A stretch of DNA of 64,000 nucleotides from Paracoccaceae bacterium (GTDB lineage Bacteria > Pseudomonadota > Alphaproteobacteria > Rhodobacterales > Rhodobacteraceae). Shown here piece after piece: positions 1-64,000 of this stretch (positions within the stretch are counted from its first letter, which is position 1; each line of letters starts with the position of its first letter). The notes beneath the pieces were generated by a model. The model was given only the letters and a program-made list of their open reading frames with translations. It was not told where the DNA came from and did not search any database. The stretch lies in NCBI GenBank assembly GCA_028874915.1, contig JAPPHA010000054.1, forward strand, positions 1-64,000. Reading direction: 5' to 3'. Both the position numbers and the translations under genes were made by a program.

Positions 1-64
1 CGTCCTTCATCCGGTATTTCATGTCCCAGATCTGCTCGGATATCGGGGCGGGAAATGAGTTCAT
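1..64 (-). CDS. B12-dependent (class II) ribonucleotide reductase, N-terminus only
   Basis: Only the first 21 codons lie in the window; the gene runs off the left edge. The start is ATG at 64-62, with an AAAGGA ribosome-binding site 6-9 bases upstream. The peptide begins MNSFPAPISEQIWDMKYRMK. The I-x-x-Q-I-W-D-M-K-Y-R signature matches the extreme N-terminus of alphaproteobacterial adenosylcobalamin-dependent ribonucleoside-diphosphate reductases, which make deoxyribonucleotides without oxygen dependence. The call rests on this short signature alone, so the family is likely but not certain. Confidence 0.65.
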   Translation of the reverse strand, partial: MNSFPAPISEQIWDMKYRMKD

Positions 65-758
65 GGGTTGTCCTTTATGAGTACAAAACAGGAACGCACT
101 CTAACGATACCGGTCACCCTCGTCAACCGATTGCATCCTGAAATTCGGAATGAGAACGGGTGGACGGTACCGCCAACCGCCAGAACGTCTTCGGCCTGCG
201 GATCTCCCGAGTGACCCGACACGACGGATTCATGCCATGAACGGGCAGGCAAACTCCCGTTGCGGAATCTGTCCGAACCGCTGACGGATTCCCGGAATTC
301 CGTGTGCCAAAAGGGAAGGCAGAAAACGATCCTGCCTTCGCCCCAATCGCTCTTGCAGACGGTAGGCTTCCGGACACGACAGGTGGATTTCGATGAAAAC
401 CGGAAAGTGAGTGCAACCGTTTCCGGCGCAACCAAACTGGGTCGACGTCGTCCAGCAAAGATCGAATCGACAGAATTCCTGCGCTCAAGCAATTCGCATC
501 GAGGACTCTCACCCTGTGTTTCCCTCACAGGCCATCCGGGACAATCGCATTGGAAACCACGCCGAACTTTGAACGGGAAACTTCAATACACCGAATCGAC
601 TCCAGGATTGCCATCAAGATAGTCGACGGGGTCCCGGCAAAGAGGCGTTCGGTCAAAATGTCGGCAGGCCAAAGGGTACCACAGCGAGTCCCAATCAAAG
701 TAAAATACATATCGAGATCGGGCGAATGCCGGATTGCCGGCGAGACAGGCGAGTCGAA
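65..758. other. Intergenic stretch, no gene recognised
   Basis: About 0.7 kb between the ribonucleotide reductase start and the BrnA-like gene. Open frames exist on both strands, but their translations are rich in Arg, Ser and Pro and show no recognisable motif. The last 60 bases read, in the BrnA frame, KIHIEIGRMPDCRRDRR. This vaguely resembles the basic end of a BrnT toxin but is too weak to call. No riboswitch or terminator was recognised. Confidence 0.5.
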
Positions 759-1244
759 ATGAAAGAGGCGGATGTCACGACCATTAGTCTGAGCGAGACC
801 CTGCTCTGGATGGGTGAGGACAGCACCGACTGGAGCGAAGTCCTCAGGCACGAAATCGAAGGAGAAGTGCCGGAACTGGGTCCAGATGAGGGTGAGTTCG
901 ATGAATCCATCACGAGGATCGCCGCGCCTCGCCGGAAACAGGCGATCTCGCCCTGGCTGGACCGAGACATCCTCGAGTTCTTCGATGCCCATGGGCGGGG
1001 TTACCAGGCCTGCATCAACGCGGCGTTGCGTCTCCATGTGAACTGCTGCCGGAAAGCGGAACGGCAAAGGAGTTTTCCTCCTGAAAGGCGCCCGAATTCC
1101 GATCACGACAGTGACGACGCAGCGCTCGGGCGGGACCGACTCCAATTCATGCGTTCACTGTTCGGGGGACGTGCATTTTCGAAACGGTTCCGACACGGCT
1201 GGAAAACCGGCGCATCACGAAAGTCCCATGGACGTGTGCCATGA
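759..1244 (+). CDS. BrnA-like antitoxin, orphan, with abnormal C-terminal tail
   Basis: BrnA antitoxins neutralise the BrnT ribonuclease and repress their own operon through a ribbon-helix-helix fold. Residues 1-96 resemble BrnA: a GEDSTDW element near residue 19, an acidic EGEFD stretch near 45, then WLDRDILEFFDAHGRGYQ and INAALRLHV (residues 66-94), which parallel the BrnA RHH core (LD-x-D-V-L-x-W-F-x-x-x-G-x-GYQ-x-x-INA-x-LR). About 65 further residues follow with no BrnA counterpart. This suggests the normal stop was lost or a frameshift occurred. No BrnT partner is visible immediately upstream. ATG 759 was chosen because homology begins there; the ribosome-binding site is weak. The gene may be a relic rather than functional. 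Confidence 0.5.
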   Translation: MKEADVTTISLSETLLWMGEDSTDWSEVLRHEIEGEVPELGPDEGEFDESITRIAAPRRKQAISPWLDRDILEFFDAHGRGYQACINAALRLHVNCCRKAERQRSFPPERRPNSDHDSDDAALGRDRLQFMRSLFGGRAFSKRFRHGWKTGASRKSHGRVP

Positions 1245-1552
1245 ACAACGGCCGACCGCCACATTACGCCACACCGGACCGGGCAAAAGGCAATCGAACT
1301 TCGCGATGCCGCCACCAGGTTCGGTCACCAAATCTGTCCAGGAAAACGGCTGCTTTCATTCGCTTTCCAATTCCAGTTTTCCAAGCAACACGCAGGCCGG
1401 ATTTGTGGTAGTTGATCTGATCCGAATGGCAGGCCACGCCGGAACGTGGAATAGTCATGCGCCCAAAGTCTGCGGTGGCACGTCCGACCGGGCTCAGTCC
1501 CGACTCAGGCACTGTGGTCCCGCGCCATGACCTTCCGGATGGAGCCCAGAGC
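1245..1552. other. Intergenic stretch, no gene recognised
   Basis: About 0.3 kb upstream of the DUF1489 gene. Short open frames have no recognisable motif. A GGAG ribosome-binding site at 1541-1544 belongs to the next gene. Confidence 0.5.
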
Positions 1553-2002
1553 GTGACACATCGGCACGTCAATCTCGTCAAACTCTGCGTCGGAATTCGG
1601 AACCCGAATCAACTCCGGTACTGGCAGAACCGCCGTCGGGCCGAAGCGGAGGCCAATGGCACATTCTGGCGCCCAAGTCATGTCACCCGGTCGCGCCCGC
1701 GGCGACTCACCGAAGTCCTGGCAGGCGGTTCGCTTTACTGGGTGATCGATGGCGAGATTCGGGTCCGTCAGGCCATCCTCGCCCTTGAACCCTGCATGGG
1801 ACAGGACGGAATCCGGCGCTGCCGAATTGTCATGGACCCACAACTTATAGACACCGTCCCGGTTCCGAGATCCCCATTTCAGGGCTGGCGCTACCTTGAA
1901 GCGAAGGACAGCCCGCGAGATATCGAAACGGGAAGCGGCGGGGACGGCGACCGGCTGACGCCAGAAATCGCCCGTGCCCTTGACGAAATCGGCCTGCGCT
2001 GA
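1553..2002 (+). CDS. DUF1489 family protein
   Basis: A 149-residue protein of an uncharacterised, mainly alphaproteobacterial family. Family marks are the opening NLVKLCVGI, the central RPSHVTRSRPRR and GGSLYWVIDGEIRVRQ, then GIRRCRIVMDP and PFQGWRYLEAKDSP. The length matches the family. GTG 1553 is preferred because GGAG at 1541-1544 lies 8 bases upstream and family homology starts a few residues later; an in-frame ATG at 1457 adds an unconserved leader. It converges on hisG, 49 bases away. The function is unknown, and the neighbours give no clear clue. Confidence 0.85.
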   Translation: MTHRHVNLVKLCVGIRNPNQLRYWQNRRRAEAEANGTFWRPSHVTRSRPRRLTEVLAGGSLYWVIDGEIRVRQAILALEPCMGQDGIRRCRIVMDPQLIDTVPVPRSPFQGWRYLEAKDSPRDIETGSGGDGDRLTPEIARALDEIGLR

Positions 2003-2051
2003 CCGCTTCGGCCGGATTCCGCGGCCAGCATGGATCGACGGATCGCAGGCT

Positions 2052-2771
2052 TCACGTACCGAGTCCAACCGGCAAGGAAAAACCGGCCCGATCCGCCAGG
2101 CCGAGCAGGGTCGAGCGGTCATCGCCGCGCCAGGGAGCCGAATGGCTGGCCGCCAGTACGGCCTGGGACGACAGGATCATGCCGTCATCCAGAATCCTCA
2201 GGTGGTTTGCGCGAAGTGTCTGGCCGGTTGCGGTGATGTCTGCAATCGCTTCCGCCGTGAGATTGCGGACTGTCGCCTCGGTCGCACCCTGGCTGTCCAC
2301 CAGCCGGTAGTCGGCGAGTTCCCGCTCCGCCAGAAAGCTCCGCACCAGATTGTGGTACTTGGTGGCAATTCGGAGCGGACGTCCGTGAACGTTTCGAAAT
2401 GCGCCGGCAACGGCGTCAAGATCATCGACCGAGACGACATCCGCCCAGGCATCGGGAACGGCGATCACCAATTCGGCGAATCCGAAACCAAGTGGCAGGA
2501 GTTCGGCGACCCGCGTCGTCCGAAACGGCAGGCGTTCCCGAATGAGGTCCTGGCCCGTAACGCCGAGGTGGAGCTGACCCGCATCGAGCTCGCCGGGAAT
2601 CTCGCTTGCGGGGAGGAAAACCGGTTCGATACGGGAATCGCCGCTCAAGTGGCCGGCATACTCGCGATCCGAATCAGCTGGTATGACCGTCAATCCGACG
2701 CTGCCAAGCCAGTCTACGGCCGCCAGCCGAAGTCTCCCCTTGGCCGGAATCCCGAGTTTCAACCCGGCCAA
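2052..2771 (-). CDS. hisG: ATP phosphoribosyltransferase, short form
   Basis: First enzyme of histidine biosynthesis: it joins ATP and PRPP to form phosphoribosyl-ATP in the cytoplasm. The 239-residue length fits the short HisG, which lacks the C-terminal regulatory domain and needs HisZ. Visible marks include LGIPAKGRL at the N-terminus, the HLGVTGQDLI segment, and ATKYHNLVRSF followed by a phosphate-binding-type stretch ending TGQTLRANHLRIL. The start at 2771 overlaps the end of hisZ by 13 bases, so the two subunits are translationally coupled and co-expressed. Confidence 0.93.
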   Translation of the reverse strand: MAGLKLGIPAKGRLRLAAVDWLGSVGLTVIPADSDREYAGHLSGDSRIEPVFLPASEIPGELDAGQLHLGVTGQDLIRERLPFRTTRVAELLPLGFGFAELVIAVPDAWADVVSVDDLDAVAGAFRNVHGRPLRIATKYHNLVRSFLAERELADYRLVDSQGATEATVRNLTAEAIADITATGQTLRANHLRILDDGMILSSQAVLAASHSAPWRGDDRSTLLGLADRAGFSLPVGLGT

Positions 2772-3847
2772 GCGGCACCCTCCTTACAGGCGAGCAAAAC
2801 CTCCGGACGAATCACGCCACCCACGGCTGGAACCGTCGTGCCACCGCCAAGAATGCCCGTGAGTGCGTCGTAACGCCCACCACTCGCGACCGGCACTGTT
2901 CCCCGTGTTTGCGGAGATTCGAACCCGAAGACGAACCCGTCATAGTACTCCATTGATCGACGGCCATGTCCGGTCGAAAACCGAAGGTGATCGATATTGA
3001 TCCCCACTGACCGCATCGCGTCCCGGCGGTTCGAAAGGACGTCAATCGCCGGCGAAAGCGCGGGCAGCACTCCCGTCAGTTCCTCGAGTTCCGCCAGTGC
3101 CGATGTCATCGTGCCCCGGAGATTGAGGACCGCCTCGAGGCCCTTCACCTGGGCCGGACCGACGGGAGGCGACGCGGCTTCGGCGGCAAGTTCCGCTAGA
3201 CGGGCCTCGATTTCCGCTTCGCTCCGAAGACCAATGAGTGGCGGCGACTGGTCGCCTGACTCCCGCCGGAGACCGGGTCGGATCGATTCATCCGGGCGGG
3301 CGCCGCTGAAGCCATCGAGCAGCCGGCGAAACCGGTTCGGCCTCCAGAGATGCCGGCGCAGCGCGGCCTTCCGACGGTCATGCGTCTCAAGGCTGTCGAC
3401 AGCCGCGAGGAGAATTCCCATGTCACCAACCGTGACCGTGAGCCCGGCAGGCGCCAGCAATTCGCAGAACAGCCCAAACAATTCGGCGTCGGCGGCGGCT
3501 CGATCCCCATTGCCAAAGATCTCGTAGCCAACCTGCAGGGTCTCCGCCGGACGGTCCGAATCCGGTGGCTGCATTCGCCAGACCGGCCCCAGATACGCGA
3601 AACGCGCCGGTCTGCCCCCCGTCTCCATGACCATTCGCGCAACCGGCACCGTATAGTCAGGCCGCAACATGAACTCGCCCCGGACAGGATCCCGGGTGAC
3701 GAAGGCACGGGCGCGAATGTCTTCTCCGTAAAGATCCAGCAGGAGATCGGCCGGTTGGAGGACGGCCGTTTCGACATGAACAGCTCCGGCTTCCGTGAAT
3801 CGCGACAGGAACTGCTCGGCACGAGCCCGAACCTGTTCCGCGTTCAT
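2759..3847 (-). CDS. hisZ: ATP phosphoribosyltransferase regulatory subunit
   Basis: HisZ is a catalytically inactive relative of histidyl-tRNA synthetase that forms a hetero-octamer with short HisG and mediates histidine feedback. The 362-residue protein keeps the class II synthetase core: motif 2-like FMLRPDYTVPVAR and YLGPVWRMQ, and a motif 3-like GGRYDALTGILGG near the C-terminus. ATG 3847 gives an N-terminus (MNAEQVRARAEQFL) in line with the family. An ATG at 3940 would add 31 residues and leave 58 bases after hisS, so the start is not certain. It lies between hisS and hisG in an operon. Confidence 0.9.
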   Translation of the reverse strand: MNAEQVRARAEQFLSRFTEAGAVHVETAVLQPADLLLDLYGEDIRARAFVTRDPVRGEFMLRPDYTVPVARMVMETGGRPARFAYLGPVWRMQPPDSDRPAETLQVGYEIFGNGDRAAADAELFGLFCELLAPAGLTVTVGDMGILLAAVDSLETHDRRKAALRRHLWRPNRFRRLLDGFSGARPDESIRPGLRRESGDQSPPLIGLRSEAEIEARLAELAAEAASPPVGPAQVKGLEAVLNLRGTMTSALAELEELTGVLPALSPAIDVLSNRRDAMRSVGINIDHLRFSTGHGRRSMEYYDGFVFGFESPQTRGTVPVASGGRYDALTGILGGGTTVPAVGGVIRPEVLLACKEGAAWPG

Positions 3848-3998
3848 GGCCCATACCTGGCCGTTTTGTCCTGGGGCGCGTCCGGCCGCCAGTCGCCCGA
3901 CTGCCGATTCAACGCAGGTGTCCGCACTTGCCTCTTTCATGTCACGGCATTCCCGGCAGTCCCTGCGGGTTCCGATCGTCCCGTCTGCCCGTAGCGCG

Positions 3999-5615
3999 TC
4001 ATTTCCGACCGAGGTAACGGGCTCGCCGACTCTCCAGTTCCGCCGTCCTTTCGGAGTCAGGAAGGCGAAACACGTCAACCAGCCGCCGAACCTCGGCAAC
4101 GAGGCTGGAACGCGGGACATCCAACTGTGCCGGCTGCTGTTTCCATGCGTCGCTGGTTCCAATCTCGGGCGCCAGCATGCGGCCAACGACGAGATCCTTC
4201 AGTTGAACGACATCACGGGCCTGTTCAATGGATCCCTGGATCACCGCCAAGGGGCTGTCCCTCCGGTCGGCGTAGCGGAGCTGGTTGCCGAAGTTCTTCG
4301 GGTTGCCAAGATAGAGTTCGGCGCGGATTCCGGCCTGTCGCAGTTCCGCAACCATCGCCTGATAGTCGTCGAGCCGGTCCCGGTCCATAACCGTAACGAC
4401 AACCGGACCGGAGCCTTCCGGGGCCGATACGGTTTCCGGACGCCGTGCGGACAACGCCGCCAGAAGTCTGTCGACACCCACCGAGACGCCAGCAGCGGGA
4501 ACGGCCTGGCCCGTAAATCGCCGGACCAGCCCGTCGTAGCGTCCGCCACCGGCCACGGAACCGAATCGCTGCAGCCGTCCCTTCCTGTCTGTGACCGGAA
4601 ACGTCAGTTCCGCCTCGTAGACGGCACCGGTATAGTAGCCGAGCCCCCGGACCACCGCGGTATCGACACAGATCCGATCCGGACCATACCCCCGAGCCCG
4701 AACCAACCGTTCGATTGCCCGCAGATCGTCAACATCCGGACCGAGTGCTTCAAGCCGCCGGAGTGCCGCTGCATTGGCGGCGTCTGCATTGTCCGTTGCG
4801 ACCGGATCCGATTTCCGGCCGGGATCGAGTGGCGCCCCTGCGGCTATCATGTCGAGGATCGCTGCGATCTGCTCGGGATCGAGCCCGGCCCCTTCTGTGA
4901 CATCGCCGCTTTCATCGGTGCGCCCGGCGCCGAGCAGTGCCCGAACCCCTCCAGGACCAAGACGATCCAGCTTGTCGACCGCCCTCAGCACGATACCTCG
5001 TTGCCGTTCCATGCTTCCCGGGTCCGATGGATCGAGAATTCCGGCTCGTCTCATGATCCCGTCGAGAACCGTTCGGCTGTTCAGCCGGATGACATAGTCG
5101 CCTCTGACAATGCCGACGGCTTCGAGGACATCGGCCAGCATCATGCACATTTCGGCGTCGGCGGCAGGAGACGCGGAGCCGACAGTGTCCGCATCGCACT
5201 GAAAGAACTGGCGGAACCGTCCTGGGCCCGGCTTTTCATTCCGCCAAACCGGCCCGGCCGCGTAACGCCGGTAGGGAAGCGGCAAATCGTTGCGGAACTG
5301 GGCATAGACCCTCGCCAGGGGCGCCGTCAGATCGTAGCGGAGAGCCACCCAGTCGCCTTCGGCGTCCTCATGACCATCCTGCCAGGCGAACACGCCTTCG
5401 TTGGGCCGGTCAACATCGGGCAGGTACTTGCCAAGGGCCTCCACCGTCTCCACCGCCGGCGTGTCCAGCGGCTCGAATCCGTACAGGTGATAGACGGACC
5501 GGATTGTGGCCAGCATTGCGTCACGCTGGTCGACGGCCGACCCGAAATGGTCCTGGAACCCCCGTGGCAGCCGCGCCCGGGGCCGGGCGGTCTTGGACCT
5601 GCTGTTTTTCGCCAT
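3999..5615 (-). CDS. hisS: Histidine--tRNA ligase
   Basis: Charges tRNA-His with histidine in the cytoplasm. The 538-residue length matches the longer alphaproteobacterial form. Motif 2 is seen as [20 protein letters not shown], the histidine-specific segments appear around [13 protein letters not shown], and motif 3 as [11 protein letters not shown]-terminal anticodon-binding domain follows (from about residue 400). The start ATG 5615 has AAGGAAC about 6 bases upstream. It is the first gene of hisS-hisZ-hisG, an arrangement typical of Alphaproteobacteria. Confidence 0.95.
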
Positions 5616-5778
5616 CGGATTGTTCCTTCGGAAGACCGCACCAGGACGACGGATTGCGCCGCCGCCATATACGCAAGACCGATCAGCTTGTCATGGCGGT
5701 CAGGAACACCTCCATCCTCATTCCCGCAGTTCCGGTTCGGTCACGGGACTGCCGTTGCGCCCGGTCCCCGGGTCGAAG

Positions 5779-8700
5779 TCAATCGGACATGTCTTCGACA
5801 TAATGGACGCCAGGGATGTGGGTGAGTGCGTTCCGGATTGGCGGCGTGACCGGAAAGCGGTCCGCCAGGCAGACTTCCACCTCGCCAGGCAGGTTCGGGT
5901 CCATCAGGACCAGCCGGACCGGGCAGCCCCGGCCATTGCCGCCCTCCCGGCCATCACCAGCGAGTTGGGCTGCGACTGACGCAATTGCCGATTCCCTGTC
6001 TATGAACAGCCGGACACCGACCGGACGCAAACGACTGGTGGCCCGATCTGCCGACTCGACACTCCGGACCCGAAGCCGCTGGCTGTCGTGCGGGTCAACG
6101 GGCTCAAGATCGAGCACGACATTGGCACCGACCTCCAGCAGGCTTCGCGTCCCTTCCAGCACGTCAGAGAAGACCATGACTTCGTAGGATCCAGACGCAT
6201 CGCTCAACTGTACGAAAGCGTAGCGATTGCCACTCGCCGACCGCCGGTCCTGGCGGCCGACAACAGATCCGGCAAGGCGGGCGGTGACGGTGGTTTCGGG
6301 CTTGGCATCGTCCAGACGACGTTCCAGTTCCGCAAAGGCGATCACGCCGAGCCGTCCGAGGGCATCGCCGAAAACATCCAGAGGATGACCGGAGAGGAAG
6401 AAACCGATGGCGTCATACTCATTTGCGAGGCGTTCGGCGAGACTCCAGTCTGCCGTTGCGGGCAATTCCGGTGGTGGAAGGGCCTCTCCGCCATCACCGA
6501 ACAATCCGATCTGCCGATCGTCGCGACGGTCATGGGCAGACGCGGAAAACCCGATCAAAATGTCGATTCCACCGAGGAGTCGGGCCCGATTCGGGTCGAG
6601 GGCATCGAGAGCGCCAGCCCGCACCAGGGTCTCCAGCTGGCGTCGCCCCAGTCGCCGAAGATCAAGACGGCGGGCAAAATCGAAGATGTCGGCGAACGGC
6701 CCGGCCTCGAACCGCGCCGATTCGATCATGCGCATCGCCTCCGCCCCGGCATTTTTCAGTCCGCCGAGCGCATAGTCGATCCCGCCATCACTGACGACGA
6801 ACCGTGCCTTTGACCGGTTGACGCAAGGGGACCGAAGGTTGATGCCCAGCCGGTCCACCTCCTGTCTGTATTGCTGCAGTTTGTCGGTGTTGTGCAGGTC
6901 ACCATTCATCACCGCGGCCATGAACTCGACCGGATGGTTGGCCTTGAGCCACGCCGTCTGGTAGCTGACGACGCCATAGGCGACCGCATGCGACTTGTTG
7001 AACCCGTAATTGGCAAATTTCTTCAGCAGGTCCCAAACCTCAGCCGCCTTGCGGTGACCAATCCCGTTTCGGGCCGCGCCTTCGAGGAACTTGGGCCTCT
7101 CGGCATCCATCGCCGATTGGATCTTCTTGCCCATGGCTTGCCTGACCACATCGGCACCGCTCAGTGAGTATCCTGCCATCGCCCGAACGATCTGCATCAC
7201 CTGTTCCTGGTAGATGATGATGCCCTGGGTTTCGTCCAGAATCGGATCAATCGATTCGTGGAGATAGTCCCGGGATTCCAGCCCGTTCTTGACGTTGCAA
7301 TACTTGGGGATGCTCTCCATCGGGCCCGGGCGGTAAAGGGCCACCAGGGCCACGATGTCCTCGATGCAGGTGGGTTTCATGCGGCGGAGCGCACTCTTCA
7401 TGCCACTGCTCTCCACCTGGAACACGCCGACGGTGCTCGCAGTCGCATAGAGGCCGTAGGTCTTGCTGTCATCCAGAGGAATATCCGAGATGTCGACGTC
7501 GATATCCCGTTCCCGAAGCAGGTCCAGCGCGTTCTTGATGACCGTCAGGGTCTTCAGGCCAAGGAAATCCAGCTTGACGAGCCCGGCGCGTTCCACCCAT
7601 TTCATGTTGAACTGGGAAACCGGCATCTCCGACCGGGAGTCCTTGTAAATCGGAATCAGTTCATCAAGTGGTCGGTCCCCGACCACAACCCCAGCGGCAT
7701 GAGTGGATGCATTGCGCAGAAGCCCCTCGATCTGCCCGGCAATGTCCAGCATCCGCGCGACGGCAGGATCGTTGTCCGCTTCCTCGCGCAGCCGCGGTTG
7801 TTCGCTCAGCGCCCGGGGAATCGAAAGCGGCCGGACACCGTCAACGGGAATCAGTTTGGCCAGCCGGTCGACCCTTCCGTAGGGGATCTGAAGCACCCGG
7901 CCGACGTCTCTTACGGCCGCCTTCGACAACAACGCCCCGAACGTGATGATCTGGGCGACGCGGTCCGCACCATAGCGTTTCTGGACGTAGCTGATCACGT
8001 CCTCCCGCCGGTCCACGCAGAAATCGATGTCAAAGTCGGGCATCGACACCCGCTCCGGATTCATGAACCGTTCGAAGAGCAGCGAGTAGCGAAGCGGGTC
8101 GAGATCCGTGATGGTCAGGGCATAAGCCACGAGGGAACCGGCACCGGATCCCCGGCCAGGACCAACCGGGATGTCATTGCGACGCGCCCATTGAACGACA
8201 TCAGCGACGATCAGGAAATAGCCCGCGAATCCCATGTCCTCGATGACGCGAAGCTCGAATTCGAGCCGGCTTCGATATTTGTCCTTTTCGACAGCCAGCG
8301 GAATGGTCTCGAGCCGTCTCTCCAGCCCGTCACGGGACTGGCGTTCGAGTTCCTCGAATTCCCTCTCCGTCAGTTTCGGCAGGATCGGATCCCGTGAAGG
8401 GACCCTGAAGGCGCAACGCCGGGCGATTTCCATGGAGTTGTCGACAGCCTCCGGCAGGTCGGCAAAGAGGTCCTCCATTTCGCGGGACGACTTGAGATAG
8501 TGGTGCTCGGTCAGCCGGCGCCTCGGTTCCTTCTGATCGACGTAAGTCCCATCCTTGATGCAGAGCAGGGCATCCTGGGCGGAATGCATGTCGCGGGTAT
8601 CGAAATGAACGTCATTGGTGGCGACGAGTGGCAGACCCATGGAATAGGCCATGTCCAGGAATTGCGGCTCCGTGGCCCGCTCGTCCTCCGTCGCCCACTG

Positions 8701-9324
8701 GCCCTCCACCGGGTGGCGCTGGACTTCCACATAGAGTCTGTCACCGAAAATCTGTCCAAGCCTCTCCATCAGGGCCCGGGCAGGACCGGTCTGACCATCC
8801 AGAAGAAGCCTCCCGATCGGACCACCCGCTCCGCCGGACAGGCAGATCAGCCCTTCGGCCCGGGCTTCCAACTGGGGAATTCCGACATGGGGCCCACTTC
8901 CGCCCGCTTCGAGAAACGCGAAGGAGTTGAGCCCGACGAGATTGCGGTACCCCGTCTCGTTCTTGGCCAGGAGGACAACCGGAAAGACCCGGGTTAGACG
9001 GTTTCCGGACGGTCGCCCCTCAATGGGCCTCTGCCCCCGGTCGGGTCGTTCGCGAGGGCCACCGTGTACGGACCGCTCCGCACCGCCGCTCCCGTCGTCG
9101 ACAGCCACATCCAACTGGCACCCGATGATCGGTTGCACTCCGTTCGACGCTGCTGTCTCGGAAAACTCGAGGGCCGCGAACAGATTGCCGGAATCGGTTA
9201 CGGCGACGGCCGGCGCCCCAAGTTCCTGGCACCGCCGGACCAGTGGTTCGACGTGGATTGCGCCCTCCAGAAGCGAATAGGCGGTATGAACACGAAGGTG
9301 GATGAATCGGGGCGGGCCGTCCAT
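5779..9324 (-). CDS. dnaE: DNA polymerase III alpha subunit
   Basis: Replicative DNA polymerase, 1181 residues, full length. An N-terminal PHP domain begins with FIHLRVHTAYSLLEG. The catalytic palm carries PDFDIDFC with its aspartates near residues 426-433, preceded by the GPGRGSGAGSLVAYAL segment. Helix-hairpin-helix and OB-fold regions fill the C-terminal third (GFFLSGHPLD near residue 970). ATG 9324 gives the expected family N-terminus, although no strong ribosome-binding site precedes it. The gene stands upstream of hisS on the same strand with a 163-base gap and may be a separate transcription unit. Confidence 0.96.
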   Translation of the reverse strand: MDGPPRFIHLRVHTAYSLLEGAIHVEPLVRRCQELGAPAVAVTDSGNLFAALEFSETAASNGVQPIIGCQLDVAVDDGSGGAERSVHGGPRERPDRGQRPIEGRPSGNRLTRVFPVVLLAKNETGYRNLVGLNSFAFLEAGGSGPHVGIPQLEARAEGLICLSGGAGGPIGRLLLDGQTGPARALMERLGQIFGDRLYVEVQRHPVEGQWATEDERATEPQFLDMAYSMGLPLVATNDVHFDTRDMHSAQDALLCIKDGTYVDQKEPRRRLTEHHYLKSSREMEDLFADLPEAVDNSMEIARRCAFRVPSRDPILPKLTEREFEELERQSRDGLERRLETIPLAVEKDKYRSRLEFELRVIEDMGFAGYFLIVADVVQWARRNDIPVGPGRGSGAGSLVAYALTITDLDPLRYSLLFERFMNPERVSMPDFDIDFCVDRREDVISYVQKRYGADRVAQIITFGALLSKAAVRDVGRVLQIPYGRVDRLAKLIPVDGVRPLSIPRALSEQPRLREEADNDPAVARMLDIAGQIEGLLRNASTHAAGVVVGDRPLDELIPIYKDSRSEMPVSQFNMKWVERAGLVKLDFLGLKTLTVIKNALDLLRERDIDVDISDIPLDDSKTYGLYATASTVGVFQVESSGMKSALRRMKPTCIEDIVALVALYRPGPMESIPKYCNVKNGLESRDYLHESIDPILDETQGIIIYQEQVMQIVRAMAGYSLSGADVVRQAMGKKIQSAMDAERPKFLEGAARNGIGHRKAAEVWDLLKKFANYGFNKSHAVAYGVVSYQTAWLKANHPVEFMAAVMNGDLHNTDKLQQYRQEVDRLGINLRSPCVNRSKARFVVSDGGIDYALGGLKNAGAEAMRMIESARFEAGPFADIFDFARRLDLRRLGRRQLETLVRAGALDALDPNRARLLGGIDILIGFSASAHDRRDDRQIGLFGDGGEALPPPELPATADWSLAERLANEYDAIGFFLSGHPLDVFGDALGRLGVIAFAELERRLDDAKPETTVTARLAGSVVGRQDRRSASGNRYAFVQLSDASGSYEVMVFSDVLEGTRSLLEVGANVVLDLEPVDPHDSQRLRVRSVESADRATSRLRPVGVRLFIDRESAIASVAAQLAGDGREGGNGRGCPVRLVLMDPNLPGEVEVCLADRFPVTPPIRNALTHIPGVHYVEDMSD

Positions 9325-9568
9325 ACGTCGGACATAGCCTGATGGCTCTCTTCGCGAAAGAACCTGACGAACGCCGTGACGTCAGAGGAAGCGTATCTCT
9401 GCCGACCGACAAGCGCCCGTCCGAACGACATCACCCTTGCATATGGGCGCATGCCCGTTCAGGTTCCGGGATGGTCGATGCGGCCGTCTGTCCGTCCGAG
9501 AGCCCGTGACGGGTGTCTCGTCAATTCGGGAGATGGGTGGACGCGAACGGAACAGCAGGAACGGAACG

Positions 9569-9916
9569 ATGGGAAAACTGACAACCCATGTCCTTGATAC
9601 GGCGAACGGGTGTCCCGCCGCCGGCCTCCGGATCGACCTTTTTTCACTGGAAGACGGGCGGCAGCGCATCGCCGGCGGCGTGACCAATGACGATGGCCGC
9701 ATTGATCCTCCGCTTCTTTCCGGTCCGGCCTTCCGGCCAGGCCTCTATGAACTGGAGTTCCACGCAGGCGCCTATCACGCACGGATCGAGGAGCACCGCC
9801 CGGCCGGTCGGTTTCTCGAGGTGGTGCCGGTGCGTTTCCGGATTGTCGGCACTCGCCACTACCATGTGCCCCTGCTGCTCTCGCCTTACGGGTATTCCAC
9901 GTACCGGGGCAGTTGA
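9569..9916 (+). CDS. uraH: 5-hydroxyisourate hydrolase (transthyretin-like)
   Basis: Converts 5-hydroxyisourate, the product of urate oxidation, to OHCU in purine degradation. The 115-residue protein opens with [16 protein letters not shown], which carries the first active-site His, and ends with the family signature YRGS after [22 protein letters not shown] 9569 was chosen because the family N-terminus starts there. The stop codon overlaps the start of xdhA by one base, so it is the first gene of the purine operon. No urate oxidase or OHCU decarboxylase gene is in the window. Confidence 0.93.
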
Positions 9917-11364
9917 TGGTGCGGATTCACTTCCAACTTAACGGAGCTGCCATCGGTCTTGACGATCCGGATCCGACAGAAACCGTTCTCGACTGGCTCC
10001 GGATCCGAATGCGCCTGACGGGAACCAAGGAGGGCTGTAACGAGGGCGACTGCGGTGCCTGTACCGTGATGCTCACGATGCTCGCAAATGGCGGGTCTGT
10101 CGAACATCGGGCCATGAACGCCTGCGTGCTGTTCCTTCCGCAACTTGATGGCAAGGCGATCCGGACTGTCGAGGGGGCCGGAACACCGGAGGCGCCCCAC
10201 CCGGTCCAGGCCCGGATGATCGAGCACCACGGCAGCCAGTGCGGTTTCTGTACCCCGGGTTTCATCATGTCGATGGTGGCGGCCCATGCCTCAGGTCGGA
10301 CCGACCATGACGATGTCCTTGCAGGCAATCTCTGCCGCTGCACCGGTTACGCCCCGATCATTCGGGCTGCGGAAGCTGCTGAAACGGATCCACGGCCGGC
10401 CTGGCTGGAGGCCGACGCGGTGGCCGTGAGGACGATGGCCCGGGACCGGAAGCCGGCGACCACGGGAATGGAAGCCGTGGCCGGTCCGGCTCACGAAAGC
10501 GCGACTCCGGCGATGGTTCTCCCCGAGACGGCCGATCAACTGGCCGAATGGTACCGGGACCATCCCGACTGGACACTGGTTGGCGGCGCCACCGACCTCG
10601 GTCTCGTCGTCAACAAGGCACTGAAACCGATCTCTCCGGTCTGTTTTCTTTCCGGTGTCCGCGACCTCCAGACCCTGACGGCCGAGGACGGAGGTCTCCG
10701 GATCGGAGCCGCGGCGACCATGGCTGACCTTCGAGATGCCACCGCCGACCGCCACGCCGATCTTGCGGAACTCCTTCGACGCTTCGGTTCCGAACAGGTT
10801 CGCAATGCCGCCACCATCGGCGGCAATATCGCCAACGGCTCGCCGATCGGTGACGCAGCCCCTGCCCTGATTGCCCTCGACTGCACACTCACGCTCCGGC
10901 ATGGCGACGACCGGCGGGAGATCGCGCTCGAAGATTTCTTCCTCGCATACGGCCGCCAGGACATCCGCCCCGGAGAGTTCATCGAGTCGCTGTTTCTGCC
11001 GGCCCAGCCAGACCGGCTCCGATGCTACAAGCTGTCCCGGCGTTTCGACCAGGACATCACCGCCGTCCTCGGGTGTTTCAACATCACTGCCGAGGCGGGA
11101 CAGGTCGTTTCCGCCCGGATCGCCTTTGGCGGCATGGCAGGCACGCCCATGCGCGCACGCCACACCGAAGCCCTCCTCCTCGGGGAATCCTGGACCGTGG
11201 GCAATGTCCAACGGGCCTCCGCCGCGCTCGTGGAAGACTTCACTCCGATCTCCGATCTTCGGGCCTCCGCGAGCTACCGGATGCAGGCCGCCCGGAACAT
11301 GTTGCTCCGCTGTTTCCTGGAGGATACCGATTCGGCCCCAAGGATCCTGGACCAGGCACCATGA
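9916..11364 (+). CDS. xdhA: Xanthine dehydrogenase small subunit (2Fe-2S and FAD)
   Basis: Electron-transfer subunit of the molybdenum enzyme that oxidises hypoxanthine and xanthine to urate. The plant-type 2Fe-2S domain is at residues 1-80 with CNEGDCGAC near residue 41. The second, all-helical 2Fe-2S domain has CGFCTPGF near 108 and CRCTGY near 139. The FAD-binding domain follows from about residue 190, including ATIGGNIANGSPIGD. ATG 9916 overlaps the uraH stop by one base; a TTG one codon earlier is a less likely start. The stop overlaps xdhB by 4 bases (ATGA). Confidence 0.95.
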   Translation: MVRIHFQLNGAAIGLDDPDPTETVLDWLRIRMRLTGTKEGCNEGDCGACTVMLTMLANGGSVEHRAMNACVLFLPQLDGKAIRTVEGAGTPEAPHPVQARMIEHHGSQCGFCTPGFIMSMVAAHASGRTDHDDVLAGNLCRCTGYAPIIRAAEAAETDPRPAWLEADAVAVRTMARDRKPATTGMEAVAGPAHESATPAMVLPETADQLAEWYRDHPDWTLVGGATDLGLVVNKALKPISPVCFLSGVRDLQTLTAEDGGLRIGAAATMADLRDATADRHADLAELLRRFGSEQVRNAATIGGNIANGSPIGDAAPALIALDCTLTLRHGDDRREIALEDFFLAYGRQDIRPGEFIESLFLPAQPDRLRCYKLSRRFDQDITAVLGCFNITAEAGQVVSARIAFGGMAGTPMRARHTEALLLGESWTVGNVQRASAALVEDFTPISDLRASASYRMQAARNMLLRCFLEDTDSAPRILDQAP

Positions 11365-13739
11365 GCGCGACCGGAGGCCATCCTCATGAATCGGCGATGT
11401 CGCATGTCACCGGCACCGCCCTTTATCTTGATGACATTCCCTCACCCCGGGATTGCCTGCATCTCGCCTTCGGCCTCGCCTCCGTTTCCAGGGGACGCAT
11501 CGACCGAATGGATCTCGACCCGGTTCGCCAGGCGGACGGCGTGATCCGGGTCCTGACGTCGGCCGACCTGCCGGGGCCAGCCGACACATCTCCCGTCGCC
11601 CACGATGAACCGCTCCTCGCTTGCGACCACGTCAGCTTCCATGGCCAGCCGCTCTTTCTGGTCGCAGCGGAAAGCCACCGCGCCGCCAGACTCGCAGCGC
11701 GGCGCGGACGAATCGACCTCACTCCCGACGACCCGATCCTGACGATCGATGCGGCCATCGCTGCCGGGCCATCGGCGCGAATCGAAGACCCGGTAGTCTA
11801 CCTTAAAGGCGATCCCGAAGCCGCCATCGCCTCAGCGCCCCGGGCAATCTCCGGGCGAGTGGAAACGGGGGGGCAAGAACATTTCTACCTCGAAGGCCAG
11901 GCCGCCATGGCGATCCCGCAGGAGAGTGGGGGCATGTTCGTTCACAGTTCCTCGCAGCACCCCAGCGAGATCCAGGAAAAAGTGTCAGAGGCTCTCGGCC
12001 TGCCGCTCTCGGCGGTTCGAACGGAGGTCCGGCGCATGGGCGGCGGTTTCGGTGGAAAAGAGAGCCAATGCAATGCCCCGGCCATCGCCTGTGCGGTCAT
12101 GGCCCGGATTACCGGGCGCCCGTGCCGGATGCGCTACGACCGCGATGACGACATGGCCATCACTGGAAAGCGTCATGATTTCCGGATCGACTACCGGGTG
12201 GGATTCGACCGGTCAGGGCACATTCTCGGAATCGTTTTCGATCATTACGTCCGCTGCGGCTGGTCACAGGACCTGTCCGCCGCGGTCGCCGACCGCGCCA
12301 TGCTGCATGCCGACAATGCCTATCATCTGCCAAACGTCCGGATCACCTCGCACCGGTTGAGAACCCACACCGTCTCGGCCACGGCCTTCCGGGGGTTCGG
12401 CGGCCCCCAGGGAATGTTCGGCATCGAACATGTCATGGAACAGATGGCACGGACGCTCGGATGCGACCCGCTTGAGGTCCGGACGATCAACTTCTACCGT
12501 TCGGCCGGGCCCCTGGAGACCGGGACCTCCGGCGGAACGAATCGACTCGCACCGGCCCGCGCAGCCGAGGATGTCGAGACGACCCCGTATCACATGCCGA
12601 TCACGGACTCCGTAATTCGTGAGATCGTGGACGAACTCGCCGAGCGGTCGGACTATCACGCACGGAGGCAGTCCGTCTCCGTCTTCAACGCCAGGAACCC
12701 GACGCTCAAGCGCGGCCTCGCACTCACCCCGGTCAAATTCGGGATTTCCTTCACGCTCACGCATTACAATCAGGCAGGAGCCCTGGTCCACGTCTATCGT
12801 GACGGCTCCGTCCAATTGAACCACGGCGGCACCGAAATGGGCCAGGGCCTGTTTACCAAGGTCGCCCAGGTTGCCGCCACGACCTTCGGGCTGCCTCTCG
12901 AGGCGGTCCGGCTCACCGCCACCGATACAGGCAAGGTCCCCAACAGTTCGGCGACGGCCGCATCCTCGGGATCGGATCTCAACGGAATGGCCGTCCGGGC
13001 GGCGAGCGTCGAAATCCGTGACCGCATGGCGACGTTTCTCGCTGAGCGATGGCAACGCAAACCGTCCACCGTCCGTTTCGAGGCCGGGCGGGTCTGGTTC
13101 GGCGACGAATCGATTTCGTTTGGCGAGGCGGCGCGTCTTGCCTACGAAGGGCGGATCGCGCTGTCGGAAACCGGTTTCTACGCAACGCCGGACATTGCCT
13201 GGGACCGGCGCAACGGCCGGGGCCGCCCCTTTTATTACTTTGCCTATGGTGCCGCCGTCACCGAGGTGGTGATCGACACCCTGTCGGGGGAGTCGCGAAT
13301 TCTCCGGACCGATATTCTTCACGATGCCGGACGTTCACTGAACCCGGCCATCGACATTGGGCAGATCGAAGGCGGCTATGTGCAAGGCGCCGGGTGGCTG
13401 ACGACCGAGGAACTGGTCTGGGATGCCGGGGGGCGTCTCCTTACCCATGCCCCTTCGACCTACAAGATTCCCGCCTGTTCCGATCGGCCGATCATCTTCA
13501 ACGTGTCGCTCTTCGACAATACCAACCGGGAAGACACCATCTTCCGGTCGAAAGCGACCGGCGAGCCGCCGTTAATGCTCGGGATTTCCGCCTTCATGGC
13601 CATCAGTGATGCTGTCGCCGCCTGTGGCAACCGGGGAGTCGAAACGGAAACTGAAGGCGACTTCTCCGGACTTGACGCCCCCGCCACCCCGGAACGCGTG
13701 TTGCGGGCGATCGGCCGGCTTCGGGGCGAACACTGGTGA
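11361..13739 (+). CDS. xdhB: Xanthine dehydrogenase molybdenum-binding subunit
   Basis: Catalytic subunit (792 residues) that hydroxylates purines at the molybdenum cofactor. Recognisable segments are GQEHFYLEGQAA, RRMGGGFGGKE (cofactor binding), TAFRGFGGPQGM and the C-terminal KATGEPPLMLGIS. The Glu in that last segment (about residue 735) is the conserved catalytic base of the family. The start ATG lies in an ATGA overlap with xdhA and the stop in a GTGA overlap with xdhC, so expression is tightly coupled. Confidence 0.95.
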   Translation: MSATGGHPHESAMSHVTGTALYLDDIPSPRDCLHLAFGLASVSRGRIDRMDLDPVRQADGVIRVLTSADLPGPADTSPVAHDEPLLACDHVSFHGQPLFLVAAESHRAARLAARRGRIDLTPDDPILTIDAAIAAGPSARIEDPVVYLKGDPEAAIASAPRAISGRVETGGQEHFYLEGQAAMAIPQESGGMFVHSSSQHPSEIQEKVSEALGLPLSAVRTEVRRMGGGFGGKESQCNAPAIACAVMARITGRPCRMRYDRDDDMAITGKRHDFRIDYRVGFDRSGHILGIVFDHYVRCGWSQDLSAAVADRAMLHADNAYHLPNVRITSHRLRTHTVSATAFRGFGGPQGMFGIEHVMEQMARTLGCDPLEVRTINFYRSAGPLETGTSGGTNRLAPARAAEDVETTPYHMPITDSVIREIVDELAERSDYHARRQSVSVFNARNPTLKRGLALTPVKFGISFTLTHYNQAGALVHVYRDGSVQLNHGGTEMGQGLFTKVAQVAATTFGLPLEAVRLTATDTGKVPNSSATAASSGSDLNGMAVRAASVEIRDRMATFLAERWQRKPSTVRFEAGRVWFGDESISFGEAARLAYEGRIALSETGFYATPDIAWDRRNGRGRPFYYFAYGAAVTEVVIDTLSGESRILRTDILHDAGRSLNPAIDIGQIEGGYVQGAGWLTTEELVWDAGGRLLTHAPSTYKIPACSDRPIIFNVSLFDNTNREDTIFRSKATGEPPLMLGISAFMAISDAVAACGNRGVETETEGDFSGLDAPATPERVLRAIGRLRGEHW

Positions 13740-14743
13740 CCGGACTCGACCTCCACGCGCTCAGCGAAGCCGTCGACCGTCATGGCCGGATCGCCAGGGC
13801 AGTGATCGTCGATCATCGCGGATCGACGCCCCGCGAGACCGGAACGTCGATGCTGGTATGGCCGAACGGTCAATCGGGCACCATTGGCGGTGGTGCACTC
13901 GAATTCGCAGTCGCCGACGACGCACGGCGGCTGCTGGACGGGAGCGGCAACCGGCGGCTGTTGAGGATCCCGCTCGGTCCAGGCATCGGGCAGTGCTGCG
14001 GTGGCTCCCTGTCGGTGGCGATCGAGGTTTTCGACGGAGACTGTCTTCCCGCTCTCGAGGGTGGTGACTCGAATGACGGCCCCGGCGTCCCGGTGTTTGC
14101 CCGGGAATTCGACCAAGGCGACGGCGGCTGCGGATCCGCAGGATCTGGCTCTGCCGCTCCGCGCCGGGTCCGAAGACGGATCCGCGACATCCGTTCCGGC
14201 GCCGCTCCCCCGAGACTCGCATGGGTCGACGGCTGGCTGGTCGAACCGCTGACGCGCCCGGAACGCGAAATCTGGATATATGGTGCAGGCCATGTGGGAC
14301 GAGCCCTCGTCGCGACGCTGTCGGACCTGCCCTTTGCGCTCACCTGGGTCGACATCAACCGGGAACGATTTCCGGCAGACATTGACGCCTCTGTGCGGGT
14401 CCTTGTCACTTGCGGCGAAACCGCCAGCCATGTTGACCGGGCTCCGGACCGTGCCGACCACCTGGTTCTGACCCACAGCCATGCCCTGGATCTCGACATC
14501 TGCGACAAGATTCTCCGCCGGCCATTCCGGTCGCTGGGCCTGATCGGATCCCGGACCAAGCGTCGCCGGTTCGCCGGTCGCCTGCGCGTCCTCGGACATG
14601 ATGATGACACCATCGCTCGCCTGACCTGTCCGATCGGAATCCCGGAACTCGGCAAGCATCCGCGAAACATTGCCATTGGCGTCGCCGTAACGTTACTCAA
14701 GGGGGACGGTCCGGGCGACGGCAGCGGGGGGGCTACGGATTGA
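13736..14743 (+). CDS. xdhC: Xanthine dehydrogenase accessory protein
   Basis: XdhC binds the molybdenum cofactor, promotes its sulfuration and delivers it to XdhB. The 335-residue protein has the XdhC/CoxI domain first (IVDHRGSTPRETGTSMLVW, GTIGGGALEF, GIGQCCGG) and a Rossmann-type C-terminal domain (IWIYGAGHVGRALV, LIGSRTKRRRF). A low-complexity Gly/Ser/Arg linker lies near residues 120-160. Translation begins at GTG 13736, overlapping the xdhB stop, and ends overlapping the ABC transporter start. Confidence 0.92.
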   Translation: MTGLDLHALSEAVDRHGRIARAVIVDHRGSTPRETGTSMLVWPNGQSGTIGGGALEFAVADDARRLLDGSGNRRLLRIPLGPGIGQCCGGSLSVAIEVFDGDCLPALEGGDSNDGPGVPVFAREFDQGDGGCGSAGSGSAAPRRVRRRIRDIRSGAAPPRLAWVDGWLVEPLTRPEREIWIYGAGHVGRALVATLSDLPFALTWVDINRERFPADIDASVRVLVTCGETASHVDRAPDRADHLVLTHSHALDLDICDKILRRPFRSLGLIGSRTKRRRFAGRLRVLGHDDDTIARLTCPIGIPELGKHPRNIAIGVAVTLLKGDGPGDGSGGATD

Positions 14744-16260
14744 CAACACTTCTCGATGTCCGGGGCATGACCAAGGCCTATCCCGGAGTCCTCGCCTGTG
14801 ACGGCATCGCCTTTGATATCCGTGAGGGCGAAATTCACGCCCTCCTCGGCGAAAACGGCGCCGGCAAGTCGACCCTGGTAAAAATGATCTACGGGCTCGT
14901 TCGGCCGGACTCGGGCGAAATGCGGCTCGGCGGCACGCTCTTCGCACCACCGGAGCCCCGTGCTGCGCTGGCCGACGGCGTGGCCATGGTGTTTCAGCAT
15001 TTCTCGCTGTTCGAAGCCCTCACCGTCGCCGAGAACATTGCGCTCGGCATGGATGATCCGCCGAACGCCGCAACGCTGGTGAAGAGGATCCGCGACGTTT
15101 CCACCAGCTACGGGCTGGCGGTTGACCCCGATCGAATCGTCGGCGACCTGTCGGCAGGCGAACGCCAGCGTGTGGAAATCGTTCGCTGCCTGCTGCAGTC
15201 GCCGCGAATCCTGATCATGGACGAGCCAACCTCGGTCCTGACGCCTCAGGAGGTGGCGCTCCTGTTCCGGACGCTGAAGACCCTGGCCGCGGAAGGAACG
15301 TCGATTCTCTACATCTCCCACAAGCTGGAAGAGATCCGCATTCTCTGCGACAGGGCAACGATCCTCCGAAACGGCCAGGTGGTCGCGACATGCATCCCTG
15401 CCGGGGAAACGGCCCGCAGCCTGGCGGCCATGATGGTGGGATCCGGGCTGGCGGTGCCGGAAAAGCACAGGGCGAAACCCGGGGAGACCCTTCTTGAGAT
15501 CTCCGGCCTCTCGATGCGATCCATGAGTCCCTTCGGGACCCGACTCAAGGACATCACATTCTCGTTGCGCGCCGGTGAGGTCCTCGGAATCGCGGGCGTC
15601 GCCGGCAACGGACAGGACGAACTGCTGCTGGCACTCTCCGGCGAGGAACGCTCGCCGCCGGGAACGATCATGCTCGCCAGCCGGGATGTCGGCCCACTCG
15701 GCCCCAGTGCCCGGCGTTATCTCGGATTGCTCGCCGCCCCCGAGCAGCGTCTTGGACACGCGGCGGCCCCGGACATGTCACTGTCCGAGAACGCACTGAT
15801 CACCGCCGCTGTGCGCCGTCGTCTGGTCCGGCGCGGATGGAGTGGCCTCATCGACTGGCCGGCGACAGACCGATACGCCCATGAGGTCATCACCGCTTTC
15901 GACGTCCGGACCCCGGGGGTGACCAATGCTGCGAAGTCGCTGTCGGGCGGCAATCTCCAGAAGTTCGTCATCGGCCGCGAGATTCTTCAGGACCCGCGTG
16001 TACTCGTCGTCAACCAGCCGACCTGGGGGGTCGATGCCGCTGCGGCCGCGGCCATTCGCATTGCCCTGATCGAACTCGCTGAGCAGGGAACCGGAGTGCT
16101 GGTGATCAGCCAGGACCTGGACGAGTTGATGGAGATTTCGGACAGTTTTTCCGTCATCGCCGGCGGTCGGCTTACGGCCCCCCAGCCGACCCGCGGCGCC
16201 ACGGTCGAGGACATTGGCCTTCTGATGGGCAGTACCGGAGCCAGCGATGCTGCGGCTTGA
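14740..16260 (+). CDS. Nucleoside/purine-type ABC transporter, ATPase
   Basis: A 506-residue protein with two nucleotide-binding domains, as in BMP-type nucleoside importers (YufO/NupA-like) and ribose importers. The N-terminal domain is canonical: GENGAGKST, LSAGERQRVE and ILIMDEPT. The C-terminal domain has a degenerate Walker A (GVAGNGQDELL) but keeps LSGGNLQK and NQPTWGVD. TTG 14740 overlaps the xdhC stop; an in-frame ATG at 14767 would shorten it by 9 residues. Co-transcription with xanthine dehydrogenase suggests uptake of purine bases or nucleosides to feed degradation. Confidence 0.9.
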   Translation: MTTLLDVRGMTKAYPGVLACDGIAFDIREGEIHALLGENGAGKSTLVKMIYGLVRPDSGEMRLGGTLFAPPEPRAALADGVAMVFQHFSLFEALTVAENIALGMDDPPNAATLVKRIRDVSTSYGLAVDPDRIVGDLSAGERQRVEIVRCLLQSPRILIMDEPTSVLTPQEVALLFRTLKTLAAEGTSILYISHKLEEIRILCDRATILRNGQVVATCIPAGETARSLAAMMVGSGLAVPEKHRAKPGETLLEISGLSMRSMSPFGTRLKDITFSLRAGEVLGIAGVAGNGQDELLLALSGEERSPPGTIMLASRDVGPLGPSARRYLGLLAAPEQRLGHAAAPDMSLSENALITAAVRRRLVRRGWSGLIDWPATDRYAHEVITAFDVRTPGVTNAAKSLSGGNLQKFVIGREILQDPRVLVVNQPTWGVDAAAAAAIRIALIELAEQGTGVLVISQDLDELMEISDSFSVIAGGRLTAPQPTRGATVEDIGLLMGSTGASDAAA

Positions 16261-17416
16261 ACCGAGACCGGAACCGTCGCGCCGGATGCTGGCGCTGACG
16301 CCCTTCGCCGCCGTCTTGCTGACCATGCTGGCGGGAGGATTCCTGTTCGCCTCTCTCGGAACCAACCCTCTGGACGCGATCCGTGTATTCTTCTGGGATC
16401 CGCTCTTCGACAGCACCGTGGCCAGTTACACGCGACCACAACTGCTGGTGAAGGCCGCGCCGCTGATCATCATCGCTCTCGGACTCTCCTTCGGATTCCG
16501 GGCGGGAATCTGGAACATCGGTGCCGAAGGGCAATTCATCATGGGCGCCATCGTCGGCGGGTCCGCGGGCCTTGCCGTCTATCCTGCGGAAGGCGTCTGG
16601 GTTTTCCCGATGATGGTTGCCGCCGGAGCCCTGGGCGGACTGCTCTGGGCGATGATCCCGGCGATCCTGAAGATCCGCTTCAATGCGAACGAAATCCTGG
16701 TTTCGCTGATGCTGGTCTATGTGGCCTTCAACATCCTGGCCGGGTTGGTCACCGGACGACTCCGGGATCCGGACGGTTTCAACTGGCCCGAGAGCCGCAA
16801 CTTTCAGGCCTATCCGAGCGCTCACAACGCGGAACTCTTCGCCGGAACCGGAGTTCATGTTGGCGTCATCGTGATGGCCGTGCTGGTGCTCCTCTGCCAC
16901 CTGGTTCTCCGCAACCACATCTTCGGCTTCCATGTCCGCCTCGCCGGTCAGTCGCGGCAGGCGGCGCGTTTTGCCGGAATCAACCCACACGTGCTGACAG
17001 CGCTCTGCCTGGGTCTCTCCGGCGCTTTTGCGGGACTCGCGGGGTTGTTCGAGCTCGCGGGTCCGGCCGGAAAGCTGTCGACCAATTTTCCCTTGGGCTA
17101 TGGGTTTACCGCCATCATCGTCGCCTTTCTCGGCCGGTTGCATCCAATCGGCATCCTGCTGGCCGGGCTGCTGATGGCGCTGACCTATATTGGCGGAGAA
17201 CTCGCCCAGTTCATGCTCAATGTTCCGGCTGCCGCCGTCCAGGTGTTCCAGGGCATGCTGCTCTTTTTCCTGCTGGCCGTCGACTTCCTGGTCAACTACC
17301 GGATTCGCGTCCGTCTCCGCCCACCTGAAGACACGGGGGCCGCGCCCGGAACCGAGACCCGGGGCGACACCGTCAACGGTCCCGGCCCGGGGAAATCCGG
17401 GGAGGAACCGGCGTGA
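16247..17416 (+). CDS. Nucleoside/purine-type ABC transporter, permease 1
   Basis: A 389-residue integral membrane protein of the BPD_transp_2 family (YufP/NupB-like), with about eight to ten hydrophobic segments. The family mark GIWNIGAEGQFIMGAIVGG lies near residue 85 and FNANEILVSLMLVYVA near 145. The start overlaps the ATPase gene by 14 bases. The C-terminus is a Pro/Gly-rich hydrophilic tail after the last membrane segment. It forms the channel with the next gene product. Confidence 0.9.
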   Translation: MLRLEPRPEPSRRMLALTPFAAVLLTMLAGGFLFASLGTNPLDAIRVFFWDPLFDSTVASYTRPQLLVKAAPLIIIALGLSFGFRAGIWNIGAEGQFIMGAIVGGSAGLAVYPAEGVWVFPMMVAAGALGGLLWAMIPAILKIRFNANEILVSLMLVYVAFNILAGLVTGRLRDPDGFNWPESRNFQAYPSAHNAELFAGTGVHVGVIVMAVLVLLCHLVLRNHIFGFHVRLAGQSRQAARFAGINPHVLTALCLGLSGAFAGLAGLFELAGPAGKLSTNFPLGYGFTAIIVAFLGRLHPIGILLAGLLMALTYIGGELAQFMLNVPAAAVQVFQGMLLFFLLAVDFLVNYRIRVRLRPPEDTGAAPGTETRGDTVNGPGPGKSGEEPA

Positions 17417-18348
17417 TCGATCTCGCGGGTCTGTCTCCCGCGGCTCTCGTGGCCAGCCTGATGGTTGCCGCGACACCCATCATGCTCGCCGCCATCGGCG
17501 AGCTCGTGGTGGAGAAATCCGGGGTTCTTAACCTCGGCGTCGAGGGCATGATGATCATCGGTGCCGTCTGCGGGTTCGTCGCCGCCGTCGAGACCGGGTC
17601 TCCCGTCGTCGGCCTCTGCGCCGCCATCGCCGGTGGCATGCTGCTTGCGCTGATCTTTGCCGTACTCACCCAGGTCCTGTTGTCGAACCAGGTGGCAACC
17701 GGGTTGGCCCTGACCCTGTTCGGGCTCGGTTTGGCGGCCATGATGGGCCAGAGTTACGCTGGCATCAAACCTCCGCCGACGCCGCGACTCGACGTTCCGG
17801 TCCTCTCTGACCTTCCGGGTCTCGGGCCCATACTGTTTTCCCATGACGGAGTTCTCTACCTGTCGATCGCCGTGGTGTTCGGTGTCTGGCTTTTCCTGCG
17901 GCAGAGTCGCGCCGGACTTGTGCTTCGCGCCACAGGCGAAAACCATGACGCGGCCCATGCACTGGGGTACAAAGTGGTCCGCATCCGCATTGCCGCCATT
18001 CTCTTCGGCGGCGCCATGGCCGGACTCGGGGGCGCCTATCTGTCCCTGATCCGGGTTCCACAATGGACTGAGGGCATGACCGCGGGCGCCGGCTGGATCG
18101 CGCTCGCCATCGTCGTCTTCGCCGCCTGGAAACCCTGGCGGATCCTGATCGGCGCCTATCTCTTCGGCGGCGTGACGATGCTGCAGCTCAATCTTCAGGC
18201 GATTGGCGTCGGCATCGGCGTGGCGTATCTGTCGATGGCGCCTTACATTGTAACCATTCTGGTGCTGGTCATCATGTCGGCGGACCGTCGGCGGGCCAGT
18301 CTCAATGCGCCGGCTTGCCTCGGACGGGCATTCCACGCTTCAACCTGA
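17413..18348 (+). CDS. Nucleoside/purine-type ABC transporter, permease 2
   Basis: A 311-residue second permease (YufQ/NupC-like). It carries the paired family mark EKSGVLNLGVEGMMIIGA near residue 36 and TGENHDAAHALGYKV near 175. GTG 17413 overlaps the previous stop by 4 bases. This ends the uninterrupted purine operon that starts with uraH at 9569. The substrate-binding protein expected next follows only after a 1.1 kb gap with a decayed toxin gene. Confidence 0.9.
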   Translation: MIDLAGLSPAALVASLMVAATPIMLAAIGELVVEKSGVLNLGVEGMMIIGAVCGFVAAVETGSPVVGLCAAIAGGMLLALIFAVLTQVLLSNQVATGLALTLFGLGLAAMMGQSYAGIKPPPTPRLDVPVLSDLPGLGPILFSHDGVLYLSIAVVFGVWLFLRQSRAGLVLRATGENHDAAHALGYKVVRIRIAAILFGGAMAGLGGAYLSLIRVPQWTEGMTAGAGWIALAIVVFAAWKPWRILIGAYLFGGVTMLQLNLQAIGVGIGVAYLSMAPYIVTILVLVIMSADRRRASLNAPACLGRAFHAST

Positions 18349-18640
18349 TCTTACGAGAAGCACCGGCTCATCCCGGATTCCGCCAATTCCCACGTCCGTT
18401 CGGAAAGTCTTCGGCGAGAATCGCGGTGGTCAGAATGACGGCGGTTGGACACTCTCGAACATAGTCCCCGAATCAACGCGATGGCACTATCGCCAGACTT
18501 CATTCGTGGAACGCGTGAAATGTAAGGACAGTGTTGCGTTCAGCCGGGAGGTGGATGTGGCAATCCGAGCCAGGAACGTGGCCGAGGCGCGCAACGACTT
18601 CGCTGCGGCTCTTGCCCGGGTTTTCGAGATCGCACCCAAC

Positions 18641-18846
18641 CAGGAAGTCTGTCGCATTCACGCTGTTCACGGCGTTCTTGAATTCCGAATACGCGGCAGC
18701 CAGCCACATCGCGATGCAAATGAAAGATCCCAACGGCACATTGACGGTTCCTGTGCCCGATCATCGGGAACTTCGTACCGCCAAAGCTGCCGTCTATCGT
18801 TCACCAGTCAGGCGTGCCGCGTTCCGCGTTCGAGGAAAGGCAATAG
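18641..18846 (+). pseudogene. Decayed HicA-type toxin gene
   Basis: Three successive reading frames together spell a HicA mRNA interferase. From 18641 the frame reads QEVCRIHAVHGVLEFRIRGS. At 18697-18706 the bases GCCA are duplicated; removing one copy continues the frame as GSHIAMQMKDPNG and LTVPVPDHRELRT, with the HicA GSH motif restored. A second shift near 18780 continues as KLPSIVHQSGVPRSAFEERQ and ends at TAG 18844-18846. The order GSH, VPVPDHRELR, L-x-S-I-V-x-Q-S-G-V matches HicA. No HicB antitoxin was recognised on either side. It is inactive as read, unless the shifts are sequencing errors. The 290 bases before it (18349-18640) hold no recognisable gene. Confidence 0.7.
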
Positions 18847-19446
18847 TCGCAGACGCCAAAAGTGACCGAGCGGAAGGCGTTCGATAGACAATCGTTCAAC
18901 AAGAAATGTCCAGAGTCGTCTGACATTTCAATTGGGCGTTCCGGTTGGATGACGTGGCTGTCGGTTAGCCTCGATTGGTTCGGAGATCTGGCGAATTCTG
19001 AACATCGGTCGCGTCGCAAACCTTTCGTTTCGGGGACCCGGTTCCCAATCACAACTCGAATTCAGGAAGTCGCCAACCGGATCGCAATCTGAATTCCTCG
19101 ACCCTGTGACGACACAATTCGGATGCGATCGGCAGGATGGCAACCACCGACGGCGCGAAGTCCATGCAGGTGGAAACAGCGATCGAAACCCCGTTTCGCT
19201 GGCAGGGTGATCACGGCAGAGGAGATCGGTGTCGGCATATCCGGTTGCCTATTCGTCTTTGGCTCCGTATCTCGTTACCATTCGAATGCTAGCCGTGATG
19301 TCAGTCATTGTGCCGGCGATCCGTCGGCGGGCCAGCTTCGATGGACCTGCTTGAACGGGCCGTGCGCACATTACGCCTGTCCGACAGCAGTGTTGCCGGC
19401 CGTTGCGGCCCGGCAATCGAATGAAGACCACAGGGAGGAAACACAC
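18847..19446. other. Leader region of the BMP gene, no gene recognised
   Basis: About 0.6 kb between the hicA relic and the BMP binding-protein gene. No convincing coding sequence was found. The promoter of the downstream gene must lie here, but no clear -35/-10 pair stands out. A very strong GGGAGGAAA ribosome-binding site sits just before 19447. Confidence 0.5.
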
Positions 19447-20532
19447 ATGAAAAATTCACGACGGATTCTGGCGGGCGTCACCGCTGCGATCCTGGGGATC
19501 GGCATCGTTGCCGGCGCGGCAATCGCCGACGACAAGCTCAAGGTCGGCTTTGTCTATGTCGGACCGGTCGGCGATTTCGGATGGACCTACGAACATGACC
19601 AGGGACGTTTGGCCGTCGAGGCCGCCCTCGGTGACAAGGTCGAGACGTCCTACGTGGAAAGCGTTCCCGAAGGTGCTGATGCCGAACGTGTCATGACTCA
19701 GATGGCGCTTTCGGGTCACGAGCTGATCTTCACCACCTCCTTCGGCTACATGGATCCGACGATCAACGTTGCCGCCAAGTTCCCGGACGTCAAATTCGAA
19801 CATGCCACCGGCTACAAGCGCGCTGACAACGTCTCGACCTACTCGGCCCGCTTCTATGAAGGTCGGACGGTCATCGGTCATATCGCCGGCCACATGACCG
19901 AGTCGAATGTCATCGGGTACATTGCGTCGTTCCCGATTCCCGAAGTCGTCCGTGGCATCAACTCGGCCTATCTGGCCGCCAAGGCCGTCAATCCGGATGT
20001 CCAGTTCAAGATCATCTGGGTGTTCACCTGGTTCGATCCCGGAAAGGAAGCGGATGCGGCAACCGCGCTCATTGAGCAGGGCGCCGATGTCATCATGCAG
20101 CATACCGATTCGCCTGCGGCCATGACGATCGCCGAAGAAAAGGGTGTCTACGCCTTTGGCCAGGCCTCGGACATGATGCAATTCGGCCCGACCGCCCGGC
20201 TGTCCTCGATCATCGACGATTGGGCCCCCTATTATGTGGCACGCACCCAGGCCGTCCTTGACGGAACCTGGGAGTCCATGGACACCTGGGACGGAATTGA
20301 ACCTGGAATGGTCGAGATCGGGGAATTCTCGGACCGGATACCGGAGGATGTCCGGGCCAGCGCAGCCGCCATCCGGGACGGGATCGCGGCCGGAACCCTG
20401 CACTCCTTCACCGGCCCGATCAACCGCCAGGACGGAACGCCCTGGCTCGCCGAAGGCGAAATTGCGGACGACCTGACGCTCTTGACGATGGACTTCTATG
20501 TGGAAGGCGTGGAAGGCGACATTCCGAACTGA
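19447..20532 (+). CDS. BMP family nucleoside/purine-binding lipoprotein-like protein
   Basis: A 361-residue periplasmic binding protein of the BMP (Med/PnrA) family. The signal peptide covers about residues 1-29 (MKNSRRILAGVTAAILGIG, ending AIADD). No lipobox Cys is evident, so it is probably soluble. Family marks are KVGFVYVGPVGDFGWTYEHD, a segment with ELIFTTSFGYMDP, and IPEVVRGINSAYLAA. GGGAGG lies 9 bases before ATG 19447. It is the likely binding partner of the transporter at 14740-18348, on the same strand but about 1.1 kb away. Substrates in the family are nucleosides, and the xdh context suggests purines. Confidence 0.92.
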   Translation: MKNSRRILAGVTAAILGIGIVAGAAIADDKLKVGFVYVGPVGDFGWTYEHDQGRLAVEAALGDKVETSYVESVPEGADAERVMTQMALSGHELIFTTSFGYMDPTINVAAKFPDVKFEHATGYKRADNVSTYSARFYEGRTVIGHIAGHMTESNVIGYIASFPIPEVVRGINSAYLAAKAVNPDVQFKIIWVFTWFDPGKEADAATALIEQGADVIMQHTDSPAAMTIAEEKGVYAFGQASDMMQFGPTARLSSIIDDWAPYYVARTQAVLDGTWESMDTWDGIEPGMVEIGEFSDRIPEDVRASAAAIRDGIAAGTLHSFTGPINRQDGTPWLAEGEIADDLTLLTMDFYVEGVEGDIPN

Positions 20533-20590
20533 CGGACCCATCGGCCCAGAGTCACTCCGGCGGCCAACACGTCAGGCCGACCTGACACGA

Positions 20591-20615
20591 CCCGCACGGC
20601 CCAGCGCCGTGCGGG
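20591..20615. terminator. Perfect 10-bp hairpin between convergent genes
   Basis: CCCGCACGGC and GCCGTGCGGG flank a 5-base loop (CCAGC), 58 bases after the BMP stop and 22 bases after the end of the convergent MFS gene. No T-tract follows on either strand, so it may be a Rho-assisted or mRNA-protecting stem rather than a classical intrinsic terminator. Confidence 0.55.
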
Positions 20616-20637
20616 ACACCCTGTTTCCCGTCACCGT

Positions 20638-21936
20638 TCAGGTGGAGCGGAACCAATCCCGAACGGCCGCGATCAGGACCAGCATCGCCGCCAGTTCTAT
20701 CAGCGATGACAGCAGGAAAGGAGCGCCCGGCAGATAGACCGGGGCCTCATCCCGCGTGAAAACCCTGAAGGTTAATGTCATCACCATGGGACTCAAGATG
20801 GTGGCAACCGCGGTGATCGCGGCGAGCACGCCCTGCAGTTCCCCCTGGGCATCGTCGCTGGCCGACTTCGACAGCAATCCCTGCAGTACCGGATTCGAGA
20901 CCATCCCGAGCGATGACAGGGGTATGAGCACGAAGACCATCCACCCTTCCCGCGCAAAGCCGTAAGCAAGAAACACCATGCAGGTGATGCCGGTGCCGCC
21001 GATCACGGTCCGCCATTCCCCGAATCGCGGAAGGATCACCCGAATCAGCCCACCCTGGACAAGGATGATTGAAACGCCGACGGCGGCAAGGGAGATGCCG
21101 ACCATGAAGGGATCCCAGCGGAACTGCTCCTGTGTGTAGAAGGACCAGACCGCCGGATAGACAAAGAAGGCCAGCGAATGCAGGAAGAAGGCAACGAGGA
21201 GCGGCGCGGCTCCGCGGACCCTGCCTACGTGGCGGAGTGCCCCGAAAGGATTGGCCCGTTCCAAGGAAAAGGGGCGCCTTGTCCGTGCAGTCACCGTTTC
21301 GGGCAAGACGAAATAACCGAAGGCGGCGTTGGCGAATGCGAGTGCGCAGGCGGCGAAAAACGGGGCCCGGGACCCGAATTCGCTGAGCACGCCACCGAGA
21401 AGCGGGCCAAGAATGAATCCCGCGCCAAACGCGGCGCCGACGAGGCCAAAGTTCTGCGATTTTCGGTCTGCCTCCGAAATGTCAGCGACATAGGCAAGCG
21501 CCGTCGCATTGGTCGCGGCCGTGATTCCCCCGATGATCCGTCCTGCCAAAAGGATCCAGATCGATGCGGTCAAGCCCATGATCAGATAGTCGATTCCCAT
21601 CACGACCAGCGAGATCAGCAGTACCGGCCGCCGGCCGCGACTGTCAGAGAGGCTGCCGAGCGCCGGTCCGAAGAGAAACTGCATGGCCGCGAACGATGTT
21701 GCGAGCAAACCGCCCCAGACGGCCGCCGCACTGAGGTCGAGTCCGCGGAGATCGCGGATCAGGTCCGGCATGACAGGAACAATCAGGCCGATGCCCATGG
21801 CATCGATCACGACGGTGACCAGGATGAACGTGATGGCGAAGCGTGCGGACACCGGGTCGGGACCCCCAAGATATGGACCCGGCGCCGCGATCAGCTGCGC
21901 CCCGCCGGCCAGTGTGCCGGCAACATCGCCGAGCAT
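20638..21936 (-). CDS. MFS transporter, TetA-like drug/metabolite exporter
   Basis: A 432-residue inner-membrane protein with about 12 hydrophobic segments. The loop motif A of the major facilitator superfamily is clear (GSLSDSRGRRPVLL, near residue 95), and VVIDAMGIGLIVPVMPDLI in the first helix is typical of the TetA branch. The N-terminal 25 residues before the first helix may be over-extended; a later start near VSARFAITF is possible. It lies 111 bases downstream of the enolase-superfamily gene on the same strand, so it may export or import a metabolite of that pathway rather than a drug. Confidence 0.85.
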   Translation of the reverse strand: MLGDVAGTLAGGAQLIAAPGPYLGGPDPVSARFAITFILVTVVIDAMGIGLIVPVMPDLIRDLRGLDLSAAAVWGGLLATSFAAMQFLFGPALGSLSDSRGRRPVLLISLVVMGIDYLIMGLTASIWILLAGRIIGGITAATNATALAYVADISEADRKSQNFGLVGAAFGAGFILGPLLGGVLSEFGSRAPFFAACALAFANAAFGYFVLPETVTARTRRPFSLERANPFGALRHVGRVRGAAPLLVAFFLHSLAFFVYPAVWSFYTQEQFRWDPFMVGISLAAVGVSIILVQGGLIRVILPRFGEWRTVIGGTGITCMVFLAYGFAREGWMVFVLIPLSSLGMVSNPVLQGLLSKSASDDAQGELQGVLAAITAVATILSPMVMTLTFRVFTRDEAPVYLPGAPFLLSSLIELAAMLVLIAAVRDWFRST

Positions 21937-22047
21937 GCCACGGACCGACTGTCGATCTCAAGGCCTCGATTCAGGCCCGGGGCGGTTCGGGACACTGACA
22001 GATTCGGCCAGCCCGGGAACAATGAACGGTCCGCCGGACCGATCCTC

Positions 22048-23283
22048 TCACAACCGCGGTGGAGCGCCGCCAACGAAGGCGTTCGGGCGATCGTACCGGC
22101 AGGGTTCCTCCTGCATTTCGAGATGCAGTGCAGTTCCGTCATACGGGTTCTGTCGGGCCAGATCCTCGTCGAAGACGATACCGAGCCCCGGCGCGGTCGG
22201 CGCTGTGATGAAGCCTTCTTCCCAGTGAATTGGGTCACCGATCAGCTTCCGGTGGAATTCACCACCGGTCTGGATCGTCTCCACCATGAGCAAATTGGGA
22301 ATGCAGGCCGCCAACTGGATGTTCGCCGCCCATTCCACCGGGCCGGCATAGAGGTGCGGCGCCATTTGTGCGTTGAACACCTCCGCAATGGCCGCGATCT
22401 TCTTGGCCTCGAGAATGCCGCCAACGCGGCCAAGCGCCGGCTGAAGAATGGCGGCGCCACCGGACCTGAGAACGGCGGTGAATTCGGCCTTGGTCGTCAA
22501 CCGCTCGCCCGTCGCAACCGGAATTCGCACAGCGGATGCAACCTGGGAGAGCGCGTCCGGATTGTCAGGCGGCACTGGCTCCTCGAACCACAGCAGGTCA
22601 AAGGGCTCGAGCCGCTGGCCGAGGCGGATCGCACCGGCGGTCGTGAACTGGCCGTGCGTTCCGAAAAGGAGATCAGCGCGCTGGCCGATGCGATTTCGCA
22701 GAGACCGGCAGAACGCGACCGACAATTCGATGTCGCTCATTGCCGGTTGGTGGCCACCTCGGATCGTATAGGGCCCGGCCGGGTCAAATTTGAGCGCCGT
22801 GAAGCCGAGCGCAACCATGGCTTCTGCACTCTCGGCTGCCATGTCAGGGCTTGACCAGAACCCGTTCAAGTCGTGGCAGGGCAATGGATAGAGATAGCTA
22901 TAGGATCGAATCCTCGGATTGATCCGGCCGCCCAGGAGAGCGTAAATCGGCCGGTCCCGGGCTTTTCCAAGGATGTCCCAGCAAGCCATTTCCAGACCCG
23001 AGAATGCGCCCATCACGGTGGGGTCCGGACGTTGGGTGAAACCGGAGGAGTACACCCGGCGGAACATCAGTTCGATGTTCTCGGGCGACTCGCCCGCCAT
23101 ATGCCGTTCGAATACGTCCCGGATCACCGCGTCCATGGTCGCAGGGCCGACCGCCGCGGCGTAGACTTCACCGTAACCGACGATCCCACAGCTGGTTGTC
23201 AGTTTGACGAAGACGAAATAACGCCCGCCCCAGCCCGGCGGCGGGTTGCCGACCACGAAGACGTCGAGGTCGGCAAGCTGCAT
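22048..23283 (-). CDS. Enolase-superfamily (mandelate racemase/dehydratase) enzyme
   Basis: A 411-residue enzyme of the mandelate racemase/muconate-lactonising group, which abstract the proton next to a carboxylate and most often dehydrate sugar acids. The N-terminal cap is followed by a TIM barrel with ALKFDPAG, LLFGTHGQFT near residue 210, and the metal-site strands LLWFEEPVPPDN and PVATGERLTT. A His-containing MAPHLYAGP follows. These marks resemble galactonate/gluconate-dehydratase relatives, but the substrate cannot be named. Its ATG overlaps the stop of the dehydrogenase gene by one base, so the two are coupled. Confidence 0.85.
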   Translation of the reverse strand: MQLADLDVFVVGNPPPGWGGRYFVFVKLTTSCGIVGYGEVYAAAVGPATMDAVIRDVFERHMAGESPENIELMFRRVYSSGFTQRPDPTVMGAFSGLEMACWDILGKARDRPIYALLGGRINPRIRSYSYLYPLPCHDLNGFWSSPDMAAESAEAMVALGFTALKFDPAGPYTIRGGHQPAMSDIELSVAFCRSLRNRIGQRADLLFGTHGQFTTAGAIRLGQRLEPFDLLWFEEPVPPDNPDALSQVASAVRIPVATGERLTTKAEFTAVLRSGGAAILQPALGRVGGILEAKKIAAIAEVFNAQMAPHLYAGPVEWAANIQLAACIPNLLMVETIQTGGEFHRKLIGDPIHWEEGFITAPTAPGLGIVFDEDLARQNPYDGTALHLEMQEEPCRYDRPNAFVGGAPPRL

Positions 23284-24380
23284 CAGCTGTGACCTTTCAT
23301 GACAATGACGTTCCGCCGCGACCGACCCGCCCGAGTGTCGGCGATGGCGTCGTTGATCCGTTCAAGCGGATAGCGTCCGGTCACCAACTCATCGAGTTTG
23401 ACTCGACCCTGTCGGTAGAGGTCAAGGAGCCAGGGGATGTCCCGCGACAACACTGTGTCGCCCATTGCGGACCCCCGGATACTCTGGCCGAAAAATGCGA
23501 AAACCATCGGGGACCACCTGGCCAGCGCGTCCGACGCGGGCATGCCGACCGCCACCAGTTCGCCACCAGGCGCCAGAAACCGCGGGGCTCTCTCGTAGGC
23601 GGCGGCGGCGCCGACGGTCACGAGGACGGTGTCGGCGCCGCGTCCGTCGGTCAGGCGACGGATCTGGCGATGCACGTCCTTGTCATCGCCGCGGACTCCA
23701 TGGGTCGCACCGAATTCACGGGCACCGTCGAGCTTTTCGTCGAGTACATCGACAGCGATCACACGTGCTGCTCCGGCGACCCGGGCGCCCTGGATGCTGT
23801 TCAATCCGACGCCGCCGGCACCAACCACCACGACATTGCTGCCGGCCCTGATGCCGGCCGTGTTGACGGCGGCACCGACACCGGTGATGACGCCGCAGGA
23901 CAGCAGGCAGGCGACATCGAGCGCAATGGCGTCCGGGATCGCCTGAATCTGACTCTGGTCGACCACCGCCCGCTCGGCAAAGGCGGCGGTGCAAAGCCCC
24001 TGTTCCAGCGGTGTCGACGCCGGGTCCCGGAGCCGGATCGGGCTTGAATTGACCTTGTCGAACGACGCTTCGCATGTGGCCGGTGAACCACACTGGCAGG
24101 ACCGACAGGACCCGCAGGACCGGATCAGGGTGACCAGCACCGGGTCGCCGACGACGAATCCGGCGACACCGGGTCCCGTCGCCCGGACATGACCGGCGGC
24201 CTCGTGTCCGTAGACCGCTGGAAGGTGCCCGCCCCAGGCCCCGTCGATATAGTGAATGTCGGAATGGCAAATGGCGCAGGCGGCAATCTCGACTTCGACC
24301 TCGCCCCGTCCCGGCGGTCTGAGATCGACGTCGACGATGTCCAGGTCCTTTCCAAACTCCCGGCAGACCGCTGCTTTCAT
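23283..24380 (-). CDS. Zinc-dependent alcohol dehydrogenase (MDR family)
   Basis: A 365-residue medium-chain dehydrogenase. The catalytic zinc ligands are in CAICHSDIHYIDG and GHEAAGHV; the structural zinc site is a Cys cluster (SCGSCRSCQCGSPATC, residues 87-103). The NAD-binding fold contains VVVVGAGGVGLNSIQGA. It resembles class III-like alcohol dehydrogenases acting on primary alcohols or aldehyde adducts. ATG 24380 has AGAGGAG upstream. Coupled to the enolase-superfamily gene, it may oxidise a sugar or polyol before dehydration (inference). Confidence 0.88.
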   Translation of the reverse strand: MKAAVCREFGKDLDIVDVDLRPPGRGEVEVEIAACAICHSDIHYIDGAWGGHLPAVYGHEAAGHVRATGPGVAGFVVGDPVLVTLIRSCGSCRSCQCGSPATCEASFDKVNSSPIRLRDPASTPLEQGLCTAAFAERAVVDQSQIQAIPDAIALDVACLLSCGVITGVGAAVNTAGIRAGSNVVVVGAGGVGLNSIQGARVAGAARVIAVDVLDEKLDGAREFGATHGVRGDDKDVHRQIRRLTDGRGADTVLVTVGAAAAYERAPRFLAPGGELVAVGMPASDALARWSPMVFAFFGQSIRGSAMGDTVLSRDIPWLLDLYRQGRVKLDELVTGRYPLERINDAIADTRAGRSRRNVIVMKGHS

Positions 24381-24466
24381 GAATTCCGCTCCTCTGAGAA
24401 ATCATCATCACGACATCCGAATTCTACAGATGTCCCCTGATTGAGACGGGCAACCCGTCAGTCCGG

Positions 24467-25450
24467 TCACGAGTCGGCACCATCTCCGGATGTCCTGGGT
24501 CCGCTCGCCCACAGGCAGATCAAGTCGGTTGCGACATGGGCGCCGGCAACAGCAGTTGCGCCAGTCGTGTCATAGGGCGGCGAGACTTCCACCACATCCA
24601 TTCCCACGAGATTGATGCCGGCGAGATCCCTGAGGATGGTCGCGGCCTGGGCCGAGGTGAGTCCACCCCAGACCGGAGTTCCGGTTCCGGGCGCATAGGC
24701 CGGGTCGAGGGCGTCGATGTCGAAGCTCAGGTAGACCGGCCGGTCGCCGAGGATCTCCCGGATACGTCGAGCCGTTCTGACAGGGCCTTCACCATGCACC
24801 TGACGGGCGTCGAGAATGTTGACGCCCAACGTGTCCGGGTTGCTGGTCCGAATACCGACCTGGACCGAGTGTTCCGGATCGATCAGCCCCTCCCGCACGG
24901 CGTGATAGAACATGGTGCCGTGATCCACCCGTTCCGGATCGGAATCGGGCCATGTGTCCGAATGGGCATCGAACTGGAGCAATGACAGCCGACCAAAGGC
25001 GGCGCTGTGGGCCTTGAGAATCGGATACGTGATGTAATGGTCGCCTCCAAAGGTCAGCACGGTCACTCCGGAATCGATGATGCGGGCCATGTAGCGGGTC
25101 AGTGCCGCCGGAAATTCGCCAAGTCGACCGTAATCGAATCCGAAATCGCCATGGTCTGAAATATCGAGATCGGTGATCGGATTGACGTCCCATCCGTACG
25201 GGGCGTCGTACCCCTGGAGAATCGAGGCTTCACGGATGGCCCGGGGACCGAACCGGGTGCCGGGACGGTTGCTTGTGGCACAGTCGAACGGAACGCCGGT
25301 GACCGTCAGGTCGATGGCGTCGAGCGACCTCGAATACGGACGCCGCAGGAAGCTGACCGCCCCGGAGTAGGTCGCCTCCGTCGAATAGCCGCGAAACCTC
25401 GCTCCCGAGGTCGCGGCATCGCTCACCGGTTCTTGTTCGGGATTGTTCAC
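24467..25450 (-). CDS. speB: Agmatinase-like ureohydrolase
   Basis: A 327-residue member of the arginase/agmatinase family, which hydrolyse guanidino compounds to urea and an amine at a two-manganese centre. The metal-binding marks are present: GGDHYITYP, QFDAHSDTW and SFDIDALDPAYAPGTG. Agmatine is the commonest substrate, but homologues also act on guanidinobutyrate and related compounds, so the symbol is tentative. GTG 25450 is the start, with AGAGGA about 11 bases upstream. It follows dtd by 27 bases on the same strand. Confidence 0.85.
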   Translation of the reverse strand: MNNPEQEPVSDAATSGARFRGYSTEATYSGAVSFLRRPYSRSLDAIDLTVTGVPFDCATSNRPGTRFGPRAIREASILQGYDAPYGWDVNPITDLDISDHGDFGFDYGRLGEFPAALTRYMARIIDSGVTVLTFGGDHYITYPILKAHSAAFGRLSLLQFDAHSDTWPDSDPERVDHGTMFYHAVREGLIDPEHSVQVGIRTSNPDTLGVNILDARQVHGEGPVRTARRIREILGDRPVYLSFDIDALDPAYAPGTGTPVWGGLTSAQAATILRDLAGINLVGMDVVEVSPPYDTTGATAVAGAHVATDLICLWASGPRTSGDGADS

Positions 25451-25477
25451 GAGGCCGGTCGTCCTCTTCTCACCCGG

Positions 25478-25915
25478 TCATACGTCCAGCATGATGGTGA
25501 CCGGACCGTCGTTTTCGAGCGAAACCGCCATCTCCGCTCCGAAGACTCCGGTCTCGACATCGACGCCATGCTGCCGGACGCTTTCGCAAAAGGCCAGATA
25601 CATTCGTTCACCGACTTCCGGCGACGCGGCTCCGGAAAATCCCGGCCGATTGCCGCGGGAAGTGTCCGCAGCCAACGTGAACTGGCTGACGATCAGTGCC
25701 TGGCCGCCAGCATCGACGAGTGACCGATTCATCCGTCCGGCATCGTCACGGAATACCCTGAGATTGACGAACTTGCGGGCGAGCAGGGGAATTCGGTCTT
25801 CCACATCTCCGGCCATGGCGCAGAAGAAACCGAGGAGACCGCCGCCAATGCTCCCGGTCACCCGACCTTCCACGCGGACGGCCGCCGATGAAACTCTTTG
25901 AACCAGCAAGCGCAT
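25478..25915 (-). CDS. dtd: D-aminoacyl-tRNA deacylase
   Basis: Removes D-amino acids, and glycine from tRNA-Ala, mischarged on tRNA. The 145-residue length matches the family. It starts MRLLVQRVSSAAVRVEG, contains the cross-subunit SQFTLAADTSRGNRPGFS segment with its SQFTL active-site motif, and ends with NDGPVTIMLDV, corresponding to the NxGP(V/F)T motif. ATG 25915 was chosen because homology begins there; in-frame codons continue upstream to 26002 without conserved sequence. Confidence 0.93.
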   Translation of the reverse strand: MRLLVQRVSSAAVRVEGRVTGSIGGGLLGFFCAMAGDVEDRIPLLARKFVNLRVFRDDAGRMNRSLVDAGGQALIVSQFTLAADTSRGNRPGFSGAASPEVGERMYLAFCESVRQHGVDVETGVFGAEMAVSLENDGPVTIMLDV

Positions 25916-26384
25916 CGGCAAATCCCTGTCCTGATGTCTGGTGCCACCCGGAGGGCCCCGGCGCTGCAACCGTCCATAGCCGCCCGCGGGGGCGTTGGCC
26001 AACTGAATCCTTGCTGCCCGGTTCCGGATACTTCCGAAACGCCGCCAATGTGTTCGCTACGGTATTTCACAACCTGACGCATGGCGCCAATGGCGGCGAC
26101 GCCAGACGCCAACACTGGGTGGAGTTTCGTGTTGAAACTGCTGCCGGTCACATAAACCGACACGAGACGGGGATTCACAAGGCGTCCCTCGGGTCAAGAC
26201 GGTCTGACCTCTTTTCTCGCTGTCCGGGATGCCGTCAGATGGGAAAAGCAACATCGACCCGAACCGCAATGCGCCAAGCCACTGGCTCCTTCCCCGACCC
26301 CGACGGCAAACTGCAACTCCACGCCTACGAGACATCGTCCTCGTCTTGACGGAACGGATCCGATTCCATAGTCACTGCCGCCGT
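25916..26384. other. Intergenic stretch between dtd and tRNA-Met
   Basis: About 0.47 kb with no recognisable protein-coding gene. It separates the leftward dtd/speB group from the rightward tRNA gene and must contain both promoters. A possible tRNA promoter is noted separately. Confidence 0.5.
26346..26374 (+). promoter_or_regulatory. Possible promoter of tRNA-Met
   Basis: TTGACG (26346-26351), a 17-base spacer and TAGTCA (26369-26374) lie at a distance that would start transcription about 4 bases before the tRNA. The -10 hexamer is a weak match. Confidence 0.3.
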
Positions 26385-26461
26385 GGCGGAGTAGCTCAGT
26401 CGGTTAGAGCAGCGGAATCATAATCCGCGTGTCGGGGGTTCAAGTCCCTCCTCCGCTACCA
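26385..26461 (+). tRNA. tRNA-Met (CAT anticodon, elongator)
   Basis: A complete 77-base cloverleaf with encoded CCA. The acceptor stem is GGCGGAG/CTCCGCT with a G-U first pair, the D arm is GCTC/GAGC, the anticodon stem is GCGGA/TCCGC with loop ATCATAA (anticodon CAT), and the T arm is GGGGG TTCAAGT CCCTC. The paired first base rules out the initiator tRNA, which has an unpaired C1-A72. The sequence resembles alphaproteobacterial elongator tRNA-Met rather than lysidine-modified tRNA-Ile(CAT). Confidence 0.93.
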
Positions 26462-26620
26462 GGTCCTGGATCGACTTCCAGCCCGGCCGTTCTCCGCTTC
26501 TCCATATCCTTAATCCCCGGAATGTGTCGTCGATTTCCGGTCTCCGTCCTGGGAACGGAGACCCGGAAGAACGGCCAGCCCGTACACTTGTTCACCGGGT
26601 GTTCCGGATTCCTGGTTCCG

Positions 26621-27583
26621 TTACCGGCGACCGGAAATCCGTCGGGCGCTCGGTCCAACCCCGAACCGGGTCTCCCGGACAGCCACGAAGACACCCGATC
26701 CGAGGATCAAGAGAATCCCGAAGGCGGACAGTGTGTCCGGCAGTTCGTCCCAGATCACGTAGCCCCAGATGACGGCGAGAACCAGAACCGTGTATTCGAA
26801 GGGAGCGACCAGTCCCGCCTCGCCGAGCCGGTAGGCCTGGGAGATCAGATAGCCGCCGGCTGCGCTGAAGATCCCGGTCAAGGCGATAACCGGCCAGTCG
26901 TGTACGAGCGGCCACTGCCAGGCGCGAAACAGGAATTCGAGAGCCGGGTTTCCCGTCCCGGCGAAGCGACCGTCCCCGAAGGCCAGCCCCATTCCCGAAC
27001 AGACGACAATAAATGTGAGCTGGATGTAGAGCGCCATTGTCGAGGCCCGCTCGGAGAGCCCCATGTTCCGGGTCAGGGTATGCAAGGTCGCATAGGCCAC
27101 CGCGGCCACGACAGGCAACAGGACAGCCCACTGGAAACTGACAGCGCCGGGCTGGACGATCACAAGCACGCCGACGAAACCGATCGTCAGCGCCAGCCAG
27201 CGACGAATGCCCACCGGCTCTTTCAGGAACACCGCCGAAAACCCGGTGATCAAGAGCGGCGCCACGAAGAAAATTGCCGTTGCTTCTGCCAGTGAGACCA
27301 CGACGATACTGCAGAAGAAGGCCATGTTCGCAATGACAACGCAGAGTCCACGAAGAACATGCATCATCGGCCGCCGGGTGCGCAGTCTCTCCCAGCCCCC
27401 CTCCAGGGGAACTGCGATGGAAAGGGTAATCACAAGTGCGATGAGCGCCCGCATGAGTACAATCTGGTGTAGCGGATAGCCGCCACTCAACCATTTGACC
27501 GAGACGTCATTGAGCGAAAACATCACTGAGGCACCAAGAACGCAGACCACGCTCAACTGCCCAAGTCTTTCGGAAGGAATCAT
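26621..27583 (-). CDS. DMT superfamily (EamA) transporter
   Basis: A 320-residue inner-membrane protein with ten predicted hydrophobic segments in two EamA repeats. The first repeat begins near residue 12 (VLGASVMFSLNDVSVKWL) and the second near 155. Typical loop marks are VSLAEATAIFFVAPLLIT and AYRLGEAGLVAPFEYT. Family members export amino acids or other small metabolites; the substrate is not predictable. It stands alone on the minus strand, downstream of the RraA-like gene by 290 bases that hold no recognisable gene. Confidence 0.88.
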   Translation of the reverse strand: MIPSERLGQLSVVCVLGASVMFSLNDVSVKWLSGGYPLHQIVLMRALIALVITLSIAVPLEGGWERLRTRRPMMHVLRGLCVVIANMAFFCSIVVVSLAEATAIFFVAPLLITGFSAVFLKEPVGIRRWLALTIGFVGVLVIVQPGAVSFQWAVLLPVVAAVAYATLHTLTRNMGLSERASTMALYIQLTFIVVCSGMGLAFGDGRFAGTGNPALEFLFRAWQWPLVHDWPVIALTGIFSAAGGYLISQAYRLGEAGLVAPFEYTVLVLAVIWGYVIWDELPDTLSAFGILLILGSGVFVAVRETRFGVGPSARRISGRR

Positions 27584-27873
27584 GGCGGGTTCGCGCTGTC
27601 ACCGTCGACTCATCCGCCGACAGTTCGCAGTTCCATTCCCGTTCGGCACCCCAATTTGCGACCCCGATGTCGCAATTGACACATGCTTTTGCCTCACCGG
27701 GTCGGAGCGAGCCGATCCATGGCCGGTGGCAGGAGACATTTAGAGTGACAATTCAGAAGGATCGTGGGCTGGTCCGCAGGCACCAGGGATTGATAGCCGA
27801 CCGCGACATGGCCTCATCCGGGATCGGTGCGGCATCGGTCCCGTTCGACCCCGGCGTGCCGGCAATGACGCGG

Positions 27874-28566
27874 TCAGTTCCGCGATCGCTCCATATTGGC
27901 GAAGGCCGCTTCGAAAGCCGCCAGATCAAAGTCCTCCCGACGCGCCGGTTCGAGAAGGATCCGCTCGCTGGCCAGGCAACCCGCAATCCCGTCCGCGAGC
28001 CCATCGATGACGCCTTCGGGTATGACCACGGCACCGTGCCGATCGGCATGGATCAGTTCACCCGGGGAGACGTCGAGTCCGAAGACTCTAACCCGCGTGT
28101 TGACATCGAGAACATGGACAAAGCCATGGCTGGGAAGGACCGTTCCGGCGATCACGACGAATCCTTCAGGAAGGTCCCCGAGGTCACGCATCACCCCGTT
28201 GGTTACGGCACCCGCGAATCCGAAACCGCGATGAATTGTGGCGTTGAGTTCGCCCCACCATGCCCCCAGGACATCCGGGACATCGACATCCTCAATCACG
28301 ACAATGCCGGGGCGCGGACCACCAGCCATATATCGATAGTAATCGAGCCGCCGGTTCCGGAGCGCCTCCGCGTTTTCCTCGGGCCGTCTGGCGGAGACCC
28401 TGGCCGTCCTGGCATAACCAACGATGGCTGGCGCGTCGGGCGCGCTTGAGATCATCGTGGTCCGTGTATAACGGTCGAAGTCCCGGGATCCCTGTACGCG
28501 CTCGATTGCGTTGCACACTGTCGGCGTGTCAACCTGACGCAGGCGCTCCAGAAGTGCCTCATCCAT
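27874..28566 (-). CDS. RraA/aldolase-type family protein
   Basis: A 230-residue protein of the RraA-like family, which includes the RNase E inhibitor RraA and the HMG/CHA (oxaloacetate decarboxylating) aldolases. Marks are LRQVDTPTVCNAIER near the N-terminus, GFAGAVTNGVMRDLGDL (residues 117-133) and LIHADRHGAVVIPEG (about 176-190). The D-x-x-HADRHG pattern is the family metal/ligand region. ATG 28566 has AAGGAAA about 8 bases upstream. As last gene of an MttB/hydrolase operon it is more likely a metabolic lyase than an RNase regulator (inference). Confidence 0.82.
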   Translation of the reverse strand: MDEALLERLRQVDTPTVCNAIERVQGSRDFDRYTRTTMISSAPDAPAIVGYARTARVSARRPEENAEALRNRRLDYYRYMAGGPRPGIVVIEDVDVPDVLGAWWGELNATIHRGFGFAGAVTNGVMRDLGDLPEGFVVIAGTVLPSHGFVHVLDVNTRVRVFGLDVSPGELIHADRHGAVVIPEGVIDGLADGIAGCLASERILLEPARREDFDLAAFEAAFANMERSRN

Positions 28567-28610
28567 TGCAGTGTTTTCCTTCACCAATGCCCGTGCACTG
28601 CCACCCCGGC

Positions 28611-29477
28611 TCAGGCCGTTGCGGTCTCGAGGATTTGCCGCAGCAAGGCCGCGACGACCCGCGGGCGGTGACGGGCAAAGGAAACATGTCCGAGCCCCGG
28701 GACCTCGTGCAGGGTTCCGTTTGGTGCGATCTCTGCCACTTCTCGGACCATCGCCGGCTGGGTCTGCACGTCCTCGCTGAATGCGATCGCATGGATCGGA
28801 ACCGGGCAAGAGGCGAGGGCTTCCCGGCAGTCGAAATCCAGGCAGGCCTGCCATTGGGCGATCAGCTGGACGGGGTCGCGCTCGCCGAAGCGGACTCGGT
28901 AGGCTGAACGGATTTCCCGCCATGTCGCCGGATCGCCAAGCGCCTCCGCAGGGTATGCGAAAGCCGCATAGTGGCAAGCCGCAAAGTCCGCAGGCAACCG
29001 AAGGCCCGCTTGGCGGAAGTCGATTTCCGCCTGCATCCAGTCCCGGGTGAAGCCGATGATCCGCGCGGCGGTTCCCATGGGAATCGCCATGCGCAGGAGA
29101 TGCGGGTATTCGATTGCCACCTGCTGCGCAATCAGCGCCCCCATGGACAGGCCAATGAGGACTACAGGTGGACTGCAGGTCTCGCGAATGACGGCCGCAC
29201 AATCATCGGCGAAATTTTCGATGGTCCAGGGCGGCACCGGAGCAATCGTCTCACCGGCCCCTCGCGGGTCATAGGCAGTACAGCGGAAGTCACCGACAAA
29301 ATGGGGAAACTGGTCAAGCCAGTATTCCGCGGCTGCGTCACCGCCAGGAATCCAGACGATGTCAGGGCCGCTTCCGGCCTGGACAACACGTGTCGTGACC
29401 CCGCCGGCGGAGAGAGTCACAGTCGCTGCATCAGGCCCGAATTCAGAGATCTTTGCGTCATTTTCTGAGGATTCCAT
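28611..29477 (-). CDS. Alpha/beta hydrolase
   Basis: A 288-residue hydrolase of the alpha/beta fold. The nucleophile elbow is GLSMGALIAQ (Ser near residue 111), the oxyanion-side strand IVWIPGGDAAAEYW precedes it, and the catalytic His is in GLGHVSFAR near the C-terminus. The fold covers esterases, lactonases and C-C hydrolases, so the substrate is unknown. It lies between the MttB-like gene (49 bases upstream) and the RraA-like gene (44 bases downstream), a likely three-gene operon. Confidence 0.85.
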   Translation of the reverse strand: MESSENDAKISEFGPDAATVTLSAGGVTTRVVQAGSGPDIVWIPGGDAAAEYWLDQFPHFVGDFRCTAYDPRGAGETIAPVPPWTIENFADDCAAVIRETCSPPVVLIGLSMGALIAQQVAIEYPHLLRMAIPMGTAARIIGFTRDWMQAEIDFRQAGLRLPADFAACHYAAFAYPAEALGDPATWREIRSAYRVRFGERDPVQLIAQWQACLDFDCREALASCPVPIHAIAFSEDVQTQPAMVREVAEIAPNGTLHEVPGLGHVSFARHRPRVVAALLRQILETATA

Positions 29478-29526
29478 CCGACAGTCCCGTTTGGCGCCTT
29501 CGATCGCTGTCTTGGCCAGCCGTCAC

Positions 29527-31107
29527 CTAACCCGGTGGCGGCGCACCGCCCTCGGACTTGCGCCGTTCGGCGAAGGCGATGGCCTCGCCAAGGCGAGTCG
29601 AGTCGACGTTCGGGGGTTCGAAATCCTCGAGAACCTGTTTCCAGATGCGGTTCGCTCGCTGGTTCGCGTCCAGTCCGCCCCGCTCCGCCCAGGTTCCGAA
29701 ATTCGACCAGTCGGCGACGACCGGTTCGTAAAATGCAGATTCATAACGCTCGATGGTGTGGGCCGCACCAAAGAAATGACCACCGGGATCAACCTCGGTG
29801 AGTGCGTCGAGCGCCAGCGAGGCATCGTCGGAGGGCGTCTCGGTACAGAGTTCGGCGAAGGTCTGCATGACCTCCAGATCGGTGATCAGCTTTTCGTAAG
29901 AGAAGGTCAGCCCGCCCTCGATCCAGCCAGCACCATGAATGAGAATTGTGGCACCGGCAAGAACGGCGCCCCAGGCCCCCATCTGGGTCTCATTGGCTGC
30001 CTGGGCATCGTTGACGGCACCGGCCGCACCCGTCGAACATCGCCAAGGGAGACCCAGTCTCCGGGCCAGTTGTCCCGCACCGATGTTGGCCTTGACCTGT
30101 TCCGGGGTGCCGAAGGCGGGGGCGCCCGACTTCATGTCGACGTTGGAAACGAAGGCACCGTAGCACACGGGCGCCCCGGGCCGGGTGAGTTGACTGAGCG
30201 CGATCGCCGACAGGGCTTCGGCGTGGCTGAGGGTCAGGGCACCCGCGATGGTGACGGGGGCCATGGCGCCCATCAGGCAGAACGGCGTGACAATCATCAA
30301 CTGGCCCCAACGGGCGAAGTCGATCAGGCCCTGGGCCATCGGTATGTCGAGTTGCCTGGGCGAGTTCGTGTTGATGATGGAATGACAACAAGGCTGCCGA
30401 CGGAAGCCCGGGTCGTCGAGCCCCCGCGCGAGACGGATCATCTCGAAACAGTCCTCCACCTGCGCCGTTCCGCGACAGAACACGAAGGGGAGCTTGTCGC
30501 TCACCGTCAACTGCAACACGGTGACGTCATAGTGCCGGAGATGGGGAGGCAGATCCTGTGGTTCCACCATGGGCGTAAGCATATGGAAGACATCGAAGCT
30601 CTGGTTGAGCTTGACCAGTTCAATGAAGTCTGCGTAGGTCCCCGGCCGGCGACCGCGCGAAAGATCGGTGACGTTCGGCGAACCGGCTCCCGTCTGGATG
30701 TGCAGCGCGCCCGGTTCGATGACCTGATCGCGATGGCGGGAACCGGCGTGAGTCCGTATCGAACGAGGCGCCGTGGAGACCGCCTCCTCGACAATGTCAC
30801 GGCCGATCCGGACCATCTGCGAATCGTCATCAACCCGCGCACCGGCTGCCCGAAAATGCGCCCGGGCCTCTGGTAGCAGGATTTTCATTCCCTGCGTTTC
30901 GAGAACGTCAAGAGCCGCTTGGTGGATGGCCTCAACCCTGTCGTCCGAAAACACCTTCGCGGGCGTGAACGGGTTGCGCAAGGTTCGGTAGTTGACCGTT
31001 CGTATCGTCGGGCGATGAGCCGGTTTCGTCGCGCCGCGCCGAGAATGTCGCGAACGCCGGCCGCGTTTTGTCGCGTCCGGGTGACCACCGCCTTGTGGTG
31101 CGTTCAT
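29527..31107 (-). CDS. MttB-family (trimethylamine methyltransferase-like) protein
   Basis: A 525-residue member of the MttB superfamily of corrinoid-dependent methyltransferases. Marks include VFSDDRVEAIHQAALDVLE, LHIQTGAGSPNV, a segment ending CHSIINTNSPRQLD and LSHAEALSAIALSQL. The frame is open throughout, with no in-frame amber codon, so the pyrrolysine of true MttB is absent. Such non-pyrrolysine members are known to demethylate glycine betaine, proline betaine or carnitine, but the substrate here is unproven. No cognate corrinoid protein lies nearby. ATG 31107 is preferred, with GGGA upstream; the leader to 31143 is Pro-rich. The N-terminal 30 residues are basic and unconserved. Confidence 0.85.
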   Translation of the reverse strand: MNAPQGGGHPDATKRGRRSRHSRRGATKPAHRPTIRTVNYRTLRNPFTPAKVFSDDRVEAIHQAALDVLETQGMKILLPEARAHFRAAGARVDDDSQMVRIGRDIVEEAVSTAPRSIRTHAGSRHRDQVIEPGALHIQTGAGSPNVTDLSRGRRPGTYADFIELVKLNQSFDVFHMLTPMVEPQDLPPHLRHYDVTVLQLTVSDKLPFVFCRGTAQVEDCFEMIRLARGLDDPGFRRQPCCHSIINTNSPRQLDIPMAQGLIDFARWGQLMIVTPFCLMGAMAPVTIAGALTLSHAEALSAIALSQLTRPGAPVCYGAFVSNVDMKSGAPAFGTPEQVKANIGAGQLARRLGLPWRCSTGAAGAVNDAQAANETQMGAWGAVLAGATILIHGAGWIEGGLTFSYEKLITDLEVMQTFAELCTETPSDDASLALDALTEVDPGGHFFGAAHTIERYESAFYEPVVADWSNFGTWAERGGLDANQRANRIWKQVLEDFEPPNVDSTRLGEAIAFAERRKSEGGAPPPG

Positions 31108-31553
31108 GGTTCCCGCTTCGGGCATGGGCGGGACCGGAGGCAAATCTTCGACTTTCGGTCACCTCCAGACGAAACGCACCGAACGGAACCATTGCATTCA
31201 CGTCGCGACTCGGCGGCACCGATCGCTTCCGTCGCCACAGAATTCGGGAGTTGGCACCATGACTCCGACGGGCAAAGCTGCAAGCGCGAATCTCCACGAC
31301 TGTCTGCATTTCCGGTCATCCGACCGCCAAGATCTTCCGGGGATGAACCGGACCAGGGTTAGTGCGTGTCAAAAAACTCCATTTTCGCTGGCCACGCCAC
31401 TGCCTTTTTCAACCCTGTCGTGACCGATTTTCAATCGCACCGTCAACAGGCAAATGGACGACCGGACCCGACGGGTTCCCCCTTCCGGAAATCATGATTG
31501 CATCGGCCGCCACCACTTCGCCCACCCGATGGATCCGTTGTCAATCCTGTCGA
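31108..31553. other. Intergenic stretch, no gene recognised
   Basis: About 0.45 kb between the lactonase gene end and the MttB-like gene start. Short frames on both strands show no recognisable motif. It should hold the promoter of the MttB operon. Confidence 0.5.
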
Positions 31554-32717
31554 TCAGGCAACAAAACACACACTAGACGGAGAGCGTACCGCGATCTGCG
31601 CCGTTTCCCGGACAAAAGGCACAGGTGACAGGCCAATCTCGAACAGGACACAGTTGTCACTGTCCTGGTTGGCCGACACCAGCCAGCGCCCGCACGGCGA
31701 AAATCCGAAATCCCGGGGCTTTGTTCCGCCGCTCGGAAACGCCAGACACCTTTCTGGCGGCCCGTCGCGGGAATTCACGCGAAAGATCGCAACCGTGTTG
31801 TCCCCCCGATTGGTCACGCCGAAGTGAATCCCGTCCGGGTGCAACCTGAGACCGGAAGCCGTGTTGTCCTTTCGCTTCGAAAATGCCGCAGGTTCGCGCG
31901 AGGACACCCTTCCGCATTCTCTGATGGCACCGTCATGCCATTGCAACAACGACACTTCGGATGACAACTCGCTGACCAGCATGATGTGACGATGGCATCG
32001 GCTGAACGCAAGGGTTCTCGGCCCGGACCCGGGCGGGGCTCGCCAGACCCGCGCGCGACCCAGCATGCCTGCCGAGGCGTCGAAGGGATAGGCAGCGACT
32101 TCATCGGTACCCAGATCGGGAACCAGCAGCCAGCACCCTTCGGGCGAGAAGACTGCGGCGTGCGGGTGGGACTTCGCTTGCCGGACGGGATGCGGCCCAC
32201 ATCCTTTGCGTATTGCCCTGTCTCCGGTTCCCGGTTCGATTCCTCCTGTCGGGGAAACTTTTCGAATGAACACGTCACCAGAGTCGTAGCAGGCCCAGGC
32301 GATCCATGCTCCCAGCGGATGAAGGTCGACGTGGCACGGGAGTCGGCCCGTCGTTCGCCCGTCTCCGGCTACGGTCAGCCGGCGACCCGGCCGAGGTGCC
32401 TGCATGGCCACGACTGTGGCGCGGCCGTCCCGGGTTTCGACCGTGGAATACAGTTTTTCGTGAGCCGGGGAATACGCCAAGTAGCTTGGATTCGGGAGAT
32501 AGGCGGAATCGACAAAGTCAAGTTTCCCCACAGGGGAAAGTCCAATCACGGTTATGCCATCCCCATGAGCACGGAATGCGCCGTAGGATTCCGTGTATGA
32601 CCCTATGGCAATCAGGTAATGACGGCCTGACAAAACGGCCGTCAAGTTTCGGTATTGCCGGTTTTCGTCGGCGTCATTGCGCCCACTTCGGGGGAGGGCC
32701 GGTCGAGCCGTGAACAC
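31554..32717 (-). CDS. Lactonase family (6-phosphogluconolactonase-like) beta-propeller
   Basis: About 387 residues of the seven-bladed YbhE/Pgl-type lactonase family, which open sugar-lactone or related rings. Repeated blade motifs include LPCHVDLHPLGAWIAWACYD, HPHAAVFSPEGCWLLVPDLG, GSGPRTLAFSRC and KPRDFGFSPCGRWLVSANQ. No signal peptide is visible. The GTG start at 32717 overlaps the regulator gene by 44 bases; homology starts only at about residue 30 (HYLIAIGSYTES), so the start is uncertain. It is co-transcribed with the regulator, which points to a role in the same sugar or lactone pathway as the divergent ABC operon. Confidence 0.82.
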   Translation of the reverse strand: MFTARPALPRSGRNDADENRQYRNLTAVLSGRHYLIAIGSYTESYGAFRAHGDGITVIGLSPVGKLDFVDSAYLPNPSYLAYSPAHEKLYSTVETRDGRATVVAMQAPRPGRRLTVAGDGRTTGRLPCHVDLHPLGAWIAWACYDSGDVFIRKVSPTGGIEPGTGDRAIRKGCGPHPVRQAKSHPHAAVFSPEGCWLLVPDLGTDEVAAYPFDASAGMLGRARVWRAPPGSGPRTLAFSRCHRHIMLVSELSSEVSLLQWHDGAIRECGRVSSREPAAFSKRKDNTASGLRLHPDGIHFGVTNRGDNTVAIFRVNSRDGPPERCLAFPSGGTKPRDFGFSPCGRWLVSANQDSDNCVLFEIGLSPVPFVRETAQIAVRSPSSVCFVA

Positions 32718-33783
32718 TCAGGGTCGGCCTTAATGTCAGGTAGATCGGAGGCCCGTCGTAGACCCCGGAAATCCTGTCACTGAGCACACGAAAAGTCAGG
32801 CTGCCGAGCGTCTGGGGTTGAACATTCACGCTCGTCAGGGGAGGATCCATTGACCGGGCGATGACACTGTCATTCACGCTTACAACCGAGGCATCCCCGG
32901 GGATTTTCAGTCCGGCATTTCGCAAACCTCGGACAACGCCGATAGCCGTGACGTCGTTTCGAACGAAAATCGCCGAAAAGGGAATCTTTTCCGCCACAAG
33001 GGCCTCAACCGCCCGTTGCCCTGCCTCCTCGGAGGGTTCGTCGTGGATACGTGCCAGTGAACGCTCGCGCGCGATGCCGGCAGAAACCAGTGCGTCGCGA
33101 TACGCCGGAAGCATGGAAAAGCCCTCCAGCCTCGGCGCCCCCTCTACATAGGCGATCCTGCGATGCCCCAGCCTGACGAGATGCCGAACGGCAATTCGGG
33201 CCGCTTCATCATAGTCGATCCGTACGCCGTCAGCTTCGATGTCATTTGGCCACCGGCCCAGGTACACGAGGGGTTTGCCGGTATTGACAAATTCAAGAGC
33301 ACCTGCGGCGGGCTGTTCTACCGTGCTCGGAACCACGATGGCGCCCAAAATGGCCATTTCTTCGGCCATCGCGGAGAGCCGGGAATTTTCGCTTGCCACC
33401 TGGTAGTCGGACTGACTCGTGATCAGGTCGTAGCCGCTTCCCCTTGCGGCGCGTTCGATCCCGTCGATCACCTCGGCGTAGAGCGGATTGGAAAATGTCG
33501 GGATGATGAGGCAAAGAATTTTTCCGGATGACATTCTGGCAAACCGCAAATCGCTTTCCGTGTTGCGAACGTAGGTCCCGCTTCCCGCCCGCCTGACGAC
33601 GACACCTTCATTCACAAGCAGCTGGATTGCCCGTCGTACGGTGGTCCGCGAAACCTCGTGCTTCTGCATAAGTTCGCGTTCTGATGGGATCGCGGACTCC
33701 GGTGCGAATACCTTCCTGACTATGTCGTCGCGAATGGCTTTGGCCAGCGATCTGGTCTTATCACGCACCCTCATCGGTATCAT
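32674..33783 (-). CDS. GntR-type HTH regulator with LacI-like sensor domain
   Basis: A 369-residue transcriptional regulator. The N-terminal winged helix is GntR-type: FAPESAIPSERELMQKHEVS and TTVRRAIQLLVNEG at residues 27-62. From about residue 88 it has a LacI/GalR periplasmic-binding fold (ILCLIIPTFSNPLYAEVIDG, LGHRRIAYVEGAPRLEG, FVRNDVTAIGVVRGL). This architecture is known from AraR-like sugar regulators. It sits divergently from the ABC sugar operon with 97 bases between start codons, so it probably controls that operon and its own, with a sugar-like ligand (inference). Confidence 0.9.
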   Translation of the reverse strand: MIPMRVRDKTRSLAKAIRDDIVRKVFAPESAIPSERELMQKHEVSRTTVRRAIQLLVNEGVVVRRAGSGTYVRNTESDLRFARMSSGKILCLIIPTFSNPLYAEVIDGIERAARGSGYDLITSQSDYQVASENSRLSAMAEEMAILGAIVVPSTVEQPAAGALEFVNTGKPLVYLGRWPNDIEADGVRIDYDEAARIAVRHLVRLGHRRIAYVEGAPRLEGFSMLPAYRDALVSAGIARERSLARIHDEPSEEAGQRAVEALVAEKIPFSAIFVRNDVTAIGVVRGLRNAGLKIPGDASVVSVNDSVIARSMDPPLTSVNVQPQTLGSLTFRVLSDRISGVYDGPPIYLTLRPTLSVHGSTGPPPKWAQ

Positions 33784-33836
33784 AGAGGTCCGTTATTGAC
33801 CATTGATTGACATAGGTATCAAACCGGTTTTAAAAT
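33776..33836 (+). promoter_or_regulatory. Promoter and candidate operator of the ABC sugar operon
   Basis: A near-consensus promoter, TTGACA (33807-33812), an 18-base spacer and TAAAAT (33831-33836), precedes the binding-protein gene. A perfect 10-bp palindrome AAACCGGTTT (33821-33830) lies inside the spacer. GGTATCA occurs twice as a direct repeat, at 33776-33782 (overlapping the regulator start codon) and 33815-33821. Either element could be the operator of the adjacent GntR/LacI hybrid regulator. Confidence 0.6.
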
Positions 33837-33880
33837 TCGGCCATTCATTGAGACCAGAATCTAACATGGAGGAACCCGAT

Positions 33881-35122
33881 ATGAAAGCCTTGGTGACAGC
33901 AGCGGCAGTAGCCCTGCTCGCGGGCGCCGCAGGCGCACAGGACTCCTACACATTCAAGATGCCAAGCTGGATGTGGGAAGAGGGCATCGTCGGAGAGTGG
34001 AACAAGGACCGGGTGGCGGCGTTTGAAGCCGAGAATCCCGGCATTTCCGTCGACAAGACCCTGATCCCGAACACGCACTATGAACAAACCCTGATTACGC
34101 AGATCGCGGCCGGCGATGTTCCCGACTTCATGCCAGTGTTCACCAACATGCTCGCACCGATGATCGACGCCGGCATCCTCGCTCCAATGGATGACTGCAT
34201 CGAGGCATCCGGATTTGGGGACCGGATACTTCCCTCGGTCAGTTTCGCTCAAGTTGACGGCAATACGTACGGTGTTCCGCTGACGATGAGCCCGCAGTCA
34301 CTGCTCGTCAACAAGCAACTGTTGGCAGCAGCAGGTGTCGAAATCCCCACAAACCTGGACGAGTTCTACGCGGCGGCAAATGCCGTAAAGGAAAAAACCG
34401 GCGAATTCGGTTACGGATTTCCGAATGATACGGCGAGTGCCATCCATGTCTACATCAACAGCATGCACTGGCTGATCGGCATGGGGTCGGACTGGTCGCA
34501 ACCCGACGGAACCATTACGGCCAATGATGAAGCCGCTGTCACGGCCATCAGCTGGATCAAGCGTTTCCTGGACGAAGGTCTCAGCCCCAAGGGCCTGGGC
34601 TCCAAGACGGTTCGCCAGATGTTCGCGGACGGCAAGGTCGCAATGCTCTTTGACGGCCCATGGGTGGTCAGCACGGTCAAGACCATCAACCCCGATCTTG
34701 TCCCGCACGTCACGTTCGAGGTCATGCCGACACCGACCCACGCGGCAATTACCGGAGGCGCATTCTACGTCATCCCGAGTGATTCCCCCCATCCGGACGA
34801 TGCCTGCAAAATGCTGAACGTCTTTTACGATCCGGCCGCACAGCAGAGATACCTGGAGGACCTGGTGCAGATTCCCGGTACCATCGTGGAACCCAGCGAT
34901 GCGTTCCTCAAGGAGGTTCCATACGCTGGCACCATGGCCGAGATTGCGGCAAAGTATCCCGGTGGAATTGGCTATGCTCCCCCCGGTTACGAAATCCAGG
35001 CCGCCGAGTTCCGGCAGATCGTGGTCGACGGCCTGTCCAGGATCTACTCCGGGGACATGTCGGTCCAGGAGGGTCTTGACGCCCTTCAGAACCAGCTGGA
35101 GAACTGGACGAAGACCCTCTGA
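33881..35122 (+). CDS. CUT1-type sugar ABC transporter, binding protein
   Basis: A 413-residue periplasmic binding protein (SBP_bac_1 family). The signal peptide is MKALVTAAAVALLAGAAGA, probably cleaved before QDS. Later marks are YEQTLITQIAAGDVPDFMP, YGVPLTMSPQSLLVNKQLL and MLFDGPWVVSTV, all typical of sugar-binding proteins of the maltose/glycerol-phosphate type. GGAGG lies 8 bases before ATG 33881. It is the first gene of a six-gene operon with two permeases, an amidohydrolase, a threonine synthase-like enzyme and the ATPase. Confidence 0.92.
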   Translation: MKALVTAAAVALLAGAAGAQDSYTFKMPSWMWEEGIVGEWNKDRVAAFEAENPGISVDKTLIPNTHYEQTLITQIAAGDVPDFMPVFTNMLAPMIDAGILAPMDDCIEASGFGDRILPSVSFAQVDGNTYGVPLTMSPQSLLVNKQLLAAAGVEIPTNLDEFYAAANAVKEKTGEFGYGFPNDTASAIHVYINSMHWLIGMGSDWSQPDGTITANDEAAVTAISWIKRFLDEGLSPKGLGSKTVRQMFADGKVAMLFDGPWVVSTVKTINPDLVPHVTFEVMPTPTHAAITGGAFYVIPSDSPHPDDACKMLNVFYDPAAQQRYLEDLVQIPGTIVEPSDAFLKEVPYAGTMAEIAAKYPGGIGYAPPGYEIQAAEFRQIVVDGLSRIYSGDMSVQEGLDALQNQLENWTKTL

Positions 35123-35148
35123 ACACTCCTGGTGTTGTCAAGGAGAAC

Positions 35149-35177
35149 GCCCCGGCCGGCAAGGAACCGGCCGGGGC
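35149..35177 (+). terminator. Intercistronic 11-bp GC hairpin
   Basis: GCCCCGGCCGG and CCGGCCGGGGC enclose a 7-base loop (CAAGGAA), 26 bases after the binding-protein stop and 41 bases before the first permease start. There is no T-tract. It probably partially terminates transcription or protects the 3' end, so that more binding protein than permease is made. Confidence 0.6.
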
Positions 35178-35218
35178 ATCCGGGACGTTGAAACGCCGAT
35201 GACCAAGAGGAACCTCGC

Positions 35219-36121
35219 GTGAAGCGAGCATTCGCCCGGAGGTTCAATCACCCCGAGTTGCTGCCCCTCTGGCTGCTAACCCCGGCCTCTGTCGTCCTCA
35301 TCGTGATTCTGATCTGGCCGATCGCACAGGGAATCCTGCTCGGGTTTTTCAACACGCGCATCCTGAACTACAAGGCCGGGCGTTTCATAGGACTCGCCAA
35401 CTACGATGTCCTGTTGTCCGACCCGTTTTTCTGGAACTCGCTGAAGGTGACGGTCTACTACGGTGTCGCGTCAATGAGTTGCACGTATCTCCTGGGCCTG
35501 TCCTTCGCCCTGCTCCTGAACCGGTCATTGCCGCTCCGCGGAATCATCAGGACGATTTTCATCCTCCCCTGGGCAGTCCCGGAAGTCGTGGCAGTCCTGA
35601 TCTTCATCTGGATGCTCGACGCCCAGTACGGGGTCATCAACTACTTCTTCGTACAGGCAGGCTTCCTGGATGCTCCCGTAGCCTGGTTGGCCGAGGCTGA
35701 CCTTGCCATGCCGGCACTGGTGCTGATCACAAGCTGGCACCAGTTCCCGCTCGCCTTGCTGATCCTCCTGGCCGGCCTGCAGACCATTCCGCGGGAAGAA
35801 TACGAAGCCGCGATGGTCGACGGGGCCGGAGCGCTCTCCAGGTTCATCCATGTCACGCTGCCGGGATTGCGTTCTGTGAACGTCATTCTGATCCTCATCC
35901 TGATCCTGAATTCGTTCCGGCGGGTTACAATGATCTATGCAATGACGGGCGGTGGACCGGCACGGGCAACCGAAACGCTTTCGATCCTGACCTACAATAC
36001 GGCCTTCACATACCAAAAGATTGGCTATGCTGCCGCCATTGGCACGGTTCTCCTGTTGATCCTGCTGGCATTCAGCCTCGTCTATTTCTTCACGATTATC
36101 CAAACCCGGAGAGGCGTGTGA
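35219..36121 (+). CDS. CUT1-type sugar ABC transporter, permease 1 (MalF-like)
   Basis: A 300-residue inner-membrane protein with six hydrophobic segments. The cytoplasmic EAA loop that docks the ATPase is EEYEAAMVDGAGALSRFIHV near residue 195. The segment RTIFILPWAVPEVVAVLIFI is typical of the family. GTG 35219 follows AGAGGAA at about 9 bases. Its last codons overlap the second permease by 4 bases. Confidence 0.92.
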   Translation: MKRAFARRFNHPELLPLWLLTPASVVLIVILIWPIAQGILLGFFNTRILNYKAGRFIGLANYDVLLSDPFFWNSLKVTVYYGVASMSCTYLLGLSFALLLNRSLPLRGIIRTIFILPWAVPEVVAVLIFIWMLDAQYGVINYFFVQAGFLDAPVAWLAEADLAMPALVLITSWHQFPLALLILLAGLQTIPREEYEAAMVDGAGALSRFIHVTLPGLRSVNVILILILILNSFRRVTMIYAMTGGGPARATETLSILTYNTAFTYQKIGYAAAIGTVLLLILLAFSLVYFFTIIQTRRGV

Positions 36122-36954
36122 ATCCGCGTACCAAGACAGTCTTGATCAGCGCGACGCTGTTCGTGCTGACATTGGTTTTCGCGGGGATTGTGTTCTTCCC
36201 GTACTACTGGATGATCGTGTCTTCGCTGGAGGCCGCGAGCCTGTTCGAATGGCCGCCCCGCCTGGTCCCGTCAAGCGTCACGATGGAAGCTTACGTGAAG
36301 ATCTTCACCGAACGGGACGTATTCACCTGGTTCAAGAACACCGCCTTCGTCGCGAGCACGACATCCGTATTTTGCACCCTTGTTGCGATCAACGGTGGAT
36401 ACGCCTTGTCCAGATTCAGGACGCACGCCACGACTGCGTTTTCGATATTCATATTGTTTTCCCAGCTACTTCCGGCGACGCTGATTGTCGTTCCGCTCTA
36501 CGTCATCTTTCGCCAGACAGGTCTCTACAATTCATTGATCGGCCTGGCCATCGCCGACGCGGCGTTCGTACTTCCGCTGGCGACCTGGCTCATGAAAGGG
36601 TTTTTCGATCGAATTCCGGTCGAAGTCGAGGAGCAAGCGATGGTTGACGGCTGTACGCGGGTTGGCGCGTTTTATCGGATCGTGCTTCCGTTGGCATTGC
36701 CCGGACTCGTGGTTGTTGTTGCCATGAGCTTCATTACCGGGTGGGACGAGTTCTTTCTTGCCCGGACCCTGATTTCGTCGCAAAGCAACTGGGTTTTCTC
36801 CGTCGGCCTAACGTCGTTCGAAACCCAGTATTCCATCGCCTGGGACGAGATGATGGCCGCAGCCGTGGTGTTCGCCTTGCCGGCGGTCTTCTTCTTCCTC
36901 TTCGTACAGCGATATCTCGTGTCCGGGCTGACGAGCGGAGCAGTGAAGGGCTGA
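36118..36954 (+). CDS. CUT1-type sugar ABC transporter, permease 2 (MalG-like)
   Basis: A 278-residue partner permease with six hydrophobic segments. FFPYYWMIVSSLE near the N-terminus and the EAA loop VEVEEQAMVDGCTRVGAFYR (about residue 170) identify the family. It starts at GTG 36118 inside the end of the first permease gene. The next gene, an amidohydrolase, begins 3 bases after its stop, so it is clearly in the same transcript. Confidence 0.92.
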   Translation: MNPRTKTVLISATLFVLTLVFAGIVFFPYYWMIVSSLEAASLFEWPPRLVPSSVTMEAYVKIFTERDVFTWFKNTAFVASTTSVFCTLVAINGGYALSRFRTHATTAFSIFILFSQLLPATLIVVPLYVIFRQTGLYNSLIGLAIADAAFVLPLATWLMKGFFDRIPVEVEEQAMVDGCTRVGAFYRIVLPLALPGLVVVVAMSFITGWDEFFLARTLISSQSNWVFSVGLTSFETQYSIAWDEMMAAAVVFALPAVFFFLFVQRYLVSGLTSGAVKG

Positions 36955-36957
36955 CCG

Positions 36958-38220
36958 ATGGCCTTCCCTGGCAGCCATGAACCCATTGTCCTGCATTGCG
37001 ACAACGTGTGGATCGACCCACCAGGGCACTTCGAACCGAAATCCGTCGAGATGGCCGGGGGCCGCATTGAGGCTGTCCGAGACCGGACGCCGGCCCCGGC
37101 CACCGGAACCTCGAATACGGGAATCGATCTCGGCGGCGCCTACCTGATGCCGGGCTTGATCAACACCCATGTACACCTGGAGTTTTCGGCCAGCCCGTAC
37201 CCGCTCCGGGACTTCAACGGCGAGTCTGTTTCAGCGCGGATGGCGCGCGCCATCCGGAACGCTCGATCGATGCTCCGGAGCGGGGTGACGACGGTGCGGG
37301 ATTGCGGCTCCAGCCTGGACCTGTTGTACCATGTTCGCCGCAATCGGGACCGCCATGTCCTGCCGCGGCTCTTGCTCTCCGGCCCCCCGATCACGGTGCC
37401 GGGAGGTCATCTGGGCGTTTTCGGAGGCGAGGTCCGGGGACCGGACGATGTGGCGGCGGTTGTATCACGGTTGATTTCCGCCGGCGCCATGTCGCTGAAA
37501 CTGATGGGCAGCGGGGGCGTGATGACTCCCGGAACCCATCCGGAAAACGTCGCCTTTTCGCAGGACTTGTTTTGCCAGGTCGCCGATGCCGCCCGCACGC
37601 ACAATGTCGCGAGCGTGGTCCACGTACTCGCCACGAAGAGCGTGAAGCGCGCCGCCCTGGCCCGGTTCGACAGCCTCGAACACTGCGCGTTTTTCTGTCG
37701 GTCCGCCAATGGCCGCCTCGAGCGGAAGTATGACGCAGTGGTTGCCGGCATCGTGGCCGATTGCGGTGTGGCGATCATGGCGAACCTCTCGACCGCCACG
37801 CGCTCGCATGGAACTCTCTTGCTGGAAGGAAAGCAGGGAAACCTGGACTCGCAGCACGCACTGGACCAGCACGACGTTATGCTGGAAAACTTTGCGAAAT
37901 TCGTCGATTTGGGCATCCCGATCGTTTGCGGGACGGATGCCGGTGTCCGGGACACGCCGTTCGAGGACACCTGGGTCGAACTGGAACTGATGGCCCGATC
38001 GGGCATGTCGAATGTCGAGGTGATCCGGTCAGCTTCCCTGACGGGCGCCCACGTCCTGAAACTGGATGGAAAGGTGGGACGAATTGCCGCGGGATATTCG
38101 GCCGACTTTGTCGTCCTGAAGGAATCCCCGCTTTCGGACATCTCGTCCTACCGCTGCCCGTTGGATGTTTTCAGCGCCGGGCACCGGATCGACCTGGCAT
38201 CGTCCCGCGGAACGGGGTGA
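36958..38220 (+). CDS. Metal-dependent amidohydrolase inside the ABC operon
   Basis: A 420-residue amidohydrolase-superfamily protein. The metal-binding pattern is complete: THVHLEF (near residue 67), a probable carboxylated Lys in MSLKLMGSGGVM (about 180), His residues in VVHVLATKS and LEHCAFF, and Asp in CGTDAGVRD (about 322). The pattern resembles the subgroup that includes Xaa-Pro-type carboxypeptidases and imidazolonepropionase-like enzymes. It starts 3 bases after the permease stop. It probably acts in the cytoplasm on the imported compound, cleaving a C-N bond (inference). Confidence 0.87.
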   Translation: MAFPGSHEPIVLHCDNVWIDPPGHFEPKSVEMAGGRIEAVRDRTPAPATGTSNTGIDLGGAYLMPGLINTHVHLEFSASPYPLRDFNGESVSARMARAIRNARSMLRSGVTTVRDCGSSLDLLYHVRRNRDRHVLPRLLLSGPPITVPGGHLGVFGGEVRGPDDVAAVVSRLISAGAMSLKLMGSGGVMTPGTHPENVAFSQDLFCQVADAARTHNVASVVHVLATKSVKRAALARFDSLEHCAFFCRSANGRLERKYDAVVAGIVADCGVAIMANLSTATRSHGTLLLEGKQGNLDSQHALDQHDVMLENFAKFVDLGIPIVCGTDAGVRDTPFEDTWVELELMARSGMSNVEVIRSASLTGAHVLKLDGKVGRIAAGYSADFVVLKESPLSDISSYRCPLDVFSAGHRIDLASSRGTG

Positions 38221-38223
38221 TCC

Positions 38224-39477
38224 TTGCCATTCCATCTGAAATGTCTGGAATGTGGTCACATCTCAGATTTTGCGGAACACTACTCTTGTCCCGAATGCGC
38301 CGGGGAACTGAAGCTTCTGTATGATCATGCAACGGTCCGTCTGCGTGGCGGGTTTGCACGAAAATGGCGGAAGACGGCAGACATGTTCACGCGATTCGGT
38401 GAGCTCTTGCCGCTTCGGACCGCCGCAACGGCGATAACCATGGGAGAAGGCAATACGCCCCTGATCCGGGCAAGAAATCTGGGGACTCGGTTGGGGGTCC
38501 ACGAACTCCATCTCAAGCTGGAATGCTGCAATCCAACCGGTTCATTCAAGGACCGGCAGGTGAGCATTGGCATGTCCGTCGCCCGGCAATTCGGCCGCAC
38601 CAGATTCGCCGCGATTACGTCGGGCAATGTCGGGAATTCGCTGGCTGCCTTTGCGGCAAGACTGGGAGCGACGGCATACATCTGGGTGTCGCGGAATACG
38701 GAGAAATCGAAGCGGCAGCAAATCGACGTATTTGGAGCCCAGGTCTTCACGATCGAGACCGGGATCGCGAACGACAACGCATTCGACAATCCATATGAGG
38801 CGGCAGTTCGCGCATTTCCGACGTTTTGCCGTGAACATGACCTCGTGCCGATGACATCCGCACGATCGGTCAACCCGTTCATGGTCGAAGGCGCCAAAAC
38901 GATCGCTTACGAGATATGCGCCGATCTGGGACGCTGTCCTGACGTTGTGGCTGCACCGGTTGGCGGAGGTGGATTGGTAGGTGGCCTTAACGAGGGCTTT
39001 CGTGATCTCAAGGAGATCGGCTTGACAGACCGGATCCCGAGAATGGTTGCTGGCCAGCCGTTGGGATACTTTGCGGGAATCGACCAGGTTGATGATCCCG
39101 AGTGCGGGGGAGCCCGCCCACTCGATGCAAAGTGGGCGAATGGCGTTATTCAGGATTCCGGTGGGGTTCTTCACCGTCTGACCCGGAACGAGATCGTTGC
39201 GGCGCAGGCCGACCTCGCCGGAAAGGAAGGTATTTTCGCGGAACCCCGCGGAGCCTACGCACTTGCTGCGCTTGCGACCGAAGCGGCCATGGGACGTATT
39301 GAAAGGGACTGTATTGCGGTAGCAATCGTTTCCGGGACCGGCCTCAAGGACATGGCGACGGCGATCGAAATCAGTGCCCGGCACAGCGCTCCTTCATCGA
39401 CAGTCGCTTCGATCTGGGATTCGAAACTCGATCCGGCAACTGGGAACAGGACGACACATCGGGTTGAAGGGAATTGA
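38224..39477 (+). CDS. Threonine synthase-like PLP enzyme
   Basis: A 417-residue fold-type II pyridoxal-phosphate enzyme. An N-terminal zinc ribbon (CLECG at residues 7-11, CPECAG at 22-27) precedes the catalytic core, as in one branch of threonine synthases. The PLP Lys is in NPTGSFKDRQVS (near residue 103), the phosphate loop is VGGGGLVGG, and ITSGNVGNSLAAF is the conserved substrate loop. TTG 38224 must be the start because the zinc ribbon begins at residue 7. It is embedded in a transport operon rather than with hom or thrB, so it may be a catabolic lyase or dehydratase rather than ThrC. Confidence 0.85.
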   Translation: MPFHLKCLECGHISDFAEHYSCPECAGELKLLYDHATVRLRGGFARKWRKTADMFTRFGELLPLRTAATAITMGEGNTPLIRARNLGTRLGVHELHLKLECCNPTGSFKDRQVSIGMSVARQFGRTRFAAITSGNVGNSLAAFAARLGATAYIWVSRNTEKSKRQQIDVFGAQVFTIETGIANDNAFDNPYEAAVRAFPTFCREHDLVPMTSARSVNPFMVEGAKTIAYEICADLGRCPDVVAAPVGGGGLVGGLNEGFRDLKEIGLTDRIPRMVAGQPLGYFAGIDQVDDPECGGARPLDAKWANGVIQDSGGVLHRLTRNEIVAAQADLAGKEGIFAEPRGAYALAALATEAAMGRIERDCIAVAIVSGTGLKDMATAIEISARHSAPSSTVASIWDSKLDPATGNRTTHRVEGN

Positions 39478-39480
39478 CGG

Positions 39481-40560
39481 ATGGCGAGCGTTGAATTCCT
39501 GCGCGTGGCGAAGTCGTTCGGGGCAGTCACTGCCGTCGCTGACATCAACTTTGAAATCAAAGACGGGGAGTTTGCTGTCCTGGTTGGCCCGTCCGGATGC
39601 GGCAAGTCCACGCTGTTGCGAATACTGGCCGGCCTTGAGACTGCTACCACGGGATCGATCAAGGTCGGTGATCGGGTCGTTGACGATCTTCAACCGAAGG
39701 ACCGCGACGTGGCGATGGTCTTCCAGAATTACGCACTTTATCCCCAGAAAACAGTCGCCGCAAACATGGGATTTCCCTTGAGAATGCGCGGCGTCGGCAG
39801 AATGGAAACAGAAAAAAGGGTTCTCGAAACAGCTCGGACACTCGGGTTGGAAGACCTGTTGAAACGCTATCCGAAACAGCTGTCCGGGGGGCAACGGCAG
39901 AGGGTGGCGATGGGCCGGGCGATCATCCGGAACCCGAGCGTGTTCCTGTTTGACGAACCGCTTTCAAACCTGGATGCGAAACTCAGGGTTAGGATGCGTG
40001 CGGAAATCAAGGAACTCCAACAGCGTCTCAAGACAACGACCGTTTACGTCACGCATGATCAGATCGAGGCGATTACCATGTCGGACAAGATCGTCGTGAT
40101 GCGGAATGGTCGGGTCGAACAAGTCGGCAGCCCTCTCGACGTATTTGACCGCCCCGCGAACAGATTCGTTGCCGGATTCATAGGATCACCGGCAATGAAT
40201 TTCCTGGAGGGGCAGATTGTGTCGTCCGGCAATGGACAGGAGTTCGTCACCGCGAGCGGCCTGGCTTGCCAATTGCCTGACATGTGGAGCCAGCCAGTCA
40301 ACCAGTGCGCGTCGATTGGAATCCGTCCCGAACACATTGACTTGGCGGAAGAGGGAACTCCCGGTGCATTCAGCCTGCGCATTTCGGTCGTTGAGCCGAC
40401 GGGAGCCGACACAATGATTATCGCGAGGAGTGGCACCGACGAACTCTCGGCAATGATCAAGGGGAGGCACCGACTCGTTCCCGGGGACTCCATTTGTCTA
40501 AAGCCCATGCCGGGGATGCTTCATTTCTTTGCCTCGGATGGTACGGCGATCCGGGTTTGA
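39481..40560 (+). CDS. CUT1-type sugar ABC transporter, ATPase (UgpC/MalK-like)
   Basis: A 359-residue ATPase with GPSGCGKSTLLRILAG, the signature LSGGQRQRVAMGRAI and Walker B VFLFDEPLSNLDAKLR. The C-terminal 120 residues form the regulatory TOBE/OB region found in MalK and UgpC. It starts 3 bases after the threonine synthase-like gene and closes the six-gene operon. Its position after two enzymes shows that enzymes and transporter are expressed as one unit. Confidence 0.94.
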   Translation: MASVEFLRVAKSFGAVTAVADINFEIKDGEFAVLVGPSGCGKSTLLRILAGLETATTGSIKVGDRVVDDLQPKDRDVAMVFQNYALYPQKTVAANMGFPLRMRGVGRMETEKRVLETARTLGLEDLLKRYPKQLSGGQRQRVAMGRAIIRNPSVFLFDEPLSNLDAKLRVRMRAEIKELQQRLKTTTVYVTHDQIEAITMSDKIVVMRNGRVEQVGSPLDVFDRPANRFVAGFIGSPAMNFLEGQIVSSGNGQEFVTASGLACQLPDMWSQPVNQCASIGIRPEHIDLAEEGTPGAFSLRISVVEPTGADTMIIARSGTDELSAMIKGRHRLVPGDSICLKPMPGMLHFFASDGTAIRV

Positions 40561-40610
40561 GTTGCTTCGGGCGGCCCCGCGATTGCCGCGACATCTGAGA
40601 CTCGTTGCGG

Positions 40611-41744
40611 TCAACCTGAACGGTCGGATCGACTCGGTTCGACTCGGTCGCAGCGGTTCCCGAGTATCGTGAACCTTGGCTCAAACACCTTGCGAAGAAC
40701 AACGCTATTGCCCTCGCTGTCCATGACCTGTTTCCGGCGCGCCGTGAGAGCAAAGAGCGTGAAGTCGGCTCGTTTGCCGTGTGTCAAGCCATCCACTCCC
40801 GGGAGCCCCAGAATTCGCCTCGGGTTCGTCGAGACTGCGTTGACGCAGTCCTTGAATTCAAGGCCGGCGGCATGGAGCTTGGAAACCGTTGTCGCCAGGT
40901 CGTACACCGGCCCGTCCACATTGCGCACATGCAGATCTGTCGAAATCGAATAGGGTAGAAGCCCGGCCGCAATGGACCTGGCTGCCACGTCGGAGTCATA
41001 TGATGCGGCACCGTGTCCCACGTCCATGAGAACCCCGGTCCTTGCAAGTTGGCGCGCGTATTCAAATACGGTCGTGTTCCTGGTGATGGCACCGCCCCTG
41101 GTCCCATTGAAACAATGCGTGACAATATCGCCCGGGGTGAGTAAGGCGAAAATCTCGTCGAGTCGGGGCGGTGGTTCTCCCACGTGCACCATCAGGGGCA
41201 AGCCAGCAGTTTCCGCAACGCGTTTGGCGATTCGGACTGGTGTAATTCCCCAGTCGCCAACGACTGCACCGCTCGCTCTTACCTTCACCCCACAGACGAT
41301 TTCACGGTTCGTTTCAATTGCGGTAAGTGTTCGTTCGACATCGACAAACCGCGTGTCGAGAAGCTCCGGGACGCGGTTGCTTGCGACAAGGCCGATCGAA
41401 CCGATGTTGACGAAGGCGCGGATCGTTTCCGGCCGGCGTAAGATGATGTGTTTTCGTAGGCCATGAAGCGTTGCTTCGCCGGCCGACCCCGCGTCGGCCA
41501 TTGCTGTCACGCCGGTTTTGAGTCCGGCGAGGTCCGGTTTAACCGAAAAATCGGTACCGCCGTACCAGACGTGGACGTGCAAGTCGGTCCAACCCGGCGA
41601 CAGGAACAACCCACGTGCGTCCAGGATCTCGTCGCCGGGTGACGGTGAGTCGCTGACTGTTCCGGCGTCAGAAATCGCAACGCTGGTACGTGTCTCCGCT
41701 TCATGGAAACCAACGGGTTTAACGTTCTTCAGCCACAGGCCCAT
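40611..41744 (-). CDS. Amidohydrolase/deacetylase family metallohydrolase
   Basis: A 377-residue amidohydrolase-superfamily enzyme of the Atu3266/EF0837-like branch. Metal-site marks are WTDLHVHVWYGG, CGVKVRASGAVVGDWG (with the carboxylated Lys), MVHVGEPPPRLDE, VTHCFNGTRGG and STDLHVRNVDG. Members of this branch hydrolyse acetyl or acyl groups from alpha-substituted carboxylates. ATG 41744 starts family homology (MGLWLKNVKP); the upstream in-frame extension to 41951 is unconserved. It converges on the ABC operon, 50 bases from its end. Confidence 0.85.
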   Translation of the reverse strand: MGLWLKNVKPVGFHEAETRTSVAISDAGTVSDSPSPGDEILDARGLFLSPGWTDLHVHVWYGGTDFSVKPDLAGLKTGVTAMADAGSAGEATLHGLRKHIILRRPETIRAFVNIGSIGLVASNRVPELLDTRFVDVERTLTAIETNREIVCGVKVRASGAVVGDWGITPVRIAKRVAETAGLPLMVHVGEPPPRLDEIFALLTPGDIVTHCFNGTRGGAITRNTTVFEYARQLARTGVLMDVGHGAASYDSDVAARSIAAGLLPYSISTDLHVRNVDGPVYDLATTVSKLHAAGLEFKDCVNAVSTNPRRILGLPGVDGLTHGKRADFTLFALTARRKQVMDSEGNSVVLRKVFEPRFTILGNRCDRVEPSRSDRSG

Positions 41745-42369
41745 GTTTTGAGTTTCCCATTGGAATATGAGGTTCCGGATCCACTCAAACGTGCTATCGC
41801 ATTCGTATGTCCACCTGGCAACGGGTGGGCCGAGCGCACTTCCCGATGTGGTCGTGGTCATGTGCAGATCGTTCTGCAAAACGGAATGGACAATCGGTCC
41901 TGTTGTGCCGCGCCTGCGATCAACGATCACTTTCGGTGAAGGCAGGAACACACACCGAGGCCAAGAGCAAGTTCAAGACCGCCGTTGTGGAGATCACACG
42001 GTTACTAGACCCCCGTACGACAACCGCTCGTGGGTCGATTCGGCCAATTTCAGGAGGATTTGGCGACCGGGGCAACATCGGTACGGAGCCGTCAACGCGC
42101 GTACGCCCGGGTCACAGCGTGAGAGATCGTCCTGGTTCCCACAGCCGGTCGTTGAAGTCTTCCTGACGGTTTTGCCTTGACCGCGAACAGTGGACCCACG
42201 ATCATTTCGCCGCCCGATCGGCGTTGAACGATCGGGCGACTTGCTCAAGGCCCTCAAGATACTTCCGTAGGGCCGGCGTCAGAGACCCGGCGAGAGATCT
42301 GAATGTGAAGTTCACCGATTGAGTTCCGGATTCTTCCGGCAATTCAGGCACGAAGAAAGGCTACTCCGA
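41745..42369. other. Intergenic stretch upstream of the MetE-like gene
   Basis: About 0.6 kb between divergent genes, with no convincing coding sequence on either strand. It contains the perfect inverted repeat listed separately and an AAAGG ribosome-binding site just before 42370. Confidence 0.5.
42211..42238. repeat. Perfect 10-bp inverted repeat
   Basis: CGCCCGATCG and CGATCGGGCG surround an 8-base loop, about 130 bases before the MetE-like start. There is no T-tract. It may be an operator, a leader hairpin or a terminator of an unseen transcript. Confidence 0.5.
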
Positions 42370-43524
42370 ATGAGACACAGCACCGACCGAATCCTCACGA
42401 CGCATGTCGGCAGTCTTCCGAGGCCGCATGACCTCCTGGACCTTCTGAAACGACGGCTTGAAGGAGGCAGCGTGGACGAGACGGTCTTCGCCAACCGGTT
42501 GAGCCAGGCCGTCGACGAGATGGTGGGAAAGCAGGTCGACGCAGGCATCGACATCGTTGCCGACGGAGAAATGTCGAAGCCCGGCCACGCCGTCTACATC
42601 AACGAACGGCTGGAGGGTTTCGAGCCCCGGCCTGACGCAGACCTCGGACTTTACAAGGAGGAAAGGGAAGCGTTTCCGGAGTTCTACGACGACTATTTCA
42701 AGCGTGCCCATCTTGGCGCCGCCATTACGGCCACCGCTCCGATGTGCTGTGTCGGGGACATTCGCTATGTCGGTCATGAAGCGCTGCAGACTGACCTGGG
42801 AAATCTCCGGGCCGCTGTCGACCGGTTCGGGTGCGCCGAAGCCTTCATGCCTTGTGCCGCGGTGACAGGCGTCGGATTCAACGAACACTACGACACCGAA
42901 GAAGCCTATCTGTACGCCGTTGCCGATGCGCTGTCGGAAGAATACCGGACCATCATCGAGTCCGGTTTTCTTCTGCAGGTCGACGACCCTTTCTTGCCGA
43001 ACGTCTACATGGACAATTCCCTCGATGATGCCCAACGCATCGCCAAGGCCATCACGTATGTCGAGGCGGTGAACCACAGCCTTTCGGGAATTCCTGAAGA
43101 CAAGGTCCGGTTTCACACCTGCTACGGAATCAACCAGGGGCCCCGGATTCATGAACCCGACTTGCCGCAAATGATCGAGCAGGTCCTCATGGTGAAGGCC
43201 GGAGCCTATTCCTTCGAGGCGGGGAATCCCCGCCATGAACACGAGTACCACCTGTGGGAAACCGTCAGATTGCCGAAGGGTAAGATCATCATTCCAGGCG
43301 TTATCACACACGCGACCAGCGTGATCGAGCACCCGGAATATGTGGCCGAACGTATCGTAAGGTTTGCCGAACGCGTGGGCCGCGAGAATGTCATCGCAGG
43401 CGTCGACTGCGGATTCTCGTCCCAGGCGACCTACAGGACCGAGGTCGAGCCGCGAATTGTCTGGGCCAAGCTCGAAGCCCTGTGCGAAGGGGCGAAGATC
43501 GCCAGTGACCGGTTGTGGCCTTGA
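42370..43524 (+). CDS. MetE-type zinc methyltransferase-like protein
   Basis: A 384-residue protein of the cobalamin-independent methionine synthase C-terminal family. It has the opening TTHVGSLPRPHDL and the thiol-activating zinc site: HTC in RFHTCYGINQG (near residue 260) and a late Cys in IAGVDCGFSS (near 345). It is half the length of MetE, lacking the folate-binding N-terminal half. Such short members include methyltransferases and epoxyalkane:coenzyme M transferase-like enzymes. It may transfer a methyl or alkyl group to a thiol. ATG 42370 was chosen by homology; an AAAGG site precedes it. Confidence 0.85.
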   Translation: MRHSTDRILTTHVGSLPRPHDLLDLLKRRLEGGSVDETVFANRLSQAVDEMVGKQVDAGIDIVADGEMSKPGHAVYINERLEGFEPRPDADLGLYKEEREAFPEFYDDYFKRAHLGAAITATAPMCCVGDIRYVGHEALQTDLGNLRAAVDRFGCAEAFMPCAAVTGVGFNEHYDTEEAYLYAVADALSEEYRTIIESGFLLQVDDPFLPNVYMDNSLDDAQRIAKAITYVEAVNHSLSGIPEDKVRFHTCYGINQGPRIHEPDLPQMIEQVLMVKAGAYSFEAGNPRHEHEYHLWETVRLPKGKIIIPGVITHATSVIEHPEYVAERIVRFAERVGRENVIAGVDCGFSSQATYRTEVEPRIVWAKLEALCEGAKIASDRLWP

Positions 43525-43765
43525 GGACTAGCCGATCATCAGGCCGTGACGAGAACCCTCGATCCACCCGGAATCAGCAATCGTACCTTGGCTTCTGCCG
43601 GCAGCCCGGAAATCGAGGCCCGGGATCCCGTTTGGGCCTGTCAAGGAGACGACTCGGCTCCTGGCATCCACCATCCCTGAGGAACCATTTGAAAAACCGA
43701 GACGAGGTCCTGACGCCGGAACCGGCACGGAATGGATCCGGACGAGGCCGGATCGGGGCTTCGCC

Positions 43766-44791
43766 ATGATGGATGCACCAGGATTGCCGTCGCCAGAAGT
43801 CCACATCGATGTCCTCAATCGGTTCGACATCGAAGGCGCGACCCTGACCGACGCCGAAATCCTGACCGCTGTCGAGACCGGTCTGGCCATGCAGGGCCAA
43901 GGTCTGACCGCGCTTGAACCCAGGACTCACATCCGTCCGCGCGCCGGTGCCGACGGGCACTTCAACGTCCTCAGGGGTTGGATTGGCGGAGACATCGACA
44001 GTGCCGGAACCAAGGTGGTCGGGGACTTTGTCGACAACTATCGGGAAGGGCGCCCGTCCGAATACGGAATTCTGACGCTCTTCGACCCAAGGACCGGTGC
44101 ACCAAAGGCAATCCTTGATGCGACCGGAATCACCGAAATGCGGACCGGAGCGATGACGGCCATCGGGGCCCGCCACCTCGCGCCACCGAACCCCAGGGTC
44201 CTGGGCCATGTCGGTGCCCGCGGAACCGCGTACTGGAACGTGCGTCTGCTCGCCAGTCTCTTTGACTTCGACGAAATCCGGGTCCACTCCCGGCGCCCGG
44301 AGAGCCGCGATCGCTTCGCCGCCAGGCTCGCATCCGAGCTCGATCGCACGGTCATCGCCACCGAAGACTGGAAAAGCTGTCTCGAGGGTGCCGACATCCT
44401 GGTGGAAGCTTCCCGGCTTCGCAGACCCGAACCACACTTTCGTACGGAATGGATCAAGCCGGGATCACTGGTCGTCCACTACGGAACCATGTCGGCCGTG
44501 GAGCTTTCGATCACCGGAATCATGGACAAGATTGTCATGGATGACTGGGGACAGGCTCATGGGTCGTTCGGTGCCCTTCGCGAGCATGTCGACCAGGGTC
44601 TGCTGACCGCCGACACACTGCATGCGGAGCTTGCAGACATTGTCGTCGGTACCCGGCCAGGACGCGAGACTGATCACGAGACCATCCTTTTCTGGCACCG
44701 CGGGCTGTCGCTTTCCGACATCGCCCTTGGTCACGCCTTCCTCCGGAAAGCCCATCAACTCGGCCTCGGCCAACGAATCCGGTTTTGCTGA
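43766..44791 (+). CDS. Ornithine cyclodeaminase/mu-crystallin family protein
   Basis: A 341-residue NAD(P)-dependent enzyme of the OCD family, which includes ornithine cyclodeaminase, alanine dehydrogenase and ketimine reductases. Marks are AILDATGITEMRTGAMTAIG (residues 113-132), the nucleotide-binding LGHVGARGTAYWNVRLL and VHSRRPESRDRFA. The usual GxGxxG nucleotide motif reads GHVGARGTA, a slight deviation. The stop overlaps the following lyase start by one base (TGATG), so the two act together, perhaps on an alpha-amino acid. The 241 bases before it hold no recognisable gene. Confidence 0.87.
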   Translation: MMDAPGLPSPEVHIDVLNRFDIEGATLTDAEILTAVETGLAMQGQGLTALEPRTHIRPRAGADGHFNVLRGWIGGDIDSAGTKVVGDFVDNYREGRPSEYGILTLFDPRTGAPKAILDATGITEMRTGAMTAIGARHLAPPNPRVLGHVGARGTAYWNVRLLASLFDFDEIRVHSRRPESRDRFAARLASELDRTVIATEDWKSCLEGADILVEASRLRRPEPHFRTEWIKPGSLVVHYGTMSAVELSITGIMDKIVMDDWGQAHGSFGALREHVDQGLLTADTLHAELADIVVGTRPGRETDHETILFWHRGLSLSDIALGHAFLRKAHQLGLGQRIRFC

Positions 44792-46386
44792 TGATCATCC
44801 TTGGACCCGGGTTCGGCTCCCTCCGACTCCAGGACTTCCTGGCAATGGCCACCGAAGGCGCGACGATCGTCCTTGCTCCCGACACCTGGCAAAGGATTGC
44901 GCAGGATCATTCGACAGTCCTGGCGTCCGCAAGGGGAAACGAACCTGTCTACGGGTTGAACACGGGGCTCGGAGCCAATCTGAACTGCAGGATTCCGTTC
45001 GATGAAATCCCCGGCTTCCAGATTCGGATCCTCAGGGGCCGCGCGGTCGCCGTCGGCAGTCCCTTGCCGGAACCAGTCGGGCGCGGCGTTCTCCTGGCGC
45101 GGATTCTCTCGGCCAGCCGGGGCGGGAGCGGGATTTCACCCGCGCTGCTCGGCCATATTGTTGCCGTTTACAATGCCGGGCTGTCGCCGGTTATCCCGGA
45201 AACCGGATCCATCGGTGCCGGCGATCTGACCCAGAACGCACATTTTGGCCTCTCCATTCTGGGTGAAGGCGAGCTGTGGCGAAGCGGATCGCGAATCGAC
45301 GCAGGCAGCGCGCTCCGCGATTCCGGACTGTGCCCACCGGACCTGGCAGCGGGAGACGCGATGGTTCTCGTCAACCATTCGGCACTGACCACGGTGGCCT
45401 CGGGGCGGGCGATCGACGACTTCGCCCTGTGTCTGGCTATGGCCCGATGTTCGATCGTCCTGTCACTGGAAGGCTTTGCAGCCAACCGAAGCGTTTTCGA
45501 TCCGGACGTGAACGCGCTCTTGCCGGCTCCCGGACAGTTGCAGGCCTCCGACTGGTTTCGCCGGGCATTGGACGGCGCCGACGCGACGCCGCGACGCATT
45601 CAGGATCCTATCAGTTTCCGGGGCGTCGCGCAGGTCATTGGCGCCGGGTTTTACGGTCTGAACCACGCCGAAGACGTTCTTGCGGGAGCCTTGAACGGTG
45701 TCTCAGACAGTCCGGTCGTAACTCCCGACGGCCGCTTCTTGTCGACGCCGAATTTCCAGTCACCGGTGCTGGCCCTTGCCCTTGAATCACTGTCACTGAC
45801 CCTGTCGATGATGGCCACCGGAGCCATTCAGAGAATGCAGAGACTCATGGCGCCTGCAACGTCGGGGCTCCCGCGTTTCCTGTCCCCCGATGGGGGTGCC
45901 TCCGCCGGCTTGGTGCCTCTGCAGAAGACGGCTGCTGCCCTATCCAGCCGAATTCGCCATGGTGCCGAGCCGGCCATTCACGATCCGTCGCCTGTTTCCG
46001 AAAACGTCGAGGACATGGCGCCGATGACACCGCTCGCCGCGGAAAAGCTCTCGAAGCAGGCGGAGTCCTTCAAGATTCTGGCAGGGCTTGAGGCCCTGGT
46101 CGCCGCCCAGGCCCTGGATCTCCGGCAACCCGTCGGCATGGGCCGACTCACGGGTTCGCTCCACCGCGCCCTCCGTGCCCGGATTGCCGCGCTCGGCGCA
46201 GACCGGTCTCTCGCCCGCGATTCGGGGGAGGCCGCAACCGTTATCGAGGCTGCCGCGCGCCAGGTCATGCGGAATGATCGGGCTGACGCTTCCGGTGCCG
46301 TTCGCGACCCGGTGGCGGATTCGGAATCAACTGTCGGTTCTGTCGACTTCGCACGTCACTCCAGTGTGGCGTGGACCGCCACCTGA
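44791..46386 (+). CDS. Aromatic amino acid lyase (HAL/PAL) homologue with altered MIO triad
   Basis: A 531-residue homologue of histidine and phenylalanine ammonia-lyases. It keeps the catalytic-loop Tyr in VYGLNTGLG (Tyr54), IQDPISFRG in place of the usual QDPYS-R, and a C-terminal helical bundle. The cofactor-forming Ala-Ser-Gly is not present: the region reads GSIGAGDLTQNA (residues 139-150), one residue shorter than the canonical GSVGASGDL. The conserved NG(S/T) segment also reads LVNHSALTT. ATG 44791 overlaps the OCD stop; the 3' end overlaps the convergent DUF6505 gene by 31 bases. Ammonia-lyase activity by the usual mechanism is doubtful. Confidence 0.8.
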   Translation: MIILGPGFGSLRLQDFLAMATEGATIVLAPDTWQRIAQDHSTVLASARGNEPVYGLNTGLGANLNCRIPFDEIPGFQIRILRGRAVAVGSPLPEPVGRGVLLARILSASRGGSGISPALLGHIVAVYNAGLSPVIPETGSIGAGDLTQNAHFGLSILGEGELWRSGSRIDAGSALRDSGLCPPDLAAGDAMVLVNHSALTTVASGRAIDDFALCLAMARCSIVLSLEGFAANRSVFDPDVNALLPAPGQLQASDWFRRALDGADATPRRIQDPISFRGVAQVIGAGFYGLNHAEDVLAGALNGVSDSPVVTPDGRFLSTPNFQSPVLALALESLSLTLSMMATGAIQRMQRLMAPATSGLPRFLSPDGGASAGLVPLQKTAAALSSRIRHGAEPAIHDPSPVSENVEDMAPMTPLAAEKLSKQAESFKILAGLEALVAAQALDLRQPVGMGRLTGSLHRALRARIAALGADRSLARDSGEAATVIEAAARQVMRNDRADASGAVRDPVADSESTVGSVDFARHSSVAWTAT

Positions 46387-46844
46387 TCCAATTCGGCGTC
46401 CGATGCCTTGATGGCTCGATACTGTTCCCGGATGCCGGATTCCGTCAGTTCCCGGCTCACGACCAGAATGGCGTTCGGCGACGGATCCTCACACAGATCC
46501 TGCATGTGGTCGATTTCCGCCCGAGCCGCAGGCAGCGCGGCCTCGATCGAAGGGGCGCCGTAGACATCGACGAAATGTTCCGCCAGGCGCCGGACCAGGA
46601 CATCGACTTCCGCAGGCTCGACGTGGGCGACTGCGACCAGGGAGGCGCGGCCGAAACTGTCGAGACCAAGCCAGCCGTTGGCGAAGGCCTGCCTTGCCTT
46701 GCCGGTCAGATCCGCTTCCGTCCAGTTGGAAAATTCGAATCCACCGCTCACCGCCCATTCGCCGGGCGCGGCGGGGCGGTGAAAGACGTTGTCGTCACTT
46801 TCGTCGAAACGGACGGTCCGGGCGAGTTTCACGATCGTGTTCAT
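46356..46844 (-). CDS. DUF6505 family protein
   Basis: A 162-residue alphaproteobacterial protein of unknown function. Recognised by VKLARTVRFDESDDNVF and EWAVSGGFEFSNW with the following Ala/Lys-rich stretch. It is soluble, with no signal or membrane segment. ATG 46844 has GGGCGGGA immediately upstream; the longer frame to 46964 adds Cys- and Pro-rich unconserved sequence. It is the last gene of DUF6494-Mrp-DUF4444-DUF6505, 7 bases after its neighbour. Confidence 0.78.
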   Translation of the reverse strand: MNTIVKLARTVRFDESDDNVFHRPAAPGEWAVSGGFEFSNWTEADLTGKARQAFANGWLGLDSFGRASLVAVAHVEPAEVDVLVRRLAEHFVDVYGAPSIEAALPAARAEIDHMQDLCEDPSPNAILVVSRELTESGIREQYRAIKASDAELDQVAVHATLE

Positions 46845-46851
46845 TCCCGCC

Positions 46852-47574
46852 CTACTGGAGAAGTCCCGACAGGGGCAGCAACCGGGTTTCGCCATTCTGC
46901 CTGAGGAGCAGGCCGAACCGCTCGTCGGTTCCGAGAAAGGTCCCGGACACGGTTTCTCCGTCAACCGTCAACGTGACATCCTCGCCCATCCCGTGAACCA
47001 GGGTTCGCCATTCGGCATGCAACGGCCGATTGCCATCCTCGAACCAGCGATTGACCCAAACCAGCGTATGGCGTGACCAGGACTCAAGCAATGACACCGG
47101 GTCGATGTCGCCACAACCCTCCTGATACAGTACCGTCCGGTCGGGTGACAAACCCGGCGCCTCCGAATCCATAATGAAGGGAACGTCCAGACCGATCACA
47201 AGCCAGTTCGGCACGCTTCCAGGATCCGACGTCGACGCGCTGGCCCGGAGCCGCCCGCAGAGGGCTCCGTTCACCCGGATCGGGCCGGTCCATTCCAGAT
47301 GCACCGCCACCTCGGGGGGCGCCAGCGCCCCCAACGCATTCGCGAATCCGACCCCGCACGCCGGCAACATGGCCATGGCATCCTCGAGCGGCACTTCGGG
47401 CCCGAAAACGACGGCGGCCCGCAATCGGTCGACACTGACATTGTGCACAAGCGTTCCGGCGTCGCAGCCGAGCGCGGCGAGGGACATTGCCTTGTTGAAG
47501 GGATCGATGGATCCTTCGACCGAAACGCCGGAGAACAGCGGCGGCAAAAGGGGATCGATGCCCTCCGTTGTCAC
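46852..47574 (-). CDS. Biotin/lipoate protein ligase-like protein (DUF4444)
   Basis: A 240-residue protein of the biotin/lipoate--protein ligase-like family with a C-terminal DUF4444 (from about residue 165: HTLVWVNRWFED and HAEWRTLVHGMGEDV). The N-terminal half has a ligase-like fold with HLEWTGPIRVNGALCGRLR, which replaces the usual GRGR-type biotin-binding loop. Catalytic ability is uncertain. The ATG overlaps the mrp stop by 4 bases, so it is translated with the Fe-S carrier. Confidence 0.75.
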   Translation of the reverse strand: MTTEGIDPLLPPLFSGVSVEGSIDPFNKAMSLAALGCDAGTLVHNVSVDRLRAAVVFGPEVPLEDAMAMLPACGVGFANALGALAPPEVAVHLEWTGPIRVNGALCGRLRASASTSDPGSVPNWLVIGLDVPFIMDSEAPGLSPDRTVLYQEGCGDIDPVSLLESWSRHTLVWVNRWFEDGNRPLHAEWRTLVHGMGEDVTLTVDGETVSGTFLGTDERFGLLLRQNGETRLLPLSGLLQ

Positions 47575-48638
47575 GCCAGCCCCTGCCCGACCAGCGACTC
47601 CGCCAGGTCCCGGAACACGCGCGCCTGTGCAGATCCAGGGCTGGACACAACCACCGGGGCTCCGCCATCGGACGCCCTGCGAATGTCTACATGCAACGGG
47701 ATTTCGGCAAGGAGTGGCAAACTCAACCGCTCCGCCTCGGACCGCACGCCACCATGGCCGAATACGGGTTCCTCATGCCCGCACCGGGAACAGACGTGAG
47801 TTGACATGTTCTCAATCAGACCGGCGACCGGCGTGTTCATCTTCTGAAACATGTTGAGCGCCTTGCGCGCATCGATCAGCGCAATGTCCTGTGGAGTCGA
47901 GACCACGATGGCACCGTTGACTTCGGCCTTTTGCGTGAGTGTCATCTGCACGTCGCCCGTGCCGGGCGGCAGGTCGACAATGAGAACGTCGAGCCCGCCC
48001 CACTGGACCTGGTTCATCATTTGCTGGAGCGCACCCATGAGCATCGGGCCGCGCCAGACTACCGCCTCATCCTCCCGAACCATGAGTCCGATCGACATCA
48101 GCGTGACACCATGGTTTCGAAGGGGCAGGATGATCTTCCCGTCGGGCGAAGCCGGCCGTCCCGACACACCGAGCATTCTCGGCTGCGACGGTCCGTAGAC
48201 ATCGGCATCCAGGAGCCCCACCCTCCGCCCGGCAGCGGCAAGAGCCACGGCGAGATTGGCCGCAACAGTCGACTTGCCGACGCCGCCTTTGCCCGAGGCG
48301 ATGGCGAGGATCCGTTCGACACCCGGAATCCGCGCCGGACCCCGAGATTCTGCCTGCCGACCGGTCTGCAAATCCGGAGGCGGCGGACGGCTGCTGTGGG
48401 CAGTCATCACGGCCGAAACCGTCTCAATGCCGGGCAGCGCGAGCACAGCCTGTTCCGCCGCCATGCGGACGGCCTCAAACGCCTTCGATCGATCCGGATC
48501 AACCTCAAGGACAAATCGTACGGAGGCGCCGTCCACGCTCAGGGCGCGGACCATTCCCAAGGTCCAGATGTCCTTGCCAACCGCGGGATCGAGGATCGTG
48601 GAAAGGGCGTCAATGACCGTTTTTCGATCGGCAGCCAT
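47571..48638 (-). CDS. Mrp/ApbC-type Fe-S cluster carrier ATPase
   Basis: A 355-residue P-loop ATPase that binds and transfers iron-sulfur clusters. The N-terminal MIP18-like domain (residues 1-90) is followed by the Walker A ASGKGGVGKSTVAANLA near 115, the DADVYGPSQPRML loop, and the cluster-ligand pair C-x-x-C in STHVCSRCGHEEPVFG near 275. It is 2 bases from DUF6494 upstream and overlaps DUF4444 downstream. Confidence 0.93.
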   Translation of the reverse strand: MAADRKTVIDALSTILDPAVGKDIWTLGMVRALSVDGASVRFVLEVDPDRSKAFEAVRMAAEQAVLALPGIETVSAVMTAHSSRPPPPDLQTGRQAESRGPARIPGVERILAIASGKGGVGKSTVAANLAVALAAAGRRVGLLDADVYGPSQPRMLGVSGRPASPDGKIILPLRNHGVTLMSIGLMVREDEAVVWRGPMLMGALQQMMNQVQWGGLDVLIVDLPPGTGDVQMTLTQKAEVNGAIVVSTPQDIALIDARKALNMFQKMNTPVAGLIENMSTHVCSRCGHEEPVFGHGGVRSEAERLSLPLLAEIPLHVDIRRASDGGAPVVVSSPGSAQARVFRDLAESLVGQGLA

Positions 48639-48640
48639 GA

Positions 48641-48841
48641 TCAGTCGGGTCCGGTAACCTGGCCCTCCACCACATGCTCAAGATTCAGATCGTCGATCGT
48701 GAGCACGACGCGGGCTGAAAACTCTTTGCCAGCCGTCGCGTCAGGTCCGGCGTCACGCATCGCGGTCTCGATGGCCTGTTGAGAGGTCACCCCGACTCGT
48801 TTCAAGAATTTCCGCATGGTCATGTTGAATTCTTCGCTCAT
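48641..48841 (-). CDS. DUF6494 family small protein
   Basis: A 66-residue protein of unknown function. The pattern MRKFLKRVGVTSQQAIE and LTIDDLNLEHVVEGQ identifies the family. ATG 48841 was chosen because homology begins there. It is the first gene of the Mrp cluster, 2 bases before mrp, so it is probably a partner in cluster delivery. Confidence 0.78.
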   Translation of the reverse strand: MSEEFNMTMRKFLKRVGVTSQQAIETAMRDAGPDATAGKEFSARVVLTIDDLNLEHVVEGQVTGPD

Positions 48842-50111
48842 CCCGGTTCTTTCCGTCTTGACTTGTTCATTGTCCCGAGTTTCCTTTCTTGCCGACACTG
48901 GGCCGTGACGGTTTACTCGACAATTCTCCGTTTTGAACGACCGCATCGCGAGTTACAAGGTCTTGGAGGGTCCAAAGCCATCCATGACGCCCCTGGTGCG
49001 TTGGCGACATGCAGAGCGGAGACCGCACCCGCTCGACGTGGCCCCCACCTTGATGTTCACCGACGACGAACCCAAACTTCTTTTTGCAATTGTGTCAGCG
49101 AACCCGGCCTGGAACCCGGTCCTCCGACAACGGAGCACAGCGCCCTCGGGCCAATGTGCACCGCACTCAGCCGTTTTTACCGGTCCTTACGCACGGTCCG
49201 GATGGCGATCTTCATCCGGTATCGGCTGTCCGAGGACGGGAGGCCAACGACGCAGATCGTGCGGTTCTTGGAAGCCCATTTCGGCGAAATCACCTCCTCG
49301 TTCCCGGACGCGTCGGTGGCAATTTCCCTATTGCCCGGCTCTCGGTCCGACAAAACGGCAAGGCCGGACCTTGCGATTTGGAATTCGGCAACTGCACCAC
49401 AGTATCGTTACCATTGACCAAATTGCCTCACGTCCGCGCCGGTCAGGGATTTGGTCCTGGAAGAGACCCGTGCCACCAGAGTACGCCGACCGACCCCGCG
49501 AGCGGGACATTCGGCGTTCAACCTTCGGCGGGACCGGTGGAGAGCACCGGCACGAACGTCGGCGCCGCCGGGACCGCGCTGCCGAAACGCCGATTGCGGG
49601 GGTCACGTCGAGTGTCGATCGCGTTGCGCGCGGTGCGTCCTCGATCGACTGTGCGCCATGCTTTCTGATAGACCCTTTGGCGAGCAGGCCAATTCTGCAC
49701 CGATGCCCAATCCGCGTCCTGCATCCGTTCGGTCGCGCCAGCCATCCAAGTCCCGGGGTCGCTCAATCCCGTCGTATGGACTCGCGCCCGTCCGCATGTG
49801 CGCAGTCCGGTGCGCCATCGCAATCGCGATCCCGCTCTGATCGCCAGAGTCGGATCCCACCTGTTCGATTCGGTCGCGTCCAGCGATGCGCTGACGCTCG
49901 GCAGTTGTGGAACACCAATGACATGCAGGAAAAGGAAACCGGATTCGGAGACAGGATGAGCCGAAGGGGGGGAACGCGTAATCCGCGCGGACTGCAAGCC
50001 GTTGCCACAATTGGACAATGAGCGCTTCACCGACGCAAGAAAAGAGTGCGATCTCCAAGTCCAACGCCACGATTCAATCAGGCACTGCGCACTGGAACGA
50101 ACCAGCAAGAG
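48842..50111. other. 1.27 kb gene desert
   Basis: The longest gene-free stretch in the window. Several open frames of 90-360 codons cross it on both strands, but their translations are rich in Arg, Pro and Ser and show no recognisable domain. No RNA gene, repeat or mobile-element mark was seen. It separates the Mrp cluster from the ProXVW operon end. Confidence 0.5.
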
Positions 50112-52217
50112 TTACGCCTGATCAGGCGCCTCCAGCCGGCGGCGGGCGGCCTGACACATCCTGTCGGCCATGATCGCGATGATCGCCATACCTGCGCCTG
50201 CAACCAGCCCGATTCCGACATCGCCCTTGCTCAGGCCGATGTAGACCTGCTGCCCGAGCCCGTTCGTGCCGACCAGCGCCGCGATCACGAGCATTGCAAT
50301 AGCGTACATGATCGTCTGGTTGAGACCCAGCATGATGTTCGGAAGTGCGAGGGGCAGTTTGACCCGCCACAACAACTGGTTGGGCGTGCATCCCATCGAC
50401 CGAGCGGCCTCGACGACGTCATTCGGGACATTTCGAAGACCGTGCTCGGCGTACCGGAATGCAGGGACGTAGGCATAAGCGATAATTGCGAGCAATGCCG
50501 TGAATTCCCCGATCTTGAAGACCATGACGATCGGAATCAGGATGACGAAGAGCGGCATCGTTTGCAGCGTATCGTTGACGGGGCGCATGATCCGGGAGAC
50601 ATGGTTGGAGTGAGCCGCCCAGATTCCGAGTGCCGAGCCGGCGACGAAGGCCACGATGACCGCAATTCCGCAGAGCCATAGCGACAGCATGGTCTTTTCC
50701 CAAGCGCCGGAGACCAGAAGAAACATGAGACCGGCAAAAACACCCAGAGCCAGCGATGTTCCGCCCAGCCGATAGGCGATCATGGTGAAGACGGCGACCA
50801 GGGCCGGCCACGGCAGTTCCGTGATTCCGAAAAGGAACAGGCATCCGGCGATTGCAATCGCCGCCGCGGCGTTCACACCGAATTTGCGAAATCCGGCAAA
50901 GGCCAGCAGCGCCAGCCCCGCAACGGTGATCGCCATGTGATTTCCGGTCCACACGAAACCCCATGTGAAGGGTGAGACCGTCTGCGCCAGGCCGATCTTG
51001 AGCGGCAACATGGCATAGAACAGGCTGATTCGCTTGATTTCCTTGATGGCCGGCTGAAAATTCACGACGAACCAAGTGATGAAATCGTTCATCGGACCGG
51101 CTGGGGAAACGACCCAGGTCTCGGGATACGTCATCAAAATCGGCACGATCCGCCCGACCAGGGCGACGGCAAGCGTTGCGCCCAAGGCAATAACCCAGAA
51201 GCGGTTCCGAAGGATCCAGGTTTGTCCCCCTGCGGTTTCGTCCCTCCGCGTCGCCAGGCCATTGGTTACCCGGTCCAGAATCATGGCCATCAACGCGATG
51301 ACGATACCGGCAAGCAGGCTTTCTCCGAACTGGGCCTTCCGCATTGTGCTGAGAACCTCCCAACCAATGTCGCTGGTTCCTCCGATGATCGAAGCGACAA
51401 TAACCATGCTGAGCGAGGCCATCGTGGTCTGGTTCACGCCAAGGAGAAGTTGGCGAAGTCCCGTTGGCACCCGAACACGCCAGAATAGCTGACGGCGGGT
51501 TGCTCCCGACATCAGGCCCGAATCGATGATGTCAGGGGCCACGTTCCTAAGGCCGACAATCGTGTTCCGGACCATGGGTGCGAAGGAATAAAGAACGCTG
51601 GCAATCAGCCCGACAACCGGGCCGAAGCCGAACAGGATCAGGATAGGAAGCAGATAGGCAAATGCCGGAACGGTCTGCAGCACGTCGAGCGTCGGCATGA
51701 TGATGCGTTCGGCCGGACGTGAAACGAAACCCCAAATCCCGATGGTGAAGCCGACCAAAACCGCCAGCGGAACGGAAATTGCCACGAGCGACAGGGAATT
51801 CATACCCTCTTCCCAGTAGCCGATGACCAGCATGTAACCGAGGCCGAGAACGGTGAAGAGCGCAAGTGTCCAGCCTCCGGCCCTGTAGGACACCGCACCG
51901 GCAAACAGCATGAGGGCCGGCCAGGGAAGCCAATGCAGGATGTCGCGGACCCAGGTCATGGGATGGTCGAGCAACCAGGCAATCGCCCGAAAAAACGGCT
52001 TCGTGGTCGCCACAATGACGTCCTCGGCCTGGTTGATCCATTCGACGATTGGAAGAATCAGAACTTCGGGATAGCTGCCGAGCCAGGCGATCCGTCCCGA
52101 CAGAGCAATACATCCTGCCGTGAACAAAAAGACAGCCAACCAACCCAGCACTTTTTGGTCCTTCGCCGAGAGGAAGAACGGTCCGGCCGATCCTGCGATG
52201 GCTGGGGAGGTGGGCAT
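50112..52217 (-). CDS. Betaine/proline-type ABC transporter, tandem-fused permease (ProW-like)
   Basis: A 701-residue protein with two complete ProW-type permease halves. Each has a leading set of membrane segments, a TMP-type segment (DVLQTVPAFAYLLPILILFG near residue 180; DTLQTMPLFVILIPIVMVFK near 555) and an EAA-type loop (SGATRRQLFWRVRVPTGLRQ; RSMGCTPNQLLWRVKLPLAL). Fusion of both permease chains allows one polypeptide to form the channel. It is the last gene of proX-proV-proW, 26 bases after proV. The palindrome CGCCTGATCAGGCG spans its stop codon. Confidence 0.9.
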   Translation of the reverse strand: MPTSPAIAGSAGPFFLSAKDQKVLGWLAVFLFTAGCIALSGRIAWLGSYPEVLILPIVEWINQAEDVIVATTKPFFRAIAWLLDHPMTWVRDILHWLPWPALMLFAGAVSYRAGGWTLALFTVLGLGYMLVIGYWEEGMNSLSLVAISVPLAVLVGFTIGIWGFVSRPAERIIMPTLDVLQTVPAFAYLLPILILFGFGPVVGLIASVLYSFAPMVRNTIVGLRNVAPDIIDSGLMSGATRRQLFWRVRVPTGLRQLLLGVNQTTMASLSMVIVASIIGGTSDIGWEVLSTMRKAQFGESLLAGIVIALMAMILDRVTNGLATRRDETAGGQTWILRNRFWVIALGATLAVALVGRIVPILMTYPETWVVSPAGPMNDFITWFVVNFQPAIKEIKRISLFYAMLPLKIGLAQTVSPFTWGFVWTGNHMAITVAGLALLAFAGFRKFGVNAAAAIAIAGCLFLFGITELPWPALVAVFTMIAYRLGGTSLALGVFAGLMFLLVSGAWEKTMLSLWLCGIAVIVAFVAGSALGIWAAHSNHVSRIMRPVNDTLQTMPLFVILIPIVMVFKIGEFTALLAIIAYAYVPAFRYAEHGLRNVPNDVVEAARSMGCTPNQLLWRVKLPLALPNIMLGLNQTIMYAIAMLVIAALVGTNGLGQQVYIGLSKGDVGIGLVAGAGMAIIAIMADRMCQAARRRLEAPDQA

Positions 52218-52243
52218 CGGAATCCGGATCGACCCCCGCGGTC

Positions 52244-53335
52244 CTAAACCGGATCCGGCAACGATATCGGGGAGGCCGAGGCGCGGTTGACGCCGGAGAG
52301 GCTGCGTATCACGCCATCCGGCGTCACAATGCCCAGTACGTCGCCGTCGGTGCCTTTGACAAGCACGCCCGACGGATGGCGCGCCAGCTGCGGCAACAGG
52401 TCTTCCACAGGCAGGTCCATGGGAGCGACCGGCATGGCGCGGGTGTCGTCCACGATAGCATCCATGATGGGCTCGACGATCTGTCCGGCCGTGAGCACAC
52501 GGATCCGTGGGACCTCGCTCGTGAACTGCGCGACATAGTCGTCGGCTGGTGCGAAAACCAGTTCTTGTGGCGTCCCGATCTGGACGATCCGGCCGTCCCG
52601 CATGATGGCCATTCGATCCGCGACCCGAAGGGCCTCGAGAAAGTCATGGGTGATGAAGACGATCGACTTGTGCAGGAGTTGCTGGATCCGCAGGAATTCA
52701 TCCTGCATCTGCTTGCGGATCAGTGGGTCAAGCGCACTGAACGGTTCGTCGAGGAACCAGATTTCGGGTTCAACGGCGAGAGACCGGGCAATGCCGACCC
52801 GCTGCTGCTGGCCCCCGGAAAGCTGTCTTGGAAAACTGCTCTCCCGACCCTCAAGCCCGACCAATTCAATCACCCGTTCGACCTGAACGCGCAACTCTGA
52901 ATCCTGGATCTTCTGGAGGCTCAGCGGAAATGCGATGTTCTCGAATACAGTCAGATGCGGAAGCAGGCCAAAGTTCTGAAAGACCATCCCCATCTTGTGC
53001 CGGCGAATCTCGATCAGTTCCCGATCGGAGGCTTCCAGCAGGTTCTCACCATCGAGGATAACTTCGCCGAATGTCGGTTCGACCAGTCTGGAGAGGCACC
53101 GGACAACGGTGGACTTTCCGGAGCCGGAAAGTCCCATGATGGCGAAGATCTCGCCGGAGAGCAGATCGAAATTGACATCAATTGCCGCCGGAATGAACCC
53201 CTCGTCGCGCAGCTTTCCAATGAAGGAATCTGTCGCATTGCGATGATCGTCTGACTGGAAGTATCGTCCCGGATTCGAACCGTAGACCATCCACACGTTT
53301 CGGCAACGCAACTTGACCTGGCTTTGGGATGTCAT
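52244..53335 (-). CDS. Betaine/proline-type ABC transporter, ATPase (ProV-like)
   Basis: A 363-residue ATPase of the OpuA/ProV family. Walker A is GLSGSGKSTVVRCLSRLVEP, the signature LSGGQQQRVGIARSLA and Walker B IWFLDEPFSALDPLIRKQ. An approximately 100-residue C-terminal extension (from about 255) resembles the CBS-domain region that senses ionic strength in this family. ATG 53335 is 126 bases after proX, with a hairpin in the gap. Confidence 0.92.
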   Translation of the reverse strand: MTSQSQVKLRCRNVWMVYGSNPGRYFQSDDHRNATDSFIGKLRDEGFIPAAIDVNFDLLSGEIFAIMGLSGSGKSTVVRCLSRLVEPTFGEVILDGENLLEASDRELIEIRRHKMGMVFQNFGLLPHLTVFENIAFPLSLQKIQDSELRVQVERVIELVGLEGRESSFPRQLSGGQQQRVGIARSLAVEPEIWFLDEPFSALDPLIRKQMQDEFLRIQQLLHKSIVFITHDFLEALRVADRMAIMRDGRIVQIGTPQELVFAPADDYVAQFTSEVPRIRVLTAGQIVEPIMDAIVDDTRAMPVAPMDLPVEDLLPQLARHPSGVLVKGTDGDVLGIVTPDGVIRSLSGVNRASASPISLPDPV

Positions 53336-53425
53336 CGGGACAACCCGGAAGCCCGCAACTCAGCCAGCCGGAATTCGGCGATCATCGCCAAGGATGTCAC
53401 CCCATGTCGGGCCATCCACAATCGT

Positions 53426-53449
53426 GGCAGGCGGCCAAGGCCGCCTGCC
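53426..53449 (-). terminator. Intercistronic 10-bp hairpin after proX
   Basis: GGCAGGCGGC and GCCGCCTGCC enclose a 4-base loop, 12 bases after the proX stop on the minus strand. There is no T-tract, so it probably protects or attenuates the message between binding protein and ATPase genes. Confidence 0.6.
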
Positions 53450-53461
53450 GTTCGGTCACCG

Positions 53462-54433
53462 TCACATCGATGCCGAAATCCAGGACTTCCACGTGTCCTG
53501 GTTTTTTCCCATCCACTCTTGAACGACGTCTTCGAGGGCCCGCTTGTTCTGGTCAATCTCGTTGATCATGTGGTTGTGCTCGGCATTGGTCAGCGTGAAG
53601 TGTCCAAGCAACCTGACCGCGCCCGGCCACTCTTCGGTTGCGGTGCCGGAGACGATCTTGTCGACCGTAGCCTGCTGGAATCCACAGGCCATTTCGCGCG
53701 TCTGTGTTTCCTCGACGCACTCTCCGTCAGCGTCATTCCACTGGACCCACTCCAGATCGTGAACCGCGAACAACCAGTGTGGCTGCCAGAACATGATCAG
53801 GATTGGATCGCCCGTGGCGATCGCGCTGTCGATTTCAGCAACCATTGCGCCCTCGCTGCCGCCCGGGACCGGCGTAAAGGGCAAACCGATGGCCTCCACG
53901 ACATCCTTGGACCGAGTGCCCCAGTCTGCCGGGTAGGTAACGAGTCGGCCGTTCGGAAACGTTTCCGACGTCGCAAAGGCCTGCGTGCACTCGTAAAGGG
54001 CATTGAAGTCGGGAAGGCCCGGACACTTCTCGGCCATGTAGGGCGGATAGATCCACCCTTCCTGCGGCTGAAGACCGAGCAGGCCGAGATTCACGATATC
54101 ACCGGATTCGATGGCCTTCGGATAGATGTCACTGACACTGTTCGTCCACACTTCCGGTTGAACATGCAGTTCACCCTGGGCGATCGCCTGGAACTGAGGC
54201 AGCGCACCGGCCGTGATGAATTCCACCGAGTAGCCCATTTCCGCAAGAACGGCGCCGGCGATGTGGGCCGAAATGTGCTGGCCGGTCCACTCATTGACTG
54301 CGATCTTGATGGGATTGTCAGACTCCGGAATATCCGCGCTGGCCGGCCCGATCACGCCGGACATTGAGGCAAATGCGACCCCCGCAGCCGTGGCCACGCA
54401 CTTCCATCGACTTGGGACTGGAATACTACCCAT
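53462..54433 (-). CDS. Betaine/proline-type binding protein (ProX-like)
   Basis: A 323-residue periplasmic binding protein (OpuAC family). It has a signal peptide of about 35 residues (WKCVATAAGVAFASMSGV, ending PASADI). Later marks are IKIAVNEWTGQHISAHI, LHVQPEVWTNSV and PILIMFWQPHWLF; aromatic residues in such positions form the cation-pi box that binds quaternary amines. ATG 54433 has AAGGAGAG 6 bases upstream. It is the first gene of proX-proV-proW and stands divergent to a Rieske oxygenase. Confidence 0.9.
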   Translation of the reverse strand: MGSIPVPSRWKCVATAAGVAFASMSGVIGPASADIPESDNPIKIAVNEWTGQHISAHIAGAVLAEMGYSVEFITAGALPQFQAIAQGELHVQPEVWTNSVSDIYPKAIESGDIVNLGLLGLQPQEGWIYPPYMAEKCPGLPDFNALYECTQAFATSETFPNGRLVTYPADWGTRSKDVVEAIGLPFTPVPGGSEGAMVAEIDSAIATGDPILIMFWQPHWLFAVHDLEWVQWNDADGECVEETQTREMACGFQQATVDKIVSGTATEEWPGAVRLLGHFTLTNAEHNHMINEIDQNKRALEDVVQEWMGKNQDTWKSWISASM

Positions 54434-55097
54434 GTCAACTCTCCTTCTGTTGTCACTGCACGGCCATACTGTCACGTTTGCGGTAAGCTGTCATTGATCA
54501 AATTTGGCCGCCGGTCTCCGATGGCGACACAATGCAGACCCGGTCGGACGGAACCACGAAAACCATTCAGGCTTGCCGAACCGGCGGGACCGGTCTGACC
54601 GGACCGGATCATCGCACTCGACCGTCCTGATCAGCGAATCGCCCCGAACCACGCACGAATCGAGGCAGGACGTTCGCCCGTTCACTGCCCAAGTTCCGCA
54701 ACGTCTTCGGACGAAGAATCGGCGACGGGAACGTCATCGCGGACATTTCGTGGGAGTGGATTTGTCTGGAATCGGGACGAAGTTTTCGGTGCGGAGACAA
54801 CTCGGCAGACCAGGATTGATACCGTGTCGACATGCAGCAGATGTCCCCTGCCTAACCAATCCTCGACCACGGTCATGCACAAGACTCGATTCCGACCTTC
54901 TTGGCGGGTCGACTGTCCGGGGTGACGGTTCGGCAGCCAGGTAATCGTGCGGAACCGCGGGCAGGCCCGTCCTATGGATCGTCTGTCCAAGACACCGCTG
55001 GATGACGTTCGGATTGACGGGACCGGCCGGGCAGGCATCATGCAGGCGATGAACGCGATACGCTGACCCCTTCCCCGCCGGAACAGAGGAGGCCTCC
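54434..55097. other. Intergenic region between divergent proX and Rieske genes
   Basis: About 0.66 kb with no recognisable gene on either strand. It should hold the promoters of both transcription units. No operator or riboswitch could be identified by eye. Confidence 0.5.
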
Positions 55098-56246
55098 ATG
55101 CTTGATTTCCGGAAAGACGACGACTGCATTTCGCGGATGATGGCGTTCGACAAGCCTCTCACCGACAAGCCCCAGGAATCCTTCACCCTTCCGTCCTGTC
55201 TCTACACCGATCCTCGGGTGTACGAAGTGGAGAAGGAGCGAATCTTCTACCGAACGTGGCAGTTTGTCGCCCATGAGAGCGTCTTTCCGAAACCCGGGGA
55301 CTACGTCACCCTTCGCATCTGCGACCAGAACATCTTCGTGATCCGGGGACAGGACGGTTGTCCTAGAGCCTTCTACAACGTCTGCCAGCACCGGGCTCAC
55401 GAACTCCTGCCCGATGGACGCGGGAATGTTTCCCGGGCCATCGTCTGCCCTTACCACGCCTGGGTCTTTGAAACCGACGGACGTTTGCGGGGAGCGCCCC
55501 GGTCCGATCGGAGGCCCGACTTCCGGCGGGATGACTACGCACTGAAACCGATCCGCCTTGAGATGTTTCTCGGCTGTGCATTCGTCAATCTTGATTCTGA
55601 TGCCAAACCGCTTTCGGCGGTCGCCGGCGATCTGGAAGCGGACATCCGGCGTCGGCTTCCATTTCTCCCCCGACTTGCAAAGGTCCGCGTCAACGGGCTG
55701 GGAGAAACCCGTATCGAAGCCGGTTGGAAGGTCGTCGTCGACAATTACGTCGAGTGTTATCACTGCGATCATGCCCATCCGGCCTTCGCCGATATCATTT
55801 GCATGGACAGTTATCGCCACGACACGTTCGGACTCTGGTCGCGCCAACTCGGTGAAGACATACGCCTGAAGAACTCGGCCTATCGGGTCGACGCCGACTG
55901 CGAATTCAAGCAGTCTGCCTTTTGGTTCCTTTGGCCTAACACCACGTTCAACGTTCTCCCGGGCAGCGGAGAGATCAATATTTCGGCGATTCGGCCCACC
56001 GGGCTCGAAACCACCTCGTTCGAAGGCTACACCCTGTCATCCGAAGAAGAATTCGATGAAGCCCGTGCCGAGTACACGGCGAACGTCCTGGTTCCGGAAG
56101 ACATCGACCTTTGCGAGAGCGTTCAGCGCGGCCTCAAGTCGCGGGGGTATTCCCAAGGACCGATGATCGTCGATCCCGAACGGTCCGGCCGGGGTGAACA
56201 TGCCATTCACCATTTCCACAGGCTGGTGCAGCAAGCACTCGGTTGA
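55098..56246 (+). CDS. Rieske-type quaternary-amine monooxygenase, oxygenase subunit
   Basis: A 382-residue ring-hydroxylating-type oxygenase alpha subunit. The Rieske 2Fe-2S ligands are in CQHRAH (near residue 96) and CPYHAW (near 117); the mononuclear iron site is in DNYVECYHCDHAHPAF (about 214-229). Length and the E-C-Y-H-C pattern match the CntA/YeaW carnitine and GbcA betaine oxygenases rather than aromatic dioxygenases. GAGGAGG precedes ATG 55098. It faces the proXVW genes, suggesting it oxidises the imported betaine-like compound. No reductase component is in the window. Confidence 0.87.
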   Translation: MLDFRKDDDCISRMMAFDKPLTDKPQESFTLPSCLYTDPRVYEVEKERIFYRTWQFVAHESVFPKPGDYVTLRICDQNIFVIRGQDGCPRAFYNVCQHRAHELLPDGRGNVSRAIVCPYHAWVFETDGRLRGAPRSDRRPDFRRDDYALKPIRLEMFLGCAFVNLDSDAKPLSAVAGDLEADIRRRLPFLPRLAKVRVNGLGETRIEAGWKVVVDNYVECYHCDHAHPAFADIICMDSYRHDTFGLWSRQLGEDIRLKNSAYRVDADCEFKQSAFWFLWPNTTFNVLPGSGEINISAIRPTGLETTSFEGYTLSSEEEFDEARAEYTANVLVPEDIDLCESVQRGLKSRGYSQGPMIVDPERSGRGEHAIHHFHRLVQQALG

Positions 56247-56799
56247 GCCGCAGTCTTCTCGTCAAAGCCACGACCTGAGCAACGGAGAGTCGGGTCGCAG
56301 GGAAACGTATGGATTGATCCGGAATTCCGGAGTCCGACCGACCAGGTCCGGTCTCGACGGCGTCGGCAGTTGCCGACCGTCCGAAACCGGCACGATCGGA
56401 ACCTGACATGATTGCCAGGCATCGGGCTGCTGAACGCGGAGCGCGGATCCGTAACACTTCATTCAAGCTTTGCGTCGATTTCACCGGGTTCGGGTCGGCA
56501 AACGCGCAGGGTCGACACCGGTCCGTCGCGCCTCGGGCTCAGCGTGTCGCCCAAGCGTCCCGGGAGTTCCTGTATCCGACTGCCTTTCGAGAAACCGGAC
56601 GGCTCCGTTGCCGACGCTGCCCCAAGCCTCCGGGTGATCCTGAAACGGCCGGGTTGGACGTTGACGCATCGTCATGCGAGCCCTACGGTCGCACGCGGCC
56701 GTCCGATCACGGTCGCGGACGTTGACTGGCGGCGGCCTCGACAGAAATCGCGGGGCACGGTCCGTTTGCGACAGGGTCCGAGGCAACAGGAGCCCGATA
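56247..56799. other. Intergenic stretch, no gene recognised
   Basis: About 0.55 kb after the Rieske gene. Open frames cross it but contain no recognisable domain. The AGGAG at 56788-56792 serves the next gene. Confidence 0.45.
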
Positions 56800-57687
56800 C
56801 TGAGACACTTCCGATCAACCCTTTCCGGGCTCGCCTGTCTGAAGGCAGCAGGAACTATCGTGGCGGTCCTGTCCGTTTTTCTTCTGTTGGCGCCCATGTC
56901 ATCAAGGGTCGGACCGGCGGCGGCCGACGAGAAAGCGATCCGGCTGCTTGCGCCGGAGGCACTGGCGGCTTCGGGACTGCTCAAACACATCCTTCCCAGA
57001 TTCAGTTTCAAGACCGGGATTTCCGTAACGATCGCGACGGTCCTTGATCCGTTCGGTGATCGATCGGCCCCGGCCCCCGACGAGATCTGGATCGTGGTTC
57101 GCTCAGGCGGTGCTGGTGCGCTCAGGCCGGCGCTCCGGCAGTTCAACGTCTTCACCGGGATTCAGGACGGCGAGACGACCGAATTTGCAGCCGTCGTGCT
57201 TGCCGAAAGCCCCAGGCGTCAAGTCACGGCCTTCGCCGAATGGCTGGTTTCCGATGTCGGCAGGCGGACCATCGCCGCGTTCAAGGCCGACGGAACCCAC
57301 CCTTTCGAACCGGCGGCCGAACGGATCGAGGAAGAGGTCGCCGAGGTTATTCCTGGTGACGCCCGCCGCGGCGAAGAACTCTCGCTCACGCACTGCGGGC
57401 GTTGCCACGTGATCAACGAAACCAACCGTATGGCCGGCCTCGGATCGACACCTTCGTTCGCTGCCCTCAGAGCCAACGCGATCTGGCTGGAGCGGTTCCA
57501 GTCCTTCTTTGCCCGCAATCCGCATCCCGCCTTCACCCAGATCGAGGGCATAACCGAGCCCTTTGACATTTCCCGGCCGCCGCCGATCGTTCCGGTTGAA
57601 ATGACGATCGAGGATCTTGAGGCGATCCTGGCCTATGTGAGTCGTATCAAGCCGGCCGATCTCGGGGCACCGGTCCGCATGCAGTAG
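56800..57687 (+). CDS. Periplasmic cytochrome c with binding-protein-like N-terminus
   Basis: About 295 residues: a signal peptide (RHFRST, then a hydrophobic stretch with TIVAVLSVFLLLAP), a domain from ADEKAIRLLAPEALAASGLL to EWLVSDVGRRTIAAFKADG, and a C-terminal cytochrome c with haem motif CGRCH near residue 200 and later Met candidates. The middle part resembles the end of ModA/TupA-type oxyanion-binding proteins. The best-placed start is CTG 56800, with AGGAG 7 bases upstream, because no ATG, GTG or TTG lies there; GTG 56860 would lose the basic part of the signal. It precedes the formate dehydrogenase region and may carry its electrons (inference). Confidence 0.72.
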   Translation: MRHFRSTLSGLACLKAAGTIVAVLSVFLLLAPMSSRVGPAAADEKAIRLLAPEALAASGLLKHILPRFSFKTGISVTIATVLDPFGDRSAPAPDEIWIVVRSGGAGALRPALRQFNVFTGIQDGETTEFAAVVLAESPRRQVTAFAEWLVSDVGRRTIAAFKADGTHPFEPAAERIEEEVAEVIPGDARRGEELSLTHCGRCHVINETNRMAGLGSTPSFAALRANAIWLERFQSFFARNPHPAFTQIEGITEPFDISRPPPIVPVEMTIEDLEAILAYVSRIKPADLGAPVRMQ

Positions 57688-57779
57688 CTGGAGCCGGGAA
57701 ATCGGCGACCCGCGACCGGAGTGGTGACGGTGAACAGCGGTTGGGACGCCGCTCCGCGATTTCGGAAGATCGAGCGGAT

Positions 57780-59828
57780 TCAGTCTCGATCTTCGCCGTT
57801 CATGTAATCGGCCGTCGTCCGGACCCGGGGCCGCTCTCCCAGCCGCATCGGATTGTCTTCGGCGTGATACTGCGCCTTCACCCGGCAGTCGTCGCACATG
57901 CGGATAAGCCGTCCCGCATTTGAAGCCGCAAACATGGAATGCTTTCCCTCGAGCTGCGCGACGATGCGTTCTACCGTCGACTTGACGCCGAAGGGCGCGC
58001 CGCACTCGATGCATTCGAAGGGTTCTTCTTCTTTCATCACCCGATGGCGAAACGCCGAATCGGAAATGTCCATCTGTGGAACCAGGCTGATGGCATTCTC
58101 GGGACAGACATTGGCGCACAGACCACATTGCAGGCAGGCATCTTCCTGAAACCGCAGTTGCGGCTTGTCCGGATTGTCGCCCAATGCTCCTGACGGACAG
58201 AGCGACGCGCAGGCGAGGCAAAGGGTGCACAATTCCGTGTCGACAACGACGGCCCCGTACGGTGCCCCGTCGGGCAAGGGGATCGGCTCCGCTGCCGTTG
58301 GGTTGAGTGCCTTGGCGGCAAGACGGGTGACCTCCCGGCGACCGCCAAGCGGAAGCACCGGCTCCGCCACCGGTTCCGTGACCTCGGCTGAATACAGGGC
58401 ATCGGACAACGCTTCGGGATCGGTCAGATCCAGCAGGCGGATCCTGAGGGCGCCGACAATCGCCCCTGCCAGTGCCATTTCTCGTTCGAGAACCTCGTGT
58501 TCGGTTCTCGGTGCAAGCAGAATGTCCACTGAAGCGAAGCCGGTTGCCACGGCTGCCAGCATCTCGGCATGGCCGAAACACGATACGGATTCCAATTCTA
58601 GCGGCAGGACCGATGCGGGAAGACCGGAACCGAAACGAGCGGCAAGCGAGATCATCTCCGCGCCGGTCTCGTGATCATGGACCAGCAGACGTGGACAGTT
58701 CCCTCCAGCCGAACGAAAGACCCGCGCAAGAGTCTCCAGACGGCGAAACAGGAAGTTGACAGGCGGTTGGTCGTAGGACACGGCGCCCGAGGGACAAAGT
58801 GACGAACAGGCGCCGCAACCCGCACAGATCAGGGGATCGATAGCGACGTGGTCACCGTCGGGGGCTATGGCGCCGGTTGGGCAAATGTCGAGACAACGGG
58901 TGCAGCCGGTCTTCGCGGCCCGTGAGTGCGCACAGAGGTGCGCATCAAAGGCGACATAAAGCGGCCGTTCGAAGGTTCCCGTCAGATGTGAAATCTCGAA
59001 GATGCTCCGCTGCACGGCCAGCGGGTCACCAGGATCAGCCCGAAGATAACCGTCCCGCTTTCGGGGGGCCGGAAAAATCGGGGATCCACCCGAGAGGTCC
59101 AAGATCAGGTCACATGCCGATTCGCCACTGGCCACCGGATCCGCCAGGGCAAAGTCCCCGCGGCCTCCGGGCGCCAGTTGACGAAGATTTCCGATTGTCA
59201 CACGGAATGCGCCGATGCTCCCGGACGCGTTTGCAAGCCGTCCCTGGATGACGTCAAATCTCCGGTCAAGGGGCAGTTCAGGATCTACGGCCCCATCGAC
59301 CAAGACGGTGACTCCGAGAACGGTGCACAGCTGCTCGGCCGCTGCGAATGCCACCTCCGGCTCCCCGACAACAAGGCAAAGTCCTTCCGAGTGCACGTCG
59401 ATCGTCTTGACTGGCGGCGGTGCGAGCTGGGCATCCGCAATGAGCGCCGCCATCTTCGGAGCCGTCGGAGATTCATCGGCAGTCCAGCCGGCGCGGTCCC
59501 GGATGTCCACGAACTGCGTGTCTCCAACGCCAAGTTCGCCCGCAATCTCTTCGAACGTGGCCTGTTCCTGACGACAGGCGATGATTGCACCGCCGTCACC
59601 GATCGCCTTTGCGGCCTCGGCGACTTCCCGGGTGCAGAGCGCCGAATGGACCCGCGTACAGGCAAGGCCACTGGCGTTTTCCAGCGATTTCGCATCGATC
59701 GCCTGCGTCCCGGCGCAGTCACAAAGAACCAACCGGCCGGTCATGGCCACGATATGTGCTGGGCCAGCCGGTCTCTCGGCAACCGTTTCATGAAGAGGAA
59801 TGTCCTTCCCGCGATTCTCGCCTGTCAC
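57780..59828 (-). CDS. Polyferredoxin-like 4Fe-4S protein of the formate dehydrogenase cluster
   Basis: A 682-residue cytoplasmic protein. The N-terminus has RLVLCDCAGTQ; ferredoxin motifs follow at CTRCLDICP (near 311), CAGCGACSSLCP (near 337), CTLCLACASLCP (near 535) and CLQCGLCANVCP (near 565). A further C-x-x-C pair (CIECG near 605 and CDDC near 643) closes it. Proteins of this kind accompany DUF3305/DUF3306 formate dehydrogenase clusters and probably move electrons. The start is GTG 59828; ATG 59744 is an alternative nearer to the family N-terminus. It is on the opposite strand to the rest of the cluster. Confidence 0.82.
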   Translation of the reverse strand: MTGENRGKDIPLHETVAERPAGPAHIVAMTGRLVLCDCAGTQAIDAKSLENASGLACTRVHSALCTREVAEAAKAIGDGGAIIACRQEQATFEEIAGELGVGDTQFVDIRDRAGWTADESPTAPKMAALIADAQLAPPPVKTIDVHSEGLCLVVGEPEVAFAAAEQLCTVLGVTVLVDGAVDPELPLDRRFDVIQGRLANASGSIGAFRVTIGNLRQLAPGGRGDFALADPVASGESACDLILDLSGGSPIFPAPRKRDGYLRADPGDPLAVQRSIFEISHLTGTFERPLYVAFDAHLCAHSRAAKTGCTRCLDICPTGAIAPDGDHVAIDPLICAGCGACSSLCPSGAVSYDQPPVNFLFRRLETLARVFRSAGGNCPRLLVHDHETGAEMISLAARFGSGLPASVLPLELESVSCFGHAEMLAAVATGFASVDILLAPRTEHEVLEREMALAGAIVGALRIRLLDLTDPEALSDALYSAEVTEPVAEPVLPLGGRREVTRLAAKALNPTAAEPIPLPDGAPYGAVVVDTELCTLCLACASLCPSGALGDNPDKPQLRFQEDACLQCGLCANVCPENAISLVPQMDISDSAFRHRVMKEEEPFECIECGAPFGVKSTVERIVAQLEGKHSMFAASNAGRLIRMCDDCRVKAQYHAEDNPMRLGERPRVRTTADYMNGEDRD

Positions 59829-60261
59829 GATTCCATGAATCCCGTTGCCGGTAAAGGCCGATACTGCCGGAGGTCACGTCGACACGACCCAAACCGTCTC
59901 CGCCGATGGTGTTCTGAACAAGAATTTACGGCCGAAATGCCGACAGGAGTCGGAGCCAGCCAGGGAGTCGGAATGCCTCCGTCACCGACCGATGGCTGCG
60001 ACCACTTTCGGCGTTGACTTCTGAAACGCGGACATGGCTCCCACAGAACCCGCGGGACGACCGCCAAGAAAAGTGATTCTGTCGGATACCTCCGCGATGG
60101 GAAACCCTGAAATCTGACTGATTCTGTTTGACTATCTTCAGGATCGAAACAGGCAACCAATTTTGTACCTCCCGGCCTAAACGGACGAATTGTCCCACGA
60201 AATTTCAGATATTGCGGTTTCCATGTTGGCTATTCCCGGGGATAGGGACTATTTTTTCTCC
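59829..60261. other. Divergent intergenic region of the formate dehydrogenase cluster
   Basis: About 0.43 kb between the polyferredoxin gene (minus) and DUF3305 (plus). No gene was recognised. It should hold both promoters; a TTGACT at 60129-60134 is a possible -35 element without a clear -10 partner. Confidence 0.45.
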
Positions 60262-60918
60262 ATGAAACCCCTCCATGATCAGCCGCCTGTTTCGGGCGAA
60301 AGGTCGGGACAGGGGCGCGTTACGGTGCGTCACGCGACCCTTCCGGTCGGCGTGGTTGTTCGGGTTACGCCCGGGCGCAGCCGCTGGGCCGGCTGGAGCC
60401 GAAAGGCAGTCGCCGTGCTTCCAGGCGCCGGCGAAGCCTGCTGGAAGGAACTTCGCCGGGACGGCCATGTCGCCGAGTATCACGCGGGAACCCTGCCGTT
60501 GGAACTGTACCGTGCCGACACCGAGGCCTACAGGCAGGCGCTCTCCGCCCGAACGCCGTCGCTCTTCGTGGTGATGCGGGACGGCGAAACGGGGCCAGGC
60601 GGGCGCCCGGACGATATGGAGCTCGTGCTGGTCACGGCTTCGCCGTTCGAGGCGCAGGACTATCTCGACAGCGGCGAGGAAATCGTGGAACCGGTGTCCA
60701 TGCCTCCGGGGTTGATCGCCTGGATTCAGGCGTTCGTGGAAATCCATCACCGCGACGAGACCTTTCACAAGCGTCAGCGCGATCGGGTCCGCATTGACAT
60801 CCGGGAGGACGGAAAGGGGGATCCGCGGATCGTCCAGGCGACCGACGTCTACCGGGCGCCGAGACCTCTTCACCGTCGGATGGCCAGAACCGGTCCGGTT
60901 GGGGAGACGGTCCATTGA
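60262..60918 (+). CDS. DUF3305 domain protein
   Basis: A protein of about 218 residues found in Tat-exported formate dehydrogenase clusters. Characteristic stretches are LPVGVVVRVTPGRSRWAGW, AVAVLPGA, LPLELYRADTEAYR, and EAQDYLDSGEEIVEPVSMPP followed by LIAWIQAFVEIHH. The function is unknown. ATG 60262 is preferred because homology starts soon after it; in-frame starts at 60190 (TTG) and 60223 (ATG) would add unconserved residues. Its stop overlaps DUF3306. Confidence 0.85.
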   Translation: MKPLHDQPPVSGERSGQGRVTVRHATLPVGVVVRVTPGRSRWAGWSRKAVAVLPGAGEACWKELRRDGHVAEYHAGTLPLELYRADTEAYRQALSARTPSLFVVMRDGETGPGGRPDDMELVLVTASPFEAQDYLDSGEEIVEPVSMPPGLIAWIQAFVEIHHRDETFHKRQRDRVRIDIREDGKGDPRIVQATDVYRAPRPLHRRMARTGPVGETVH

Positions 60919-61661
60919 TCCGGTCGGCTGGAACCGACTTCTGGTCGCGTCGCAAGGCTGCGGTGGCTGTGGAAACCAAACGCGAAGCCGACGAGAGGGT
61001 TCGCGAGGCGGAAGCGGCGTCGACAGAGGCAGAGACAGAGGCTGCCCGTTCCCGGGATGAAGCCCGTTCCGATGCCGAAATTCTCGGCGAACTCGGCCTT
61101 CCCGATCCGGATACACTGGGAAAGGGCGACGACTTTTCGGTTTTCATGCGTTCCGTGGTACCCGACCGAATCCGCCGCCGGGCGCTGCGAAGACTGTGGG
61201 TGTCCAATCCAATTCTCGCAAATCTCGACGAACTGGTCGACTACGGCGAGGATTTCACTGACGCTGCCACGGTGGTCGACAATCTCGCCACTGCCTACCA
61301 GGTCGGAAAGGGCATGCTGCATCATGTTCTGGCGATGCCCGGCGACGACCCCGAAACCGACCCGACAAGTCATGATGCGGAAGCCGACGATCCTGGAAAC
61401 TCCGGGAACCGCGACCAATCCCGGTCGGACATCATTACCACCGATTTGGCACCGGCTCTTTCTCCGGAAACGGACTCCCTCGCTGATGTGACCGAACCGG
61501 AAATTCCGGTCCAACCTTCATCGGTCCACGAGCTGGCCGAAGGATCAGATTCGTGGGACTCGCCGCCGTCCGCCGACCGGCTGGAGACGGTTAATCCGAT
61601 ACGACGCATGCGATTCCGGGTTTCATCGGAATCGCCGCCAGTGCCGACGTCCACCGCATGA
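60915..61661 (+). CDS. DUF3306 domain protein
   Basis: A 248-residue protein with an acidic, Glu/Ala-rich probable coiled coil (residues 20-55), then the conserved core IRRRALRRLWVSNPILANLD and FTDAATVVDNLATAYQVGKG, and a long disordered acidic tail. Its role is unknown, but it always pairs with DUF3305 near formate dehydrogenase. TTG 60915 overlaps the DUF3305 stop, and the stop overlaps the TorD gene, so translation is coupled. Confidence 0.85.
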   Translation: MIRSAGTDFWSRRKAAVAVETKREADERVREAEAASTEAETEAARSRDEARSDAEILGELGLPDPDTLGKGDDFSVFMRSVVPDRIRRRALRRLWVSNPILANLDELVDYGEDFTDAATVVDNLATAYQVGKGMLHHVLAMPGDDPETDPTSHDAEADDPGNSGNRDQSRSDIITTDLAPALSPETDSLADVTEPEIPVQPSSVHELAEGSDSWDSPPSADRLETVNPIRRMRFRVSSESPPVPTSTA

Positions 61662-62323
61662 CCGAGCCCACAATGACATCTGGCGCCCAAGCAGCCGATC
61701 TCGGACATCCGGCCGGCGGTTCCGGCATCGGTTCCAAAGGGGCCACGCCCGAAGATCGGATGCGGGCGGAATTCTATGACTTTCTCGCCGCCCTTCTCGC
61801 CCGGCCGCCGGATCGCGAACTCTTGAACCGAACGGGCGCGTTGACTGGCGATGAAACCGAGCTGGGACAGGCAATCAATGTTCTCGCCCGAATCGCCCGG
61901 TCAACCACCCAATCGGCTGTGGAACGGGAATACCACCGGCTGTTCATCGGTCTCGGCCGTGGCGAACTGTTGCCGTATGCCAGTTACTACATGACAGGCT
62001 TTCTGCATGAGAAGCCGCTTGCGACACTGCGCAAGGAAATGCCCGAAATCGGCATTGCACGGGCACCGGACGTCCACGAACCGGAGGATCAGATCGCCAG
62101 TCTCTGCGAGATGATGGCGGCCCAGATCACCGGGCGGTTCAGTCCGCCCGCCCCGCTTTCCCGCCAGGGAGAGTTCTTCAACCGTCACATCGGCACCTGG
62201 GCCGAGCATTTCTTTTCGGATTTGGAGCGCGCCAAGAACGCGGTGTTCTACGCACCGGTCGGCACAGCCGGCCGGCTGTTCGTGGGCATCGAACGGGAGG
62301 CGTTCCGAATGACCGCGGGTTAG
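61658..62323 (+). CDS. TorD-family molybdoenzyme chaperone
   Basis: A 221-residue all-helical cytoplasmic chaperone that protects the Tat signal and assists cofactor insertion in the formate dehydrogenase catalytic subunit. Marks are EFYDFLAALLARPPDRELL, EYHRLFIGLGRGELLPYASY and the EPEDQIASLCEMM segment, which matches the E-P-x-D-H family motif with Gln for His. ATG 61658 overlaps the DUF3306 stop. Confidence 0.88.
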   Translation: MTEPTMTSGAQAADLGHPAGGSGIGSKGATPEDRMRAEFYDFLAALLARPPDRELLNRTGALTGDETELGQAINVLARIARSTTQSAVEREYHRLFIGLGRGELLPYASYYMTGFLHEKPLATLRKEMPEIGIARAPDVHEPEDQIASLCEMMAAQITGRFSPPAPLSRQGEFFNRHIGTWAEHFFSDLERAKNAVFYAPVGTAGRLFVGIEREAFRMTAG

Positions 62324-62377
62324 ACCCGCACCCACCGGCCGACCGCAACGTCGGCCATCAACAAGAGGAGATCAGCC

Positions 62378-62569
62378 ATGAGTCAAGAGAGCCAGGCGAC
62401 TGAGACCAGTCGTCGGGATTTCCTGAAATTGGCGTCCGTGTCCGCACCGGCGGCGGTTGCTGTCGCGGTCAGCGGTCAGGAGGCCGTGGCGGAAACCCCT
62501 GATCCGGCAGGCAACCGCCTGCGCGACACGGCACATACGCGTGCCTACTTCGAGACCGCCCGCTTCTAG
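62378..62569 (+). CDS. Tat-signal small subunit of formate dehydrogenase cluster (FdhX-like)
   Basis: A 63-residue protein with a twin-arginine motif SRRDFLKLASVSAPAAVAV at residues 11-29. After the signal only about 25 residues remain (TPDPAGNRLRDTAHTRAYFE). Such short twin-arginine proteins are conserved just before formate dehydrogenase catalytic subunits; the role is not established. AGAGGAGA lies 6 bases before ATG 62378. Confidence 0.8.
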   Translation: MSQESQATETSRRDFLKLASVSAPAAVAVAVSGQEAVAETPDPAGNRLRDTAHTRAYFETARF

Positions 62570-62645
62570 CGGACGGTTTCACCAGGTTTCGGATCGACTG
62601 GTTGCGTGACGCCCGACAGGTCCGGAACGAAATCCAACCAAGCCA

Positions 62646-62663
62646 GACCGGATTGATCCGGTC
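62646..62663 (+). repeat. 8-bp hairpin before the formate dehydrogenase catalytic gene
   Basis: GACCGGAT and ATCCGGTC form an 8-bp inverted repeat with a 2-base centre, 20 bases before the start codon and just ahead of the AAGGAG ribosome-binding site. It could modulate translation. Confidence 0.35.
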
Positions 62664-62683
62664 GAAGCAAGGAGAACAGGATA

Positions 62684-64000
62684 ATGTTAAGGAAAAAGAC
62701 CAAAGGGGTAGCGAGACGCCCCCAACGGACAGGCCTCCTTTCCAGTATCTCTGAGACAACGGTCGACCGTCGCACGTTCCTGCGCGGATCCGGGCTCGCC
62801 ATCGGCGGCCTGGCCGCCATCGGAGCCACTGGCGGTACCGTCGCACAGGCGGCATCAGGAGCCGCAGGCGGCGCGGTGTCGACCGTCAAGTCCGTTTGCA
62901 CCCACTGTTCCGTCGGCTGTTCGGTGATCGCCGAAGTCGACAACGGTGTATGGATCGGGCAGGAGCCGGGCTGGGACAGCCCGTTCAGCCTCGGGGCGCA
63001 TTGCGCCAAGGGGGCTTCCGTCCGTGAACATGCGCATGGCGAACGCCGTCTCAAGTACCCGATGAAGTTGGTCGGGGGTCAATGGATGCGGATGTCCTGG
63101 GATGATGCCATCAACGAAATCGGAGATGGCATGCTCAAGATCCGGGACGAGAGCGGTCCAGACTCGGTGTACTGGCTGGGATCAGCCAAGCACAACAACG
63201 AGCAGGCCTACCTGTTCCGGAAATTCGCGGCCTACTGGGGATCCAACAACGTTGACCACCAGGCCCGGATCTGCCACTCGACCACCGTTGCCGGTGTTGC
63301 CAACACATGGGGCTACGGCGCCATGACCAACTCCTACAACGACATCCACAACTCCAGGGCGATCTTCCTGATTGGCGGCAACCCCGCCGAGGCGCACCCG
63401 GTTTCGCTTCTTCACGTCCTGCGTGCGAAGGAGCAGAACAACGCGCCGTTGATCGTCTGCGACCCGAGGTTCACCCGAACCGCGGCGCATGCGGATGAGT
63501 ACGTCCGCTTCCGCCCGGGGTCGGATGTCGGTCTGATCTGGGGCATTCTGTGGCACATCTTCGACAACGGCTGGGAGGACAAGGAGTTCATCCGGACCCG
63601 CGTCTGGGGCATGGATCAGATCCGGACCGAAGTCGCCAAGTGGACGCCGGAAGAGACGGAACGGGTAACCGGCGTGCCGGGCAGCCAGCTCCGTCGCGTG
63701 GCCCGCACCATGGCCAACAACCGGCCTGGAACCGTCATCTGGTGCATGGGCGGAACCCAGCACACCAATGGCAACAACAACACCCGGGCCTATTGCGTGC
63801 TACAGCTCGCACTCGGCAACATGGGCACGTCGGGCGGCGGAACCAACATCTTCCGCGGTCATGACAACGTCCAGGGTGCCACCGACCTCGGCGTTCTCAG
63901 CCATACACTTCCCGGCTACTATGGTCTGTCGGGCGGAGCCTGGGCTCACTGGGCTCGTGTCTGGGAAGAGGACCTTGATTGGTTGAAAGGCCAGTTCGAC
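62684..64000 (+). CDS. Formate dehydrogenase catalytic subunit, N-terminal part
   Basis: The first 439 codons of a molybdopterin formate dehydrogenase; the gene continues past the right edge. The Tat signal is DRRTFLRGSGLAIGG (residues 28-42), so the enzyme is exported. The 4Fe-4S domain has CTHCSVGC near residue 73 and HCAKG. The residue at the metal is Cys (ARICHSTTVAG, Cys197), so it does not use selenocysteine there. Molybdopterin-binding segments include IFLIGGNPAEAHPV, VCDPRFTRTA and VIWCMGGTQHTNGN. AAGGAG precedes ATG 62684. It probably forms a complex with subunits encoded downstream. Confidence 0.93.
   Translation, partial: MLRKKTKGVARRPQRTGLLSSISETTVDRRTFLRGSGLAIGGLAAIGATGGTVAQAASGAAGGAVSTVKSVCTHCSVGCSVIAEVDNGVWIGQEPGWDSPFSLGAHCAKGASVREHAHGERRLKYPMKLVGGQWMRMSWDDAINEIGDGMLKIRDESGPDSVYWLGSAKHNNEQAYLFRKFAAYWGSNNVDHQARICHSTTVAGVANTWGYGAMTNSYNDIHNSRAIFLIGGNPAEAHPVSLLHVLRAKEQNNAPLIVCDPRFTRTAAHADEYVRFRPGSDVGLIWGILWHIFDNGWEDKEFIRTRVWGMDQIRTEVAKWTPEETERVTGVPGSQLRRVARTMANNRPGTVIWCMGGTQHTNGNNNTRAYCVLQLALGNMGTSGGGTNIFRGHDNVQGATDLGVLSHTLPGYYGLSGGAWAHWARVWEEDLDWLKGQFD

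Follow-up and report, generated by a model that had tools for sequence, protein, structure and literature searches.

Ergothionase, the ergothioneine trimethylamine-lyase of Treponema denticola (PDB 6s7j/6s7q), expels a quaternary amine without electrophilic help. OCD-family enzymes of other pathways take N-substituted or imino acids as their substrates. The passage on ergothionase in PMC13405746, which cites Maurer et al. 2019 (doi 10.1002/chem.201901866), describes it as an enzyme without MIO; that 2026 paper concludes that ergothionase is rare and states that it left divergent homologues out of consideration (PMC13405746). The MIO-less branch described below has a wide distribution. We compare these systems with a lyase encoded in the window, by which we mean the whole stretch of 64,000 nucleotides analysed from a Paracoccaceae genome (contig JAPPHA010000054.1). 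Like the window lyase, ergothionase has the PF00221 fold, lacks the MIO serine, keeps Tyr53, and has Leu or Ile in place of Tyr280, and it is the best fold match. It differs in carrying His83 where the window lyase has Arg, the two fall in separate clades, and the window lyase, unlike ergothionase, is paired with an OCD enzyme in a genome without thiohydantoin desulfurase (over cut-off). HutH of Pseudomonas putida (PpHAL; PDB 1b8f) has its fold, Tyr53, Arg283, and Glu414 in common with the window lyase at 30 to 31% identity; unlike P. putida HutH, the window lyase has no Ala-Ser-Gly triad, no Tyr280, and no His83, and it scores below the hutH cut-off. The partner gene product is a member of the OCD/mu-crystallin family (PF02423), as are archaeal alanine dehydrogenase (1omo) and pyrroline-2-carboxylate reductase (6t3e), but it stays under every curated equivalog cut-off.

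The lyase gene and its active site

The features of the window that bear on the argument are as follows, with pocket residue positions taken from the alignment and not from structural superposition.

42361..43524, + strand: MetE-C-terminal-like gene (PF01717), upstream of the OCD-lyase pair, unit membership uncertain
43766..44791, + strand: OCD/mu-crystallin-family gene (PF02423, E=8.7e-49), near-constant neighbour of the lyase
44791..46386, + strand: MIO-less HAL/PAL-family lyase gene (PF00221), 531 aa, alternative TTG start at 44785
44950..44952, + strand: Tyr54 (PpHAL Tyr53), catalytic base, kept (alignment)
45040..45042, + strand: Arg84 (PpHAL His83), altered side-chain pocket residue and clade mark (alignment)
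45205..45240, + strand: MIO-loop site, codons 139-150, GSIGAGDLTQNA (sequence, alignments)
45610..45612, + strand: Ile274 (PpHAL Tyr280), second catalytic Tyr gone (alignment)
45619..45621, + strand: Arg277 (PpHAL Arg283), substrate carboxylate binder, kept (alignment)
46009..46011, + strand: Glu407 (PpHAL Glu414), kept (alignment)

The reading frame (44785/44791-46386, +) is open, and from the ATG at 44791 it encodes a protein that belongs to PF00221 (Lyase_aromatic; Pfam E=2.6e-109) by fold and sequence. It does not reach the hutH models (330/524 and 309/539 bits versus cut-off, the latter for the NCBIfam equivalog). The first-pass annotation, made from the letters alone, had noted a missing MIO serine at residues 139-150, a retained Tyr54 and fold, an NHS at a second conserved segment, and an intact gene coupled to an OCD homologue, and all of these observations hold. 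The loop GSIGAGDLTQNA is one residue short of the GSVGASGDL of MIO enzymes: it reads GSIGA-GDL, with Ser143 (PpHAL numbering) deleted, and the Ala-Ser-Gly triad for MIO is absent from both sequence and alignment. NHS stands where HAL has NGT, and the OCD stop codon and the lyase ATG share a single base (TGATG, 44789-44793). MIO-less members of the family were already known, as ergothionase (PDB 6s7j) illustrates, a point that the first pass missed; the absence of MIO is in itself not new.

An AlphaFold2 model of the window lyase (pLDDT 88.9, pTM 0.89), for which two rows from plasmid records were left out of the input, has ergothionase 6s7j as its best Foldseek match (E=7e-33, TM 0.86/0.92), a shared fold that does not prove function. 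VIA-align of the model gives Z 43.8 and rmsd 2.1 over 490 residues with ergothionase, and Z 41.6 with PpHAL.

Elsewhere in the window genome, contig C71 holds hutF, hutI, and an intact HutH, while urocanase genes lie on contigs C51 and C59; in this 97.5% complete genome, no thiohydantoin desulfurase, thiourocanate hydratase, or NtaA-type monooxygenase scores over cut-off. Because HutH is separate and intact and thiohydantoin desulfurase is missing, the window lyase is neither the HutH of the cell nor part of the known ergothioneine route. The same genome contains a third, very divergent HAL homologue (L049 6598-8190; G000:C26) with AATGPGEV at the MIO loop.

Homologues, co-varying positions, and tree

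The first-pass annotation had proposed looking for a clade with the same deletion, and alignment reveals one: the loop is one residue shorter in 100 of 131 homologues, among them one 65% identical to the window lyase (L052). The set was drawn from the family of the window's genome, plasmids, and 80 GTDB genome loci, and the alignment also included PpHAL and the ergothionase of T. denticola. Its 100:31 ratio of MIO-less to MIO sequences is no natural frequency, because the pattern used to scan the collection contained the loop motif (together with a YG..TG segment); positions 83 and 280 lay outside the pattern, and the co-varying residues and gene order are independent of it. Position 280 (PpHAL numbering throughout) is Leu, Ile, or Val in 99 of the 100 MIO-less sequences and Tyr in 30 of the 31 MIO sequences, the remaining one being a deposited Y280F mutant. 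Position 83 is Arg in 93 of the 100 MIO-less sequences and His in 30 of the 31 MIO sequences. Tyr53 is present in every MIO-less row with letters at that column (99/99), and the MIO-less and MIO sets both retain Tyr53, Gln277, Arg283, and Glu414. The residue before the loop Asp varies in the MIO-less set (Gly 75, Ser 14, Ala 11), and Gly, Ser, and Ala swap even among close relatives of the same gene order. The MIO-less branch spans Alpha- and Gammaproteobacteria and Actinomycetota, and the loop deletion is the mark of a clade and not a lone mutation.

On trees built without the motif columns, from which positions 83 and 280 were also left out, a single change divides MIO from MIO-less sequences; since the trees are unrooted, they do not tell loss of MIO from gain. 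The window protein stands in its own clade (support 98/94), grouping neither with T. denticola ergothionase nor with most ergothioneine-cluster lyases (support 100/100). Loop length, residue 280, and residue 83 are three simple marks that separate ammonia-lyases, ergothioneine-cluster lyases, and the window clade. With them, the range of betaines that bacteria of soil and sea cleave by eliminating an amine, and the origin of trimethylamine, become directly testable questions. The novelty lies in a widely distributed clade that carries Arg83, is nearly always partnered by OCD, has neighbourhoods of the betaine or histidine kind, and is annotated as histidine ammonia-lyase (e.g., WP_286578964.1, WP_054185170.1); for the window lyase, hutH is a mis-annotation. 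NCBIfam yielded no model naming this clade, nor one for ergothionase itself. A description of the OCD and MIO-less lyase pair was not found in the open-access literature on MIO-less lyases, OCD with HAL, and hercynine/thiourocanate catabolism, which is weak evidence of absence.

Gene neighbourhoods and ergothioneine clusters

In 78 of 92 loci, OCD is the gene immediately before the lyase, in 66 of them overlapping it by exactly 4 nt, and the pairing is seen in Alphaproteobacteria, Granulosicoccaceae, and Streptomyces; some loci have a lyase with no adjoining OCD. By family, the partner is predicted to be an NAD-dependent imine-forming or imine-reducing enzyme. In one Granulosicoccaceae locus, a D-glutamate cyclase (PF07286) gene follows directly downstream of the pair (L056 8407-9252). 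The neighbours of the window operon are a sugar-type ABC system, amidohydrolases, and the MetE-like gene, which we considered as part of the unit but which is not near the lyase in any other locus; no betaine transporter or hut gene directly adjoins the operon. Other genes of the window include a run at 32674-40560 that comprises a GntR/LacI-type regulator, a sugar-type ABC system, an amidohydrolase, and a threonine-synthase-like PLP enzyme. Some 4 kb downstream of the lyase, the other strand encodes a ProW/ProV/ProX-like glycine betaine/choline ABC transporter (50112-54475, − strand), and an MttB-family (trimethylamine/betaine methyltransferase) gene (29527-31143, − strand; PF06253, E=3e-188) lies 14 kb from the lyase. 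Two other loci (L065, L047) each have a 4-nt overlap between an MttB-family gene and a MIO-less HAL homologue.

In rhizobia, Bosea, Streptomyces, and Actinophytocola, quaternary-amine transporter operons (OpuC/OpuB/OpuA) contain or adjoin lyases of the window clade, and the binding protein of these operons is nearest to ProX/OpuBC/EgtUC-type proteins. The Rhizobium/Phyllobacterium operon runs from an OpuC-type binding protein through two OpuB-type permeases, an OpuA-type ATPase, (DUF427), and two NtaA/DmoA-type flavin monooxygenases to OCD and the lyase; PhnD/SsuA-type binding proteins are also found in rhizobial operons. In Actinophytocola (L092; HAL homologue at 5074-6522, minus strand) and Bosea (L103), the lyase is inside the transporter operon with no OCD directly before it.

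In marine Rhodobacteraceae, the OCD-lyase pair comes after hutF-hutI-hutH-hutU and a flavin reductase (L060, L063, L064), after hutF-I-H-U (L067), after hutU (L057), or after hutG (L059; N-formylglutamate deformylase, 351 bits, cut-off 279). Within the window-type group, 4 of 13 lineages have hut genes next to the pair, with 0.22 expected (P ~4e-5) under a null that we call generous, three hut loci in a 3.5-Mb genome. The hut operons adjoining the pair hold their own intact HutH, and the hut link is strong only in the Rhodobacteraceae relatives. In a further locus (L046 2681-11125; G151:C74), a hut operon of hutF, hutI, hutH, hutG, and hutU precedes a MIO-less HAL homologue that belongs to a different clade and retains His83 (GSVGASDLVPLAQI).

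If MIO-less proteins are betaine lyases, ergothioneine-utilisation clusters should hold MIO-less homologues. Nine such clusters were fetched through matches to NCBIfam's thiourocanate hydratase and thiohydantoin desulfurase models; eight contain a HAL homologue, which is MIO-less in seven, and two contain an Opu-type betaine transporter. All seven MIO-less lyases have His83 and Leu280, with loops GSIGC-ADI, GSMGC-ADI, or GSIGC-GDI, and their gene clusters suggest that they act on ergothioneine. One cluster has no HAL homologue within the stretch fetched (L143), and another, unlike the rest, has an MIO-type HAL homologue beside its thiohydantoin desulfurase and thiourocanate hydratase genes (L144 7153-8517). 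The sole ert-linked member of the window clade, in Rhizobium setariae (L105), is oriented divergently from the genes for ErtD, ErtE, thiohydantoin desulfurase, and thiourocanate hydratase (the last at 1024 bits, cut-off 930); its residue 83 is His, its 12.7-kb locus lacks OCD, and it is nested deep in the clade between two Arg83 sequences (support 100/99). Since this protein carries His83 among Arg83 kin, residue 83 appears to follow the substrate as read from the neighbours, in a single event. T. denticola ergothionase and eight ert-linked MIO-less lyases retain His83; in the window lyase the residue is Arg84.

Probable chemistry and competing readings

We give a probability of roughly 0.5 to the reading that the window lyase is a MIO-independent enzyme of HAL fold whose substrate, a betaine of the histidine type, loses an already activated amine, probably trimethylamine. 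In favour of it count the joint loss of Ser and Tyr280, the single change on the trees, the fold match to a MIO-less trimethylamine lyase, the MIO-less homologues of ergothioneine clusters, L105, the Opu-type transporter operons, the hut neighbours, and the MttB overlaps. The class of chemistry is moderately supported, and it probably differs from that of the ammonia-lyases, as the first pass had suggested. Because the MIO electrophile is missing, a free amino group would not be activated; the substrate would instead bring a nitrogen that departs readily by itself, in the form of a betaine's trimethylammonium, as with ergothionase. Tyr54 would abstract the beta proton and Arg277 would bind the carboxylate, and trimethylamine would depart to leave an alpha,beta-unsaturated, urocanate-like acid. 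Arg84, replacing the imidazole-contacting His83, would mark a substrate other than ergothioneine itself, perhaps a hercynine-like compound with a different, possibly anionic, ring end. The OCD/mu-crystallin-type NAD-dependent enzyme, co-made with the lyase, may serve the same pathway. Counting against this reading, simple amine elimination leaves the role of OCD unexplained, an Arg at residue 83 might point to a substrate that is acidic and has no imidazole, and the window operon stands without an adjoining betaine transporter or hut gene.

The strongest competitor, possible though doubtful, is a MIO-independent lyase for an acidic substrate unrelated to histidine. A betaine resembling aspartate or glutamate would be one example and an N-substituted amino acid another; Arg84 would then bind the carboxylate, sulfonate, or phosphonate at the far end. 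The Arg in the side-chain pocket of most MIO-less sequences (93/100) would suit this competitor, as would the PhnD/SsuA-type binding proteins and NtaA/DmoA-type monooxygenases of the rhizobial operons and the substrates of OCD-family enzymes elsewhere; the recurring histidine-utilisation neighbours and L105, a member of the clade with an ergothioneine cluster next to it, argue the other way. Somewhat less probable still is that the Arg83/OCD clade is a distinct enzyme family in a catabolic route not described before. In that route, lyase and OCD would channel an anionic histidine-betaine derivative (e.g., ergothioneine that has been oxidised and sulfonated) into histidine breakdown; a betaine-type transporter would supply the compound, and in rhizobia the two NtaA/DmoA-type flavin monooxygenases would take part.

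That the window lyase is ergothionase proper and cleaves ergothioneine is improbable, and we reject this identity on residue 83, clade, and missing ert genes. The two proteins agree in lacking MIO and Tyr280 and in their fold match, but the window lyase has Arg for His83, its separate clade is supported, neither thiohydantoin desulfurase nor thiourocanate hydratase is over cut-off in its genome, and the only ert-linked member of its clade has His83. We rate as no likelier a non-catalytic or regulatory relative that is a mere partner of the OCD enzyme: the near-constant pairing, the translational overlap, and the loss of two catalytic features of the family would fit such a role, but Tyr53, Gln277, Arg283, and Glu414 and the surrounding motif are conserved from Alpha- and Gammaproteobacteria to Actinomycetota, and some loci have the lyase with no adjacent OCD.

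The first-pass annotation had also raised a two-residue variant of the cofactor, in which an ammonia-lyase would form an MIO-like group from a shortened triad. Some clade members do keep a Ser beside the Ala (GASDL); however, a shortened cofactor is very unlikely, and we reject it, because the residue before the loop Asp exchanges freely among Gly, Ser, and Ala in close relatives and Tyr280 is lost throughout along with the Ser. Loss of the Ser codon through a sequencing or assembly artefact, for which we found no supporting point, has a negligible probability, because the same loop length recurs in 100 of the 131 homologues, in independent assemblies that include complete genomes.
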